Positions 1 to 64,000 of a stretch of 64,000 nt of DNA are shown one piece after another (positions within the stretch are counted from its first letter, which is position 1; each line of letters begins with the position of its first letter). This stretch comes from Paraescarpia echinospica (Eukaryota; Annelida; Polychaeta; Sabellida; Siboglinidae): the NCBI GenBank assembly GCA_020002185.1, contig CM034539.1:28946950-29010949 (forward strand), in the 5' to 3' direction. A program made the translations under genes and the position numbers. The notes beneath the pieces were generated by a model. That model saw only the letters and a program-made list of their open reading frames with translations. It had not been told where the DNA came from and did not search any database.

Positions 1-960
1 GCGAGGGAACATCGTGTCACTGCAGAGTCCCCGACAGCGGAGAAATGGTTAATCTGGTTCCCGTTTTATTCCCTAGAGGCGCTCTGAAGACTACGCACAG
101 GAAAGGATCTGGTATAGGCAAGGTTCCAAGTGAGTTTAGCCAACAGGAGACATGTATAGTTATCACCCACCGAGTTACTCATAGCGGTAGCCAGTAAACG
201 ATTGTTGACTAGTTGTTTATTGTAGCTTTAATTGAGCTACGGCTTTGTCACTTCAGTTTTATAAGAATTATACATCAGGAAAACTAAAAATGCAACGAAA
301 GAACCAGGTGGTAGATGTCAGTGGACATATATTGAACTTTGTTTTGACCCTGACGTTTATCATATAGAATCTGTTGTTCAAGCATCAATCAGAGACACAC
401 ATTAGTTCTTAAATGAAAATATTAATAGCAAGTTATACAAGTCAAGGAAACATCTTTATGCTTACATAATTTTGGGGAATCGTCTTTACGTTTACATAAA
501 AATGTAATACTGTAAAATATAGCAGTGTGTTATTCTCATACAAGTTTTATTTTGGCTTGTCTTGGGCCTGGACATTGCCTTAAGTTTTTGACTTAGCCTA
601 AACCTTGTTACAGACACAGGTAACATTGTGTATTACGAACAAGATCGTGATGTTATGTAACTATAATTTAAGTTACCAACATTTGAGGCAACAACCGTTG
701 TTTCATTTTCTTTATTTATGGCAGTAAAATATTCATGAGTATAAATTCCTTATGAGACAGATATCAAATGGGCATGCATGAAAAATCCAGTCTCAGGCAC
801 CTAAGTAGACTCACATCATCAGGGACTTGCAGCCACACCGAATGCCATATACAGGTTATTACTGTTTTAATAAAAAAGAAAACAACTGATCAAGCTATTA
901 GCAAATTAATGACTTTTAGAAGATGTCACAAGATGTCAGAAGATTGTGCATACACAGCTG

Positions 961-1030
961 TTTTGTGCAGAAGGGCAACTGGAATCAACTGGAATCAACT
1001 GGAATCAACTGGAATCAACTGGAATCAACT
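961..1030 (+). repeat. 10-bp tandem repeat ggaatcaact
   Basis: The decamer ggaatcaact is repeated back to back about six to seven times in the 5' region of retrotransposon copy A. The same array sits at the corresponding place in copy B. The third, diverged copy near 31,300 has only one loose unit, so the array expanded before the A/B duplication but after the split from that lineage. Confidence 0.9.
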
Positions 1031-1244
1031 GATTTACAACTTATAATCAGAATATGTGAATGGGCTTTTGAATCAAACTTTTGAACATAAATGCACGAGA
1101 CACCCCACCTAATTTGAGATGATAAGATTGGATGGGCCACTGTTGATGTGATCATCTTTGATTATCAGGTTGGTTAAACACGTGGGATGTATAACAGAAC
1201 ATGGAATGTGTCAGTGATTACCGGTAAGCTATTAAGCTAACAAA

Positions 1245-1880
1245 GACTCCGACCTCCCGGTAACCAGGGCACTCACACCACCTGGATATAAACTCATTCA
1301 CCATCCAAGATCCAGTCGTAGTGGCGGCGGCATTGTGATACTGCATAAAGATTCCATCAAAACAACAGCAGTGAAAACATTCAATAACATGCGGTCTTTC
1401 GAAGTGATGAGCGATAAATTAACATCACATGGGGAAAGCATAATCTTGCTTGTTGTCTATCGCCCACCACCAACTAAGAAGATCGGATCGTCGGTGGTCG
1501 ACTTCTTCAATGACTTCGCATATATTCTTGACACATATGCGACACTACCTGATGAACTTGTTATAGTTGGGGATTTTAATTTTCACTTTGATGTTAACAC
1601 CGATGTTCACGTGAAACGTTTCTGTGACATGTTGCACTGCCACGACATGGCGCAGTATGTCGAGCAACCAACACATTAAGGCCACATTTTAGATCTTGTG
1701 ATATCCCATACTAACTCCTATGTGGCTGACACGGTGGTCCCTGAGCTTATCCCTGATCACCGCACTGTGCACTGCCGTCTTGCAATGCGCAAGCCTCCAT
1801 TTCTGAGAAAAAACTTACCACAACATAAAGGCGATCAATTTGACACAGTTCTCGTCAGATATTGAAAATTCCAAATTACA
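1245..1880 (+). pseudogene. Endonuclease (EEP/APE-like) domain of non-LTR element, copy A
   Basis: The frame beginning near 1330 reads as the apurinic-like endonuclease that nicks target DNA during target-primed reverse transcription. A GGGIVILHK stretch, VVYRPPP and the metal-site motif VGDFNFHF are visible, followed after position 1679 by GHILDLVIS and a PDH motif where active enzymes usually have SDH. An in-frame TAA at 1677-1679 splits the domain, and exactly the same stop is in copy B. The protein is therefore inactive as read, and the lesion is older than the duplication. Confidence 0.8.
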
Positions 1881-2244
1881 CACAAAGCGTGAACAATCAT
1901 TAGACGACATTGTAGCTCAATACAACAATGTCCTAAGCGAGCTACTTGACAAACACGCACCACTAGAGACGAAATGGCTCATCATCCAACCCGATGCACC
2001 ATGGGTCGGTGACAAAATTATATTAGCCAGGAAGGAGAGGCGCCGGTTGCAGCGAAGATGGAGATTGGCCAGGTTGACCAACGACAGAGAAATCTTCATC
2101 AACCAGAGAGAACGAGTGAAGATGATGTTGTACATTGCCAGATCCACATTTTATGCCACCAAAATCAATGAACAGGTTGGCAACCCAAACAATTCTGTAC
2201 TGGATAGTTGGTTCTCTGCTATAAATCGTGCGAGTTGGATCTGA
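1840..2244 (+). pseudogene. Linker between endonuclease and reverse transcriptase, copy A
   Basis: An open stretch of 134 codons carries the typical inter-domain wording of CR1/L2 elements: a YNNVLSELLDKHAP motif, APWVGDKI, then a basic helix rich in RRLQRRW and an RSTFYATKI stretch. It is joined to the neighbouring domains only through frame changes. Copy B is worse here, with an in-frame TAG at 42581-42583 and indels near 42640, so copy A preserves this part better. Confidence 0.7.
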
Positions 2245-2446
2245 TTCCAACTCATCTGCTGAAGGCCAACATATCCGCTTTGGCACCAGTCATCACCGAC
2301 ATTGTGAACTTATCGATTACAACAGGAGTCTTTCCTTCCGCCTTTAAAAATGCTATGGTAACTTCTCTTTTGAACAAAGCAACACTGAACCCAAATGACC
2401 TAAAGAACTATCGTCCAGTGTCGAACTTGTCTTTTGTGTCAAAAAT
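2208..2446 (+). pseudogene. Reverse transcriptase N-terminus, copy A, truncated by gap
   Basis: The frame reads through DLIPTHLLK, TGVFPSAFK and NYRPVSNLSF, which correspond to the fingers subdomain (motifs 0-2) of CR1/L2-type reverse transcriptases. The frame then enters the run of N. The catalytic part is not available in this copy. The long open frame across the gap is an artefact of N being read as X. Confidence 0.8.
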
Positions 2447-3446
2447 NNNNNNNNNNNNNNNNNNNNNNNNNNNNNNNNNNNNNNNNNNNNNNNNNNNNNN
2501 NNNNNNNNNNNNNNNNNNNNNNNNNNNNNNNNNNNNNNNNNNNNNNNNNNNNNNNNNNNNNNNNNNNNNNNNNNNNNNNNNNNNNNNNNNNNNNNNNNNN
2601 NNNNNNNNNNNNNNNNNNNNNNNNNNNNNNNNNNNNNNNNNNNNNNNNNNNNNNNNNNNNNNNNNNNNNNNNNNNNNNNNNNNNNNNNNNNNNNNNNNNN
2701 NNNNNNNNNNNNNNNNNNNNNNNNNNNNNNNNNNNNNNNNNNNNNNNNNNNNNNNNNNNNNNNNNNNNNNNNNNNNNNNNNNNNNNNNNNNNNNNNNNNN
2801 NNNNNNNNNNNNNNNNNNNNNNNNNNNNNNNNNNNNNNNNNNNNNNNNNNNNNNNNNNNNNNNNNNNNNNNNNNNNNNNNNNNNNNNNNNNNNNNNNNNN
2901 NNNNNNNNNNNNNNNNNNNNNNNNNNNNNNNNNNNNNNNNNNNNNNNNNNNNNNNNNNNNNNNNNNNNNNNNNNNNNNNNNNNNNNNNNNNNNNNNNNNN
3001 NNNNNNNNNNNNNNNNNNNNNNNNNNNNNNNNNNNNNNNNNNNNNNNNNNNNNNNNNNNNNNNNNNNNNNNNNNNNNNNNNNNNNNNNNNNNNNNNNNNN
3101 NNNNNNNNNNNNNNNNNNNNNNNNNNNNNNNNNNNNNNNNNNNNNNNNNNNNNNNNNNNNNNNNNNNNNNNNNNNNNNNNNNNNNNNNNNNNNNNNNNNN
3201 NNNNNNNNNNNNNNNNNNNNNNNNNNNNNNNNNNNNNNNNNNNNNNNNNNNNNNNNNNNNNNNNNNNNNNNNNNNNNNNNNNNNNNNNNNNNNNNNNNNN
3301 NNNNNNNNNNNNNNNNNNNNNNNNNNNNNNNNNNNNNNNNNNNNNNNNNNNNNNNNNNNNNNNNNNNNNNNNNNNNNNNNNNNNNNNNNNNNNNNNNNNN
3401 NNNNNNNNNNNNNNNNNNNNNNNNNNNNNNNNNNNNNNNNNNNNNN
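2447..3446. other. Assembly gap, exactly 1000 N
   Basis: Exactly 1000 unknown bases, the customary placeholder for a gap of unknown size. The left edge lies inside retrotransposon copy A. The sequence after the gap does not resemble the continuation seen in copy B, so the true distance and order across it are uncertain. Confidence 0.99.
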
Positions 3447-3552
3447 AGTGTCCACTACACAAATGCACTGGCAACCTGGTCAGGCTGGACAAGACAGCAT
3501 GCGCCTGGTCAGGATCTTAAGTGTGACACATGATGACCCCCCCCCCATTGAA

Positions 3553-3783
3553 TCATACGTGAGAAGATGCTACAGGTGCTTTTCTCGTGTTACTCGCACA
3601 CCTGGCCATGCCAAATGCATTTATTTGCACATAGTTTCTCACGTAATTTTTCTCTTTCGACAACTTAACCTGATGGAAGAAATTCATGTTGTCCGAGTCA
3701 GCAATCAATGCCCGCACTTTATTTGCCACTATCTGATGAGCGCGATCAAAACTAGGCCTTACTCTAAACCGGCCAAACTGCAT
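3553..3783 (-). pseudogene. SGNH-hydrolase-like fragment, repeat copy 1
   Basis: Read on the minus strand, the frame contains FRVRPSFDRAHQIVANK followed by NMNFFHQVKLS. This resembles the C-terminal third of the small SGNH/GDSL-like esterase proteins common in invertebrate retroelement families. The same wording (FRVRPGFYRARQIVTNK) occurs at 9223-9588 with a preceding GTNDLG motif, which identifies the fold better there. The upstream part is missing or beyond the gap. Function is inferred; this is a relic. Confidence 0.5.
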
Positions 3784-4400
3784 TGGTCCTCTTCACTCTC
3801 ATTGGAGCATAAGGCATCGACAAATTTCCTTCAGCCAATATGGTATTGGGCGAGCCAGCTCAGTGTGATGTTCTTGGTGTACATCACATGACAACACGTC
3901 CACGAAATTCGCGGGAAGATTATAGCCGGTGTCTGTTGAGAGCTGGATGCCTCTCTCGGATTTCAACTGCTTCACTAACCTTTCTTTGTCAGAAGTTGTT
4001 TTCTCTGGCGAGCACTGTAGCGTCTTTGGCCGTGATGTGGCCCTCGTTTACTCAGCGTTCCCCCACAACTGTGAGTTAGGCTATAATCTTCCTCCGATTT
4101 TCTTGGAGGTGATCAACACCAACATCACATGACAACCGGGAAGTGATTCAGTTCACTGACGAAGGCATCGAGAGGATGCCAAAAGCTCCGTCTGAGCAAA
4201 CAAAGATTCAGAAAGGTTATGCAATGTACTACAATTCCAAGACCTTTCCAAACATATTGGGCAAGTCAAGATCTGGCTGATAGTATCTGCGACTATCTCC
4301 ACCTACCCAACTGACTTGAAAGACACAGTCCATCCGTCGCACAAAACTGCCCAACAATAAGGAGTGTAAGTTTCTTCGTGTTCAGGAAAGAAAGATGCTT
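3575..4400 (+). repeat. Interspersed repeat, copy 1 (SGNH-relic family)
   Basis: The segments near 3580-3675 and 4265-4410 match the second copy near 8475-8570 and 9590-9735, in the same order and orientation. Shared stretches include the cgtgttactc, gacaacttaac and cccaacaataagg neighbourhoods. The middle differs: copy 2 carries a 44-bp minisatellite and copy 1 does not. Confidence 0.7.
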
Positions 4401-4799
4401 CTCATGAGTTTCCTGCAGTTTTCCTTTTATATGGGGCACAGGCGTATGCAGGTTCTCATGATTAGTTGTGACTGGCGGAGTCAACTACAAGGACAAAGCG
4501 CAACTGACTCAGGTAACGTCCAGACATTGAGTAGTTCTGGCAGGGGTAAGTAGTATAGTTCAGAACCACCCCTGGCTTGCAAGGATGGTTTTATTGAATA
4601 TCACAATAAATATGTGATCAGCACAGACGTGATGTTAGGCAAGATATATATATAAACTATTCTCAAAAAGGGTACATCACAACGTACTCTTGCGCTGAAC
4701 ATTAAGCAAACAAAACTCTGCATTGTAACTTATACAGAAACGCACTGATTCAGTGTTTAAACATAATTTTGACCATTGTTGTATTGACAAAACATTAAC

Positions 4800-4945
4800 T
4801 ATAACTAACAATGTATGTGTGTATGCGCGTGGATGTGTGTCTGCAAGCAAGGTGCGTGCGTGCGTGCATGCGTGGGATAGTGCATATGTTTGATGTCGCA
4901 GTGAGTTTAGGTGTGCGTGCAGGCGTGCGTACATACATGCATGCA
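4800..4945 (+). repeat. TGTG/TGCG-type microsatellite
   Basis: A run of alternating purine-pyrimidine units (gtgtgtatgcgcg, gcgtgcgtgcg, tgcatgcatg) extends for about 145 bp. A similar tract lies at 10765-10860. The minus-strand open frame across it, rich in His, Ala and Cys, is a repeat artefact. The flanks (4411-4799) show no gene. Confidence 0.8.
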
Positions 4946-4996
4946 TGTATGTCATTTCAGTTAACCACCTCTAAAGTTATACAATTCTGAACCAAT

Positions 4997-5290
4997 CTTA
5001 CTGCTTCTTGACAGTAACGACAGCACCAGCCACAATGACCATCAGAAGGCAGGCTCCAAAGGTGATGAGAGCAAAGTGATGGCCTGAAGGGCTGACTTAA
5101 CAGGCGATGCTGCAGGTGCCTCAACAGTTGGCTCCTGGGTTGATGGTGCTAGATACCATGGCCAGTCTGTGTGAGACTGACTCTCACAGCGACCATCTCC
5201 GTAGACACATTGGGATGAGTCACACTCGTTGACGTCGGTCTCTCAATAGATGTCAATGTAGCCGCTGGGACACCCGCTATGGTAACTAAG
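4997..5290 (-). pseudogene. EGF-module plus membrane-helix receptor relic (3' end)
   Basis: On the minus strand one frame gives a CPSGYIDIY stretch, an in-frame TGA (5243-5245), then ETDVNECDSSQC, typical of a calcium-binding EGF-like module, and a Pro/Thr-rich stem. A second frame then gives a hydrophobic helix (FALITFGACLLMVIVAGAVV) and a short basic tail, TVKKQ, before a stop. This looks like the last exon of a single-pass cell-surface protein, broken by a frameshift between stem and helix. The TGA sits where the sixth Cys of an EGF module would be expected. Probably a host gene fragment rather than a transposon. Confidence 0.5.
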
Positions 5291-5607
5291 AAGAATTAGT
5301 TTTATTTGACCCATCAAACATTTCAAGTGACACATACAATACATCCATGTCTAATTATAATTTTTAAAAGTACAAGTTTATAACCTTATGCTAAGCATAG
5401 TATAATGTAAAGTAAATAACAAACATAAGGTCAGGAGACTCCTCTAAGACTGTGGTAGTCGCTCTCGAGGAGCCATCTTCTGTGGTAGAAATTCAACTGA
5501 ATCAATAGGTCACCCAAATCAAATTCTTCCTGAAAAAAATCAGCATAATAAAAATCTCTTATTATGTATGAATGTATGTACCGAAACTATTATAACATTG
5601 ACATCTG

Positions 5608-5745
5608 TTACACAATACATACCAAGGTAGCCACTTGGACAGTCACAATGGTATAGTCAGAGAAACCTGAAACTATAACATTTACACAATACACACCAAG
5701 GTAGTCACTTGGACACTTGTTATAAGAGAAACCTGAAACTGATAA
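5608..5745 (-). pseudogene. Two EGF-like half-exons upstream of the receptor relic
   Basis: Two near-duplicate stretches on the minus strand read CPSGYLGMYC-like and CPSDYLGVYC-like peptides. Each is preceded by a tttcaggtttctct sequence that could be a splice acceptor. They repeat the CPSGYID unit of the last exon at about 5280 and suggest tandem EGF exons of one gene. No complete module is readable. Confidence 0.4.
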
Positions 5746-6325
5746 CACAAGAGACTGAGAAATAAATGTATGTAAAACATTAATCACCACATTTGCAATG
5801 TATTGTTTTTTTCTTAATATAGATGTCATCGGTTACTTCCAGTTATTGCCTTAAGCACTTGTGCTGCTTTGTACTGATGAAATTAATGACTTTGTGAGTA
5901 TCTGCCAAGTTGGTCATGTAGATGTAGTTGGTGTTACAAATGTTGAATCACCTGTGCTTTGGACAGGCATGGGGTAATAGTAATATATATTAGTAACAAT
6001 TACAAATCCTGCATTTCAACATGAACCCGATGAAATAATGTTTACAAATCATTCACAGTATTCCACTGTCTATAACACGACATCTTTTGTGTTGAAAACA
6101 AGACTGATTTCTGCATTATTCTCGATAGGAGGCAAGTGCATGAGGTAGCATGCTTACAATACACTGAATAAAGTGTAGAGATAGGCCATCTCTTGCAATA
6201 TTCACACTTGACCATGTCATAATAATAATAATTGCTTTAGTCACAGACTCCATGCAACATACAAGTACATTATCATGGTTCTATAGTTGTTTATAAACAA
6301 TAGTTACAATGTACAGAATGAAAAA
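5746..6325. other. AT-rich stretch, no gene seen
   Basis: Only short frames, simple AT-rich sequence and a short ataataataat tract near 6220. Nothing recognised. Confidence 0.6.
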
Positions 6326-7207
6326 TCACCCGTCAACAAAATGTATATACAGGGAATTGAACCAGTATTTCCATATTCTTGACATGTATTTCACGTCACT
6401 ATTAATAATGTTACAAATCAATATGTTTTTTGAGAACTGCAGTCGGCATATAAACCTATATGTCAAATTTATAATAACAGCAACACAGTTAGGTAAATTA
6501 TTGTTAACAAACATTTCACTAACACTACAGTATCTGTCATAACCTAACACCATTCAAAATATATTGTTGTAAGAGACATACAATTTCCTGATTGCATAGT
6601 TATGAAAATTCCACCATAGATGGGCAGTATACATAGGTGAGCAAAAAGTAGTAAACAATGTCTTCTTTACATCATTTGAACACATATGAAATTTTCTTAT
6701 GATCATGTTGCCTTGTGCATACAACTGGCGACATTGTCTAGATATATCATTGTCATCTAGCATACTATCTGAAATTATATGACCCAAATATTTTACAGAT
6801 TCTACCTCACAGAGTTTGTCATTACCAAGCATAAAACTTGGAAATTTAACATTCTTACAACTCTTGTTTCTAATTATCACGACCATACTCTTGTTGGCAT
6901 TGTACCTTATATCATGAGATAATCCATATTGATCACAGACGGTGAGAAGGGTCTGTAATCCCCTGCTGGACGGACAAAATACTACAAGATCATCAGCATA
7001 CATAATATTATTTACACAATTATATCCTACATAACATCCTGTATTGCAACTATTAAGTACAGTGAATAAACCATCCACGTAAACACTGAACAAATAGGGG
7101 GATAAAATACCTCCTTGTCTAACTCCATTACTTACATAAATACTGTCAGACACATGACTACCCCATCTTACACACATCTGTTGGTTCACATACCAAAACA
7201 CTAGAAT
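6326..7207 (-). pseudogene. Non-LTR reverse transcriptase, C-terminal half, one nonsense codon
   Basis: The minus-strand frame contains SNGVRQGGILSPYLFSVYVDGL and MYADDLVVFCPS, which are reverse transcriptase motifs 4 and 5 with an intact YADD catalytic box. The thumb region with VKYLGHIISD follows. At 6554-6556 an in-frame TGA interrupts the C-terminus; directly after it the same frame continues with LGYDRYCSVSEMFVNNN and a CRLQFSKN stretch typical of this family's end. Upstream the frame is cut by a stop just before a 34-bp minisatellite, so the N-terminal half and endonuclease are missing. A truncated, inactive retrotransposon copy. Confidence 0.85.
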
Positions 7208-7617
7208 TCTAATAAATTGATTCAGTGTACATATGGCACCGTGTCATAAATTGATTCAGTGTACATATGGCACCGTGTCATAAATTGATTCAGTGTACAT
7301 ATGGCACCGTGTCATAAATTGATTCAGTGTACATATGGCACCGTGTCATAAATTGATTCAGTGTACATATGGCACCGTGTCATAAATTGATTCAGTGTAC
7401 ATATGGCACCGTGTCATAAATTGATTCAGTGTACATATGGCACTGTGTCATAAATTGATTCAGTGTACATATGGCACTGTGTCATAAATTGATTGTGTAC
7501 ATATGGCACCGTGTCATAAATTGATTCAGTGTACATATGGCACCGTGTCATAAATTGATTGTGTACATATGGCACCGTGTCATAAATTGATTCAGTGTAC
7601 ATATGGCACCGTGTCAT
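7208..7617 (+). repeat. 34-bp minisatellite
   Basis: About 12 tandem units of the form ataaattgattcagtgtac plus atatggcaccgtgtc, period 34. A few units are 2 bp shorter (gattgtgtac in place of gattcagtgtac) and two carry actgtg instead of accgtg. The array directly abuts the truncated reverse transcriptase, so its expansion or insertion may coincide with the truncation. Minus-strand frames through it are artefacts. Confidence 0.9.
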
Positions 7618-8470
7618 ATTCAGCCACATGGAGTGTAAATTATGCAGGTGGGTGATATTTGTCATGGTCACATGACTTTGTAGGCTCTGTATCTTCACAG
7701 TTAACTGCCAGACATACTTGTGTGTGTGCCAGCGGTGCTGCTAATTACATCAGTCTCAGTACCCCCTGGCAGATCACCTTGTGAAACTCTGAAGATAAGC
7801 TCCGCCAATAAGGTCGCTTGCCTGCAAGTTCCGATGGTTTGGGAAGTAGACGTAGTTAGGTATTTGAATACACAATACCCCTCAGGGGCTCACAAGAATG
7901 CCCGAGTGGGTAATTATATGGGGATTCCTGGCACTCAAGGAAGGGCTTCGTCTTGGTTACTAGAGTGTGGGTCAGACAGTTGACTGCACTGTTCTCACGG
8001 GTCGTACAGCGAAGTCAGTTATTCGTTTGATTCAGCTAACTTCCATACAATGTGTAGGAGATCTGCCAGGGATAGTGAACAGGTGATGTGTGTCACAGTA
8101 CTAGGGCCAGATCTATCCTGAGCCAATATAATATGAAAAGGTAGTTTACCTTAGGAAAGGGAAGACGTACCGCCTATTTCAGTAAGTTTACATTGTGCCA
8201 GCAGCTGCAGCAAAGGTGTTCACTGTTGACATAGGGACAAATGATCCTAGCAGGATTGTTGTAACTATAGAATATAAACGTTATAGATTCTTTTAAGATT
8301 TTTTTATTTTAAAGAACAAAATTTTGTTATTTGTTAGGAATTTACTCTTAACAAAATTGTAAGTACAAACAAATTTATAAGAGAAAATAGGTAAAGAAAC
8401 ATCGCACATGAGTAACACCAAGAAAGTAGCCAACCACTAGGGAAAGCATTGCTTACCAATAGCTACAGCC
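7618..8470. other. Intergenic, no gene seen
   Basis: No recognisable coding, RNA or terminal-repeat structure. Short frames only. Confidence 0.5.
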
Positions 8471-8715
8471 GTGCCTCGTGTTACTCACATACCTGACCAT
8501 GCCAATGCACTCACGTGAACACTGTCTCTTGTGTAATTTTTCTCTATTGACAACTTAACTGTTGTTTTTCTTGTTATCTCGTCGTCAGAGGTGACGCTAG
8601 CCTCAGTTGCCTCAATTCTGTTCCTCGATTTCAGATATCTTTTTTCTTCTTCTTCTTTTCCCTAACTGATCTTGCACTGCTCTGTCCACCGACTGCCTCC
8701 ATGCCCTCTACCTTT

Positions 8716-9215
8716 TGTTCTCATTCTCCACTCCTCTCCCATTCCTTCCAACTCTCTCTTTATACAGTTCTCCACTCCTCTCCCGTTCCTTCCAACTCTC
8801 TCTTTATACAGTTCTCCACTCCTCTCCCGTTCCTTCCAACTCTCTCTTTACACAGTTCTCCACTCCTCTCCCGTTCCTTCCAACTCTCTCTTTATACAGT
8901 TCTCCACTCCTCTCCCGTTCCTTCCAACTCTCTCTTTATACAGTTCTCCACTCCTCTCCCGTTCCTCTGAACTCTCTCTTTGTACAGTTCTCCACTCCTC
9001 TCCTGTTCCTTCCAACTCTCTCTTTGTACAGTTCTCTACGCGTCTCCCGTTCCTTCCCACTCTCTCTTTGTACAGTTCTCCACTCCTCTCCCGTTCCTTC
9101 CAACTCTCTCTTTGTACAGTTTTCCACTCCTCTCCCGTTCCTTCCAACTCTCTCTTTATACAGTTCTCCACTCCTCTCCCATTCCTTCCAACTCTCTCTT
9201 TATACAGTCCTCCCA
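8716..9215 (+). repeat. 44-bp pyrimidine-rich minisatellite
   Basis: About 11 units with a 44-bp period, built from ttccaactctctctt, tacagttctcc and actcctctcccg. The strand asymmetry is extreme: almost no purines on the plus strand. Since 44 is not a multiple of 3 and the unit lacks stops, several overlapping open frames arise on both strands; none is believed to be a gene. Confidence 0.9.
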
Positions 9216-9222
9216 CCGCAGT

Positions 9223-9588
9223 CTAGATCTTGCTTGCCTCTTTTTCCCCTCCTAATATGATCAATGTCCGCATCTTATTTGTCACAATTTGTCGAGCACG
9301 ATAAAAACCAGGCCTTACTCTAAACTGGCCAAACTGTACTGGTATACGAGTCAACATCTCACAAACTACTACCAGCGCCACAGAAGATATTGTAAGCAGT
9401 TCGCGAGTGACTGCCACAGTACCCTCTGCCAGCTTCCCAGGATCACAACCATTGCCCAGGTCATTTGTCCCGGTATCAATCACAACATTCGATGCAACTG
9501 CTCGCACCACTCTCAGTTGCCAAAAAGGCCATCTAAAGTAAGACCCCCCTTTCCCATGGAAAATGACATTCCCAAACATATCAGCCAA
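9223..9588 (-). pseudogene. SGNH/GDSL-like hydrolase fragment, repeat copy 2
   Basis: A minus-strand frame of 121 codons contains VVIDTGTNDLGNGCDP, then VVVCEML, then FRVRPGFYRARQIVTNK. GTND is block III of SGNH hydrolases and VVVCE-L-R is the usual following strand. The catalytic Ser block and the Asp-x-x-His block are not seen, so it is at most a fragment. Such esterase-like proteins are often encoded by retroelements; here it lies in a repeated sequence, which fits that origin. The last codons run into the minisatellite edge. Confidence 0.6.
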
Positions 9589-9737
9589 GTCACGATCTGT
9601 TCGACAATACCTGTGACTGTCTCTACCTACCCAGCTGACTTGACAGACAAATCCACCCGTCGCACAAAACTGTCCCCAACAATAAGGTGTGTCGGTTTCT
9701 GCATGTTCTGGAAAGAAAGATGTTTCTCATGAGTAAA

Positions 9738-10144
9738 ATAGGCGGATCCAGGGGGCCTGATGGGCAAGTGCCCCCTACAACTTTGTAATTTGGCTGTGTT
9801 ATGCCTGCACTAGAGTGGCGAGCCCCCTTTGACTTTCTGAATGTGCCCTCGTTATGTGCCCCTTGAGAACATCGCTGCGAAAAGTGTTCAACAGCACCCC
9901 CATATTCTGATGTTTTCAGTCGAGCAGAGACATTGGAGAAACTGAAGTTACAGCGGCAATATTTTTTCAGCAGAATCCCCCCTCCCCCGTCTTCCGATGA
10001 CGGAGTCATGATGAAGCTCCGGCTCAGACCACCCAATATGAATTTGGTTTAGCCACCAGGGAAGATTTTTTGGCTAGCCTCAAGGAGTGCAATTGGAGGT
10101 TTTTGCCCCCCCCCCCCAGACTACCCTCTCTGGATCCGCCCCTG
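9738..10144 (+). mobile_element. MITE with ggcggatccag terminal inverted repeats
   Basis: The left end reads taggcggatccaggggg and the right end ctctggatccgcccctg, which are inverted with respect to each other over about 12-15 bases. The length is about 407 bp. The right end in reverse begins caggggcggatcc, like the ends of hAT-type non-autonomous elements. No transposase is inside, and the target duplication is not clear. It sits exactly at the right edge of the SGNH-relic repeat. Confidence 0.6.
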
Positions 10145-11331
10145 CATAATGGTTTTTGGACACGGTTTCTCTTGGTAAAAGCTGTGCAACGACGTCAACG
10201 TGGAAACCTGATGCACAGTTTCTTCTCACACTTAATTACTACACGCTACTTGTGTCACATCACAAATTTAGGAACTCTTACAAATTTGAAGATTATTTAA
10301 TAAATATAAAACAAATTTGGGTGTAAAGCCAAATAGGCAGAACAGTAATTTTTCAGCTGCAATAAAAATTCAGACACACAATGATACTTGTTTGTAAGCA
10401 CCATATGGCAATAAAGGAAGAATGTTTATGTAAATTCAAAAATTGTCAGTCAATTACTAAAGATATGACCCAAATTCTCAGTGCAAGTCGAAAAGAATGA
10501 AATGATTTAATCATTTTTGTTAGCACATTGAACTGGAATTTATCCTTTGTAAAGATGAAATTGAATTAATAAATATGAATAGACTCAGGTATGGATGTGA
10601 CACAAGCATTCGACCCAGGAAGAACCACACATGGGACAGCCAATCACCCAATGCCCCATGTATGTAAGAAGACTGGGTGGTATTAACATGAACCAACCAA
10701 AAAATTAAAATAAGCAAAACATAACAAATCTTAACTAATATTTTAATAGAATTACTTGTCAACAGTGTGTGCGTGCGTGCGTGCATGCGTGCGTGCGCAT
10801 GTGTCTGTGTGTGCATGCATGCGTGCGTGCGTGCGCATGCATGTGAGTGTGTGTCTGTGTTTATGTTGAATCAGTTCGCACTGGTTCGTGAGTCAAACTG
10901 AAACAGAGTCTATTACATTAAATTGTACATACTGACAAGCAACACATAGAAATATTAACTGACATTTAGTTTAATAGAACTACATGTCAACAAACAACAT
11001 TGCTCTGGTTATTGTTGAGGATTTCTTTCTGGTAACAGTGTCTGATACTCTGATTGTATGTACATCTTACAATGTGTATATATGTTGAACCAGTTCGCAC
11101 TGGTTCATGAGTCAACTGAAACCGAGTACCGGTAGGTCACATTATATAAATAACTATAACACTACATTTTCGTTTTAATTTCTTTGTAAGCTGTGGCAGT
11201 GTGCATCAGAACTCTGAATCTAATCCAACATCCACAAGTCCTTCAAGATAACATCTACAATAACTTCAACAAGCTTAATAATCGGGTCTTCACCATCATC
11301 TTCACTCTTGTCTTTTCTCCAGTATGTAATC
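10145..11331. other. Non-coding stretch with microsatellite and a small dispersed duplication
   Basis: A tgcgtgcgtgcg microsatellite lies at about 10765-10860. The phrase agttcgcactggttc with its flanks occurs at about 10873 and again at about 11090, a short direct duplication of roughly 45 bp. No gene seen. Confidence 0.6.
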
Positions 11332-12053
11332 TCAAATGCATTCCCCTTTGCTTTCCCAAACATGATCAAAGTGCTTTCCTACAAAGCCAGCCTGGTTGGA
11401 TATCAGCCCTGTGATTACCCCTGTCATATCCTCAGTCATCTCTAGTTCGTTCATTTGTTCTAGTTCTAATGTCCCATCCAGGACCTTCTTCTGCAATTTA
11501 TTCATCTTCCTTTTTTCTCTCTTCTGTTCCTTCTGCCTTTGTCTGTCTGAAAGTGCTTGCATGATGACTCCATCTTGTTTCTTGCATAAGGCCCGCGACC
11601 TATGGCAAACTATAACTTTCCTCCATTCATCTTCGTGTTGACTACCTAACCATGTGGCAATTCCTTTCTTGATAAACTTCACCTTGCCATCTCTAAAACC
11701 GAATGTGGCAGTAAGTGCCCATTGGGACTAGTGATCTACCAAACCGAGTGTCTGTTCCGAAAACATGTTGTGAGTTGGCGCGGACTCTCCTTGGGTGAGA
11801 ACGAGGTCTCCTGCAGGTAGCGCTGCAGCTGTTTGCTGAGCAACTCCTTGGAACCAACCAGTAATGATCTCATGATTGATGCCAGCATCTCCTTCTCTTT
11901 GCTGTCAGTGATTGGTGCTTGAAGAGATGTGAGGACAGATTCTGGGTTCATTTGGTTCTGGTAAATATCTTTCGTTGAAATGAGCATCTGCTGGGGGTCG
12001 TCTTGGAAGTTGGTGAGGCTGCTCATGGGCACAGACCACTGTTGACTTACCAA
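11332..12053 (-). pseudogene. Unrecognised coding relic, two minus-strand pieces
   Basis: Two minus-strand frames lie in order: 12053-11736 (acidic, with SLTNFQDDPQQ and LLSKQLQRYLQE) and 11682-11332 (ATWLGSQHEDEWRKVI, a coiled basic segment QRQKEQKREKRKMNK, then DMTGVITGLISNQAGFVGKHFDHVW). The second resembles a recurrent family of uncharacterised invertebrate proteins with a charged helix and a C-terminal VGK-HxxHxW motif, but I cannot name it. The pieces are separated by a frame change near 11,700, and the sequence after 11,332 is stop-rich, so it is probably a decayed gene or transposon protein. Confidence 0.4.
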
Positions 12054-13430
12054 TTTTCGGCCATGTTATTTTTTTGTCAGGTTATAACAAAACTGTACCA
12101 TTCAAAAATCTGAAATTTCTACACAGCCACTGTTATCATGTCATTGATATGCTGATAAAATTTCATAAAACTTCTGAGACAGCTCTTCTAAAACACACCA
12201 GTGTGCGGTGCCTATCAATATTTACCAAAACAGCCATGTTTTTCTGCACCATGTAACAAATATGGCAACAAATCAGTCCACCAACTACACTCTTCCAAAT
12301 ATATAATACATGCTAGCACTCAACCTGCTGGTGCGCCTGATCTGCTCCACTCTTTTCCCATAAAAAACTTTCTTTCAAATATCACCACTTTCTAGGTGCT
12401 ATAATTATTCTGCAACACAACAGGAAGGTTAATTAACAGTGCTCTGACTCCTCATGCATTTGTGCATCTGGGGATCATCTGCAGAATTGTCCTCTTCGAA
12501 GCATTGGCATAAAACTCATGCATTCATGGTCCAGTTGGAAATTTCCACAGTAATCCCAGACATCTCGGCTGCATCATCATAATCAGGTTTCTCAAATCCT
12601 CTTGCAGTGCTGTTTTCAAGCTGGTTGTGTTGCTGCAGTACTTGTCTAAGTAGAGGTGTAACTTGTCTTGCCAGGAGAAAATGATGCAAGATGAAAGAGG
12701 ACACACAACCTATTTCCTACGTATCTAATGATGAGGCCTGTGTGGATGTTCTCTTCCTGCATAATATAGGCGCCGGAACAAAATAAATGTTGGAGGGGCC
12801 GAACAAGACTTTGAGCACCACTTTGCTGTCAGCTTGACTCATGACATGACTGGAAGATGTCAGGGGGTGGGGTAGGGGTACTGTGGAAAATGTGTTGCCG
12901 CCACAGCACCATAACTTCAGCGTCTCTTCAGGCTATCTGGAAACCTTGACATGCACGCCCCTTGAGGAAATATTAGTGGGCTAATCTTATCTCCAGTCCC
13001 CCACCAACACAAATTACACCATAAAATGCACTACCCTTCCCTAAATATATTGGGGGGGCTAATCCTATCTGTAGCCCCCCTCCTCAAATATTGGGGGCTC
13101 AGACCCCAATTCAGCACCTTAGATGAAGAATTTGAATCCGGATGAATCTCCCTTCCCTGTTTGTACCTCATCTTTAACAAGAAGTAAATGACATTAGCTG
13201 CTTGCAGTTGTTTCTAAATAACTTCCAAGTCGGCATCCACTTTCTTTACAACTTGTCAGCACTTATGAGCTAAACCATCTAAGACATTGCAGTTGAGTTC
13301 TAACAGGCCCAAATCCAGATCAGTTTTCAACATTTCTATGATACAGTGATTCACAGAACATCTTCATTTCTAAATACAGCTTTTGTGGATGTGATATCAT
13401 TTAAGGTGTTCTTCATATGTCCTGCTTTAG
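12054..13430. other. Non-coding stretch with a C/G-tract repeat
   Basis: From about 12,765 (ataggcgccggaac) to 13,125 the sequence carries repeated gggggggcta and agcccccc phrases, resembling a MITE-like dispersed repeat, but no clear inverted ends were found. The rest shows nothing recognisable. Confidence 0.4.
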
Positions 13431-13995
13431 CTGCATCTACGACGTTTTAACCTGGGTTAAAGTTAACCCGGGCTATTTTAGTCTGGGTTAAACCCGTGTA
13501 GCGTCTACATAATGCATAATTTAACCCGGGTTAAATGTGTAGCATGTATGAAAAGTATCTCACGGATTTAGATTAACACCCTCTGCAACATCTATAGCAG
13601 TCTTGACACTACAAGATAACCCTGGCTATCTGTATAAATAAATAAATACACTCATGTATTGTCAATTCTAGTTACCTCTATTCAAGGCGCTTACATATAA
13701 AATAATAATAAAGTAATTAGTTAAACATAAAACTAAACTTTATCTTTAAATTACTGTGTCGTAAACAAGCACTCATAAACAATAGGCTTAACGCCACTCC
13801 AATAGTTATTATGAGGTTAAATTTGATTAAAATATACATTATTTTCTTCAAAGTCTACATGAGTGCAGCTGAACCTGATTCGCGTCTGGTCCACCTACAA
13901 CTGTGGGGCTGACTCAGAAGGGAGCTATCTATCAGCGCGGCAATTTAACACAGAATTTGTCACTGTGTAGACGCGTATCCCAGGTATAAAATGTC
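13430..13995 (+). mobile_element. Possible fold-back/MITE with aacccgggttaa palindromes
   Basis: The left edge (ctacgacgttttaacctggg) and the reverse complement of the right edge (tttacgacattttatacctggg) match over about 20 bases with a few mismatches. Just inside the left edge the palindromic words ttaacccggg and aacccgggttaa recur four times within 90 bp. No transposase is visible. Element length is about 560 bp; the family is unknown. Confidence 0.45.
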
Positions 13996-14315
13996 GTAAA
14001 CGTGGCTATTATCTTCCATGGTCCCTCCTGCAAGAGTACTAACCTGAAGTACAAGACTGGGACCGTTTGTGCGATTAACATGGACTTTGATGTGATCCCA
14101 TCAAGCAATGTGGCATCAGACTCTAAGCACAGATTCCTTTCGTTCATCAAAATCTGTCCTGCCTGAATATCATTAATGAGTTCCATTTCGTAAGCCATGT
14201 TACTAACTGTCCTAAACTGGACATTTCATCAATAGCTACACCTGCAATGTCTCCTACTACTCCTGAATTGAAGAGCCTGCAGCACCTACTGGGACTTGGT
14301 GCTGCGAATACAGGA

Positions 14316-14660
14316 CATAACTCCACTCGGACATAACCCCACTCGGACAGAACCCCACTGGACAGAACCCCACTTGGACATAATTCCACTGGACATAACC
14401 CCACTCGGACATAACCCCACTGGACATAGCCCCACTAGGACAGAACCCCACTGGACAGAACCCCATTCACTAATGAAACTTTTGGTCACTACCCCATTCT
14501 AGTAATAATTCTTCAGCAGAATAAACAATATTGCTTTGTCACAAATGAATATGTATTACAGATTCTGACATACATTGTTAATGAGTGTGGCATTATTTTA
14601 TGTGACTGGAGTGGGGTTATGTCCAGAGGTTTTTACTAGTGGGGTTTTGTCTGTTTACCA
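14316..14660 (+). repeat. Fold-back repeat of ggacataaccccact units
   Basis: About nine units of 14-17 bp built on ggacataaccccact or ggacagaaccccact run from 14316 to 14465. At 14606-14660 the same word occurs in reverse complement (agtggggttatgtcc, then agtggggttttgtct). The whole can therefore fold into a stem with a loop of about 140 bp. The frames through it are artefacts. Confidence 0.75.
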
Positions 14661-15437
14661 GTGCTGCAGACACCTGTAAATAACTTTCCTAATGGGGAAA
14701 CAAATTTGTTGTGCAGTTTTGAGGAAACTGTAGTGGGTTGTCTGTCTATTTTTAACTCATCTAGTTCACCTTTCAGCATATCTCTTTCTGTTTCGAACAC
14801 TGAAATATACATATAAAAAACATCAGTTTCACAAACAAGGTTAAATACAATAGTCGCTATCTATGTTAGTCATGTTAATCTACCTAGTACTACCTGCAAT
14901 AAAGTGCAAAAGCATAATTAATTAAAACTGTCGTCAGTTATAACAAGTTTCACAAAACAGATTTAAAACAACTGCTACTTCAAGGTTGGTTGATCAACTG
15001 AATGCCCAATGCACAACAAATTGGAACACTATAACCTATCGATTCAGTTAATGCAGGATACAAGCTACCAAAATGTTGAGATAGCTTACCTGCAGACCTG
15101 CGCAATATGCGGGGAATGAAGTCTTGTGAGAAGTTCTCAGCCAATGAATCGTCCCACTCCCAGATCCTGCAAACGAAACATTCCACGATTATATAACTTA
15201 TCTTTTTAATGGGAAACTCCAGAAAATGCCACTTACCAGTGCGACAAATCACATGAGCCAGCTGTGCATATTATAATAATTACTTCTACTTCCCGAACAT
15301 TGTATGTAATATCAGCCATAATTGGCCAAGACCCAAGTCAATGATTCAAGAAAGGCAACAAGATGACTGGATAATGGGCTCTGCTTAACTGCACCGTTTC
15401 AAAAAGACAATCTCCCAAATAACTGGTGGCGGCCTCT
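14661..15437. other. No gene recognised
   Basis: A 90-codon minus-strand frame at 14980-15252 has no family resemblance I can identify. The remainder is AT-rich. Confidence 0.4.
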
Positions 15438-15640
15438 ATAAGGAATAATAATTGGTAATGTTTACCGACCTCCAAGAGATCTTAATTAAAACTATAAAGT
15501 TTTTAGTGAATTCACACCAATTATCTCATCAATTGACAAAACAATCTCCAATGTCATTATTGCCGGTGAATTTATTAGGAACCTTCTTAAAATAAATTAA
15601 AAAGAGGTTGTTGGTGAATTCTCTTATATTAATAGGGCGA
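15438..15640 (+). pseudogene. Endonuclease fragment of a non-LTR element
   Basis: Ignoring one stop, a single frame reads IIIGNVYRPPRD, then NYKVFSEFTPIISSIDK and NVIIAGEF. This matches the central strand-loop-strand of EEP endonucleases, where the last motif is normally AGDFN; here Asp is replaced by Glu. Only about 65 codons survive. Confidence 0.65.
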
Positions 15641-15726
15641 TTACATACGTGTCGTATGGGACATCCAGGGGTTATTTTGTATTTTAAGAACACACAACCA
15701 TGCAAACACTAGCTGTTATGTGACTA

Positions 15727-16127
15727 AAGGCGGCGATACACGTTACGAGACAATCGCACTGACTGACTCGTACGAGTGCCTCAGCCAAGTCACTCGTTGC
15801 GATAGAATCGTATGGAAAGACACACGTTGTGTGCCAATCGGATTGGTGGATTGGTGTGACATCAAAAGGTGAAGGCCATTTAAATTCAAGACGCCCACTT
15901 GTCTGTTTACGGAAACGGCGGACGATTCTAGTAGCGACGAAGAGGACGCCATTTTACTATGTGCGATGGCTGTGCTTCAGCAAATAGAAGAAGACAAAAA
16001 ACAGAAACAAAAGAAACACAGAAGATGGTGTATTCGCCCATGGATCGCCCGGCGACAGCAGTTCGGTGCGTTCCATGTGCTAATGAAAGAACTCGAAACG
16101 GACGATGCGAGATCATTCGTTAATTAA
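15727..16127 (+). pseudogene. PIF/Harbinger transposon, N-terminal exon relic
   Basis: The frame from 15966 (ATG) to 16127 reads a Glu/Lys-rich helix and then RRWCIRPWIARRQQFGAFHVLMKELETDDARSF-like wording. RPWI-RR, FGAFH and the D-R-F end are characteristic of the region preceding the DDE domain in HARBI1/ALP1-like transposases. The frame can be followed upstream to about 15873 without stops. A stop follows immediately and no DDE domain is found downstream. Upstream, taaaggcggcgatacacg could be a TAA target site plus terminal repeat, but no right partner was found. Confidence 0.7.
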
Positions 16128-16995
16128 TAACAGTTTGATTTTTTTTTGAATGCTATATCGCTATATATCAGCCACAAGAATACAGTAATGCGCGACACCA
16201 TTCCACCGGCCGAGCACCAAGCTGTAACGCTTCGCTTTCTAACGACAGGTATATTACTATATAATTATGTGCATGTTGACATTGTGATTGACTGTCGTTT
16301 GGGGGCAGTTTCTGAGTTTGACGTTTGCTTTTATCGTTTACTCATTTCCTGGATATACACAATCTGCAAATTGCACTGCACTTGTCAGATATCCCAAGAA
16401 CAGCAACCATCTGCACATTGTGCAAGTAGGGCGTGTTTGTTTGATTTGCGCAATTTGCAGATTGCGTTTAGCAATGTACACCCATATTCGCGTTGGCATT
16501 ACCAGGCTACTTGTAAGTAAACAAGTCTTCACTGATAATATTGTGTGTATACGTTTATTTGATAAATAAAAGGTTTGCATGGTCCTTGTTGTGTCATATC
16601 TGCAAGAGTTGTCGCATGCATATACAAGCATTGGAGTGCATAGTTAATGACACCGTTATTGTTGTTTATGTTAATCTTTGTATCATTTGAAATTTAAAGC
16701 AAGGTTGTCTGTTCCATGAAACAGAATCAAATAGGGTTGGTAATTATCAGCACTACGTTTGCTAAATAAGTTGCGATTGGTGTCACTTTGTGATCAGCAG
16801 TGTGGGAACCAGCAAATTTCAAAGGTACTTCCAAGTTTGTACACACTTACGCAGTGAGTGCCAGTAATAGGGTTGTCTACAATACAAGTTGAATGTTTTG
16901 TTTACAATTTGAACATTTTTTTAGCGCAACATTAAAATTGCTGGCAGTTTTAGGCTTTTATTCAACACAAGTTTGAGTGAATTGTCTACAATTAA
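16128..16995. other. Non-coding stretch with a hairpin
   Basis: A perfect 15-base inverted repeat lies here: caatctgcaaattgc at 16360-16374 and its complement gcaatttgcagattg at 16450-16464, with a 75-base loop. No gene recognised. Confidence 0.7.
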
Positions 16996-17171
16996 CATAG
17001 TTTATTGTAGAACTCTACATTATGATTATATTAAAAATACATAGTTTATTGTAGAACTCTACATTATGATTATATTAAAAATACATAGTTTATTGTAGAA
17101 CTCTACATTATGATTATATTAAAAATACATAGTTTATTGTAGAACTCTACATTATGATTATATTAAAAATG
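16996..17171 (+). repeat. 44-bp tandem repeat, four copies
   Basis: Units begin with catagtttattgtagaac at 16996, 17040, 17084 and 17128. They are identical apart from the last edge, which suggests a recent expansion. Confidence 0.95.
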
Positions 17172-18117
17172 TGGAACACACCACCTCATATTGCTTTACT
17201 GAAATCATAAATCATAGTGAAAACAACTAAGCTAATGATGATGGGGACTTGATGCAGATCAGTCAAGTGCTGTAGTGATTCATTTAATTTCATACAAATT
17301 CTTTATGGAGGAACGATAATTTATTGTGGTTTGTTGGCAAGAGGAATCAGGGCACAAACATATTTGAAAACCAAACAAACACACAAATGTCTGTACTGGA
17401 ATGTGACCCATCTTGAAATAATATAAGATATGATCTCTATTTTGTACGTGTATAAATGAATGTCGAACACATACTGTGAACTGAAATTGACCCACACCAA
17501 ATCCTGTGCATTGAACACTTAGCCCACCCTGGATTCCCCCAACCCTGGTAAAATATGACTACTCCCTTACTTGTGACTAGTAATTTAATCAGTTCACATA
17601 CAATTCTGTGCAAGGGCAGATCACTATTTTGTGATTATATTCCCTACAGGTAACAGTTACCAATGTCTAGAGTATGTGTACAGAATTGGTCGTTCTACCA
17701 CAGGGAAAATAATCCCAAGTACTTGTGCAGCTATATATCTTGCATTGAAGGACAAGTACCTAAAGGAGAGAGAGATACACGTGGGAACGATGAAAACATA
17801 CTTAACTCAGAGTTGTAGGTTGCATGTGCTAGTAACTTGGTAAACTGTCCCAGAAACAATTGTCACTAATCTGGAACTGCAACAACCCGTTTGGGTTTGG
17901 AATATAGTTGTATGAAAACATTACATACACATTTTTCAAAACTCCATAATAAAATTAAATAGGAACAACATTGTAATCAAAACAGAAAAGTTTGATTTAC
18001 TAAAACATGTTTACATTGATTAAAAAATCCCATCAATAAACTGAAAATTGATGACATTTCTTCAAGAAGAACCATAAAGTTGTTGCTTTAGTAAAAGTAG
18101 TCTCAAAACAACAATCA
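17172..18117. other. No gene recognised
   Basis: AT-rich sequence with short frames only; nothing supported on either strand. Confidence 0.5.
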
Positions 18118-19685
18118 CAGAGACTTGCAAATAAGCCAGAACATTTACTTGTCCGCCGGACAAGTAAGTTTTGAAATCTACTTGTCTGCCAAAATGTTAA
18201 CTTGTCCAAGTGGTTGTCAAGGGGAATCGGAACTTTGAAAAAACAAAAAAAGTCTGTCTTATTTTTATTACAACAACACAGTGTTCCTGCTGTTTCGTTG
18301 GATGTACATCCGAGTGACTTGTGATCAAAGACACAATGTGATTTAATTTTGAAATTGCAAAATTATATTTGCAACTATTTTCTGGTCCATTTTCATTCAT
18401 TACGAATATTAAAAGTAGACACGTTACATGATGTATACCAATATTTTACGATGATAGGAATGAGACAATTGTTTTCCTTGCTATTTGTTATAATGTTGCA
18501 GAAACTGTTTATGTTTAATATGGTATATATATATATATACACTGTATATATATATATATATATAGTCTGTATATATATATATATATGTAAACTTTGGGCA
18601 TCAGTTTGTCATTGAAGATGCCACTCAACCATCAAGAACATGACCAATGCAAAGCCACAAAAACATTGTAAACTATATAATCTGACATTATTTTGTTCAA
18701 CCTCTATGAACTTCAATATTAACAAAGTTCTGTATTTTATAAAAACGAAGATAATATTCAATTGATCATCAGCAAAGAAACACATATTTTTTCTAAATGT
18801 TATATTACCATTTCAATGATGATAAAACAGTTTTAACGGTTCCCGAATTACATTTACCAGGCGGAATATAATTTATAGATTTAATTACATCGTAACGTTG
18901 CTGTCGCCGTAGTTGGCGGAAGCCGACATGTCAACGGCGGTTGGCACACCTTCCCCAGACAAGTGTCTTGCATAATTCGGCTTCGAAAAAACTCTCAGTT
19001 TATGGTTAAAATAAATGTTGCATAGATACAACTCTTCTGAAATTTCATTAATATTCCATTTATCAACCACCACCATAAATTTACCGGAGAGCCAGTTACA
19101 AGTCTTGAAAATTGTTACCGATTTGAATCGGCTAACATTCGATGTCTTGGAAGACTGCCGAGTCCGCGTGGGTTAGGTGTAATAACGGTTAAAACTATAT
19201 AATTATTCAAATAACAAATAGTGATACAAAGTCTACTATTTCCAAAGTTCATCAAATATGATCCGTGAGTGGAAGCAAGTTGTGCGCCGGCCAAACTGAA
19301 TGATTTACGATTTTGTGAAATACAGCCTCGATCAACAATGGCTGATGCCGAGTCTGTCCTACGCGTCTGACAGAGCTAGGTCGGTGCACTCAGCGGGTGA
19401 CCCTGTTTAACGCAGGCACTAAACTCGATCGAACACCGACGTACAACATACTGGCGGCGGAACGACAAGACGCCGACACACTAACAAAATTGCAACGCGT
19501 GCGATTGCTAGCCAACTTCATTTACGTTTGAATTTCCTAAAATAAAAAGTTTGCAATGTTGCACGCGTCACTATTTACTGTAAATTTTCATTTGTCCACC
19601 GGATAACCATAGTAGAGTCATTTTACTTGTCCGGGCCAAAAATCACTTGTCCCGGACAAACGGACAAGTGCTATTTCGAACGCTG
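18118..19685 (+). mobile_element. Possible non-autonomous hAT-like element with acttgtcc motifs
   Basis: Both ends are rich in the word acttgtcc and its complement ggacaagt (18150-18215 and 19590-19670). The outer edges, cagagacttgcaaata at 18118 and the reverse complement of tatttcgaacgctg at 19685, are loosely similar. The same word fills the ends of the hAT element at 21844-26711, so this may be a deleted relative. No 8-bp target duplication is evident. Inside are ta microsatellites (18530-18590) and no convincing coding region. Confidence 0.4.
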
Positions 19686-19825
19686 CAGAGAATAGGAATA
19701 GAAACATACAAGCAACATTGTAAATTTTGATCCAAATCACCATCAAAGACACATGCCAGGTAAAAAAAAAACCAGAAACGGAACCAGCTTGAGCCAGCAA
19801 AACAGCCTCGATGTAATGCAACACC

Positions 19826-20215
19826 ATGAAAAGGCAAGGGAAGCAGAGGTCTCGTGATGTTCCTGAGATGACTATCTTCGTCCTGTCGCATCCAGATATG
19901 GTCAAAGAAGTAATAGTGGGAAGTATCTGTGTAACTCTTGGATGTGACATTTCAAAATGCTTGGTTGTTGTATCGAAAGACTGATGCAAACACCCACGAA
20001 ACCTTAACAAGTCTTCATTATCCCCCTTTTATCATGGTAGAAGACATTTGTGGATATGATTGTGTTCTCATTATGACCGTCCTTCTTGTCATCCACATCG
20101 TGTAAACGGTGATGTAGCAGTAGGGAGCATCGCGTTACTGAAGAGTCCCCTGATGGAAATGAAATAGGTGATTCCCGATTCATCGGCAACTGCCAGTAGA
20201 TTGGCGTCATCAAGC
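19826..20215 (+). repeat. SGCDTSKC-family repeat, copy 1
   Basis: Matches 32565-32840 and 44204-44640 in the same orientation. In the best-preserved copy the plus strand reads a short peptide with FILSHPH, then VTSGCDTSKCLVV, suggesting a decayed protein end. Downstream comes a gggagcatcg element and an actgaagagtcccc phrase, which also occur at the junction with retrotransposon copy B. Confidence 0.7.
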
Positions 20216-21843
20216 AGACAAAAAAAAAGAATGGCTGATTTCTGATTGCAGATGCAGGGTGTCCAGTTCTGAAGGAGAAAATGATATTTTTTTAAATGAC
20301 TGCATAATGAAATTATTAAATATGGTGCAATAACAGCAATGGTAGCTGAAAAATAAACATTGTCATATAATTAGAGCAAATAAACCAACATGGCTACACC
20401 ATCAATGAAACATAACATGAGAAATGGACCGAAAGTAACTACCGGTTATGCCTTGTTTCAATAGCACGTTACATCAACCCAGTTTTGGCAACAAGGCAGT
20501 TAATACACACCATTTATATACTTGACTGCAAGCAGATCACACAAGAATAATTTATGTATAAAAACAATGCAACTTTCAATAGCATGTACCTACTATTGAA
20601 AGTAACACTGTGTTTTGTACATATGTATACCTTCAACGTCGGTGAAGAATGACTCCGGCCATAGTGGTCATGACATTGGATAGACGAAGAGCAGAGCAGA
20701 TCTGCATCGCAGATTTCATGAAAATAAAAGAATACTTGAAGTTGTTTGTGGCAAGTTTCCTTTCTAATTTAGTAAAATGCAATTTGATGAGAATTGTATT
20801 GTGTATGTCCATACTTAATTAAATGTTGTTGGGATACTATAAAATGTACTTTGTCACTTTCGTCAAAATCCCACATCCTTAATTTAAAAATGGCCAAAAG
20901 CTCCCCCTTCTAATATTCGAGTTATTGTGACGCTGTCACCGACATATAAAATCTGGAAATTCCTTGAATGTACAAAAGTATTGCCTATTGGATTCTTGGT
21001 TTGTTAAATTATGCATACATTATTTACGTTGCAATACATATCTAATAAAATATTGGTTTCTGGCAAATGTGTATGTCCTGCTCTTGATTACTTTCAATTT
21101 ATCATATTATTTACTGGTATTAAATAGATGGCCTTGACCCTTGTTTGAAAAAAATGAATAGGTAAAGTACTGCTCGTCGAATCAAATGCTAGGTTTGCCA
21201 TGCTGTTTTGTAAGCAAGCAATCTGAACATACTTTTCCATAAAGTATCGATATTCTAAATCACTAGCCGTTATATTACATCGATGGAATGCAAACAAGTT
21301 GTTAGAAAAGTTGGTTTGAGTGACATACGACAGAAACACGCTTCGCAAAACGGGGGTCCATGTCCGCGACCACAACTACAACATTTGTATTTCTGGGAAA
21401 GTCTATACTTTAGCGTGTTTGTAAGATGCGCCACGAGATTATTCGTTAACTTTCCTATTATGTTATGACTATAATAACTCAAGATGAACTATGTAGATAA
21501 TCGGTCTAAACGATTAAACGTATACTTTCATAACTATCACCGATTTGCCCCGATGGCGATGTGGTATTGTTACTAGTGCTACTACTTTTTTCTGATAAAT
21601 GTTCTCTAAAATGCGTCTCAGAAAATCCTGTTTTAGTGTTTGCGTAGGGCCTAATATTTCATAGAACATGTAAACTTAGACTTAGTCAGACTTTCATACT
21701 GCCAATGACTATATCCGATTAAAAACATATTTAATGTAAGATTCAGTGATATCTCAAACACAAAGTTTATGAAGCCACGGATAACTAAACGAGAGATTGG
21801 ACAAACGTTACTGTCACATTTACAGACAATGTAATATGCACAG
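20216..21843. other. No gene recognised
   Basis: Short frames on both strands only, such as 21094-21375 on the minus strand, with no family wording. AT-rich. Confidence 0.5.
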
Positions 21844-22589
21844 CAGGGCTCGACAGTAACGCTTGTTTGCTTGTCTGGGACAAGTAGTTACCCGTGTCGG
21901 ACAAGTACATTATCCAGGACACTTGTCCGATGGGACAAGTTGATATTGAGTCACACTATATACTGTTAGTCAAAGTAAAATGATTGAAATGTTTAACTCA
22001 TTGACATAATATCGATTTTAAAAGGAAGCTACCGAACAGTTCCATCTCGTACGTAAGCATCGTCGCTCACTGCTTTCGCTTCATCATGAGACTAATGCAA
22101 ACAGTCCCCAGATGGAGTCAGTAGTATTTTTAAAGCATTTAGTCGCTAGGTGGAGCAATGGTGTCAGGTTAAAAAACTAAAACTTCGACGTTTTTCTCAT
22201 TCTTAATTAAAAATAGCTTTCATTGGCACAACTGACGTTTGTGCCCGTTTTATTTAAAACAAAAGACATATCATGCTACTTTGGAAAGCAGAAAAATGAA
22301 ATGTAATTTGTCCACCTCAAAAACAGATCGCGATCCTAGTAAACGCCGTTGGCGTTGCGTGTATTAATTCGTAGTCTAATACGTTTTGGCTTTCGATTGT
22401 ACATATTAACGCTCTTACAACGATAATATGGACGTTTTGTGTTAATACAAGTTCTCTGCCAATATCAACAGCAATCTTATATTCGATTTCATACATAGAT
22501 CGTTTTTATTTTATACGTGGAATTATTTTTGCATGCATTAATTTGGTAGAATCCAAAGACGACGTCAAGCAGGAGAGGATGTTGACCTC

Positions 22590-23590
22590 ATGCAAGGACC
22601 AATGGATCGGCAGCTGCGCCAGATGAACCAACAAGAGCGTGACACAATTGGCCATCTGTTCAATACAGCCTATTTTACAGCTAAAGAGGAGTACCCATTT
22701 ACAATGTACCCCAATTTGGTATCGCTGCAGAATGAAAATGGTGCAAAAATGGGAGCAATGTACCAGTCGGACAATGCTTGTCGACGGTTTATCCGCTACA
22801 TAAAAGTGTAACGGAGATGGAGCTCATCTATGCTTGACTAGTGGTCGATGGCCAAGTAAGAAACGTGTACGTACGTGTCCAGCCAATCCAACACGCTAAT
22901 GCTGAAGGAATTTATGGAGCCATAAATGAAGCTTTCACTGATCTTGACGTGGATTGGCAATCCAAAGTGGTGGGGGTAGGATGTGATGGAGCTGCCGTCA
23001 ACATTGGGCGTCGCAACAGTGTGTTGACGAGGATACAGGACGGGCATCCGTATGTGATCCCAATGCACTGTGTGGCGCATCGCTTGGAACTACGAGTCAT
23101 TGATGCTGCCAAAGACAGGGTTTGTCCACAGTTTGGACAAGTTCACGACACATTGAAGCTGATTTACAAACATTATGAATACAGCCCGAAAGCCACAAGA
23201 GACTTAAAGGCTGTAGCGGAGGCCATGGGACAGAAAACCATGCGACCTACCGGTCTGAAGGGAACACGATGGACTCCCCACTTCGTGACAGCGTTGACCA
23301 CTCTGCTGAAGTCGTACGCCAGCATTCGCGTGCACTTCAAGCATACGTGGAGTGTTCCACTGGGGCAGCTGAGGTGCTCGGACGGGCAAGAAATGTCTTG
23401 AAGACCCTCAGTGAATTTTCAAAGATGGCGTGGATGCACATGGTGCTTGACATCATGGCTGTACTGGGCCAACCGAGTCGTCTTTCAGAGGGACGAGACA
23501 ACCATCATTGATGCTCTCCGAGGACAGAATACGTCTGAAGACTGGACTGTGGACTCACTAAATATGTTCTTTCTATATGTTTTCAGTCAA
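22590..23590 (+). pseudogene. hAT transposase relic (KIAA1586/ZNF862-like type)
   Basis: Frame 22590-22811 has HLFNTAYFTAKEEYPFT and LQNENGAKMG, the N-terminal wording of KIAA1586/ZNF862-like hAT proteins. Frame 22841-23401 has VGVGCDGAAVNIGRRNSV (the first catalytic Asp region) and MHCVAHRLEL (the hAT CxxH motif), followed by LKGTRWTPH. The reading then changes frame near 23345 and again near 23480, and ends at 23592 with no C-terminal dimerisation domain. At least three frame breaks make it inactive. A C-terminal domain of a related protein is found separately at 45940-46371. Confidence 0.85.
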
Positions 23591-23823
23591 TAATTTACTT
23601 TCGCAGAATTATTGTTGATTACACATTGGTCAATATTACCAAGTTTTAGTTCTTGGAATTATGTACCTGTATAATTATATTTCCTTCTAACCTCAATAAA
23701 TGCACTAATCTGTTAACAACCGGCTGGGTGTTGTGCTGTCATCGTAAATCCCTGCAGCTTGTAATTTGTTTGGTGAGACAAGTAGATTTCTGGTGGGACA
23801 AGTGATCATGAGCTTTCTGTGAG

Positions 23824-26699
23824 TTAACCCTCTCGTGGTCAGAACGCCCGAATCAACCCGAGTATGCCTCACGGCCAGAACGCCCGAATCAACCCGAGTA
23901 TGCCTCACGGCCAGAACGCCCCAGGACGCCCAGCAACGGGTGCCGTTTTTAAACTGCGTATACATAAATAGTGTTGGCCAATATGGCGTTTCCTTCCGCT
24001 AGTCAGCAGTTAATATACTCAAGGTTGACTGGCTAGTTTCAAAATGTTTAAATCTAAGATTTCCAAGCATAAATATGAGTTTTATCGGCACGTTTTTTCG
24101 AAGTTCGTTCTGGAATACTGAAATTTATTCAAGTACGGAACAACTTTTAAAACTACATTTAGGTCACGTATTTTCAGCCAATCAAATAAAAGCCTGTTAT
24201 TTACTGCGGGCTGATAACATAATCTGGGTCAACATGGTTTCAAAACATGAAAACGCCGGCGATTTCTACGATTAAAAGGTAAGTTTTTAGAGTTCTATTT
24301 TGTGTACAGCGGTATTATTGCGCAGCGTTTTTGAGCGGTGTTTTTTTAAAACTGGTTTTCCTAACAAATATGGACGTCATCATGTCCGAGTCAAGTGAAT
24401 CGGAATTTGAGGGATTTTTGCCCGACGAAAGTTTCGATATCGATATTGTGAATGACGCTGACAGGGAAGAAGATACTGCCGACATCGACAGTGACAGCGA
24501 CATAAGCGTTGGGGAAGATGTCCCCGACGGCGCAGAAGATGGTGACGACACTGATGGTACCGATCATACCTTCAGTGATCGCACTCACAGCGTTAACATC
24601 CCTCCATTTACTCAACCGACTGGGCCAAGACATTCCTTGCTATTTGATGCCTCAGAAGTGGCCTACTTCTTCCTGTTGATCACCGTCGACATGATCTTAC
24701 ACGTTGTCAACGAGACAAACCGTTATGCGGCCTAGTGCCAGGCAGCCAGAGGATTCCGTGATCCGGCATGGTACGACACGCAGGTAAAAGAGATGAGGGC
24801 ATACATCGCTCTGAACATCATGATGGGAATACATATCCTGCCAGAGCTAGATATGTATTGGTCATCAGACGACTACCTTGGTGTTATTGGCATCATGAAG
24901 GTGATGACCAAGAATCGGTTCAAGAAACTAACACAGTATTTCCATATCAATGACAATAGCACTGCAGTGGCACGAGGTGAGGCTGGATATGATCCTCTTC
25001 ACAAGATTCGCCCCCTGATTTCGGCAACATCCAACACTTTTGCCCGGAGATACCGCCCTGGACGTGATTTGTCTATTGATGAGGCGATGGTCGCATTCAA
25101 GGGTCGATGTTTCTTTAGACAGTTTATGCCAGCCAAGCCCGTCAAGTGGGGATTTAAAGTGTGGACGATTGCAGAATCAAAAACCGGCTATGTTTCTGGT
25201 TTCGAAATTTACACTGGACGCCGTATAGCTCCTTCACCAAATGGCCTGGGGTACGACGTAGTCATGAGTTTGACGGAGGTATATCAGTACCAGTGTCGTC
25301 ATCTATATTTTGACAATTTCTTTTCCTCGATACCTCTCATGCGTGACCTGGAGGAGCGTCTTACATATGCGTGTTCGACAGTGCGTTCAAACAGGAAGGG
25401 CTTGCCACCAGTCATAAAAGAACCTGGTCAGATGCAACGTGGTGAAAGCATTAAACTGCAGTGTGGAAACATGTTGGTGCTTATCTGGCATGATAATCGT
25501 GGTGTCCGAATGCTGAGCACCAACTCCAATCCGGTGGATGGTGTTGTCCAGAGGCGAGTGGGCAAGGAGAAGGTGCCTGTGCCATGTCCTGACAGCATCA
25601 TCAAGTACAACGCTAACATGGGTGGCGTTGACTTGGCCGACCAGAACCGATCGTACTATAGCGTTGGTCGCGAATCAACCAAGTTCTGGCGTTACCTGGC
25701 ATGGTACTTGTTCAACACAGCAATCATCAACAGTTACATCATCTACACTCACTCACTTGCACGCCCACTTACACGCAAACAACACACAGTGACACACCTG
25801 AAATACAGAATACAAGTAGTGAAACAGCTCATCGCCGGATTCTGCAGCAGAAAGAGAGCAGGACGCAAGGCCGTGAACCCGCCAGTCATGGACACGTCTA
25901 ATATGCTGGGACACGACCTTGTAAAGATGGGCAAAAAACTCGTTTCAACTGCAGCCAGTTGAAACGAAAGACTGAGCGAGGCCGTGGTATTACCACCACG
26001 TGGAAGTGCAGGGCGTGCGATGTTCCACTGTGCCGGGATGGTTGCCTGGTACAGTACCACACCCGTCACATGATGAAAGATTGACGTTCACATTCGCCAC
26101 ATGATGAAGGACTAATGTTTACTTTGCCGGGATGGTTATTTGATGTTTCTGCAGTTGGTAGTTGCGGTTCATGAGTTCAATTAATTAATAAAGATGTTTC
26201 AACGTTTCTGATGTTTCATGTCAATTTTATCGAAAATCTGGAAATGACGTGCATTCAGAAAAAATAATGTAATTTCTGTTTCGTGTACACTATACAAGAA
26301 TTTATTTTTGCATTTTGCAGCTTATTAATTTATCTACATTTCATACACAGCATGTATCCGCTAATTATTAGCAGAAAATATTTTTTTAAATGGATTACCA
26401 AGAATAATTTTTATAAACTCATTTTTTTCAGAATTTCACGAAGCATATTTTGTTACTAAATTCACATACAGCTTTCATTTTTGGCTATTTACTTCAGCAG
26501 TTATTTATCTAACTGCTGTGCAAAGGTTATTTTAATTGAATAAAAAAATTACACACATTCATGCAACCTGAGCCAGTTACAGAATCTGTTCACCATGTCA
26601 TTTCATGATTTAATAGAATTCTCTAGGACACAATGTACTGAAACAATACAATTCAGCAGCAGGCACATTTTGGCATTAATCTGGCCTTGAAAGAGTTAA
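23824..26699 (+). mobile_element. piggyBac element with TTAA ends
   Basis: TTAA tetranucleotides lie at 23824-23827 and 26696-26699. The inner ends match as inverted repeats: ccctctcgtggtcaga on the left and, in reverse complement, ctctttcaaggccaga on the right. Inside the left end, the 32-bp block ggtcagaacgcccgaatcaa and its continuation is repeated. The element is 2876 bp long and holds one plus-strand transposase gene. Removal of the insert restores a contiguous hAT end, which supports insertion after the hAT element. Confidence 0.9.
24370..26083 (+). pseudogene. piggyBac transposase, one nonsense codon and a late frameshift
   Basis: The frame opens at ATG 24370 (or 24331) with an acidic Ser/Asp-rich N-terminus, as usual for PGBD/piggyBac proteins. 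A single in-frame TAG at 24733-24735 interrupts it (CAG to TAG is the simplest change) and the frame continues to 25962. The DDE-like catalytic residues are all present: SIDEAMVAFKG, YFDNFFSS, and GGVDLADQ with two Asp. After a one-base frameshift near 25945 another frame carries the C-terminal Cys-rich domain, with C-x2-C-x5-C-x3-C-x5-H (WKCRACDVPLC and following), ending at 26083. Two small lesions in about 570 codons indicate recent inactivation. Confidence 0.9.
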
Positions 26700-26711
26700 T
26701 GTAGAGCCCTG

Positions 26712-27046
26712 CACAGTAAAGTTCGATGAAAACTACTCTGACTTACCTGAACAATTCGATGCCGATGGAGTTGCTTGTTTTCAATTAACAAATTCATATT
26801 CTTGCTGTTGTGGCACTAGAATACGGATATTTGTCTTATCAACACATCCGATCACAGAAACACAACATCGATGGCAGCCATTAATTACGAAATAGTCAGA
26901 GACAACTACAGTTATTGCGGGTCTAAAAATCGTGTCGCTTTGTCCCGCGGAAAGTCTGAGACTTCTAGTTGTCTGCGTTCATGCATTGCGATTATCCCGT
27001 TCGTAAATCTGAGAAAAAGCTCATTATCTCGGTTTATGCAGAGCAC
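26712..27046. other. Short flank, no gene seen
   Basis: A possible short frame begins at 26871 but has no family wording. The segment lies between the hAT right end and the next repeat. Confidence 0.5.
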
Positions 27047-27396
27047 CCCAGGTGGCAGATGTCAATGGTCATACATTGAACTTTGTTTTTCATCCAGAAG
27101 TTATCATATCAGCCAGCATGTGTGGCAGCCAAAATGGATCTTATGACCAGGGTGGAAAAAGTACTTGACATTATAATGGAAAATATATATGGTGGCAACG
27201 AGGAAAAGAAGAACAGAAACAGGTAACATGTATTCACAGAAACCACTTCACTAAGGTCATGATGTTATGTAACTATAGTTTAAGTTACCAACATGTGTGA
27301 AAACAAACATTCTAAGGGAAGACCATATTCATTGTGGTATTTTGTCATATTTCATTTTCTTTAAGGCAATAAAAAGTATTAATATAAATACATAAA
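27047..27396 (+). repeat. Diverged copy of the CR1/L2 5' region, left part
   Basis: Phrases such as agatgtca(a/g)tgg, cattgaactttgtttt, gatgttatgtaacta and taagttaccaacat match 306-752 of copy A in the same order. The match stops near 27,396 and resumes at about 31,096 with the very next part of copy A (754 onward). It is therefore one older copy, split by an insertion. Confidence 0.65.
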
Positions 27397-28047
27397 ACTT
27401 CCCAAAAATTTATTTTGTGTCACATGTACATCGTGTAAATAAAGGCCACACCAATTTGATTGTTAGGATTACGGATTTTTGAGACATTTTTGTTAGGGAG
27501 GAAGGGGGAATAAAATAAGTCATTGCACGAGAAAGGTGTTTCGTGTAAATACATGAATTGTCATGTGAGACATACAGTACATTGCTAAAAAGATTATTTA
27601 GCCTTGTATCAAAACTTACTAGACATGTACTTTTATGAAAGTTTAATAAAAGTGGAAGACTATTAGAATAACAAGTACTGATAGCAAGACTTGGCAGATA
27701 CCATTATGTTGTGTTAACAGTACTGCCATAAACGTGTAGCTTAGGGCAGGATATATCTTGCTGTGATAATATTAATATGACTGGCATAATTAGGATTTTA
27801 TTGTCGTTCTTCCAAACATAACTACATTTTTCTATTCCAAAGTGAGGCAATGCGATGCTGACATTGAGAGTGTCTACAGCCCGTTTTCCCAGCGTATTAA
27901 CTTGATTGGCCAAAATCCGATGTTCAGATTTTTACATATAGTCAGAATGAGTAGCGCGTTAAACATGCACATATTTCTGGTTTCGCCAGTGTTGCAAATT
28001 TGCAGTTTATTTTCTTTATTAGACACCATTACCTAACACAATAAGCA

Positions 28048-29573
28048 CAAACCTGACGCCAAGATTGTACCCCAACCGCAGAGTTCTACGTCACAGCTTT
28101 TGCGATCCAATCAGATGTTTACGCGGTATCTGCGGTTCGACTTTGCGTGTGTATGCCAAAGATGGATATTTTGCGTGCCGACTTATTTCGTACATAAATA
28201 GTTATGGTAATTCAAATGTAGCCACACAGAGTAATAGCTATACATTTTAGGAACACATGCTTGTAAAGAAAGTCCCAAACAAAAAAAGATAGAACTTTCG
28301 ACTAGTGAAGTTCAACCCAAATTCAACTGAAACTCAGTTGAGTTTCAACTATGGAGGAGTTGAAAATTTCACATGCAAATGAGCTCGCGTTCAACTGTTG
28401 AATCTCAGTTGAGCTTCAACTATATATATATATATATATTATGCAAATAGACAGTTGAAAATTGTAAAGAAAGTTGAGTTATAATTTACATGTATGCATG
28501 TTTGGCGACTTTTAAAAAGACCTACGATTTGCTTGTTTTCATCTGCAGCTATGCAGTGAGACGCAATAACAGTGCAATACACATTTGTTTATTGGCCTCC
28601 ACATGCTTAGCTTAGGCTTATGCATGGCTAACCGTGCCTATATACCATATTGTAACACATGTCTATCTAATGTTTATTAAGCCCACATGGATGGTTATAT
28701 GGGCCTACTATGTATATTAACATAAACTGATTAATTAATTATTTAATTATTTTGTAAACGTAGTTGAGTCATTGGGTGCATTTATGTCTACTTTGGCTAT
28801 GTTGCAATGCTGGCAAACCTGACGCCAAGATTGTACCCCAACCGCAGAGTTCTACGTCACAGCTTTTGCGATCCAATCAGAGGTTTACGCGGTATCTGCG
28901 GTTCGACTTTGCGTGTGTATGCCAAAGATGGATATTTTGCGTGCCGACTTATTTCGTACATAAATAGTTATGGTAATTCAAATGTAGCCACACAGAGTAA
29001 TAGCTATACATTTTAGGAACACATGCTTGTAAAGAGTCCCAAACAAAAAAAGATAGAACTTTCGACTAGTGAAGTTCAACCCAAATTCAACTGAAACTCA
29101 GTTGAGTTTCAACTATGGAGGAGTTGAAAATTTCACATGCAAATGAGCTCGCGTTCAACTGTTGAATCTCAGTTGAGCTTCAACTATATATATATATATT
29201 ATGCAAATAGACAGTTGAAAATTGTAAAGAAAGTTGAGTTATAATTTACATGTATGCATGTTTGGCGACTTTTAAAAAGACCTACGATTTGCTTGTTTTC
29301 ATCTGCAGCTATGCAGTGAGACGCAATAACAGTGCAATACACATTTGTTTATTGGCCTCCACATGCTTAGCTTAGGCTTATGCATGGCTAACTGTGCCTA
29401 TATACCATATTGTAACACGTCTATCTAATGTTTAAGCCCACATGGATGGTTATATGGGCCTACTATGTATATTAACATAAACTGATTAATTAATTATTTT
29501 GTAAACGTAGTTGAGTCGTTAGGTGCATTTATGTCTACTTTGGTTAAGTTGCAATGCTGGCATATCACGTTTT
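28048..29573 (+). repeat. Tandem duplication, unit about 766 bp
   Basis: acctgacgcc at 28051 recurs at 28817, and the two units stay nearly identical until gcaatgctggca near 29,565. The second unit has lost a few short AT tracts. Each unit carries an acgtcac word, a ccaatca word, an imperfect palindrome (tcaactgaaactcagttgag) and a mirrored ttcaactgttgaatctcag, so each can form stable hairpins. No protein frame is conserved beyond about 60 codons. It may be a non-autonomous element or a regulatory duplication. Confidence 0.85.
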
Positions 29574-31095
29574 TGTGCAACTACAAAAATAAATACCTAA
29601 GGCTTTGTACTGGTCGGTTTATATAAAATGTAGATTTTGCCGACTGGACTAGATGCAGACAGTTGATTAAAAAACTGTTAAAAAAATTATTGTGCGACTA
29701 GCTGTCAATCAGTGTCAGATGTGGCGTTTGTTTGCAATACGTTCTCGGCGTTCATACGTATTTAAAAAAACAATAAATATTATAAATCAACTTCGAACTT
29801 CACCATAAGGTGAAGTTTCAACTGGATTTGTAATGTAACAACTAAGAGGGTAAATTGTATGTAACTAGTTTAAGAAACTTACCTCGATACCCTAGGATAC
29901 GGTTAAGTGACCATTCATAATGTATGTCTCGCTATTTGTGGTTTGGGACCTCCCACCCATTTCACGCTTTTATTAACGCTAGCGTGTACACCTCCTAAAA
30001 TATGACTTGACAACTGCCCGCCTTGAAGCATATTCTATAACAATTATTCTAGGCGTAATTAAAGAAAATATTGCCAATTACGTACCCCATGCTGTGGTAT
30101 ACTAATATTAGGCTATGTTATTGCATAACTGGACTCGAAACACAATTGTTTGTTTGCTTAGCCTAATCGTACGAGCCGGAATTACTGCACTGGGGTTCGC
30201 GTTCTAGCGTCCTAAATTCTACCTTCCTGCGATTATCAATTGCGATCAAGTTTAATTGTTCCATTAGTACATTTATACATATATCTATGTATTTCGTACA
30301 TGCATTTTACTGTTAGGAACGCACAGACAATCACTACATATGAGAAAACAAGTACCTGATGGAGCCGATCGTAAAACCGTTCACTGCGCGCTTAGCTAAT
30401 GATGTTTTATTAGACATCGACGCCAGATCTGCGGTATATTTCAAATTTGAAGTCACGTACAGATTTGGCGTACGGTCGCAGCGCTTAATTGCATTAGCTA
30501 ATGTCTCTATTTTTTTTTGCAACGTGTGTAAAATGCCTTTTCGCTTCACTTCGGTGGCACTAACGTTGTCATCATTCCAGAAAATAAATGTGTTAAACGT
30601 TGAATCAAGTAGCATCCGCAAGGACGATCACTATCATTTCGACAACAATCGGTGCATTTGACGCCAACACATACTTTCGATATCAGCGCGGTGTCGTAAC
30701 AAACACAGGAAATGACATTGTTGATTGTGTGGGACAATTAAAATGTTGTTACTTCCTTTTGGGACGCAGCGCCAAATTTCAATTTCTTGATACAAAACCA
30801 CACTGCAGTGTCTGATTCAGCCATGTTTTAGATCAATTAATGGCAAGTTGGACTTTTGCGGATTGGCAGGATCATAGATGCACGACAACCAATGAAACAG
30901 TGTTTAACATACAATGTTCGGTATGATGCGTATATGCTCGTTGAATCGATACAAAATCATTGGTTTGGCATTTCAATCAGAAATAAAAGTTCAAGATTGC
31001 AATTTTAATCTTATTTCCGTTTTATCAAAAACAACGTTGGCAGGTCTGTAATCCGAATAATCAAATCGGTATCACCTAATGTATTGTTTCCGATT
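29574..31095. other. No gene recognised; weak similarity to 38.3-38.5 kb
   Basis: A minus-strand frame at 30334-30621 has NLYVTSNLKY and AKRAVNG stretches that loosely match VIGVTSNFRY and VVTAYNG in a minus-strand frame at 38323-38535. This may be a shared decayed exon, but the resemblance is short. Confidence 0.35.
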
Positions 31096-31480
31096 CATCA
31101 AGACAGATATCAAATGTGCATGAATAAAAAATCTTAAGTCTCGGGTACCTCAGCCCATCGAGGAAGTGTATCCGTACCAAAGGTGGGGATAGAGGTTTAC
31201 TTTTAATTAAAAAAGTGATCAAGCTATTAGCAAATTAATTACCTTTAGAAGATGTCTCAAGATGAGAAAGCCAATCCAACGTGGTGTTTTGTGCAGAAAT
31301 GCAACCGAAATCAACTGACTTGCAACATATCATACCTTTGAACATAAATGCACCAGAAACCCTCCTTGTCTGACATGTTACCATTGGATGGGCCACTGAT
31401 GATGTGATCATCTTTGACTATCAGGTTGGTTAGATAGACGTGATGTATAACAGAACATGGAACTGTTCAGTGATTAAGAC
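31096..31480 (+). repeat. Diverged copy of the CR1/L2 5' region, right part
   Basis: Matches copy A from about 754 to 1225: acagatatcaaatg, gatcaagctattagcaaatta, ggatgggccactg, gatgtgatcatctttga and tataacagaacatgga. Similarity ends near 31,480, before the coding part. Confidence 0.75.
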
Positions 31481-32564
31481 ACACAAGAGGGTTATATCGG
31501 TTGACAAGCTCTGGACCGAAGGGATCACATTAGTTTGTGTGGAGGATGGCACTAAGACAAAGTATCAAACCAGGCACTTGACTTCTTCCTAAATCAAAAC
31601 ACATGTCCTGATTCAAGAAGAATTCCCAGACATCAAGATTGAAAAAGCAAATTTGCGGACCTACGTCCAAAATCACCTTCTTCTCTGCAGCAAACTGCCA
31701 CACAATATTTGCTTATGCCTATACCATGATAAATTCATTACTCCTATAGAACCAACAACAACCTGTCAAGAACCGACAACCACCTGTCAACTTGATACAG
31801 TAAAAAACAGTGCCTAAACCTCAATAATCATGTAAGCTTGCTCACACTACACACATGCATACATATTGTTTTGTTCGTTTTCTTTCTTTTTTCCTGAAAG
31901 AATTTGATTACCAGGGTAGGTGATGTATTGATTCAGTTAAAGTTTTATTACAAAAGGTGACTCCTTGATAGCGACTACCAGTCTTAGAGGAGTCTCCTGA
32001 CCCTACTTTTCGTTATTTATCATACATTATACGATGTTTTACCATAAGGTTATATATTTGTATTATTTAAATTTGTTGACATGGATGTATGGTATGTATC
32101 ATTTGAAATGTCTGGGTCAAATAAAACAAATTCTTCTTCTGTAACTGTACACCACAAGGCACTAACATCTGTACCCTTGTAATACACATGAGCTGCCTCA
32201 GATCTGTCTGTGTGACACAGCACGCCATGAATGTGAAGCATGTTGTGATGGGAAAGGATTCATCAGACTGCCTTGAACAGTTGAGGAATCCGGTCAAATG
32301 ACATGGATAGTCTGAAAAACAAGACTGTGATGGAAAACTTAGCAGTCAGTTAGGTGGGTACCACTAGACTTACATAGCAAAGCATAAAAGCACTGCATCT
32401 CATGGCCAACGACATCGCCATCAAATGTGCCAAACACTGGGAGCACATTGTGTGATAGTCTGGTGGGTGGACACGAATGATGATGATGATTTTAGGATGT
32501 GACCAACAGGAAGGGATGTGCTTGAACCATCACAAAAGCCTCAGCATATTAAAACAAAAACCCC
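31481..32564. other. No gene recognised
   Basis: Short stop-rich frames only. A phrase near 31,990 (gaggagtctcctgacc) is complementary to one near 5,430 (ggtcaggagactcctc), a minor dispersed inverted repeat. Confidence 0.5.
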
Positions 32565-32840
32565 AAAGGCAAAGCAATGGCAACAGATGTTTGATGATGA
32601 TCTTCAGGAGAATACTTTCATCGTGTTGCATCCACATCCTGGTGAAGAAGTAGTACTGGAGAGATGAAGTGTAACATCTGGATGCGACACTTCAAAGTGC
32701 TTGGTTGTTATATCGCAAGACTGATGCCCATGAAACCTTGACACATCATCGTTATCCCCTTTCATTGCGGCATAATAAAGTATTACTATATTGTCATGTA
32801 TTAACAAAGACATGTGTGGATATGATTCAGTGTTCGTGTT
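32565..32840 (+). repeat. SGCDTSKC-family repeat, copy 2
   Basis: In the same orientation as the copies at 19826 and 44204. The plus strand reads TFIVLHPHPGEEVV, a stop, then VTSGCDTSKCLVV. The aataaagtattactatatt tail is shared with copy 3. Confidence 0.75.
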
Positions 32841-33062
32841 AGGGTTTTAAAAAATGGGGTCCCAAAACAAAAATGGGGGTCCAAAGATGTGGACTATTAA
32901 ATGGACTAAATTAATGTGTGGCCTCGATATGTAAATAAATAAATGTTCATGTCCAAAACGCTGACCAGACATCACACTAAAGTCATTCTACCCAGTTTCC
33001 GAATTAGCCGTTAGGATGAAAGATGGAGAGCGATGGACAGAAAACCATGGAAGGAAAAGACA

Positions 33063-33315
33063 GAGTGGTTCAGCTTTACTATACCTGACCCACACCCCTG
33101 TACAGCAGGCAACAAGGAGACACAGAGAGTGGTTCTTTTATACTGTACCTGACCCTCACCCCTGTACAGCAGGCAACAAGGAGGAGACAGAGAGTGGTTC
33201 AGCTATACTGTACCTGACCCACACCCCTGTACAGCAGGCAACAAGGAGGAGACACAGAGTGTGGTTCAGCTATACTGTACCTGACCCTCACCCCTATACA
33301 GCAGGCAACAAGGAG
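33063..33315 (+). repeat. About 62-bp minisatellite, four copies
   Basis: Four units containing cctgaccc(a/t)cacccct, acagcaggcaacaagga and gagtggttc. Unit lengths vary slightly (about 60-65). The plus-strand frame across them is a repeat artefact. Confidence 0.85.
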
Positions 33316-33511
33316 AGCAACGGTACTGATGCACATTAACGAGAACTATTATTCAGTGTTTCATTTTTTACAGTTTGGTCACTAGATGGCGGCACCATTT
33401 CATTGTGAAACGAAAGTGCGGTTGTTGACACACAATTTGGATATTTGTCGTACTTCTTTGTAAGCGACCTGTTTAACTTGGGACAAGAAATAACTTTGAA
33501 GAACCATAGGA

Positions 33512-35590
33512 TTGCGTCGAAGGGATGCAGTGAAACGTGAAAAATTGAGTCCGTGGTATGCGGTGAAACTTGAAAAATCGCGTCCCGCCTTAATAAAATG
33601 TGTAACATCGCCCAAAAATGGCGTCAGCACGAACACGGTGATTGTGTCTGCCAAGTGCCAAAACGTATTATGCAATCACATCAATACAAAACTCTCTTCC
33701 CAACGTTACAACCAACCCTGGGCCAGTAGCACAATAAGAAACCTGTCACAAAAGAAAAAGGAATACTTCAAGAAGGCCCAGCATACCAAGTGTGCCCACG
33801 ACATGGCAAAATATCGAGAAATAAAAAAGCTTGCCCAATCAGAGTGCCGAAAGGCGTATTATGGATATTTCAATTCCATGATAGGCAAAAACAATAAAAA
33901 TGAGGGAAATCTAAAGAAGTTTTGGTCTTTCATCAAAAGCAAAAAACAAGGACAACGGAGGAGTAGCCGACCCTTTCACCTATCAGAGTATCTGAAGCAG
34001 GAGTAAGAAAATTACTGGAAGCAGTCAAACCCCACAAAGCCACAGAACCTGATGGGATCCCAGCCAGGTTCCTAAAAGACTATGTTGCACCAGTGCTAAC
34101 ACTCATCTACCAGGCATCACTCAACCAAGGTACAGTACCAGCAGACTGGAAGCACGCCTGGGTCACATCAGTATACAAGAAGGGAACAAGAACTATACTG
34201 CTTCAAACTATAGACCCATATCCCTCACGAGCATCTCCTGCAAGACATTGGAACACATCATACACGGTAACTTAATGGACCACTTGGAACATCATTACAT
34301 CCATTCTGACTACCAGCATGGGTTTCCCAAACTATAGACCCATATCCCTCACGAGCATCTTCTGCAAGACATTGGAACACATCATACACGGTAACTTAAT
34401 GGACCACTTGGAACATCATTACATCCATTCTGACTACCAGCATGGGTTTCCCAAACATAGGTTCTGTGAAACCTAACTCATCCAAGCTGTCGACGACCTA
34501 GCGATGTGCCTCAACGTGGGTGGCCAGATCAACGCTGTGATGTTGGATTTCTGAAAGGCATTCGACAAATTGTTCCACCACCAGGGAAGATGTTGGACTG
34601 GGTCAAAAGCTTCCTGAGCAGCCGCACCCAGGAAGTTATTCTAGAACACAAAAGATCATCATCGGCTGCAGTGACCTCAGGCGTCCCACAGGGTTCAGTC
34701 CTTGGACCCATCCTCTTCCTTTACTACGTAAATGACCTACTAGACCAAGTGTCCTCTACTGTACGCCTACTTGCTGATGACTGTCTCCTGTACCGAAACA
34801 TCAACTCACAAGATGACGCACATATACTACAAAATGACAGACAAACTGCAGATGTGGGAAAAGAACTGGCTGATGGGTTTAATCCGGACAAGTGAGAAAG
34901 TTAACCGAATTACCAACAGAAGGAATAAGAGAATTGTCAGCAATTACTCTATCCATGGACAACAACTGAAGGTCAATGGAGCCAGGTACCTTGGAATAAC
35001 CATCGACAGGACACTAACATGGAATGAACACATCAACAACGTAACAAAGAAGGCTAACAACACCAGAGCTTTCCTACAGCAGAACATCAGCAGATGCCCC
35101 CAAGCCATCAAAGGATTATGCTATCAGACATTCGTTACACCCATCGTGGAATATGTGTCGACACTATGGGATCCTTCCAGAGAAGAAAATCAAGTCTGTG
35201 GAGAACGTTCAACGACAAGCTGCTAGCTTCGTGAAGAATGACTACCGTCGAGGCAGCAGTGTGACAACCATGATCGAAAGTCTAAAATGAGAGACCCTCA
35301 CGAGTAGGCGGGCTAATGCCAAGCTCATAATACTCTACCGCATCAGGAACAAGTTAGTGGACATAACAATGACTTCATTCACCGCCGCTTCAACTCGTAC
35401 AAGAAGTAACGCATATCGCTACTTCCAGATATTCACCTGCATCGACGCATACAAGCACTCATTCTTTCCAAGCACCATCAAATCATGGAACAAATGTACA
35501 CAACAGCTAGTTAGCAAACAATCACTGGACTCATTTAGAAAGCATCTCCTCTCCATGCCTGCCTCAAGTAATCTACGATCACAAAGCTAG
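33512..35590 (+). pseudogene. Non-LTR retrotransposon relic: linker and reverse transcriptase
   Basis: From 33690 the frame reads a linker (KKKEYFKKAQHT, SECRKAYYGYFNSMIG, KKFWSFIKSKK). The reverse transcriptase then appears in pieces: ATEPDGIPARFLKD, PVLTLIYQASLNQGTVPADWK, then KAFDK, VTSGVPQGSVLGPILFLYYVNDLL and LLADDCLLYRN (an ADD catalytic box), then YLGITIDRTLTWNEHI and a C-terminal piece, FFPSTIKSWN, at 35357-35590. Several frameshifts and stops separate these. The wording matches the element at 58.3-61.9 kb, so both belong to one clade. The endonuclease is missing. Confidence 0.85.
34205..34452 (+). repeat. 124-bp tandem duplication inside the reverse transcriptase
   Basis: aaactatagacccatatccc starts at 34205 and again at 34329, and the following 124 bases are repeated almost exactly. 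The duplicated part covers the NYRPISL region of the fingers. Because 124 is not a multiple of 3, the duplication itself shifts the frame. Confidence 0.95.
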
Positions 35591-35883
35591 TGAGCTTTAA
35601 TACTGTAATATATTTTACAATGGATCAGTTGACAAATATGTTGTAAATATCACTGATACCTTTGACCTTTGACCTGATATATCAAAAACGTGTAAAGTCA
35701 GATGTCGGTAAGTTAATATTATTAAAAATAATTACCTGAGTATTCACTGCTTAATGCTGCATTATGAGTTAAATTACTATTTGTAACAGTACAATATGAA
35801 TAATATTGACTTATTTGACCCCATTTGCTACCATTTGTCACTGGCATTTGATGTCATTTGCTCTATATGCCCTTAGCAAAACA
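35591..35883. other. Retroelement flank, no gene seen
   Basis: AT-rich sequence between the reverse transcriptase relic and the tatagaattc tract. Confidence 0.5.
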
Positions 35884-36875
35884 TCTATAGAATTCCGTAG
35901 AATTCTACAGAATTTCTATAGAAATCTAATTTTCTATAGTTTGCTATAGAATTCTACAGAATACTATACCTATATATATTATGTAGAATATTATAGAATG
36001 CTCTATAGAAATCTATAGATTTAATGGAATCTAGTTTTCTGCACACAAAAAAACTAATGACAAACAACAAAAATGTAATGAGGTCCCGAATAACTGCCAA
36101 TGGACGCGAAATGGAACCAGTAAGTCAGTTCAAGTACCTCGGAGCTATCATCAATGACAAGGGTTCCAGGAACGTAATCCTTGCAAGGTCTGCACAAACA
36201 TTAGTAGCACTGGCAAAATTGGGACTAGTTTGAAGACAAAAACATCACACTGAAATCCAAACTTAAACTAGTACGTACACGGGTCCTTTCCATATTTCTA
36301 CATGCATGCGAATCATGGACCCACACAGCGGAACTACAAAGAAGAACTGCTGCAGTGGTAATGAATTGCTACAGAAGAATCTTATTTGCTACACTGACCA
36401 CATCACCAACAATAAAATCAGAAGAATCATCACGCAACATGTGGACATTACAAAGACCTGCTGACCACAGTAAAAAAGAGGAAACTGAGATGGTATGATC
36501 ATGTAACCGATTAAACGGGCTCACAAAAACAATACAAGGAACAGTGCCGGGGAAAAGAAGACAAGGAAGACAGAGGAAGAGATGGTCAGACAATGGACTG
36601 GGAAGACCTTCGCAGAAACTCAGATATTAGCACACAACCACGAAAACTGGCATCGACTGGTGAAACATTCAGCAATGCAGCACCCCTATGTCCCAGGCAG
36701 GTTACGGGAGCAGTAAGCAAATAAAACAGATTTCTGTAGAACTCTATAAAATTTGCTATACATTTTATGGCAACTTTAATTTTTCCATAGAATTTTATAG
36801 AATATTCTATAGAATTCTATTGATTTTATGGAAACTAGTTTTCTGTAGAAATCCATAGAAAACTATAACATTATA
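35884..36875 (+). repeat. tatagaattc-rich tract split by an RTE-like fragment
   Basis: Irregular repeats of atagaattcta and tagaaatcta occupy 35884-36045 and again 36725-36875. A near-duplicate phrase, gattt(a/t)atgga then ctagttttctg, closes the left tract (36018-36043) and recurs in the right one (36827-36845). The retroelement fragment therefore seems to have landed within an older tract, or been duplicated with it. Confidence 0.6.
36024..36716 (+). pseudogene. RTE-like reverse transcriptase C-terminal fragment
   Basis: The plus strand reads SRITANGREMEPVSQFKYLGAI and INDKGSRN, then, across frame changes, a CESWT-like stretch and a final RKTEEEMVRQW region ending with FAETQILAHNHENWHRLV. 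This order (FKYLG, then a basic region, then FAE with W-LV) is typical of the end of RTE/BovB-type ORF2 proteins. No catalytic domain is present, so it is 5'-truncated and decayed. Confidence 0.7.
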
Positions 36876-36881
36876 ATTTAC

Positions 36882-37945
36882 CAGACAATATTTTCATCCA
36901 TCAGTAGGAAATCTGAGAGGCCACTGACTTAAATTACAAAAGAACTACTCGTGCACCGACATAGGGAAACAGTTCTTCACTAATTGCACCACCGACACTT
37001 GGAGCAATCTTCCAGAAGTAACATCAGCTGCTTCATTGAATATTTTAAAGCAGAAATTGAGGTTTCTGGACACCAGCTAAGAGACTGTACAAGCAAGTAT
37101 ACCAAGTAAGTTACATTACGATTTGGTCCCAGCGTCTTGGTGGCCTCAACAGAAATATACCACACAATGTTTTCATCCATCAGCAGGAAATCTGAGAGGC
37201 CACCGACTTAAATTACAAAAACACTCGCGCACGGATGTATTGAAAAAATTCTTCACTAATCGCACCACGGATACTTGGAACAAACTTCCAGAAAATCTAA
37301 TATCAGCTGCTTCACTGAATATTTTAAAGCAGAAATTGAGGTTTCTGGCCACCGGCTAAGAGACTATGCAACCAAGTATACCAAGTAAAAGTTACATTAC
37401 GCCTTGAACCCAACGTCTTGGTGGCCTCAACAGAAATATATCAAACAATTTTTTACACCCGTCAGCAGGAAATCTGAGAGGCCATTGAATAAAATTACAA
37501 AACTACTCGCGCACCGACATACGGAAACACTTCTTCACTAATCACACAAACGACACTTGGAACAAACTTCCAGAAGAAGTAGTATCAGCTGCATCATTGA
37601 ATATTTTGAAGTAGAAATTGAGGTTTCTGGACACCAGCTAAGAGACTGTACAAGCAAGTATACCAAGTAAAAGTTACATTATGCCTTGGCCCCAGCGTCT
37701 TGGTGGCCTCAACAGAAATATACCACACAATGTTTTCATCCATCAGCAGGAAATCTGAGACCATCAACTTTATTTACAAAAGAACTACTTGCAGATGTAC
37801 AGAAACACTTCTTCACTAATCGCACCACCGTCACATGGAACATGCTTCCAGAAGAAGTAATATCAGCTGCATCATTGAATATTTTAAAGCAGAAACTGAG
37901 GTTTCTGGCCACCGACTAAGAGACTACGTAACCAAGTATACCAAG
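36882..37945 (+). repeat. Four tandem 280-bp copies of a reverse transcriptase C-terminus
   Basis: ggaaatctgaga recurs at about 36907, 37186, 37468 and 37749, a period of 279-282 bp. Each unit encodes a similar peptide such as FFTNRTTDTWNKLPE, then SAASLNILKQKLRFLA and a stop. This is the usual final segment of many non-LTR polyproteins (a WN-LP motif followed by LN-FK). The four units differ from each other by substitutions and a small deletion in the last, so the array is not very recent. Confidence 0.85.
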
Positions 37946-38689
37946 TAAGTATACTAAGTAAGTAAGTGTGGTCAGTGACTATAACGTCCCGAGGCCGAAC
38001 TTACAGCTGTGAGTGTGAACATTGACAGTCGTGCGACATGATGCGCGAATGGGAGATTTTCTATGTAAATAGAATCAATCTATCAGCATCAAATATTAAT
38101 ATTTATAAATCATATACATCTTAAAACAACTGAACTTGGAACTATGTGACAACAAAATACACAAATGTTTAGCCCAACGCCATCCAAAAACACAGCAATC
38201 AGCTGCAATGCCAACTGACAACGTTACATGTCAAGCAGGACTTTTGTTACTTCACGATCCGAATTCGCTTTTATGGCAGCCTTCAGACAATCCCACCGTC
38301 TCTTCTCCTCTACCAAAGTAACTCATGTAGCACTCCTGAGTTTGTCTTCTTCCTTTTCTTTACCACTTAAGATAATACAGGCAAACGCAACCTTTTCTTG
38401 CCTGCCATTATACGCAGTGACAACAAACTCGCTACTAAGCGTATCACGTGATACACAGTTCCATCTCGTAAAATATCGGAAATTAGAAGTCACGCCTATG
38501 ACATTGGCACTCTGTCTTGTAAACAACTGATACAAACTTGTATCATAAAAATGTCACCAATAAATATGTTCATTAAAACACATTTGCATTGTAATCCGCT
38601 GTCAGTACATCATAATATATACCATTTATACTGCATAACAGTACTTTAAATAAAAACAAACAGACTATGTTCCTTTAATAAAAAAAACA
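37946..38689. other. No gene recognised
   Basis: A minus-strand frame at 38323-38535 (TSNFRYFTRWN, VVTAYNGRQEKVAF) is loosely similar to one at 30.3-30.6 kb. Otherwise nothing. Confidence 0.4.
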
Positions 38690-40222
38690 TTATAACAAGA
38701 GAGCAGCACATTAAGACATTCATGATGATATCGTAAGAATGTCGAAGGCTCCGTTGAGCCAACACGGGATTCAGACAGGCAACTGCACTTCTTAGATAGA
38801 ATTATAAGAAATGCTCAAAGAATGAACACCACCAGCAAGGAACTGGAGCAGTTCTATAACATTGTGAGTAATTATGCGACCAGTTTCAGGCAACGAATAG
38901 AAACCTCTTAACATGATATACAGCTAGTATTATTATGTACTTCTGATGGTAACGTAAGTGTCTCTTATGGATGACAACTCCAACACAAAACCATTAAACT
39001 GTGAGACACCACCATGTTTCCGAAAAATAAGGACTAAAGACTGAATGGCATCATTCAGAAATAGTGTTGCTGTCAACATAATGTTATTCTGGACATTCTG
39101 TCTTCACACTGTCAACAAGATGTCACGACTCATCCAGGACATTCTGTCTACACACTGTCAACAGGATGTCGCGTCTCATCCATGTTTTGTCTAAACATTG
39201 TCAACAAGATGCCATGTCTAATCCAGGACGTTCTGTCTTAACGATGTCAACAAGATATCACATCTCGTCAAGGACATACTGTCTTCATATTGTCAGCAAG
39301 ATGTTACGTCTCATCAAGGACGTTTTGTATATACACTGTCAACAAGATGTCATGTCTCTTACAGGATGTTCTGTCTACACACTGTCAACAAGATGTCACG
39401 AGTCATACAAGACATTCTATCTTCACACTGTCAACGATTTCACGACTCACACAGGACAATGTGACTTCACACTGTCAACAAGATGTCGTGTCTCATCCAG
39501 GATGTTCTGACTTCACACTGTCAACAAGATGTCATGTCTCATCCAAGACGTTCTGTCTACACATTGTCAAGTGTCAACAAGATGTCACGTTTCATCCAGA
39601 TGTTTTGTTAGCACACTATTAACAAGATGTCACATCTCATCCAGACATTCTGTCTATAACAAGACGTAAAATCTCATACAGAATGTTCTGTCTACACATT
39701 GTCAACAAGATGTCACGTCTCATCCAGACGTTCTGCCTACACATTGTCAACAAGATGTCACATCTGATCCAGAACGTTCTGTCTACACATTGTAAACAAA
39801 ATGTCACGTCACACCCAGGATGTTCTGTCTACATACTGTCAACAAGATGTCACGTCTCATCCAGGACGTTCTGTCTTCACACTGTCAACAAGATGTCACG
39901 TCTCTTCCAGGACGTTCTGTCTTCACCTTGTCAACAAGATGTCACGTTTCATCCAGGACGCTCTGTCTCCACACTGTCAACAAGATGTCACATCCCGCCC
40001 AGGACGTTCTGTGCGGTATGAAGCTGGCAGGAAACAAAGAAGGACTGATTTCATCTAGATACGACACTTCAGAAAACACAGGTGGAACTGGCCTCATTTC
40101 AGATGTAGAATCCCCAATCATCGTTGGTGATAATTCACTGCTTCAGTCATCACGGAAACGCAGGTGGACAGTGATAGTGAGTGAAACGAGTGATGAGTAT
40201 AACTCTACCGAGTCTACTGGTG
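38690..40222 (+). repeat. 46-bp minisatellite-bearing repeat family, copy 1
   Basis: The left flank (38700-39070) and right flank (40000-40175) match those of copy 2 at 44824-45830. Between them is an array of a 46-bp unit (tgtcaacaagatgtcacgtc, then tcatccaggacgttctgtctacacac) from about 39100 to 40010, with many variants. The right flank encodes a conserved-looking acidic/basic peptide in both copies: SENTGGTGLISD, ESPIIVGDN and SSRKRRW. Confidence 0.85.
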
Positions 40223-40225
40223 GCA

Positions 40226-40606
40226 TCATGAAGACAGTGTGGGAGCATCGTGAAGAGTGTGAGGGAGCATAGTGAAGACAGCGAGGGAGCATCGTGAAGA
40301 CAGCGAGGGAGCATCATAAAGACAGAGAGAGCATCACGAAGACAGCAAGGGAACATCATGAAGACAGCGAGGGAGCATCGTGAAGACAGCGAGGGAGCAT
40401 CGTGAAGACAGCGAGGGAGCATCGTGAAGACACTGAGGGAGTATCGTGAAGACAGCGAGGGAGCATCATAAAGACAGAGAGAGCATCATGAAGACAGCAA
40501 GGGAGCATCATGAGGCCAGCGAGGGAGCATCGTGAAGACAGCGAGGGAGCATACTGAAGACAGTGAGGGAGCATCGTGTAGACAGAGAGGGAACATCATG
40601 AAGAGA
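40226..40606 (+). repeat. 22-bp minisatellite agcgagggagcatcgtgaagac
   Basis: About 16 imperfect units with variants (cataaagacagag, tactgaagacagt). It immediately precedes retrotransposon copy B; the last unit, gcgagggaacatcgtg, equals the first bases of this window. A few units of the same motif also occur at 44510-44570 after SGCDTSKC repeat copy 3. Confidence 0.9.
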
Positions 40607-41931
40607 GCGAGGGAACATCGTGTCACTGCAGAGTCCCCGACAGCGGAGAAATGATTAATCTGGTTCCCGTTTTATTCCCTAGAGGCGCTCTGAAGACTAC
40701 GCACAGGAAAGGATCTGGTATAGGCAAGGTTCCAAGTGAGTTTAGCCAACAGGAGACATGTATAGTTATCGCCCACTGAGTTACTCAAAGCGGTAGCCAG
40801 TAAACGATTGTTGACTAGTTGTTTATTGTAGCTTTAATTGAGCTACGGCTTTGTCACTTCAGTTTTATAAGAATTATACATCAGGAAAACTAAAAATGCA
40901 ACGAAAGAACCAGGTGGTAGATGTCAGTGGACATATATTGAACTTTGTTTTGACCCTGACGTTTATCATATAGAATCTGTTGTTCAAGCATCAATCAGAG
41001 ACACACATTAGTTCTTAAATGAAAATATTAATAGCAAGTTATACAAGTCAAGGAAACATCTTTATGCTTACATAATTTTTGGGAAACGTCTTTACGTTTA
41101 CATAAAAATGTAATACTGTAAAATATAGCAGTGTGTTATTCTCATACAAGTTTTATTTTGGCTTGTCTTGGGCCTGGACATTGCCTTAAGTTTTTGACTT
41201 AGCCTAAACCTTGTTACAGACACAGGTAACATTGTGTATTACGAACAAGATCGTGATGTTATGTAACTATAATTTAAGTTACCAACATTTGAGGCAACAA
41301 CCGTTGTTTCATTTTCTTTATTTATGGCAGTAAAATATTCATGAGTATAAATTCCTTATGAGACAGATATCAAATGGGCATGCATGAAAAATCCAGTCTC
41401 AGGCACCTAAGTAGACTCACATCATCAGGGACTTGCAGCCACACCGAATGCCATATACAGGTTATTACTGTTTTAATAAAAAAGAAAACAACTGATCAAG
41501 CTATTAGCAAATTAATGACTTTTAGAAGATGTCACAAGATGTCAGAAGATTGTGCATACACAGCTGTTTTGTGCAGAAGGGCAACTGGAATCAACTGGAA
41601 TCAACTGGAATCAACTGGAATCAACTGGAATCAACTGATTTACAACTTATAATCAGAATATGTGAATGGGCTTTTGAATCAAACTTTTGAACATAAATGC
41701 ACGAGACACCCCACCTAATTTGAGATGATAAGATTGGATGGGCCACTGTTGATGTGATCATCTTTGATTATCAGGTTGGTTAAACACGTGGGATGTATAA
41801 CAGAACATGGAATGTTTCAGTGATTACCGGTAAGCTATTAAGCTAACAAAGACTCCGAACTCCCGGTAACCAGGGCACTCACACCACCTGGATATAAACT
41901 CATTCACCATCCAAGATCCAGTCGTAGTGGC

Positions 41932-42470
41932 GGCGGCATTGCGATACTGCATAAAGATTCCATCAAAACAACAGCAGTGAAAACATTCAATAAGATGCGG
42001 TTTTTCGAAGCGATGAGCGCTAAATTAACATCACATGGGGAAAGCATAATCTTGCTTGTTGTCTATCGCCCACCACCAACTAAGAAGATCGGATCGTCGG
42101 TGGTCGACTTCTTCAATGACTTCGCATATATTCTTGACACATATGCGACACTACCTGATGAACTTGTTATAGTTGGGGATTTTAATTTTCACTTTTATGT
42201 TAACACCGATGTTCACGTGAAACGTTTCTGTGACATGTTGCACTGCCACGACATGGCGCAGTATGTCGAGCAACCAACACATTAAGGCCACATTTTAGAT
42301 CTTGTGATATCCCATACTAACTCCTATGTGGCCGACACGGTGGTCCCTGAGCTTATCCCTGATCACCGCACTGTGCACTGCCTTCTTGCAATGCGCAAGC
42401 CTCCATTTCTGAGAAAAAACTTACCACAACATAAAGGCAATCAATTTGACATAGTTCTCGTCAGATATTG
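41932..42470 (+). pseudogene. Endonuclease domain, copy B
   Basis: Same wording as in copy A (VVYRPPP, VGDFNFHF) with a few substitutions, such as Tyr for Asp directly after the FHF stretch. The in-frame TAA at 42283-42285 is shared with copy A. Confidence 0.75.
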
Positions 42471-42812
42471 AGAATTCCAAATTACACACAAAGCGTGAAC
42501 AATCATTAGACGGCATTGTAGCTCAATACAACAACGTCCTGAACGAGCTACTTGACAAACACGCACCACTGAAGACGAAATAGCTCATCATCCGACCAGA
42601 TGTGCCATGGGTCGGTGACAAAATTATATTAGCCAGGAAGGAGGCACTGGTTGCAGCAAAGATGGAGATTGGCCAGGTTGACCATCGACAGAGAAATCTT
42701 CAACAAACCAGAGAGAACGAGTGAAGATGATGTTGTACATTGCCAGATCCACATTTTATGCCACCAAAATCAATGAACAGGTTGGCAACCCAAAAAAGTC
42801 TGTACTGGATAG

Positions 42813-44183
42813 TTGGTTCTCTGCTATAAATCGTGCGAGTTGGATCTGACTCCGACTCATCTGCTGAAGGCCAACATATCCACTTTGGCACCAGTCATCA
42901 CCGACATTGTGAACTTATCGATTACAACAGGAGTCTTTCCTTCCGCCTTTAAAAATGCTATGGTAACTTTTCTTTTGAACAAAGCAACACTGAACCCAAA
43001 TGACCTAAAGAACTATCGTCCAGTGTCGAACTTGTCTTTTGTGTCAAAAATAGCAGAGAAAGTTGTTGCTGCCCATTTCTCCACACACCTATCTGACAAC
43101 GATCTCTATAAGCAAATGCAATCTGCTTACTGTCCGCACCACAGCACTGAGATTGCACTGCTGAGAGTATGCAACGATCTGCTTTGTATATTGGATGAGC
43201 GCAAGGCTGCCATACATGTGCTACTAAATCTCTCAGCAGCTTTTGACACAATCGACCACGGGATCATGTTATCATGCCTCAGATATCGTTTTGGACTAAC
43301 TGGAACATCTCTTGCATGGTTTGATTCGTATTTGGCTAACCGATGTCAAAGTATTCAAATGCACAGCAAGAATCAGCTGAAAGTCCAGTGATGTTCAGAG
43401 TCCCGCTCATGTTCATTTGTTACATGGCACCACTCAGTGATATCGTACGTCGGCACGGAATCAACATGTCATATATCGCCTTCAGTTCTCTCTCAGAGGA
43501 AGACACAACCCAGGCTGTGAAGCGCTTAGAAGCATGTGTCGCTGAAATACAAGCTTGGATGTGCATGAATAAACTCAAACTCAATGCTGACAAAACAGGC
43601 TATTGTGATACGTTCACCGCACATCAAGAACAAACTTTCTATGCCGCACATAGAACTTGCCAATAACATCTTGTCTACTTCCACTGTGGCCAGGAACATT
43701 GGTGTTTTCTTCGATGATGCCCTAAACATGAACCGCCATGTACAGTACATGTGTCGTGTAGCATATTTCCATCTACACAGTACTGGAAGAATTTGAAATC
43801 TTCTAGATCGGAAAACAACAGAGATGATGGTGCATACCTACGAGACGTCTCGTCTTGACAATGGAAATGGCCTGCTGTACGGGATTTCTGACCATCTCCT
43901 CACCAGACTCAAGAGAGTGCAAAATGTTCCAGCCCGTTTCATAACCAGAACTAAGAAGTACAACCACAATACCCCTATTCTGATTGCGCTTCACTGGCTG
44001 CCGACTAAACAGTGCATCGAGTACAAACTACTACTGCCGATGTTTCGCAGTTTGCACGGCTTGACTGCGTCATACCTGGTGAACCTGCTAACTCGACACC
44101 AGCCCACTCGTATGTTACACTCCGCTGATGCTCACCTGCTGGAGGTCCGGCACTGCAAGCTTTGTACCCAGCATAAGCAGTAA
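42813..44183 (+). pseudogene. Reverse transcriptase (L2/CR1 type), copy B, catalytic box deleted
   Basis: Frame 42813-43391 reads NYRPVSNLSF, QSAYCPHHSTEIALLRV and LSAAFDTIDHGIM, the fingers and motif A, in which the first catalytic Asp (AFDTIDH) is intact. After a frame change at about 43385 the second part reads VMFRVP and then directly FICYMAPLSDIVRRHG, so the usual QGS-LGP loop is missing. Further on, SYIAFSSLSEED lacks the YADD catalytic box that precedes this position in active relatives. The C-terminus (43824-44183) has LIALHWLPTKQCIEYKLL and LHGLTASYLVNLL, diagnostic of the L2/CR1 group. Confidence 0.85.
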
Positions 44184-44203
44184 CACTGGAAAAAGAAACC
44201 AAA

Positions 44204-44640
44204 AGTAAAGCAATGGCAGCAGAGGTTTGGCGATGTTCCTCAGGAGAAGAACATCTTCATCCTATCGCATCCACATAAGGCCAAAGAAGTGGAGATGGAG
44301 AGTATCTGTGTAACTTCTGGATGTGACACTTCAAAATGTCTGGTTGTTATATTGCAAGACTGATGCAAAGGCCCATGAAATCTTGTCACGTCTTCATTAT
44401 CCCCCCTTTTGTCATGGGATAATAAAGTATTATTATATTGTATTAACAAAGACATGTGTGGATATGATTGTGTTCTGATTCTGAATGTCCTTGTCATCCA
44501 CATTGTGAAGACTGTGAGGGAATATCGTGTAAACAGTGAGGGAGCATCATGAAGATAGTGAGGGAGCATCGCATTATTGTCTATTATCCCAAATCTGGTT
44601 CCCGATTCACTCCCTAGAGGCACTATGAAGACTAAGCGCA
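44204..44640 (+). repeat. SGCDTSKC-family repeat, copy 3
   Basis: The best-preserved copy of the family, also seen at 19826 and 32565. The plus strand reads IFILSHPH and VTSGCDTSKCLVV before stops, then an aataaagtatta tail, three gtgagggagcatc units and a phrase (tggttcccgattcactccctagagg) related to the start of retrotransposon copies A and B. The last point suggests that the CR1/L2-like copies inserted in, or were built with, this repeat. Confidence 0.75.
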
Positions 44641-44823
44641 GGAAAGGATCCTGTATTGGCCAATCCAAGATGGTGCAATACAAGAGAAATTGAAATCCAC
44701 TGATTTACAAAATATAATCAGAATATGTGAGTGGGCTTTTGAATTGAACTTTTGAACACAAATGTGCAATTTTTGTGCATATATTTAATTGATCAACACA
44801 TTAGATTAATAAAAACAAAAGAT
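44641..44823. other. Short flank
   Basis: Includes a phrase matching the 3' part of the CR1/L2 5' region (gaatatgtgagtgggcttttgaat, compare 1051). A small fragment of that family. Confidence 0.6.
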
Positions 44824-45830
44824 CATATCAAGACAGCAGCACATTAAGACACTGATGCTGATATCGTAAGGATGTCGAAGGCTCTGTTGAGCCAACACGG
44901 GGTTCAGACAGCCAACTGCACTTCTTAGATTAAATTATAGCAAGTGTTGTTCAGGTTAGAATATTTTCAAAATAATTTGAAACAGTTATTATTAGTGATC
45001 TTTGACAGTGAACGTCCTATTAGCTGATACAGATCCCTTTTGTGTGGCTGTGTAAGATTGGCACTACACAGTGAACTGTGGCCCAGTCTATGAAACCGGT
45101 TTGCCTGACTAGTAAAGTGAGATCTAGTAAAGTGTAGATTCTGGTAGGATCGAGGCAACTCCATGCAGTGTCCCACTTGAAAGATACGTACAATTCTCAA
45201 AGAATGAACACCATCAGCAAGGGGCTGGGGCAGTTCTCTAACACTGAGTAATGATGTGACTAGTTTCAGGCAACGAGTAGAAACCTCTTAACATGATATT
45301 CTGCTAGTATTATTATATACTTCTGACGGTAACATAAGTGTCTCTTATGGATGACAACTCAAACACAAAGCATTAAACTGTGTGAGACATCACCATGTTT
45401 CCAATAAATGTAGAATGAATGGCATAATTCGGAAATAGTGTTGCTGTCAACATAACATTATCCAGGATATTCTATCTTCACACAGTCAACAAGATATCAC
45501 GTCTCATCCAGACGTTTTGTCTACACACTGTCAAACAAGATGTCATGTCTCATCAGGAACGTTCTGTCTAGACATTGTCAACAAGATGTCATGTTTAATC
45601 CACAGCGTTCTTTCTACAGACTGTCAATAAGATGTCACATCCTGTCCAGGACGTTCTGTGCGGTATGAAGTTGACAGGAACCAAAGAAGCACCGATTTCA
45701 TATAGAAACAACACTTCAGAAAACATAGGTGGCATTGGCCTCACATCAGATGAAGAATCCCTAATCATCGTCGGTGATAATCCACCACTTTAGTCTTCAC
45801 GGAAACGCAGGTGGGACAGTGATAGTGATC
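44824..45830 (+). repeat. 46-bp minisatellite-bearing repeat family, copy 2
   Basis: The flanks match copy 1 (38700-39070 and 40000-40175). The internal array is short: about four to five units of the 46-bp motif (45455-45655) compared with about twenty in copy 1. The right flank reads SENIGGIGLTSDEESLIIVGDN, a stop, then SSRKRRWDSDSD. It is followed within about 100 bp by a hAT C-terminal domain. Confidence 0.8.
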
Positions 45831-45939
45831 CTGTTAACGTAGATAAAACAAGTGATGGTATCGGATCGATTAGGATTAATGTTGGACCGCATTGAAAACA
45901 ATTGATCTGAATCTTGTATACATCATATTGGTGAATCTT

Positions 45940-46371
45940 AATTGCAATTTACACCCAACAAAAGGCAACACCAAGATGAAGCCTTGGCTGGGGCTGGAGT
46001 GGAGGCACGAAGGCCACCCGAAGTCATGTTGACATCAGCGAATGTGATTGATGATGATCAAAGAACCGTACAAGACCAACTTCAAGGATCTGCTTCATCT
46101 CATCAAGATTTTACTGGTTCTGCCAATCTCCTCTGCATGTCGTGAGAGAATCTTTTCAAGTCAGAAACGGATCAAATGCGACACGCGCTCCTCACTGCAT
46201 GTGGACACCGCTGAGGATCTCATACGCATCTCTGCCACTGGCCCATCACTGGAGGAGTTTCAGCCAAAGCCAGTTGTGAAGAAGTGGTTGGCGTCGTCCC
46301 AGAGAACACGCCGGCCATGCTACAAGGAGTGGCCTTACCAACTTGACACTTTTTTCAATGAAGATGAGTGA
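45940..46371 (+). pseudogene. hAT transposase C-terminal dimerisation domain fragment
   Basis: The frame ending at 46371 reads LLHLIKILLVLPISSACRERIFSS, then RSSLHVDTAEDLIRIS, GPSLEEFQPKPVVKKW, and a stop. This is the hATC domain that pairs transposase monomers, in the version found in KIAA1586/ZNF862-like hAT proteins. The rest of the transposase is absent. It could be the missing C-terminus type of the element at 21.8 kb, but it lies 20 kb away. Confidence 0.85.
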
Positions 46372-47215
46372 TGTGCTTTGATCACTTTGGGAGACTAGCT
46401 TTGTAATTTGCCCTAGCATATATGCCGGCATGTAATGCAAACCTCATGTTTTGTTGAAGCTCTGCTGTACTAATAAGATAGCATGGATATTTCATTATAA
46501 GCAACTAGTGTATTCTAGCCTCTAGTCTAGATTAGTGGTATATAGTATTATATTATGTTTTTGGCTATGGGTTGGTTAGTGGTATACTTTGTAATTATAA
46601 CTGCATATGGTTTATTGTATTGTTCACATATATATATATATATATATATAATATATTATATATATATATATGTATACATATATGAACAGTGCAATACAAT
46701 TTGTCCTGATATATCATTCTGGCATGCCAGTTGTAATCTGAATCTGATCACTGTTGTGTATTAATATTAGGCCTATAGTTTGTTTTTAGTTTACACACAT
46801 GTATATTTACTGTTAATTATTGGTAATTTCAGGGATACCACATATGACTGATATTAATTTGCCAGTGTACTGTGTTATAATGCATAAAGTTAGTATCTGG
46901 CCATACATTCATACGGACGTCTGCGGTTAATTTAGATTAAATTTGTAATTACATACAAATGCACACACAATTACTTGGCTACTACTTTTTAACTTTGGCT
47001 CCAAAAACATACTTAGAGGGCTGTCTAGTTGTTTCTAAATGTTCTGTGCATCATCGCACTATCCTTCAAGTTTAATCACCAGTTGCATGTGACATTTTAA
47101 TATATAAAACAAATGTATTCATCATTGAATCCCTTCAAAAAAAGCAAAGCAAATAGAAAAAATTTATTATAAGGGGACTATTAGAATGATATAAAAAGGG
47201 GACAAAGACCTTGCC
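46372..47215. other. No gene; ta microsatellite
   Basis: A long (ta)n tract with a central break lies at 46627-46685 and is flanked by the inverted words gttcacatat and atatgaac, so it can form a cruciform. The rest is AT-rich. Confidence 0.7.
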
Positions 47216-49100
47216 AGCAAACATTTTCAGGATATGGTCACTGCCAGAGTTATTCGCATCTGTGTACTTTGTCATAAGAGACACAGCTGGACAACAGAAC
47301 GACTGGACAAGGAAGGAGATATGGAAGGAGTATTTCTAAGGATAGAACTTGGACACTGTACGTGACCTCCTACTGTAGACAGAAGGCTGTCCTGATGGTC
47401 TTACTGACATAGACACTGTACGTGACCTCCTACTGTAGACAGAAGGCTGTCCTGATGGTCTTACTGACATGGACACTGTACGTGACCTCCTACTATAGAC
47501 AGAAGGCTGTCCTGATGGTCTTACTGACATGGACACTGTACGTGACCTCCTACTGTAGACAGAAGGCTGTCCTGATGGTCTTACTGACATGGACACTGTA
47601 CGTGACCTCCTACTGTGGACAGAAGGCTGTCCTGATGGTCTTACTGACATGGACACTGTACGTGACCTCCTACTGTAGACAGAAGGCTGTCCTGATGGTC
47701 TTACTGACATGGACACTGTACGTGACCTCCTACTGTAGACAGTAGGCTGTCCTGATAAGCTTACTGACATGGACACTGTACGTGACCTCCTACTGTAGGC
47801 AGAAGGCTGTCCTGATGGTCTTACTGACATGGACACTGTACGTGACCTCCTACTGTAGACAGAAGGCTGTCCTGATAAGCTTACTGACATGGACACTGTA
47901 CGTGACCTCCTACTGTAGACAGTAGGCTGTCCTGATAAGCTTACTGACATGGACACTGTACGTGACCTCCTACTGTAGACAGAAGGCTGTCCTGATGGTC
48001 TTACTGACATGGACACTGTACGTGACCTCCTACTGTAGACAGAAGGCTGTCCTGATAAGCTTACTGACATGGACACTGTACGTGACCTCCTACTGTAGAC
48101 AGTAGGCTGTCCTGATAAGCTTACTGACATGGACACTGTACGTGACCTCCTACTGTAGACAGAAGGCTGTCCTGATGGTCTTACTGACATGGACACTGTA
48201 CGTGACCTCCTACTGAAGACAGAAGGCTGTCCTGATGGTCTTACTGACATGGACACTGTACGTGACCTCCTACTGTAGACAGAAGGCTGTCCTGATGGTC
48301 TTACTGACATGGACACTGTACGTGACCTCCTACTGTAGACAGAAGGCTGTCCTGATGGTCTTACTGACATGGACACTGTACGTGACCTCCTACTGTAGGC
48401 AAAAGGCTGTCCTGATGGTCTTACTGACATGGACATTGTATGTGACCTCCTTCTGTAGACAGAAGGCTGTCCTGATAAGCTTACTGACATGGACACTGTA
48501 CGTGACCTCCTACTGTAGACAGTAGGCTGTCCTGATAAGCTTACTGACATGGACACTGTACGTGACCTCCTACTGTAGACAGAAGGCTGTCCTGATGGTC
48601 TTACTGACATGGACACTGTACGTGACCTCCTACTGTAGACAGAAGGCTGTGCTGATGGTCTTACTGACATGGACACTGTATGTAACCTCCTACTGTAGAC
48701 AGAAGGCTGTCCTGATGGTCTTACTGACATAGACACTGTACGTGACCTCCTACTGTAGACAGAAGGCTGTCCTGATAACCCTACTGACATGGACACTGTA
48801 CGTGACCTCCTACTGTAGACAGAAGGCTGTGCTGATGGTCTTACTGACATGGACACTGTACGTGACCTCCTACTGTAGACAGAAGGCTGTCCTGATAATC
48901 TTACTGACATGGACACTGTACGTGACCTCCTACTGTAGACAGAAGGCTGTCTTGATAATCTTACTGACATGAAAACTGTCAGAGTCTGTGTACTTTGTTA
49001 TAAGAGACACAGCTAAACAACTAGACAACCGCACAAAGAGGAACTTGTTGAAGGAGTATTTCTAAGGATGAAATCTGGACACTGGATGCCAGCAGTAAGT
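47216..49100 (+). repeat. Repeat family flanking the 60-bp satellite
   Basis: The left flank (47216-47345) and right flank (48975-49070) share cagagttatt(c)gcatctgtgtac, gtcataagagacacagctg and aaggagtatttctaaggat. Related copies occur at 49220-49340, 53360-53470 and 53530-53645. The plus strand reads a loose IRICVLCHKRHSWTTE peptide that is not maintained in all copies. Confidence 0.75.
47341..48970 (+). repeat. 60-bp satellite, about 27 units, with higher-order structure
   Basis: Every unit is exactly 60 bp: gacactgtacgtgacctcc, tactgtagacagaaggctg, then tcctgatggtcttactgacatg. Because 60 is a multiple of 3 and the unit has no stop on the minus strand, a 544-codon frame with a 20-residue repeat (SVRPSGQPSVYSRRSRTVSM) spans the array. 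Variants agtagg and ataagc recur in a three-unit order at 47761-48120, giving a 180-bp higher-order repeat. The minus-strand frame has no start context or domain, so I treat it as an artefact. Confidence 0.95.
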
Positions 49101-49853
49101 ACTGGGCCAGGTTAATCAGTCGCTGCACCGATTGCACTGTGGCCTGTCATGTGCCCGATTCACAAGACTTTTAATTTTATTTAAGTGAGTCTACCTCCTG
49201 AAACATGTATATATAACGTAATAGCGAATGTCCAGAGTTATCCACATCTGTGTACTTAGTCAAAAGAGACACGGCTGGACAACTGGACGACTGGACAAAG
49301 AGGGAGATGTTGAAGGAGTATTTCTAAGAATGGAACTTGGACATTATGATGTTTTCGTTCTTTTAAAACAAGTATCCGACTAAAAACAAGATAAGCTATT
49401 TCTACACTTAACAGTACAACCTGAATACAACTATATGCGTAATTGTTCTAGTTGTGTTTGTAGATGTTCGTGTGAATCGCTGCGCCATCTATCAAGATCA
49501 AACTGAAGTGATGTGATACTGAATGAAAATTAAATTAACACTAGAAAAAGAAACAACCAAAGAACAAGCAACGTTACTAAAGAAACAATGTAGATTGGAT
49601 ATCAGAACGTATTAATTCTCACAAAGGATTATGATTGATTAGTAAATGGAACAAATGATCTGCATGTTTTGTAAAGCAGCGTGACTATGTTTAAAACAAA
49701 TCTGACAAATATCTCAGAAGGAAGAGTTACACAAAGATACAACAGATGTTAGACTCTTGACACGCCTTAGGCTTCTTTGTACACTTGTCATCTGGGTGCT
49801 TTGTCCTTGTTAAACTTATGAAATGCTTGTGAAAAGATTGATCCTATTTTGGG
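49101..49853. other. Repeat flanks, no gene
   Basis: 49220-49340 is another copy of the satellite-flank family. 49590-49731 matches 53925-54066, which defines the left edge of the unusual element at 54067. Confidence 0.7.
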
Positions 49854-50894
49854 TTGATTACAAGTAGATGTCACACATCCAGAATGTTCTATCGACACAC
49901 AGTCAACAAGATGTCACGTGTCATCCAGGATGTTTTGTCTTCACACTGTCAACAAAATGTCACGTCTCATCCAGGACATTCTGTCCACATGCTGTCAACT
50001 AGTTGTCACGTCTCATACAGGACGTTCTGTCTACTCACTGTCAACAGATGGCACGTCTCATCTAGGACATTCTGTCTACATGGTGTCAACAACATGTCAA
50101 GTCTCATACAGGAAGTTTCGTCTACACACTGTCAAAAAGATGTCACGTCTCATCCAGGACATTCTGTCTACACACTGTCAACAAGACATCACGTCTCATC
50201 CAAAACAATCAGTCTGCACACTGTCAACAAGATATCACGTCTCATCCAGGACATTCTGTCTACACACTGTCAACAAGACGTCACGTCTCATCCAGGACAT
50301 TCTGTCTACACACTGTCAACAAGATGTCACGTCTCATCCAGGACGTTCTGTCTTCACACCGTCAACAAGATGTCACATCTCATCCAGGACATTCTGTCTA
50401 CACACTGTCAACAACATGTCACGTCTCATCCAGCACAATCTGTGTACACACTGTCAACAAGTTGTCACTTCTCATCCAGGACATTCTGTCTACATACTGT
50501 CAACAAGGTGACACGTCTCATCCATGATAATCTGTCTACACACTGTCAACAAGATGTCACGTCTCATCCAGGACGTTCTGTCTTCACACTGTCAACAAGA
50601 TGTCATGTGTCATCCACGATAATCTGTCTTCACACTGTCAACAAGATGTCACGTCTCATCCAGAACGTTCTGTCTACACACTGTCAACAAGATGAAACGT
50701 CTCATCCAGGACAATCTGTCTACACACTGTCAACAAGATGTCACGTCTCATCCAGGACATTCTGTCTACACACTGTCAACAAGATGACACATCTCATCCA
50801 GGACATTCTGTCTACACACTGTCAACAAGTTGTCACTTCTCATCCAGGACATTCTGTCTACACACTGTCAACAAGATGTCACGTCTTTCGATGA
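49854..50894 (+). repeat. 46-bp minisatellite, third array
   Basis: About 22 units of the tgtcaacaagatgtcacgtc type. Three plus-strand frames are open across it because 46 cycles through all frames and the unit has no stop, so a 346-codon frame results with a 46-residue repeat. The flanks differ from the two other arrays, so this may be an independent expansion or a transposed one. Confidence 0.9.
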
Positions 50895-53359
50895 CCATTC
50901 GTTCAATTAAAATGAGTACCTCGAGAAGAGAAGGACTGACGTACACCAAGGTGTACTGCTTTGTTAGCCAAGTGGACAAATGATGGGCCTGGACAACATC
51001 CAGTCACACAAGCCACAAGTGTTAGATGTTTACTTAGATATTTTTAATCAAAATGATCTCAGTTGAATGATCAATACTTATGATAATCAGTGTCCAAACT
51101 ATACACCGAACCAGTGGTCACTGACCTCCTACTTTCCCTTCCCCGAGTCACTAATAAACATCAATGACAATGCACCCGAGTTTGGACAAGAAGCCTACTC
51201 AAGCCAACACGTTCTCACTTAAGCCTCTATCAGGTGGTCATAGAGGGAAAGAAGAAGAGAACAACATGTTTTTTTGTGAAGAGTTTAAGTATCTGTTAAT
51301 GGTTATTAATAACTATTCTGTTTACTGTATATTAAATGTGGTGTTGTCATTCATTTAAAATTTAAACGACTAAAAACAAGATCAAACATACTTGTATTTA
51401 TGCTATATTATGACTCAACCTTACAAAGGGCCCACCTGATCTCACAGCATAGTGCCAAGTGAAAGAAAACAAAACTAACAGGAACTTTGTATCATACTCA
51501 AAGATGAGATCATCGACTTCAGATGAAAGTGGAGGAAAAACATCCACGGCATTTTCATCTGGAATCAGGCTGCAGGGTTTGCTGTACGAAGCTTGGTTGT
51601 CTCAGACGATTGATGAACCATTTTGAAAACACACATAAGAATAAATCCAGTGGTGGGTGTTTGCCCATCAACACTGATAATGATTTCATTGGAGCGGACA
51701 ATGGCTAGACATGCCATATTGTGGACAATTAGTCGTCCTTTTTGTAACAAAATGTCGGCATCAGGACCAGTTTGTATATGTCAGTATGGCGAAGCTTGCC
51801 ATGATGTCTGGTGTGTAACAGGATGGCAATGCCCTATACAACAACTGGAGACAACTGAGTGGAATCCAACCAATGGCAATCATGACTAGAGCTGAACCAA
51901 ATTACATGGCTTCCATTCACTACATGGTGTGCATCAAAGTTCGGCACCAACATTACATATGATTTAATAAGAACAAAGTATTTTTCCCCATCTCATAGTT
52001 GTTTATGTGTGATGTATGCTGACCTATTGTGCGTGTCGAATTCAAAATTTCTGACGATGTGTTGACCGACACAATGGTTGGAACAGCAGGGGAAGGGTTT
52101 CATCAAAACTGGTAAGCTTCTGTGTTCAAAACAGCTGCAAATTGGATGACAGGGTGAAGATGGTAGGGAATAACCAGTGTCACCATTTTGTTATTCCAAA
52201 CAAAACACGACTACATTTGACAGCCTCCATTATGATAATCTAAGTTGGTATGATGTGTGATTCGACAGTATTATTTTAACAGTACGATAGCATGATATCG
52301 CACATCATCTTTTTCAATGCTTCGTACTTATCTTTCAAACGATAATTATATAGTCACCAGGGATTCACCACGGGCCCCTACAAACTACGAAAATATTTGG
52401 TTTAAAACATAACATTCTGTAACAGAGTCAACATATCAGTAAGGGCTTGAGAGAAATTAACAACCGGATGTGACATGGTTGCATATACACAATGATAGTT
52501 TGCAGGATACAAAGAGATACAACAAATGTTGGATTCTCAATATGTCAAAGGCTTCCTTGACAACTTGCCATCCAGGGCTTAACAAATAATAAACACAGCA
52601 AACAAATCACTTCCCATTGTATGAACTGAAGTCTTGTATCACGGCCATTTCTAACATTTAAACTTTGTTATATTATTATTATATATGTTGTCTGTTAAGC
52701 CTTACGTTAGGTGGCAACTTTCCATTTACAAATTATAACAGAAGATTATACTAATGTAATCATCGAATTGAAAAAATAATGACGACCTCAAAAACCAAAT
52801 CATACATGACCTATGAAATATATTGTTCATGGCTCCATATATTTTGTGCTGTCTAATACATGCCCTTGTTAAACATCTGGCTCGTTACTTAAGCTGAACA
52901 TATGCTTACCAAAATAATACTATCTAATCAGCGGGATGGTTATTTCAAAAAGTTAGTTCATAAGTGTCAGGAAGGAAAACATAGAACATAAACCTGATGC
53001 AATAGTTTCCAAATCAGTATCAAACTTTACCTACAGCACAGATTTAACATTAAATATGCACAACTGCTCTAGTTATTTATGTATCATTGCACCATCTATC
53101 AAATGCAATCACCAGTCGATTGAACCTGCCACGCAGAAAATGTGCCAGTACTCCGTTCTAGTTCTTTGTTATGTCTGCATCAAACTCGACACGGACAACC
53201 GTAGAAAATCCCAACATCTGCAGTACTTTGTTGAACTCGTGTCACAGCCATTGTTACCTGGATTTTTTATATAATTATATACATGTTATATATTAAGAGT
53301 AAGTTTCTGGTAATTAGGGTGGTTGCAAAATATTTAACGGACTCTACCTCCTGAAGCAT
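50895..53359. other. Long stretch without a recognised gene
   Basis: Short frames only. Two overlapping ones at 51523-51708 (with GCRVCCTKLGC and RRLMNHFENTHKN, a possible C2H2-like finger CxxC-x-H-x-H) and 51623-51889 are the best coding candidates but are unsupported. A tttgcaggatacaaagagatac phrase at about 52500 resembles the 49.73-kb flank. Confidence 0.4.
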
Positions 53360-53830
53360 GTAACAGCGAATGTCCAGAGTTATTCATGCGTGTGTACTTT
53401 GTTATAAGACACACGGCTAAAAACTGGACAAAGAGGAACATGTTTAAGGAGTATTTCTAAGGATGGAATTTGTAAACTGTATGTGACCTCCTACTGTAGA
53501 CAGAAGGCTGTCGTGATGGTCATATTGATATGGACACTGCCAGAGTTATTCACATCTGTATAGTTTGTCATAAGAAACATCGCTGCACAACCGGACAACT
53601 GGACAAAGAGGAAGATGTTGAAGGAGTATTTCTAAGGATGGAGCATCGATACCGGATGCCAGCAAGTCAACAACATCGACACTGGATGCCAGCAAGTCAA
53701 CAACATGCAAACAATATTTGGAGACTGTAAATCTGGCCACTACAGAGATTAATCAGTCGCCGCACCAATTGTGCTGTGGCCTGTCACGTGCCGATTCAAA
53801 AGATTGCAAGAAACTGTGCAGGGTGGTTGA
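53360..53830 (+). repeat. Satellite-flank family with a single 60-bp unit
   Basis: Between two copies of the flank family lies one solitary copy of the 60-bp satellite unit (about 53477-53536: ctgtatgtgacctcctactg, tagacagaaggctgtcgtga). It has the same flanks as the 27-unit array at 47341. This represents the unexpanded state of the locus. The 53640-53830 part also matches 49080-49170. Confidence 0.85.
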
Positions 53831-54159
53831 AGGGTCTTCAGACACCTGAATCTCCACCCCCAAAGTCCAACTCACCACCCGATGTGCTGAACCAGAGAAC
53901 ATGCAATGTTACGGAAGAAATGATGTAGATTGGATATCAGAAAGTATTCATTCTCACAGAGGACTATGATTGATTATTAAATGGAACAAATGATCTGCAG
54001 GTTTTGTAAAGCAGCGTGACTATGTTTATAACAAATCTGACAAATATCTCAGAAGGAAGAGTTACAGTAGTAATATAGGTGGTCTAACGTAGAGGTTGGA
54101 TTCGGATTGGAGGAAGAGGAATGTGACGTCATATCCAGGTCAAGATCACGTACCCGGGC

Positions 54160-54450
54160 GTAGGTCAAGTGGCACCACCTGGCGGATAGGCCATGAACTA
54201 AAACAGTGCCACCTGGCGGATATCTAAAACTAAATTCCCCCTGGCTAAATTTTTATGAACTAAAACAGCACCGCCTGGCGGAATTTTTATTAAAAAAAAT
54301 TCCCTGGTGGATTTTTTTGTTAACTAAATTTCCCCTAGCGGATAAGTCGTGAACTACAATAGTGCCACCTGGCGGAATTTCCATAAACCATTTCCCCTGG
54401 CAGATAAACCGTGAACTACAATTGGTGCCACCTATCGGACAAGGGTTGAA
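54160..54450 (+). repeat. Degenerate cctggcgg repeat near the element's left end
   Basis: The words gtgccacctggcgga and tgaactaaa/tgaactaca recur about five times at spacings of 40-95 bp (near 54167, 54207, 54269, 54362 and 54424), mixed with ttcccctggc variants. It resembles the repetitive terminal zones of integrated DNA viruses or large transposons. Not coding. Confidence 0.7.
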
Positions 54451-54579
54451 CTAAATATCGATACTGCTTAAATTTGTGCCTCTTGTTTTTGTTAAGTGCT
54501 TACTCCTGGTGGATATATCATCATCATCAACTGAAAGTACCCCTGTTAGATAAGTGGTGAACTAAATAACTACTCTGCA

Positions 54580-54767
54580 GTCCGCGTGCAGTCTGCGCGT
54601 GCGTATATTCTACACTGCAGTCCGTGCTTTTTAATGTTCTACTCTACAGTCCTTGATCTTTCGGCATGCCCACGTGACTTTTCGGCACATTTACTAACTA
54701 TATAAGCGCGGTGTTTTGCCAATCGGACCGTCATTCGTATCACGACGACAGCACGGCTAACATCATC
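54580..54767 (+). promoter_or_regulatory. Promoter P1 of the RPA-like gene
   Basis: Contains the words ctctgcagtccgtgctttt, the E-box CACGTG at 54671-54676 and TATATAAG at 54699-54706, 28 bp from E-box start to TATA start. It is closely similar to P3 (57130-57264), including cacattcactaac and ccatcattcgtatcacgacgac after the TATA. The likely transcript start is about 54730. Confidence 0.85.
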
Positions 54768-55326
54768 ATGTTGAAGACACCTTACTACCGACCTCGCAAT
54801 GCGGCAGACTCGAGCGATGAGGACGAGCCGAACCATCATGCCGGTGATCAACCGTCCTTCCAGGCCGTCAGAACCAGACGTCGTGGAAATCTCAGCTCTA
54901 GAAGCAACGGTAAGCGCCGACGCCGTTATAAAGATCAGAGATCTCCTCATCGACAAAGTACGCCAGCATACTCCCTTCTACATCGGGTGAAGATACTGCA
55001 AGAACCGTATGATTGTCAACGATAGGGGACATTTACAATGCGAACGACACGGTTACATTGCCTCTGACATGCATTTCTTAGTGCGCATGTGCTTTGTCGA
55101 GACAGCGACGGGTCGATCTATATGGCTGACTTTGTTCGACCAGTGTATGGCTGTTCTCCTAGACGTGAATGCCGAGACGTTTGCTGTTATGGATGAAACG
55201 ATGCAGACTTACAAACTGAACTCACTGACGGGAACTTGTGTGTCTCTCACCATAAAGAAAACTCGACGAGATACTTACACAAACTTCAACGTCACTCACG
55301 TGGAGGTGATGGAGGTGATACACTAG
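54753..55326 (+). pseudogene. RPA-like single-strand DNA-binding protein (OB fold with zinc site), damaged
   Basis: A leader frame starts at ATG 54768 (LKTPYYRP, then SSDEDEP), homologous to the leader of the NADAR gene. The homologous start codon position at 54753 is ACG instead of ATG. The domain follows in another frame: EISALEATVSADAVIKIRDLL, FYIG, an in-frame TGA (54988-54990), RYCKNR, then CERHG, IWLTLFDQ and LLDVNAETF. This order matches the C-terminal OB fold of RPA large subunits, where a C-C-C-C/H zinc site precedes a tG-iwvtlFd strand and a sA-e helix. The TGA stands where the first zinc Cys is expected. Probable role: single-strand DNA binding in replication or recombination of the element. 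Frameshift, stop and start-codon loss make it inactive as read. Confidence 0.7.
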
Positions 55327-55372
55327 GCTCTGTACCCTGTTTCAGCCTCTCTCTGCTGCCATCCCTGCCGAT

Positions 55373-55834
55373 GTGACAACTTCCGCCGACACGGCCGATG
55401 TGACAATTTCTACTCATGCAACCAATGTTACAACTGCCGCTCCTGTCGCCATTGGTCCGAACTTTACGCTTAAGTTTCCTGCGACCGAAATGGTGAAGAC
55501 AATTGCACGTCACACAGCGTGTGCCGTTGTTGAACTCTCAAGACGACAATGTCTCGCTTGCGAGATAGACGATCCTAGTCAATTTCATCACGATTGTATG
55601 TTACCCGATGACATTCTAATTTATATGTACTTTGACAAGGCTGTGGAGGCTATTAATTCAACTGCAGTGATAAAAGACTGGTTGAGTGTTTTGTTAGACG
55701 CAGGTTTGAAGCTATCCGACCTGACGTCCGATCACTTGTGTACTATCGGGAGTTGGTTGCAAGAACCGTTTTCAGAGGAGTGGCAAAACAAATTAAAGCA
55801 AATTGTTCTGGCAGTAATGGAGGATGATCTGTAA
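55373..55834 (+). CDS. Small Cys/His protein with C-x2-C...PSQ-x2-H-x-C motif
   Basis: A 153-codon frame. The N-terminal 40 residues are Thr/Ala-rich. Residues 44-75 carry AVVELSRRQCLACEIDDPSQ and then FHHDC, giving C60-x2-C63, H73 and C75 as a likely zinc site. The rest is acidic and helical (YMYFDKAVEAI, DWLSVLLDAGLKLSDL) and ends with an acidic EDDL. I associate C-x2-C-I-x-PSQ-x2-H-x-C proteins with uncharacterised mobile-element proteins of marine invertebrates but cannot name the family. A tttcag acceptor-like site at 55346-55351 suggests it might be a downstream exon of the RPA-like gene or share its transcript. The aataaa signals are at 55836 and 55930. Confidence 0.6.
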   Translation: MTTSADTADVTISTHATNVTTAAPVAIGPNFTLKFPATEMVKTIARHTACAVVELSRRQCLACEIDDPSQFHHDCMLPDDILIYMYFDKAVEAINSTAVIKDWLSVLLDAGLKLSDLTSDHLCTIGSWLQEPFSEEWQNKLKQIVLAVMEDDL

Positions 55835-55889
55835 ATAAATCTGTCTTGTAGTTTTATGAGACCTTTGGCGATATTAATTCAACTGCAGT

Positions 55890-55980
55890 GAATGGAGCGC
55901 GACCTGTAAATACGTTTGTGTTGCACACGAATAAAATGTTCAAACCTTATATTGTCATTTTTCGAAGTATAAGTAGTATA
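55890..55980 (+). terminator. Shared 3' end with polyadenylation signal, copy 1
   Basis: gtttgtgttgcacacgaata, then aaatgttcaaaccttat and a T-rich stretch. The same sequence ends the NADAR gene at 62788-62860. AATAAA is at 55930-55935 with a downstream T/GT-rich element. Confidence 0.8.
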
Positions 55981-56004
55981 AGTACCGTGCATCTTAGTCT
56001 CTTT

Positions 56005-56289
56005 CAAAGATGTCATTAAATAGGTAATTGCGCATGTTGATTGCCCGGATGCAAACTGGTATGAACTGGTATTCGATGCACAAGTCTGAATTACTCTACA
56101 GTCTATGCGTGTGTAGTTTCTACTCGGCGGTCCGTGGTTTTGTACTTTCTACTCTGAGGTTCGTGCTTTTGTACTTTCTACTCTGAGGTCCACGTTCTTA
56201 CTCGGTACGCCCACGTGACCTCTATGTTCTGTCGAACTGGTATAAAAGACCTGTCAGCTATTGTGGCCATTATATCTTACATCTTGAAA
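56005..56289 (+). promoter_or_regulatory. Promoter P2 of the small basic gene
   Basis: Begins with cattaaataggtaattgcgcatg, also at 56705, and contains three units of a 25-30 bp motif (tttctactctgaggtccgtg, tgcttttgtac). The E-box CACGTG is at 56212-56217 and TATAAAAG at 56241-56248, spacing 29. It resembles the first half of P3. Confidence 0.8.
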
Positions 56290-56625
56290 ATGGGTTCTAT
56301 TTCATCAACCGACAACGTCCGAGATATTGCTACCGACAATGTCCGAGATATTGCTGGAGGTAACAAGCGATGGCACCCGGCGACCGACCCGTGTGACTGT
56401 CAACTTGCTAAGCGAATGTATCCGTCACTGACCACATCCAACCACTGCAAGGAGATACGACCCCTCTTGAGGTTGTCTATCGAGAAACTCCATGAGATGT
56501 GCAAGACACGCAAGATCCACAACCCGGAGTCTTACCTCCAACGCTCCGTGCTCATCGAGAACACACTGTCCCGGATAAAGCGCGAACAACAACAGGAACT
56601 CGTGTGTTCATCATCATCATCATAA
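56290..56625 (+). CDS. Small basic protein, unrecognised (weak SAP-like segment)
   Basis: A 111-codon frame from ATG 56290, chosen because it lies 42 bp after the P2 TATA box in the same layout as P1 and P3. It opens with a short internal repeat (DNVRDIA twice), then DPCDCQLAKRMYPS and a basic helical part (LRLSIEKLHEMCKTRKIHN, SYLQRSVLIENTLSRI) and ends with a run of Ser. The helical part is loosely like a SAP DNA-binding helix pair, but this is weak. The ORF is intact. Confidence 0.5.
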   Translation: MGSISSTDNVRDIATDNVRDIAGGNKRWHPATDPCDCQLAKRMYPSLTTSNHCKEIRPLLRLSIEKLHEMCKTRKIHNPESYLQRSVLIENTLSRIKREQQQELVCSSSSS

Positions 56626-56699
56626 GAAAAATTCGACGAGATACCAAGAAACGGTTCTTTTCAGAGGCATTTTAGAAATTTTTTTAAAATAGGTCAAAG

Positions 56700-57264
56700 A
56701 CGCCATTAAATAGGTAATTGCGCATGTGCAATGGTGTCACATTCTTTCGGACATCTTTATCAACAAAATCAAGGTCTCCCTATCATTTAACATTCGTCAG
56801 TGCTATAGTTTTTAGTCAGTGCTATAGTTTTTACATAGGACATTTGGACTTATCTCAGTTGATTGGCTTGTCGCAAACTGGTTTGAACTGGTATTCGATG
56901 CACAAGTCTGATTTACTCTACAGTCTATGCGTGTGTACTTTCTACTCTGCGGTCCGTGCTTTTGTACTTTCTACTCTGCGGTCTGTGCTTTTGTACTTTC
57001 TACTCTGCGGTCTGTGCTTTTGTACTTTCTACTCTGAGGTTCGTGCTTTTGTACTTTCTACTTTGAGGTCCGCCTTCTTACTCGGCACGCCCACGTGACC
57101 TTTATGTTCTGTCGACCTGTTATAAAATACAGTCCGTGGATGTGTACTTTCTACTCTGCAGTCCGTGCTCGTTCGGCACGCCCACGTGACTTTTCAGCAC
57201 ATTCACTAACTATATAAGCACGGAGCTCTACCAGTCGAACCATCATTCGTATCACGACGACACC
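56700..57264 (+). promoter_or_regulatory. Promoter P3, a composite of P2-type and P1-type modules
   Basis: 56700-57130 repeats the P2 layout with five to six units of tactttctactctg(c/a)ggt, an E-box at 57092-57097 and a TATAAAAT at 57121. Directly after it comes a P1-type module with an E-box at 57183-57188 and TATATAAG at 57211-57218 (spacing 28). The leader ATG follows at 57265 in a strong caccatggg context. This suggests promoter modules were shuffled or that an intervening P2-driven gene was deleted. Confidence 0.8.
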
Positions 57265-57467
57265 ATGGGTAACATCATGTTGGAAACACCGAACTACCAC
57301 TCTCTTGCGGCATTCAGCGACAGCGACGTAGACGAACCGTGTTGCCGACCGTTCGTGGCATCTGGCAGCCGATCACAGTCACTGGATGTCAACCGACCAC
57401 CATCACCATTGTACCACGATAGCGCCATTCACAAAACAGCCAACTACCATGCTCCTGCAGCCTTCTA
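57265..57467 (+). pseudogene. Leader exon of the NADAR gene, cut by a retrotransposon
   Basis: Begins MGNIMLETPNYHSLAAFSD, with SDSDVDEP, then a Ser/Pro-rich stretch and a second partial copy of the leader motif (TANYHAPAAF) where the frame meets the insertion. The continuation (VDKPTSRPF and SSVNQP) resumes at 62115 after the inserted element. The acidic SD-DEP leader is shared with the RPA-like gene. Confidence 0.75.
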
Positions 57468-58303
57468 AAATGACTTCGGAGTTAAGTGCGCATGGGTCAG
57501 GTGCAGTCGTATCTTTTAGTGGTTCTTGTGTTTATCGTTAACATCACGAATTTTTAAAACTTTTATAAATTCAAACTTACAGATGTTTAATAGCATCACT
57601 ATTAGAACATAATCTTCTAATTACATTTCCGATCAAACCCCCCTAAACTACGTTTTGTCAAATTGGCTTGCTTGGCAACCGGTTCCGAATATGGATCAAG
57701 ATGGCGCGGATGTAAACAATAAGCACTAAAGGCGCGCGTAACTAAAATCCCCCCAAACACAACTCAGATAACAGCGCATTTCTTCAAAACTTAATATAAT
57801 ATGAACTAAACAGATATTGAGTACATTAAACTACCTCCAATTATATACAACCTAGCTTAAAACATACATACACAGTTTTAGGTTAAAACACCATTTTGTT
57901 TATCATCCTACCCATCTAGCTTCCACCCTCTGAACTAACAGGCCAATCTTCGGGTGTATCATTGTCGGGACACTAACACCCCTGTGTTTTTCAAATACCC
58001 AGAGGTTCTGAGTCGGCCCAGAACCGAAAATAACATTACTATCTGACTATTTGTGTTGTTTGCACAAGCCCTCAAGCCCTGCACATGCACATTATTTTCT
58101 TTATAATTCATGGTTTATATTTTTAGTTCATATTTACTGTATTTTTAACTCATATAAAGGCAAGTTTTTTACAAGCTAATATTTTTAAGTGCATTAAATT
58201 ACAGCACTACAATAAAAAAAATTATACCTATTAAAAATCTATGGTTAGAACGCTCCATTTGCTTAGTGAGCATAAATATTAAAAAATTCTCCCAACTCTC
58301 AAC

Positions 58304-59212
58304 ATGACAACTCTGTTACTGCTACTCGGAATTTTTGCCATACTCACAGCCCCAAACAAGAGTTACAGCTCCAATACAGGTGACAGGATGTCCAAATCAG
58401 AATATCCTAGTCTGCAAGTTGACACAACTCTGGCTTCCTTTCTCCATAAACCTCAAATGACTGGTAATTCCCATATTGAGGAAGGGCCCAACAATACTAC
58501 TAACGTCAGCAACACCTTAAATTTCAGCGAAAGTGTTGGCAAGTGGAGTATAACTCTCTATATAATCTCTAAACAGAAATCCCGTTTCTGTCCCCAAATC
58601 CTGAAATTCAAAGCCAACCATTATCATCTGTTATTGATCATACTTCTCGCTGGCCAAATCGAAACAAACCCTGGACCAGTTAGTCTCTATAGTTCTGAAT
58701 CTTTATATCCTTATGGAGTATGCAGATATGAAGTAAAGGAAGATGACAGAGCACTCCTGTGTGACAAATGTGAACTCTGGTACCATACCAAATGCATAGA
58801 CACCCCCAAAATCGAATACAGCATCATGAGAAACATATCAAGCTTCTCATGGATCTGCTGCCAATGTGGTTTTCCAAATTTTGATTCGTCAGTATCTCAA
58901 ACCCAATCAGTCGCCACTACAAACCCCTTTTCACTGCTCTCTGAACTTGATGACACTAATGACAATGATTGTATAAATGATGCAGATAATATGCACCCAA
59001 AAACCTCAACTCCATCCAAAGGTTCGTCTGGTACTCGTAACACGCCTACCATCAAAAACAAAAAACATGGTCTCAGGGCAATGACCATAAACTGTAACAG
59101 TATAAAAAGCGCGACTAAACAAGCAGCCTTCCGTGTAACAATCGATCAACACCAACCAGAACTCATATTGGGTTGTGAATCCAAATTAGATAGTGTAGTT
59201 TTCTGGGAATAG
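58304..59212 (+). pseudogene. Retrotransposon polyprotein, N-terminal part: signal-like start, 2A-like motif, PHD finger
   Basis: The first 20 residues are hydrophobic (MTTLLLLLGIFAILTAP), resembling a signal sequence. Residues 109-125 read LLLIILLAGQIETNPGP, a 2A-like ribosome-skipping motif with Gln in place of the usual Asp before I-E-x-NPGP. Residues 140-188 form a PHD-type zinc finger (CDKCELWYHTKC, then SWICCQCGF), but the first Cys pair is incomplete, with Tyr at the first position. The endonuclease begins near residue 262 with LRAMTINCNSIKS. An in-frame TAG at 59210-59212 stops it; the same frame continues into the next part. Confidence 0.85.
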
Positions 59213-60628
59213 TTCATATGTAGCCATATCGCTGTCTACCGCAAAGATCGCAATGCAAATGGAGAAGTCTTTATTGCCACCAAAGACTGCCTCATTACCT
59301 CTGATGAACCTGAATTAGGCGAAAACTGCGAAATTATCTGGGCAAGCATGCAATTCAGAGACTCTAAACCGCTATATCTGGCCAGTTATTATAGACCACC
59401 AGGCAACAAAACTCAGTCACTAGACGCCCTAATCTCATCAGTAGCCAAGACTATCAATAAAAACCCACGCCAGCACCCTAACTTAATAATTGGAGGGGAC
59501 TTCAATCTACCAGATATGAACTGGACCGACTGGTTGACAACAAATACTAACACTAAAGCAATGCACGAGAAATTCATCAACTTCTTACTTGATAACTCGC
59601 TTTCTCAACTAGTTACCAGCACCACAAGACCTGTCTCAAATAGCATCCTGGACCTTCTGGTTACATCAAATCCTAATCTCATAGACAACATACAGGTGCT
59701 TCCAGGCATTTCTGATCACTGTATTGTACTGTTTGATATCAATATGAAACCTAAGTTACAAAAGAAACCACAAAGAAAGATATACCTCTATGACAGAATT
59801 GACCCCAAAACACTGCAAACCAAAGTGCATGATTTCGTCAACAACTTCTTAGCCTCAAACCCTGAAGAACAATCAGTCAACACAAACTGGGAAACAATTA
59901 GAAATGGACTGGACAAAATTGTGGATGACAATGTTCCATCAAAACTCACTAAAGGAAAACGAAATCTACCTTGGATAAAATCTGAAATCAAGCATAAGAT
60001 GAGAAAACGTGATAAATTGTTCTCAAAAGCCCATAAAACAAACACCCCATCAGATTGGAAAGCCTATCGTGAATATCGCAACTATGTTACAAAATGTATC
60101 CGCTCAGCACACCACGATTATGTCAACAACATAATTGGCAAGAATATGACTGAAAATCCAAAATCTTTCTGGTCATACGTAAAACTCACTCGCGCAGAAA
60201 ACCTAGGAATCCCAACACTTAAAACTTCTGATAAAATGTGCAGCACAGATCACGATAAGGCGGAGGCATTGAACATGCATTTCCAAAGTGTATTTAATAA
60301 GCAGACACATACACAAACGCACAGTAAAGGTCCATCTCCATATACCTCCATTCCTCACTTACACATCACAACTGCCGGCATAGCCAAACAATTATCTAGC
60401 CTAAGCCCATCAAAAGCATGCGGTCCTGATGAAATGTCACCTCGTTTCCTTAAAATTGTTGCAAATGAACTAGCTCTGGCTCTTAGATGTCTATTCCAGC
60501 AATCCTATAACCAAGAAACAGTCCCAAAACAGTGGCGCAAAGCACTAATTACAGCAATTCATAAGAGCGGTCCAAAATCAGACGCCTCCAACTACCAAAC
60601 CCATATCCTTGACCTGCTTGTGCTGTAA
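59213..60628 (+). pseudogene. Retrotransposon polyprotein: endonuclease, linker and start of reverse transcriptase
   Basis: In frame with the preceding part. It has AVYRKDRNANGEVFIATK, SYYRPPG, IIGGDFNLPDMNW and GISDHCIVLFD (the catalytic DFN and SDH). A linker follows with KHKMRKRDKLFSKAHKT and the KSFWSYVK wording seen at 33.9 kb. The reverse transcriptase starts with ACGPDEMSPRFLK. Near 60597 a small indel shifts the frame in the NYRPISL region. Confidence 0.9.
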
Positions 60629-61909
60629 AATCATGGAACACATAATCCTAAGTCATGTCGCCAAACATCTTAACACTCATAACATCCTTATTTATGAACA
60701 ACATGGATTCAGAAACTGCCTCTCAACAACAACACAACTCATAAACTCAACTAATGACTGGTCAGAAACACTAAATAAAAAAAGTCAGACTGATGTAATC
60801 TTACTAGACTTCAGTAAAGCGTTTGATAAAGTTGCTCATCACCACCTATCAGATAAATTAAACTACTACGGCATCCGAAATAACACTCTTGGCTGGATCA
60901 ATAGCTTCTTATCCCACCGTATACAATCTGTTTCAGTCAATGGCACACATTCTTCCTGGGCTAATGTCACTTCCGGAGTTCCCCAGGGATCTGTCCTGGG
61001 GCCAGTCCTATTCCTTCTATACATAAACGACATCAAGGAACAAATAAATTCAACAATCAAACTCTTTGCAGACGACAGCATCCTATACAGAGAAATAAAT
61101 AACACAAATGATCAACATATATTACAAAACGATTTAGAAACCCTCACAACGTGGACTAAGAAGTGGTCAATGAATTTCAATGTTATGAAATGTGCAGTCC
61201 TCACCATCACACGCAAACGAAACCCCAAACTATATCAATATACATTACTGGGAAAATCACTAAACCATGTTCAAAAGCACGACTACCTTGGAGTCACAAT
61301 ATCACATGACCTAAGATGGAATGATCACTGCACCAAAATAACCACCAAAGCCAGCCGCACACTCTTAAGAAGAACACTGTCACCTTGCTCACAAAATGTC
61401 AAAGAAACAGCTTATCAAACCCTTGTCCGACCACAAGTTGAATATGCCAGCGAAGTCTGGAATCCCAAAACAGCAACAGAAATTAACCGCATAGAACAAA
61501 TCCAAAGAAATGCAGCAAGATTATCTTCTCCGACTACCGAAAGGATACACATATTAAACTACTCATAAACAAACTCAACTGGGACTCGCTCCACACACGT
61601 CGCCTCATTCAACAAGCATCAATGTTTTACAAAATCCACTACCACATGATCAACATCAGTCCTCCGCCATGTTTCCAGCATGCCACACATATCTCCAACA
61701 GAATTGACCATCCACTTAAATATACCAACACAATAATTCCAACCATCAATGCATATAAATATGCATTCTACCCCAGAGCAGCATCCATATGGAACAGACT
61801 CCCACCATCTGCTGTTCTACACATCACGCCATCACTGCCAGCCTTCCTGTGTGTCGCCATGTCAGCCATCAGGGAAATGCAACCCTTGCATGGCGTCCAC
61901 ATCCTTTAA
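60590..61909 (+). pseudogene. Retrotransposon polyprotein: reverse transcriptase core and C-terminus
   Basis: The frame to 61568 reads YEQHGFRNCLSTTTQLI, VILLDFSKAFDKVAHHHL (motif A), SGVPQGSVLGPVLFLLYIND and IKLFADDSILYRE (motif C, FADD), then YLGVTISHDLRWNDH. Near 61530 a second frameshift moves the reading to the frame that ends at 61909, with INAYKYAFYPRAASIWNRLPPS, the usual C-terminal end. All catalytic Asp residues are present, so inactivation is recent. Confidence 0.9.
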
Positions 61910-62114
61910 AGCTACGAACTTATGTATATAGTGCACCACTTGTTCTTATCCACGCTTTTGTTTGTTTTTGTTGGTTTTCATTGTTTTTCTTTCTTTAATT
62001 TGAACAATCTTCTACATGATTTTTTCCCTTTTTGTTCGACTGCCCTGACGTTACGCACCGCTCAAATCCCAGTTTAGCTGTGAACAGCTATAAAGGGATT
62101 ACTACATCAAGCAA

Positions 62115-62694
62115 GCAACGTAGACAAACCAACTAGCCGACCGTTCGAAGCATCTGCCAGCCGTCCACATTCATCGTCTGTCAACCAGCCAGTCGTACCG
62201 TCAAGCCTGTACGCACCGGAACCGGAACCTCGACCCGAACTGGAGGTCGCTGTGAAACCGAAACGAGTTGAATTTTCAGGGGCCGACTCTCCCTTGTCAA
62301 ACTTTTACCCATGCAGGGTCGAAGCATTCGGTCGGGTCTTTAATTCGGTCGAGCATGCCTATCTATACAGGAAGGCATTGTATCATGGCAACGTCGAATG
62401 CACAGAGCGCATCAAAGCTGCGAAGCATGCACACTTGGCAAAACTAAAAAAGCAAACAGACTGGAGACGAGATCTGGTTGGAACGATGTCCGTGTTGACT
62501 GGATGCGACATTTGCTCCTCGCAAAGTTCAAGGCGTCAAAGGATTTGTGAGCCATATTGTTGGCAACCGGAAATGCTGAACTGGTGGAGCGTGTACCATC
62601 GAAAGAGGGCTTTTGGGGACTTGGTCGTGGCTACAAAAATGGACGAAACACTCTCGGAAAACTATTGTGCAGTGTCCGCGACAATTACTTGTAG
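62115..62694 (+). pseudogene. NADAR-family (ADP-ribose N-glycosidase-like) protein, damaged
   Basis: After leader-type sequence the frame gives FSGADSPLSNFYPCRVEAFG, then NSVEHAYLYRKALYHGN, the N-terminal signature of NADAR/YbiA-like (DUF1768) proteins with the conserved Glu-His and Lys. Near 62480 the frame changes. The other frame gives WMRHLLLAKFKASKDL, a TGA at about 62548, then LLATGNAELVERVPSKEGFW, GLGRGYKNGRNTLGKLL and a stop at 62692-62694, the family's C-terminal FWG-G and G-N-LG signature. NADAR enzymes cleave N-glycosidic bonds, including ADP-ribose from modified bases or nucleotides. Three lesions (retrotransposon, frameshift, nonsense) make it inactive. Confidence 0.85.
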
Positions 62695-62774
62695 ACACTG
62701 CGTTGTGTAATGTCCACAGTTCATTGCAAGACTCTGTGTCATAGCAGTGACGAAACAATGTTCATTCTCTTGTT

Positions 62775-62862
62775 CTTGTAGTTATGGAGCATGACGTTTG
62801 TGTTATACACGAATAAAATGTGCAAACCTTATCTTGTGTCTTTTTTCGTAGTGTAATACAAT
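62775..62862 (+). terminator. Shared 3' end with polyadenylation signal, copy 2
   Basis: gacgtttgtgttatacacga, then ataaaatgtgcaaaccttat and a T-rich tract. It is homologous to 55895-55975 after the Cys/His gene. AATAAA is at about 62813. Confidence 0.8.
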
Positions 62863-62990
62863 CCACCACAATGGACAGGTTTACCTCGTGAAATTCCACC
62901 GCTTCCACCACAATGGACAGGTTATCGCGTTAAATTCCACCGCTTCCACCACAATGGACTGGTTATCGCGTGGGACATACAATCGATCAC
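62863..62990 (+). repeat. 42-bp tandem repeat, about three copies
   Basis: ccaccacaatggacaggtt starts at 62863, 62905 and 62946, each followed by a (c/t)cgtgaaattccaccgctt type segment. Confidence 0.85.
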
Positions 62991-63813
62991 AGGAAGAGTG
63001 TTCAAGAGAGATCATATGGGGAATATTCTGTCCATTATTTAACAGAAATATATGAAATGACAAATAAAATCGTGTTGATACTATGGATGAGTGTGTTTGT
63101 TTTTAGTTTTCATAATCATCAAGATACACCTCACTTTTACCTGTTTCAGTGACAACAATTCATTGCTGAAATCACTTGTCCTGACGCTCACTACGACATC
63201 TGTGTAACACCAAACACTTATACCAAAGAGTGACAAGAACCAAACTTGTCGGACAAACGAAACACCAAACACTTAGATCAACGAGCGACAAGAATCAAAC
63301 ATCACATACCTTCATGTCAAGAGACGATCATCTGTTCGGATTCACATCCAACGAGACGACCATAGGACTCGTATGAAGTATCGCTTCTTTTAATGGAAAA
63401 CATATGTATATGAAACATCCGTCTTTACAACGTAACAATTCTATATTTACAAATAGTGCGAGCGATCAGACACGATACGACCTTCTCGAGAGTCGAAAAA
63501 GGAAAGACCGGAATCGTCAGAAGTATGGTATATACACTAGTTTTCGGCGTCATCTCATTTGCATAACCAATCAGACCGAACGTACATCACGTGACTTCCC
63601 TTAACACAAAAACTGTGCACGTTCATGAGAGGCGACATCCGACGCCACTCAACGGACACCAATGTAATTAGTCAGAGTATTACCATCTACCAGCCATGAT
63701 AGATCTCTATTCGTTGACACACTTCGTTCCTAGTAGAGGCTGCCATAGCAAGCGAATTTGAAAACTGCTGACCGTGTCTGTATTCACTCGTTTGTGGTGT
63801 GCTGTTAATGTAG
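62991..63813. other. Non-coding part of the element
   Basis: A duplicated phrase, caccaaacacttagatcaac with a gagcgacaagaa continuation, lies at about 63207-63235 and 63262-63295. An E-box CACGTG is at 63588-63593 but has no TATA at the usual distance. No gene seen. The end may be an intron: the next frame begins directly after gttaatgtag. Confidence 0.5.
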
Positions 63814-64000
63814 TTACACTTCACCCTCTTCAACGAAGCGAACAAGGATCTGCACCGTCTCGTTCAATCTCAGATCGTCGGAGGTCCGCCTATCATCTTC
63901 GCGCATCATCACGAGGCCGACGTGACCGTTCTACGCCGCTCCGAGTACGACAAGTCGGCCCACCCCTGTCGCTCGATAGTGGGCTACGATGCGAACGGCC
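63814..64000 (+). CDS. Possible family-B DNA polymerase-like protein, partial, runs off the window
   Basis: An open frame of 62 codons from just after tag at 63811-63813 (perhaps an exon start after a 3' splice site) to the window end. It contains FNEANKDLHRLV, QIVGGPPIIFAHHHEAD and ends with IVGYDANG. The combination of a GGP-IIF...HE region and a GYDAN motif reminds me of invertebrate mobile-element proteins whose YDANALY-like motif corresponds to motif A (DxxSLYP) of protein-primed family-B polymerases. Only the beginning is visible, so this is tentative. Base use is more GC-rich than most of the window. Confidence 0.45.

What the first reader, a model, noticed from the sequence alone, without database searches (positions are those of the whole stretch)
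54067..64000. Left part of an unfamiliar integrated element with virus-like gene organisation
Seen: compact plus-strand genes with TATA promoters and shared flanks, encoding an RPA-like OB protein, a Cys/His protein, a small basic protein, a NADAR protein and a possible polymerase start. The left edge is set by a paralogous empty-like flank at 49.6 kb. Known: RPA-like and NADAR genes occur in large DNA viruses and some transposons. Inference: this is an endogenous virus-like or self-replicating element of a type I do not recognise.
Basis: partly seen in the sequence, partly recalled or inferred. Interest (0 to 1): 0.9.

Follow-up and report, generated by a model that had tools for sequence, protein, structure and literature searches.

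The report
Two-part Maverick virus-like element
The stretch is the worn left arm of a Maverick (Polinton), a known kind of virus-like mobile DNA, but in this animal's genome the family seems to be split into two complementary elements, one with the capsid and integrase genes and one with the DNA polymerase, which would be new for this kind of virus.

Summary
The type is recognisable: a Maverick/Polinton. The edge carries the Maverick end motif (AGTAGT...), present 551 times in the genome (reversed control: 1). Sampled copies show inverted terminal repeats and 6-bp target duplications; relatives encode integrase, double-jelly-roll capsid protein, ATPase, protease and PolB. This copy is decayed: a 4.6-kb LINE splits NADAR, frames are broken, and the 'polymerase start' is an inner, broken piece of PolB from a second Maverick lineage beginning near 63.8 kb. 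Unexpectedly, the family shows two element types with shared arms: capsid/integrase elements without PolB, and PolB elements without capsid or integrase. In capped genome searches, none of 31 open PolB frames lies within 50 kb of a listed capsid or integrase hit, and none of 57 open capsid frames within 16 kb of a listed PolB. Best reading: a bipartite Maverick whose halves complement each other in trans. Rival: satellites of an unsplit parent. The genome is probably a vestimentiferan tubeworm's (inference). Trans-complementation is inferred, not shown.

The parts
54066..56006 (+). Left terminal arm; in the C7 copy the matching 2 kb forms the inverted terminal repeat (86% and 94.7% between arms)
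   Evidence: End motif at 54066; arm matches L011/L012; right limit approximate
54671..54705 (+). E-box + TATA module before the RPA-like gene
54768..55326 (+). RPA1 C-terminal-domain-like gene (Zn-ribbon OB), frame broken in this copy
   Evidence: Pfam PF08646 E 0.004 here (under cut-off), 2.3e-7 in an unbroken copy; 12 open copies, pooled dN/dS 0.45
55373..55834 (+). CH gene: CxxC...DPSQxxHxC protein of unknown family
   Evidence: 10 open copies, pooled dN/dS 0.52
55912..55962 (+). 3' module with AATAAA, repeated after the NADAR gene (62794-62844)
   Evidence: D17, 86%
56212..56247 (+). E-box + TATA module before the SERTA gene
56290..56625 (+). SERTA-motif protein gene
   Evidence: Pfam PF06031 E 1.8e-9, above cut-off
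57183..57217 (+). E-box + TATA module before the NADAR gene
57265..57465 (+). 5' part of the NADAR gene (leader resembling that of the RPA gene)
   Evidence: (D6)
57466..62113 (+). LINE retrotransposon inserted in the NADAR gene (PHD, endonuclease, RT; frames broken)
   Evidence: copy L011 lacks it; ends within a few bases
62114..62710 (+). Rest of the NADAR gene, frame broken
   Evidence: Pfam PF08719 E 9e-4, under cut-off; L011 copy open, E 1.1e-25
62794..62844 (+). 3' module with AATAAA
   Evidence: D17
63172..63725 (+). Further sequence of the same Maverick family (80-93% to pieces of other sampled elements)
63820..64000 (+). Inner piece of PolB of a second Maverick lineage; goes on outside the window (L009) with a stop in frame, followed by RPA-, CH-, UNK-, INT-, mCP-, MCP- and PRO-like genes
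53890..54065 (.). Host repeat flanking the left edge (second copy 49555-49730)

Best explanation
Window 54066 to about 63725 is the left part of an old, decayed copy of the capsid-type half of a bipartite Maverick (Polinton). The family exists as two kinds of integrated element with the same ends. The capsid-type carries RPA-like and CH genes in its arms, ATPase, UNK (PZ-like by position), integrase, minor and major capsid proteins and protease, with NADAR and, in some copies, SERTA genes, but no PolB. The PolB-type carries PolB between the same kind of arms, with an UNK gene (UNK2) near-identical to one found beside the protease of a capsid-type copy, but no capsid, protease, ATPase or integrase gene. 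Proposed mechanism: the integrase of one half inserts both halves through the shared AGTAGT/ACTACT ends; PolB of the other half replicates both from those ends by protein priming; the RPA-like protein coats the displaced strand; the capsid half packages both; the E-box/TATA modules drive the arm genes together. Shown: shared ends and arms, complementary gene sets in the elements read in full, many open PolB and capsid frames lying apart. Inferred: trans-action, packaging, roles of RPA, CH, SERTA and NADAR.
For: Maverick identity: end motif AGTAGTAATATAGGT 551 times vs control 1; AGTAGT...ACTACT is the commonest end motif of vertebrate Mavericks (PMC8097293, passages); exact 6-bp target duplications in 6 of 10 sampled pairs; rve integrase E 2.4e-15, Pox_A32-like ATPase E 8.9e-5 and adenain-like protease E 0.019, the last two under cut-off; capsid protein homologous to P0074 (57%), which hits DJR-like_dom E 1.5e-7. 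Split: two capsid-type elements read in full (L056/57; C7 L011/12) have no hit to any of 6 PolB queries at E 0.01, and two PolB-type elements read in full, both with exact target duplications (L058/59, L062/63), have no hit to capsid, integrase, protease or ATPase queries. Just after the protease of a copy with an open capsid frame comes UNK2, then arm sequence that follows CH elsewhere, and no PolB in 2 kb (L069); just after an open PolB comes the same UNK2 (L070), 98.0% identical over 248 aa. Genome map: 0 of 31 open PolB frames (90-92% to the query; 22 of them on the 14 large contigs) and 0 of 19 of a second class (54-55%; 15 on large contigs) lie within 50 kb of a listed capsid or integrase hit; 0 of 57 open capsid frames (46 on large contigs) lie within 16 kb of a listed PolB, while 41 of 57 have integrase within 16 kb. 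Of the 40 best RPA blocks 14 have listed capsid/integrase nearby, 6 have listed PolB, 0 both, 20 neither.
Against: The map rests on capped lists (scored: 113 of 3996 PolB candidates, 89 of 4590 capsid, 150 of 4883 integrase), and it demonstrably misses genes: of the 20 RPA blocks counted as 'neither', the window's own locus has PolB about 10 kb and capsid about 18 kb away (second lineage, L009), and C3090 (L013) has capsid pieces and, around the copy, PolB of another Maverick. A divergent PolB beside some capsid copies could be missed likewise; only one copy with an open capsid frame was read past its protease, for 2 kb, and no integrase hit was listed near that copy. Three of 89 capsid hits have PolB within 16 kb (two of those PolBs with 5 and 7 stops, one without stops in a 511-residue frame), and 5 of 87 PolB hits of 60% or more have capsid or integrase within 16 kb. 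The second lineage at this locus holds PolB and capsid genes in one row, and L064, a relative from an Escarpia symbiont bin, has all of them on one 11.8-kb contig, so unsplit relatives exist. Neither capsid-type element read in full has matching target duplications, and one has stops in its integrase. No PolB-type copy with an open PolB was read end to end. Nothing here shows packaging or joint transmission.
Confidence: 0.55

Rival explanations
1. Ordinary Maverick family with two kinds of non-autonomous derivative: each lost part of the gene set by deletion and multiplied as a satellite of an unsplit autonomous Maverick (same family or the second lineage) that supplies everything.
For: Unsplit relatives exist: L009/L010 at this locus and L064. 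Five of 87 PolB hits have capsid or integrase within 16 kb. The PolB-type looks like a deletion of the protease-to-integrase block, with a stretch reaching a protease stub left. Concerted loss of capsid genes is described for some Polintons (PMC4028283, passages).
Against: A satellite of a full parent need not keep its genes open, yet 31 PolB and 57 capsid frames without stops were listed, apart from each other; an unsplit member of this family with open frames was not seen within the scored hits, which are capped.
Confidence: 0.32
2. The capsid/integrase element alone is a virophage-like parasite that borrows PolB from other Mavericks, and the PolB-type is a separate capsid-less transposon; the shared arms come from recombination.
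For: A capsid-type copy sits inside the PolB gene of another Maverick in L013: PolB residues 201-281 (L064 numbering) stop at 2440 and resume at residue 280 at 7620. Arms and UNK are mosaic between elements.
Against: The PolB-type lacks an integrase in both copies read in full, so it depends on others too; the dependence looks mutual. The nested case is one copy.
Confidence: 0.09
3. A type of virus or transposon outside known groups.
For: The genes visible inside the window (RPA-like, Cys/His, SERTA, NADAR) are not the usual Maverick core.
Against: End motif, target duplications, integrase, DJR-type capsid protein, ATPase, protease and PolB in copies of the same family.
Confidence: 0.01

Closest known systems
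Maverick / Polinton elements (vertebrate Mavericks of PMC8097293; Polintons of PMC4028283; passages of both)
   Same: AGTAGT/ACTACT ends, 6-bp target duplications, inverted terminal repeats, PolB, rve integrase, packaging ATPase, adenain-like protease, DJR-type major and minor capsid proteins
   Different: Gene set divided between two element types; RPA-like and CH genes in the arms; NADAR and SERTA genes; shared E-box/TATA modules
Capsid-less Polintons (nine elements in PMC4028283)
   Same: Lack capsid protein, protease and ATPase, like the PolB-type here
   Different: Here integrase is missing too in the two copies read in full, and a complementary capsid/integrase type without PolB exists in the same genome
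Bidnaviruses (PMC4061559, search listing only; PMC11071308 and PMC11071296, passages)
   Same: PolB of the Polinton kind; some members have several genome segments
   Different: Bidnaviruses are parvovirus-derived single-stranded DNA viruses with another capsid; I recall no integrase in them
Betatectivirus single-strand binding protein (PMC8276246, start of abstract in a search listing)
   Same: A virus-coded ssDNA-binding protein in a virus with protein-primed replication, the role proposed here for the RPA-like protein
   Different: A phage protein; no sequence comparison was made
Helitrons (recalled)
   Same: Some encode RPA-like proteins
   Different: Helitrons have neither inverted terminal repeats nor target duplications (recalled); these elements have both

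Membership tests
Maverick/Polinton | AGTAGT...ACTACT ends | tested here: met
   Left end at 54066; 551 exact motif matches in the genome vs 1 control; commonest end motif in PMC8097293. Right end of the window's own copy not found in L009/L010
Maverick/Polinton | 6-bp target site duplication | tested here: met
   Exact in 6 of 10 sampled element pairs, one base off in 1, absent in 3, absent too in the C7 pair; so not met in the two capsid-type elements read in full. Not testable for the window's copy
Maverick/Polinton | Terminal inverted repeats | tested here: met
   Clear arms (0.2-3.9 kb pieces) in 9 of 10 sampled pairs, weak in L048/49; about 2 kb in C7
Maverick/Polinton | rve integrase | tested here: met
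   PF00665 E 2.4e-15 in capsid-type C7; no hit in the two PolB-type elements read in full
Maverick/Polinton | Protein-primed PolB | tested here: inconclusive
   No hit in two capsid-type elements read in full (the window element's type); present in the partner type, with DTDS and GYDANGLYL-like motifs in PolB pieces. Pfam gave no PolB family hit to the 4 pieces tested nor to the one; assigned by motif and gene order, motif meaning recalled
Maverick/Polinton | Double jelly-roll major capsid protein | tested here: met
   3183 homologues (120 listed); P0074 at 57% identity hits DJR-like_dom E 1.5e-7; the query itself has no Pfam hit
Maverick/Polinton | Packaging ATPase and adenain-like protease | tested here: inconclusive
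   Pox_A32 22.5 bits vs cut-off 22.8; Peptidase_C5 15.1 vs 21.3, E 0.019; gene order as in L064
Bipartite virus | Two DNAs with complementary genes and common ends | tested here: met
   for the elements read, 130 genome-wide, within the scoring caps and with the misses stated
Bipartite virus | Both halves needed together and both packaged | not testable with these tools
   Needs particles or expression data
Helitron | No inverted terminal repeats, no target duplication (recalled) | tested here: not met
   Both are present

The most novel reading that the evidence does not exclude
A Maverick virus with a divided genome: two independently integrated, separately amplified DNA elements with common ends, one with capsid, packaging and integrase genes, the other with the DNA polymerase, each obligately dependent on the other.
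Probability: 0.52. Interest if true: 0.87.

Novelty: new variant of a known kind. Interest (0 to 1): 0.72.

Why it matters
Mavericks are thought to lie near the root of several groups of eukaryotic DNA viruses (recalled; compare PMC11071308) and the ones that I know of are single DNAs carrying everything. A genome divided over two integrating elements would be a new life style for this group, would make the origin of multipartite DNA viruses testable from genome fossils of both halves, and would give a natural case of mutual dependence between mobile elements in one animal genome. The RPA-like arm gene would be a candidate single-strand binding protein for Maverick replication.

Tried and rejected
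Helitron (RPA-like gene) was considered and rejected: inverted repeats and target duplications are present. A non-Maverick virus was rejected after the core genes were found. The idea that NADAR to polymerase is one gene row was rejected: the polymerase belongs to another lineage, and a LINE splits NADAR. Searches of viral contigs with the PolB piece, capsid alignments and UNK protein gave no relative, nor did phage records with the PolB piece; the RPA-like protein (window piece) found no homologue in the protein database. PHROGs gave one clear hit, for the NADAR protein (phrog_1017, unknown function, E 7.6e-11). Rfam: no match in the window. Structure predictions of the CH and RPA proteins were too poor to use (mean pLDDT 44.8 and 55.5); a fold search with the latter had no match below E 0.001. 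The first dN/dS script stopped with an error after the RPA result and was replaced. Counts rest on lists capped by the tool; coordinates were copied by hand into, and one search used that map plus lists of open frames typed by hand.
Full report
What the window holds. The window lies at C9:28946950-29010949 of a 1.08-Gb eukaryotic genome. Its source is not named. The nearest named relatives of the family's capsid protein are from the tubeworms Ridgeia piscesae (78 and 82%) and Lamellibrachia satsuma (58-65%), and Paraescarpia echinospica has a published assembly of 1.09 Gb with 14 pseudochromosomes (PMC8476170, passages), so a vestimentiferan tubeworm is likely; this is an inference.

Left edge. 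A host repeat ending at 54065 (second copy 49555-49730, 92%) gives way at 54066 to AGTAGTAATATAGGT. The exact 15-mer occurs 270 times on one strand and 281 on the other; the reversed motif once. Among the 100 places that the tool listed I counted by eye 22 convergent pairs 0.5-18 kb apart and fetched 10 of them. Six of the 10 have exact 6-bp target duplications, one is off by one base, three have none. The C7 pair, fetched for its RPA blocks, also has none.

Genes of the arm. In order on the plus strand: an RPA1-C-terminal-like gene, a Cys/His (CH) gene, a SERTA-motif gene and a NADAR gene. The RPA assignment rests on Pfam (2.3e-7 in an unbroken copy, above cut-off) and a weak match to yeast Rfa1 in the PDB (E 0.01). 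In the window copy the RPA frame and the NADAR frame are broken, and a LINE of about 4.6 kb lies in NADAR; copy L011 lacks the LINE and has NADAR open. A CACGTGA...TATA(T/A)AA module stands before the RPA, SERTA and NADAR genes in the window, 4 modules in 54066-57465 against a mean of 0.0015 in 2000 Markov sequences, and before arm genes in several other copies; a 3' module with AATAAA follows CH and NADAR. Pooled dN/dS over open copies: RPA 0.45 (12 frames), CH 0.52 (10), NADAR 0.66 (3), SERTA 0.97 (2), UNK 0.31 (3), ATPase 0.60 (3), protease 0.79 (2), mCP 0.56 (3), MCP 0.15 (3, the second lineage included); one integrase frame only. Past purifying selection is suggested for RPA, CH and UNK (no significance test was made), not for SERTA on two frames.

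The rest of the locus. Family sequence goes on to about 63725; from 63820 PolB of another lineage follows, and beyond the window L009/L010 hold RPA-, CH-, UNK-, integrase-, mCP-, MCP- and protease-like genes in a row. Its RPA and CH proteins are 29% (E 8e-10) and 24% (E 5e-4) identical to those of the first family: the RPA-CH pair is shared by two divergent Maverick lineages. A close relative of this second lineage (L066) and a fuller Maverick (L064) turned up in a symbiont genome bin of Escarpia laminata, most likely as host contamination. L064 carries PolB, ATPase, UNK, integrase, minor and major capsid proteins and protease on one contig.

Maverick membership. The integrase core, the DJR family by a 57% relative, a poxvirus-A32-like ATPase and an adenain-like protease (the last two under Pfam cut-offs) occur in the C7 and C2 elements in the order seen in L064. 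PolB pieces had no Pfam family hit and are named from motifs (GYDANGLYL, DTDS; recalled meaning) and gene context. UNK is PZ-like by position only, after the gene list of PMC8097293.

Two element types. The C7 element (13.5 kb, L011/L012) and the C2 element L056/57 (12.4 kb) carry RPA in both arms, CH in both arms (C7) or one (C2), NADAR, protease, MCP, mCP, integrase, UNK and ATPase; C7 also has SERTA; neither has a PolB hit. The C2 element's NADAR lies in two frames and its integrase has stops. L058/59 (13.3 kb) and L062/63 (11.4 kb), both with exact target duplications, carry PolB (frames broken), UNK, a CH remnant and RPA, in L062/63 only a part of RPA, and no capsid, integrase, protease or ATPase gene found by protein. 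Of the 10 fetched pairs, 1 is capsid-type, 2 PolB-type, 4 have arm or UNK genes or pieces only, 1 has an UNK fragment only and 2 have none of the genes. Tool searches then listed PolB (113 candidates scored of 3996), capsid (89 of 4590) and integrase (150 of 4883). Overlay: capsid with integrase within 16 kb 60 of 89; capsid with PolB 3 of 89; PolB of at least 60% identity with integrase 3 of 87, with capsid 3 of 87, with either 5 of 87, with an RPA block 6 of 87; of 26 PolB of 54-55% none with any. Among 40 RPA blocks 14 have capsid or integrase (two of them the two arms of C7), 6 PolB, 0 both, 20 neither. The overlay misses genes: the window's own block is among the 20, though second-lineage PolB and capsid genes lie about 10 and 18 kb off, and so is C3090 (L013), where capsid pieces and a surrounding PolB of another Maverick are present. 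Restricted to frames without stops (PolB at least 1320 residues, capsid at least 470), 0 of 31 and 0 of 19 PolB frames are within 50 kb of a listed capsid or integrase hit, 9 and 4 of them on unplaced contigs with no such hit; 0 of 57 capsid frames are within 16 kb of a listed PolB, 1 within 50 kb (31 kb), 11 on contigs with none. Two 2-kb looks: after the protease of a copy with an open capsid frame come UNK2 and then sequence that follows CH in the arms (88% over 148 bases, reaching only the last 8 bases of CH in the copy compared); after an open PolB comes UNK2, 98.0% identical in protein, 90.3% over 1134 bases of DNA. L070 is collinear with L059 (91.6% over 1868 bases), so L058/59 looks like an older copy of the same type.

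Why misassembly is unlikely as the cause: two PolB-only elements are closed by matching target duplications on both sides, and open PolB frames on contigs with capsid hits are at least 322 kb from the nearest.

Reading. I take the family to be a Maverick whose genome is divided in two. Mutual dependence follows if both types are active: the capsid-type has no polymerase of its own, the PolB-type no integrase. The alternative, that both are satellites of an unsplit parent, is open because the lists are capped and unsplit relatives exist. A capsid-type copy in L013 interrupts the PolB gene of another Maverick cleanly (residues 201-281 on one side, from 280 on the other).

In print. No paper with both 'Polinton' and 'NADAR' is in the library. 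Searches for Polinton with bipartite or Maverick (12 of 161 listed), segmented genome or multipartite (12 of 124) and single-stranded DNA-binding protein, OB-fold, segmented or nonautonomous (15 of 495) listed no title that describes a divided Maverick or an RPA-like Maverick gene; I did not read all the listed papers, only the top of each list was shown, and most subscription journals are absent. 'Bipartite' in PMC12220804 means a gene-sharing network (passages). Capsid-less Polintons are described in PMC4028283 (passages).

Roles that are guesses: RPA-like protein as strand-displacement binding protein; SERTA protein as a cell-cycle factor (SERTA proteins act on E2F and CDK4, recalled); NADAR on ADP-ribose signals (NADAR domains are known in some retroelements, PMC12477816, passages).

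Noticed in passing
window 57466-62113: LINE with PHD finger, endonuclease and reverse transcriptase, frames broken, sitting inside the NADAR gene.
   Followed up: partly
L013:2147-9985: A capsid-type Maverick copy lies inside the PolB gene of another Maverick: PolB up to 2440, again from 7620, the copy between them shortened.
   Followed up: partly
L064-L068: Maverick contigs sit in bacterial genome bins (symbionts of Escarpia and Bathymodiolus, Breoghania, Poribacteria), most likely host or other eukaryote contamination of GTDB records.
   Followed up: partly
G000:C1:95012841-95013296: The terminal motif recurs ten times at 49-base spacing, as if a Maverick end had become a satellite repeat (listing).
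   Followed up: no
L046/L047 (C1:29102800-29113399): Arms of 3.9 kb that are 99.5% identical and run past the element ends into the flanks: a large palindrome or an assembly artefact.
   Followed up: no
window 47350-48979 and 49876-50886: Long minisatellites with 60- and 46-base units.
   Followed up: no
window 24793-25962 and 22841-23401: Open frames that look like piggyBac-type and hAT-type transposases (by eye, recalled motifs, not tested).
   Followed up: no
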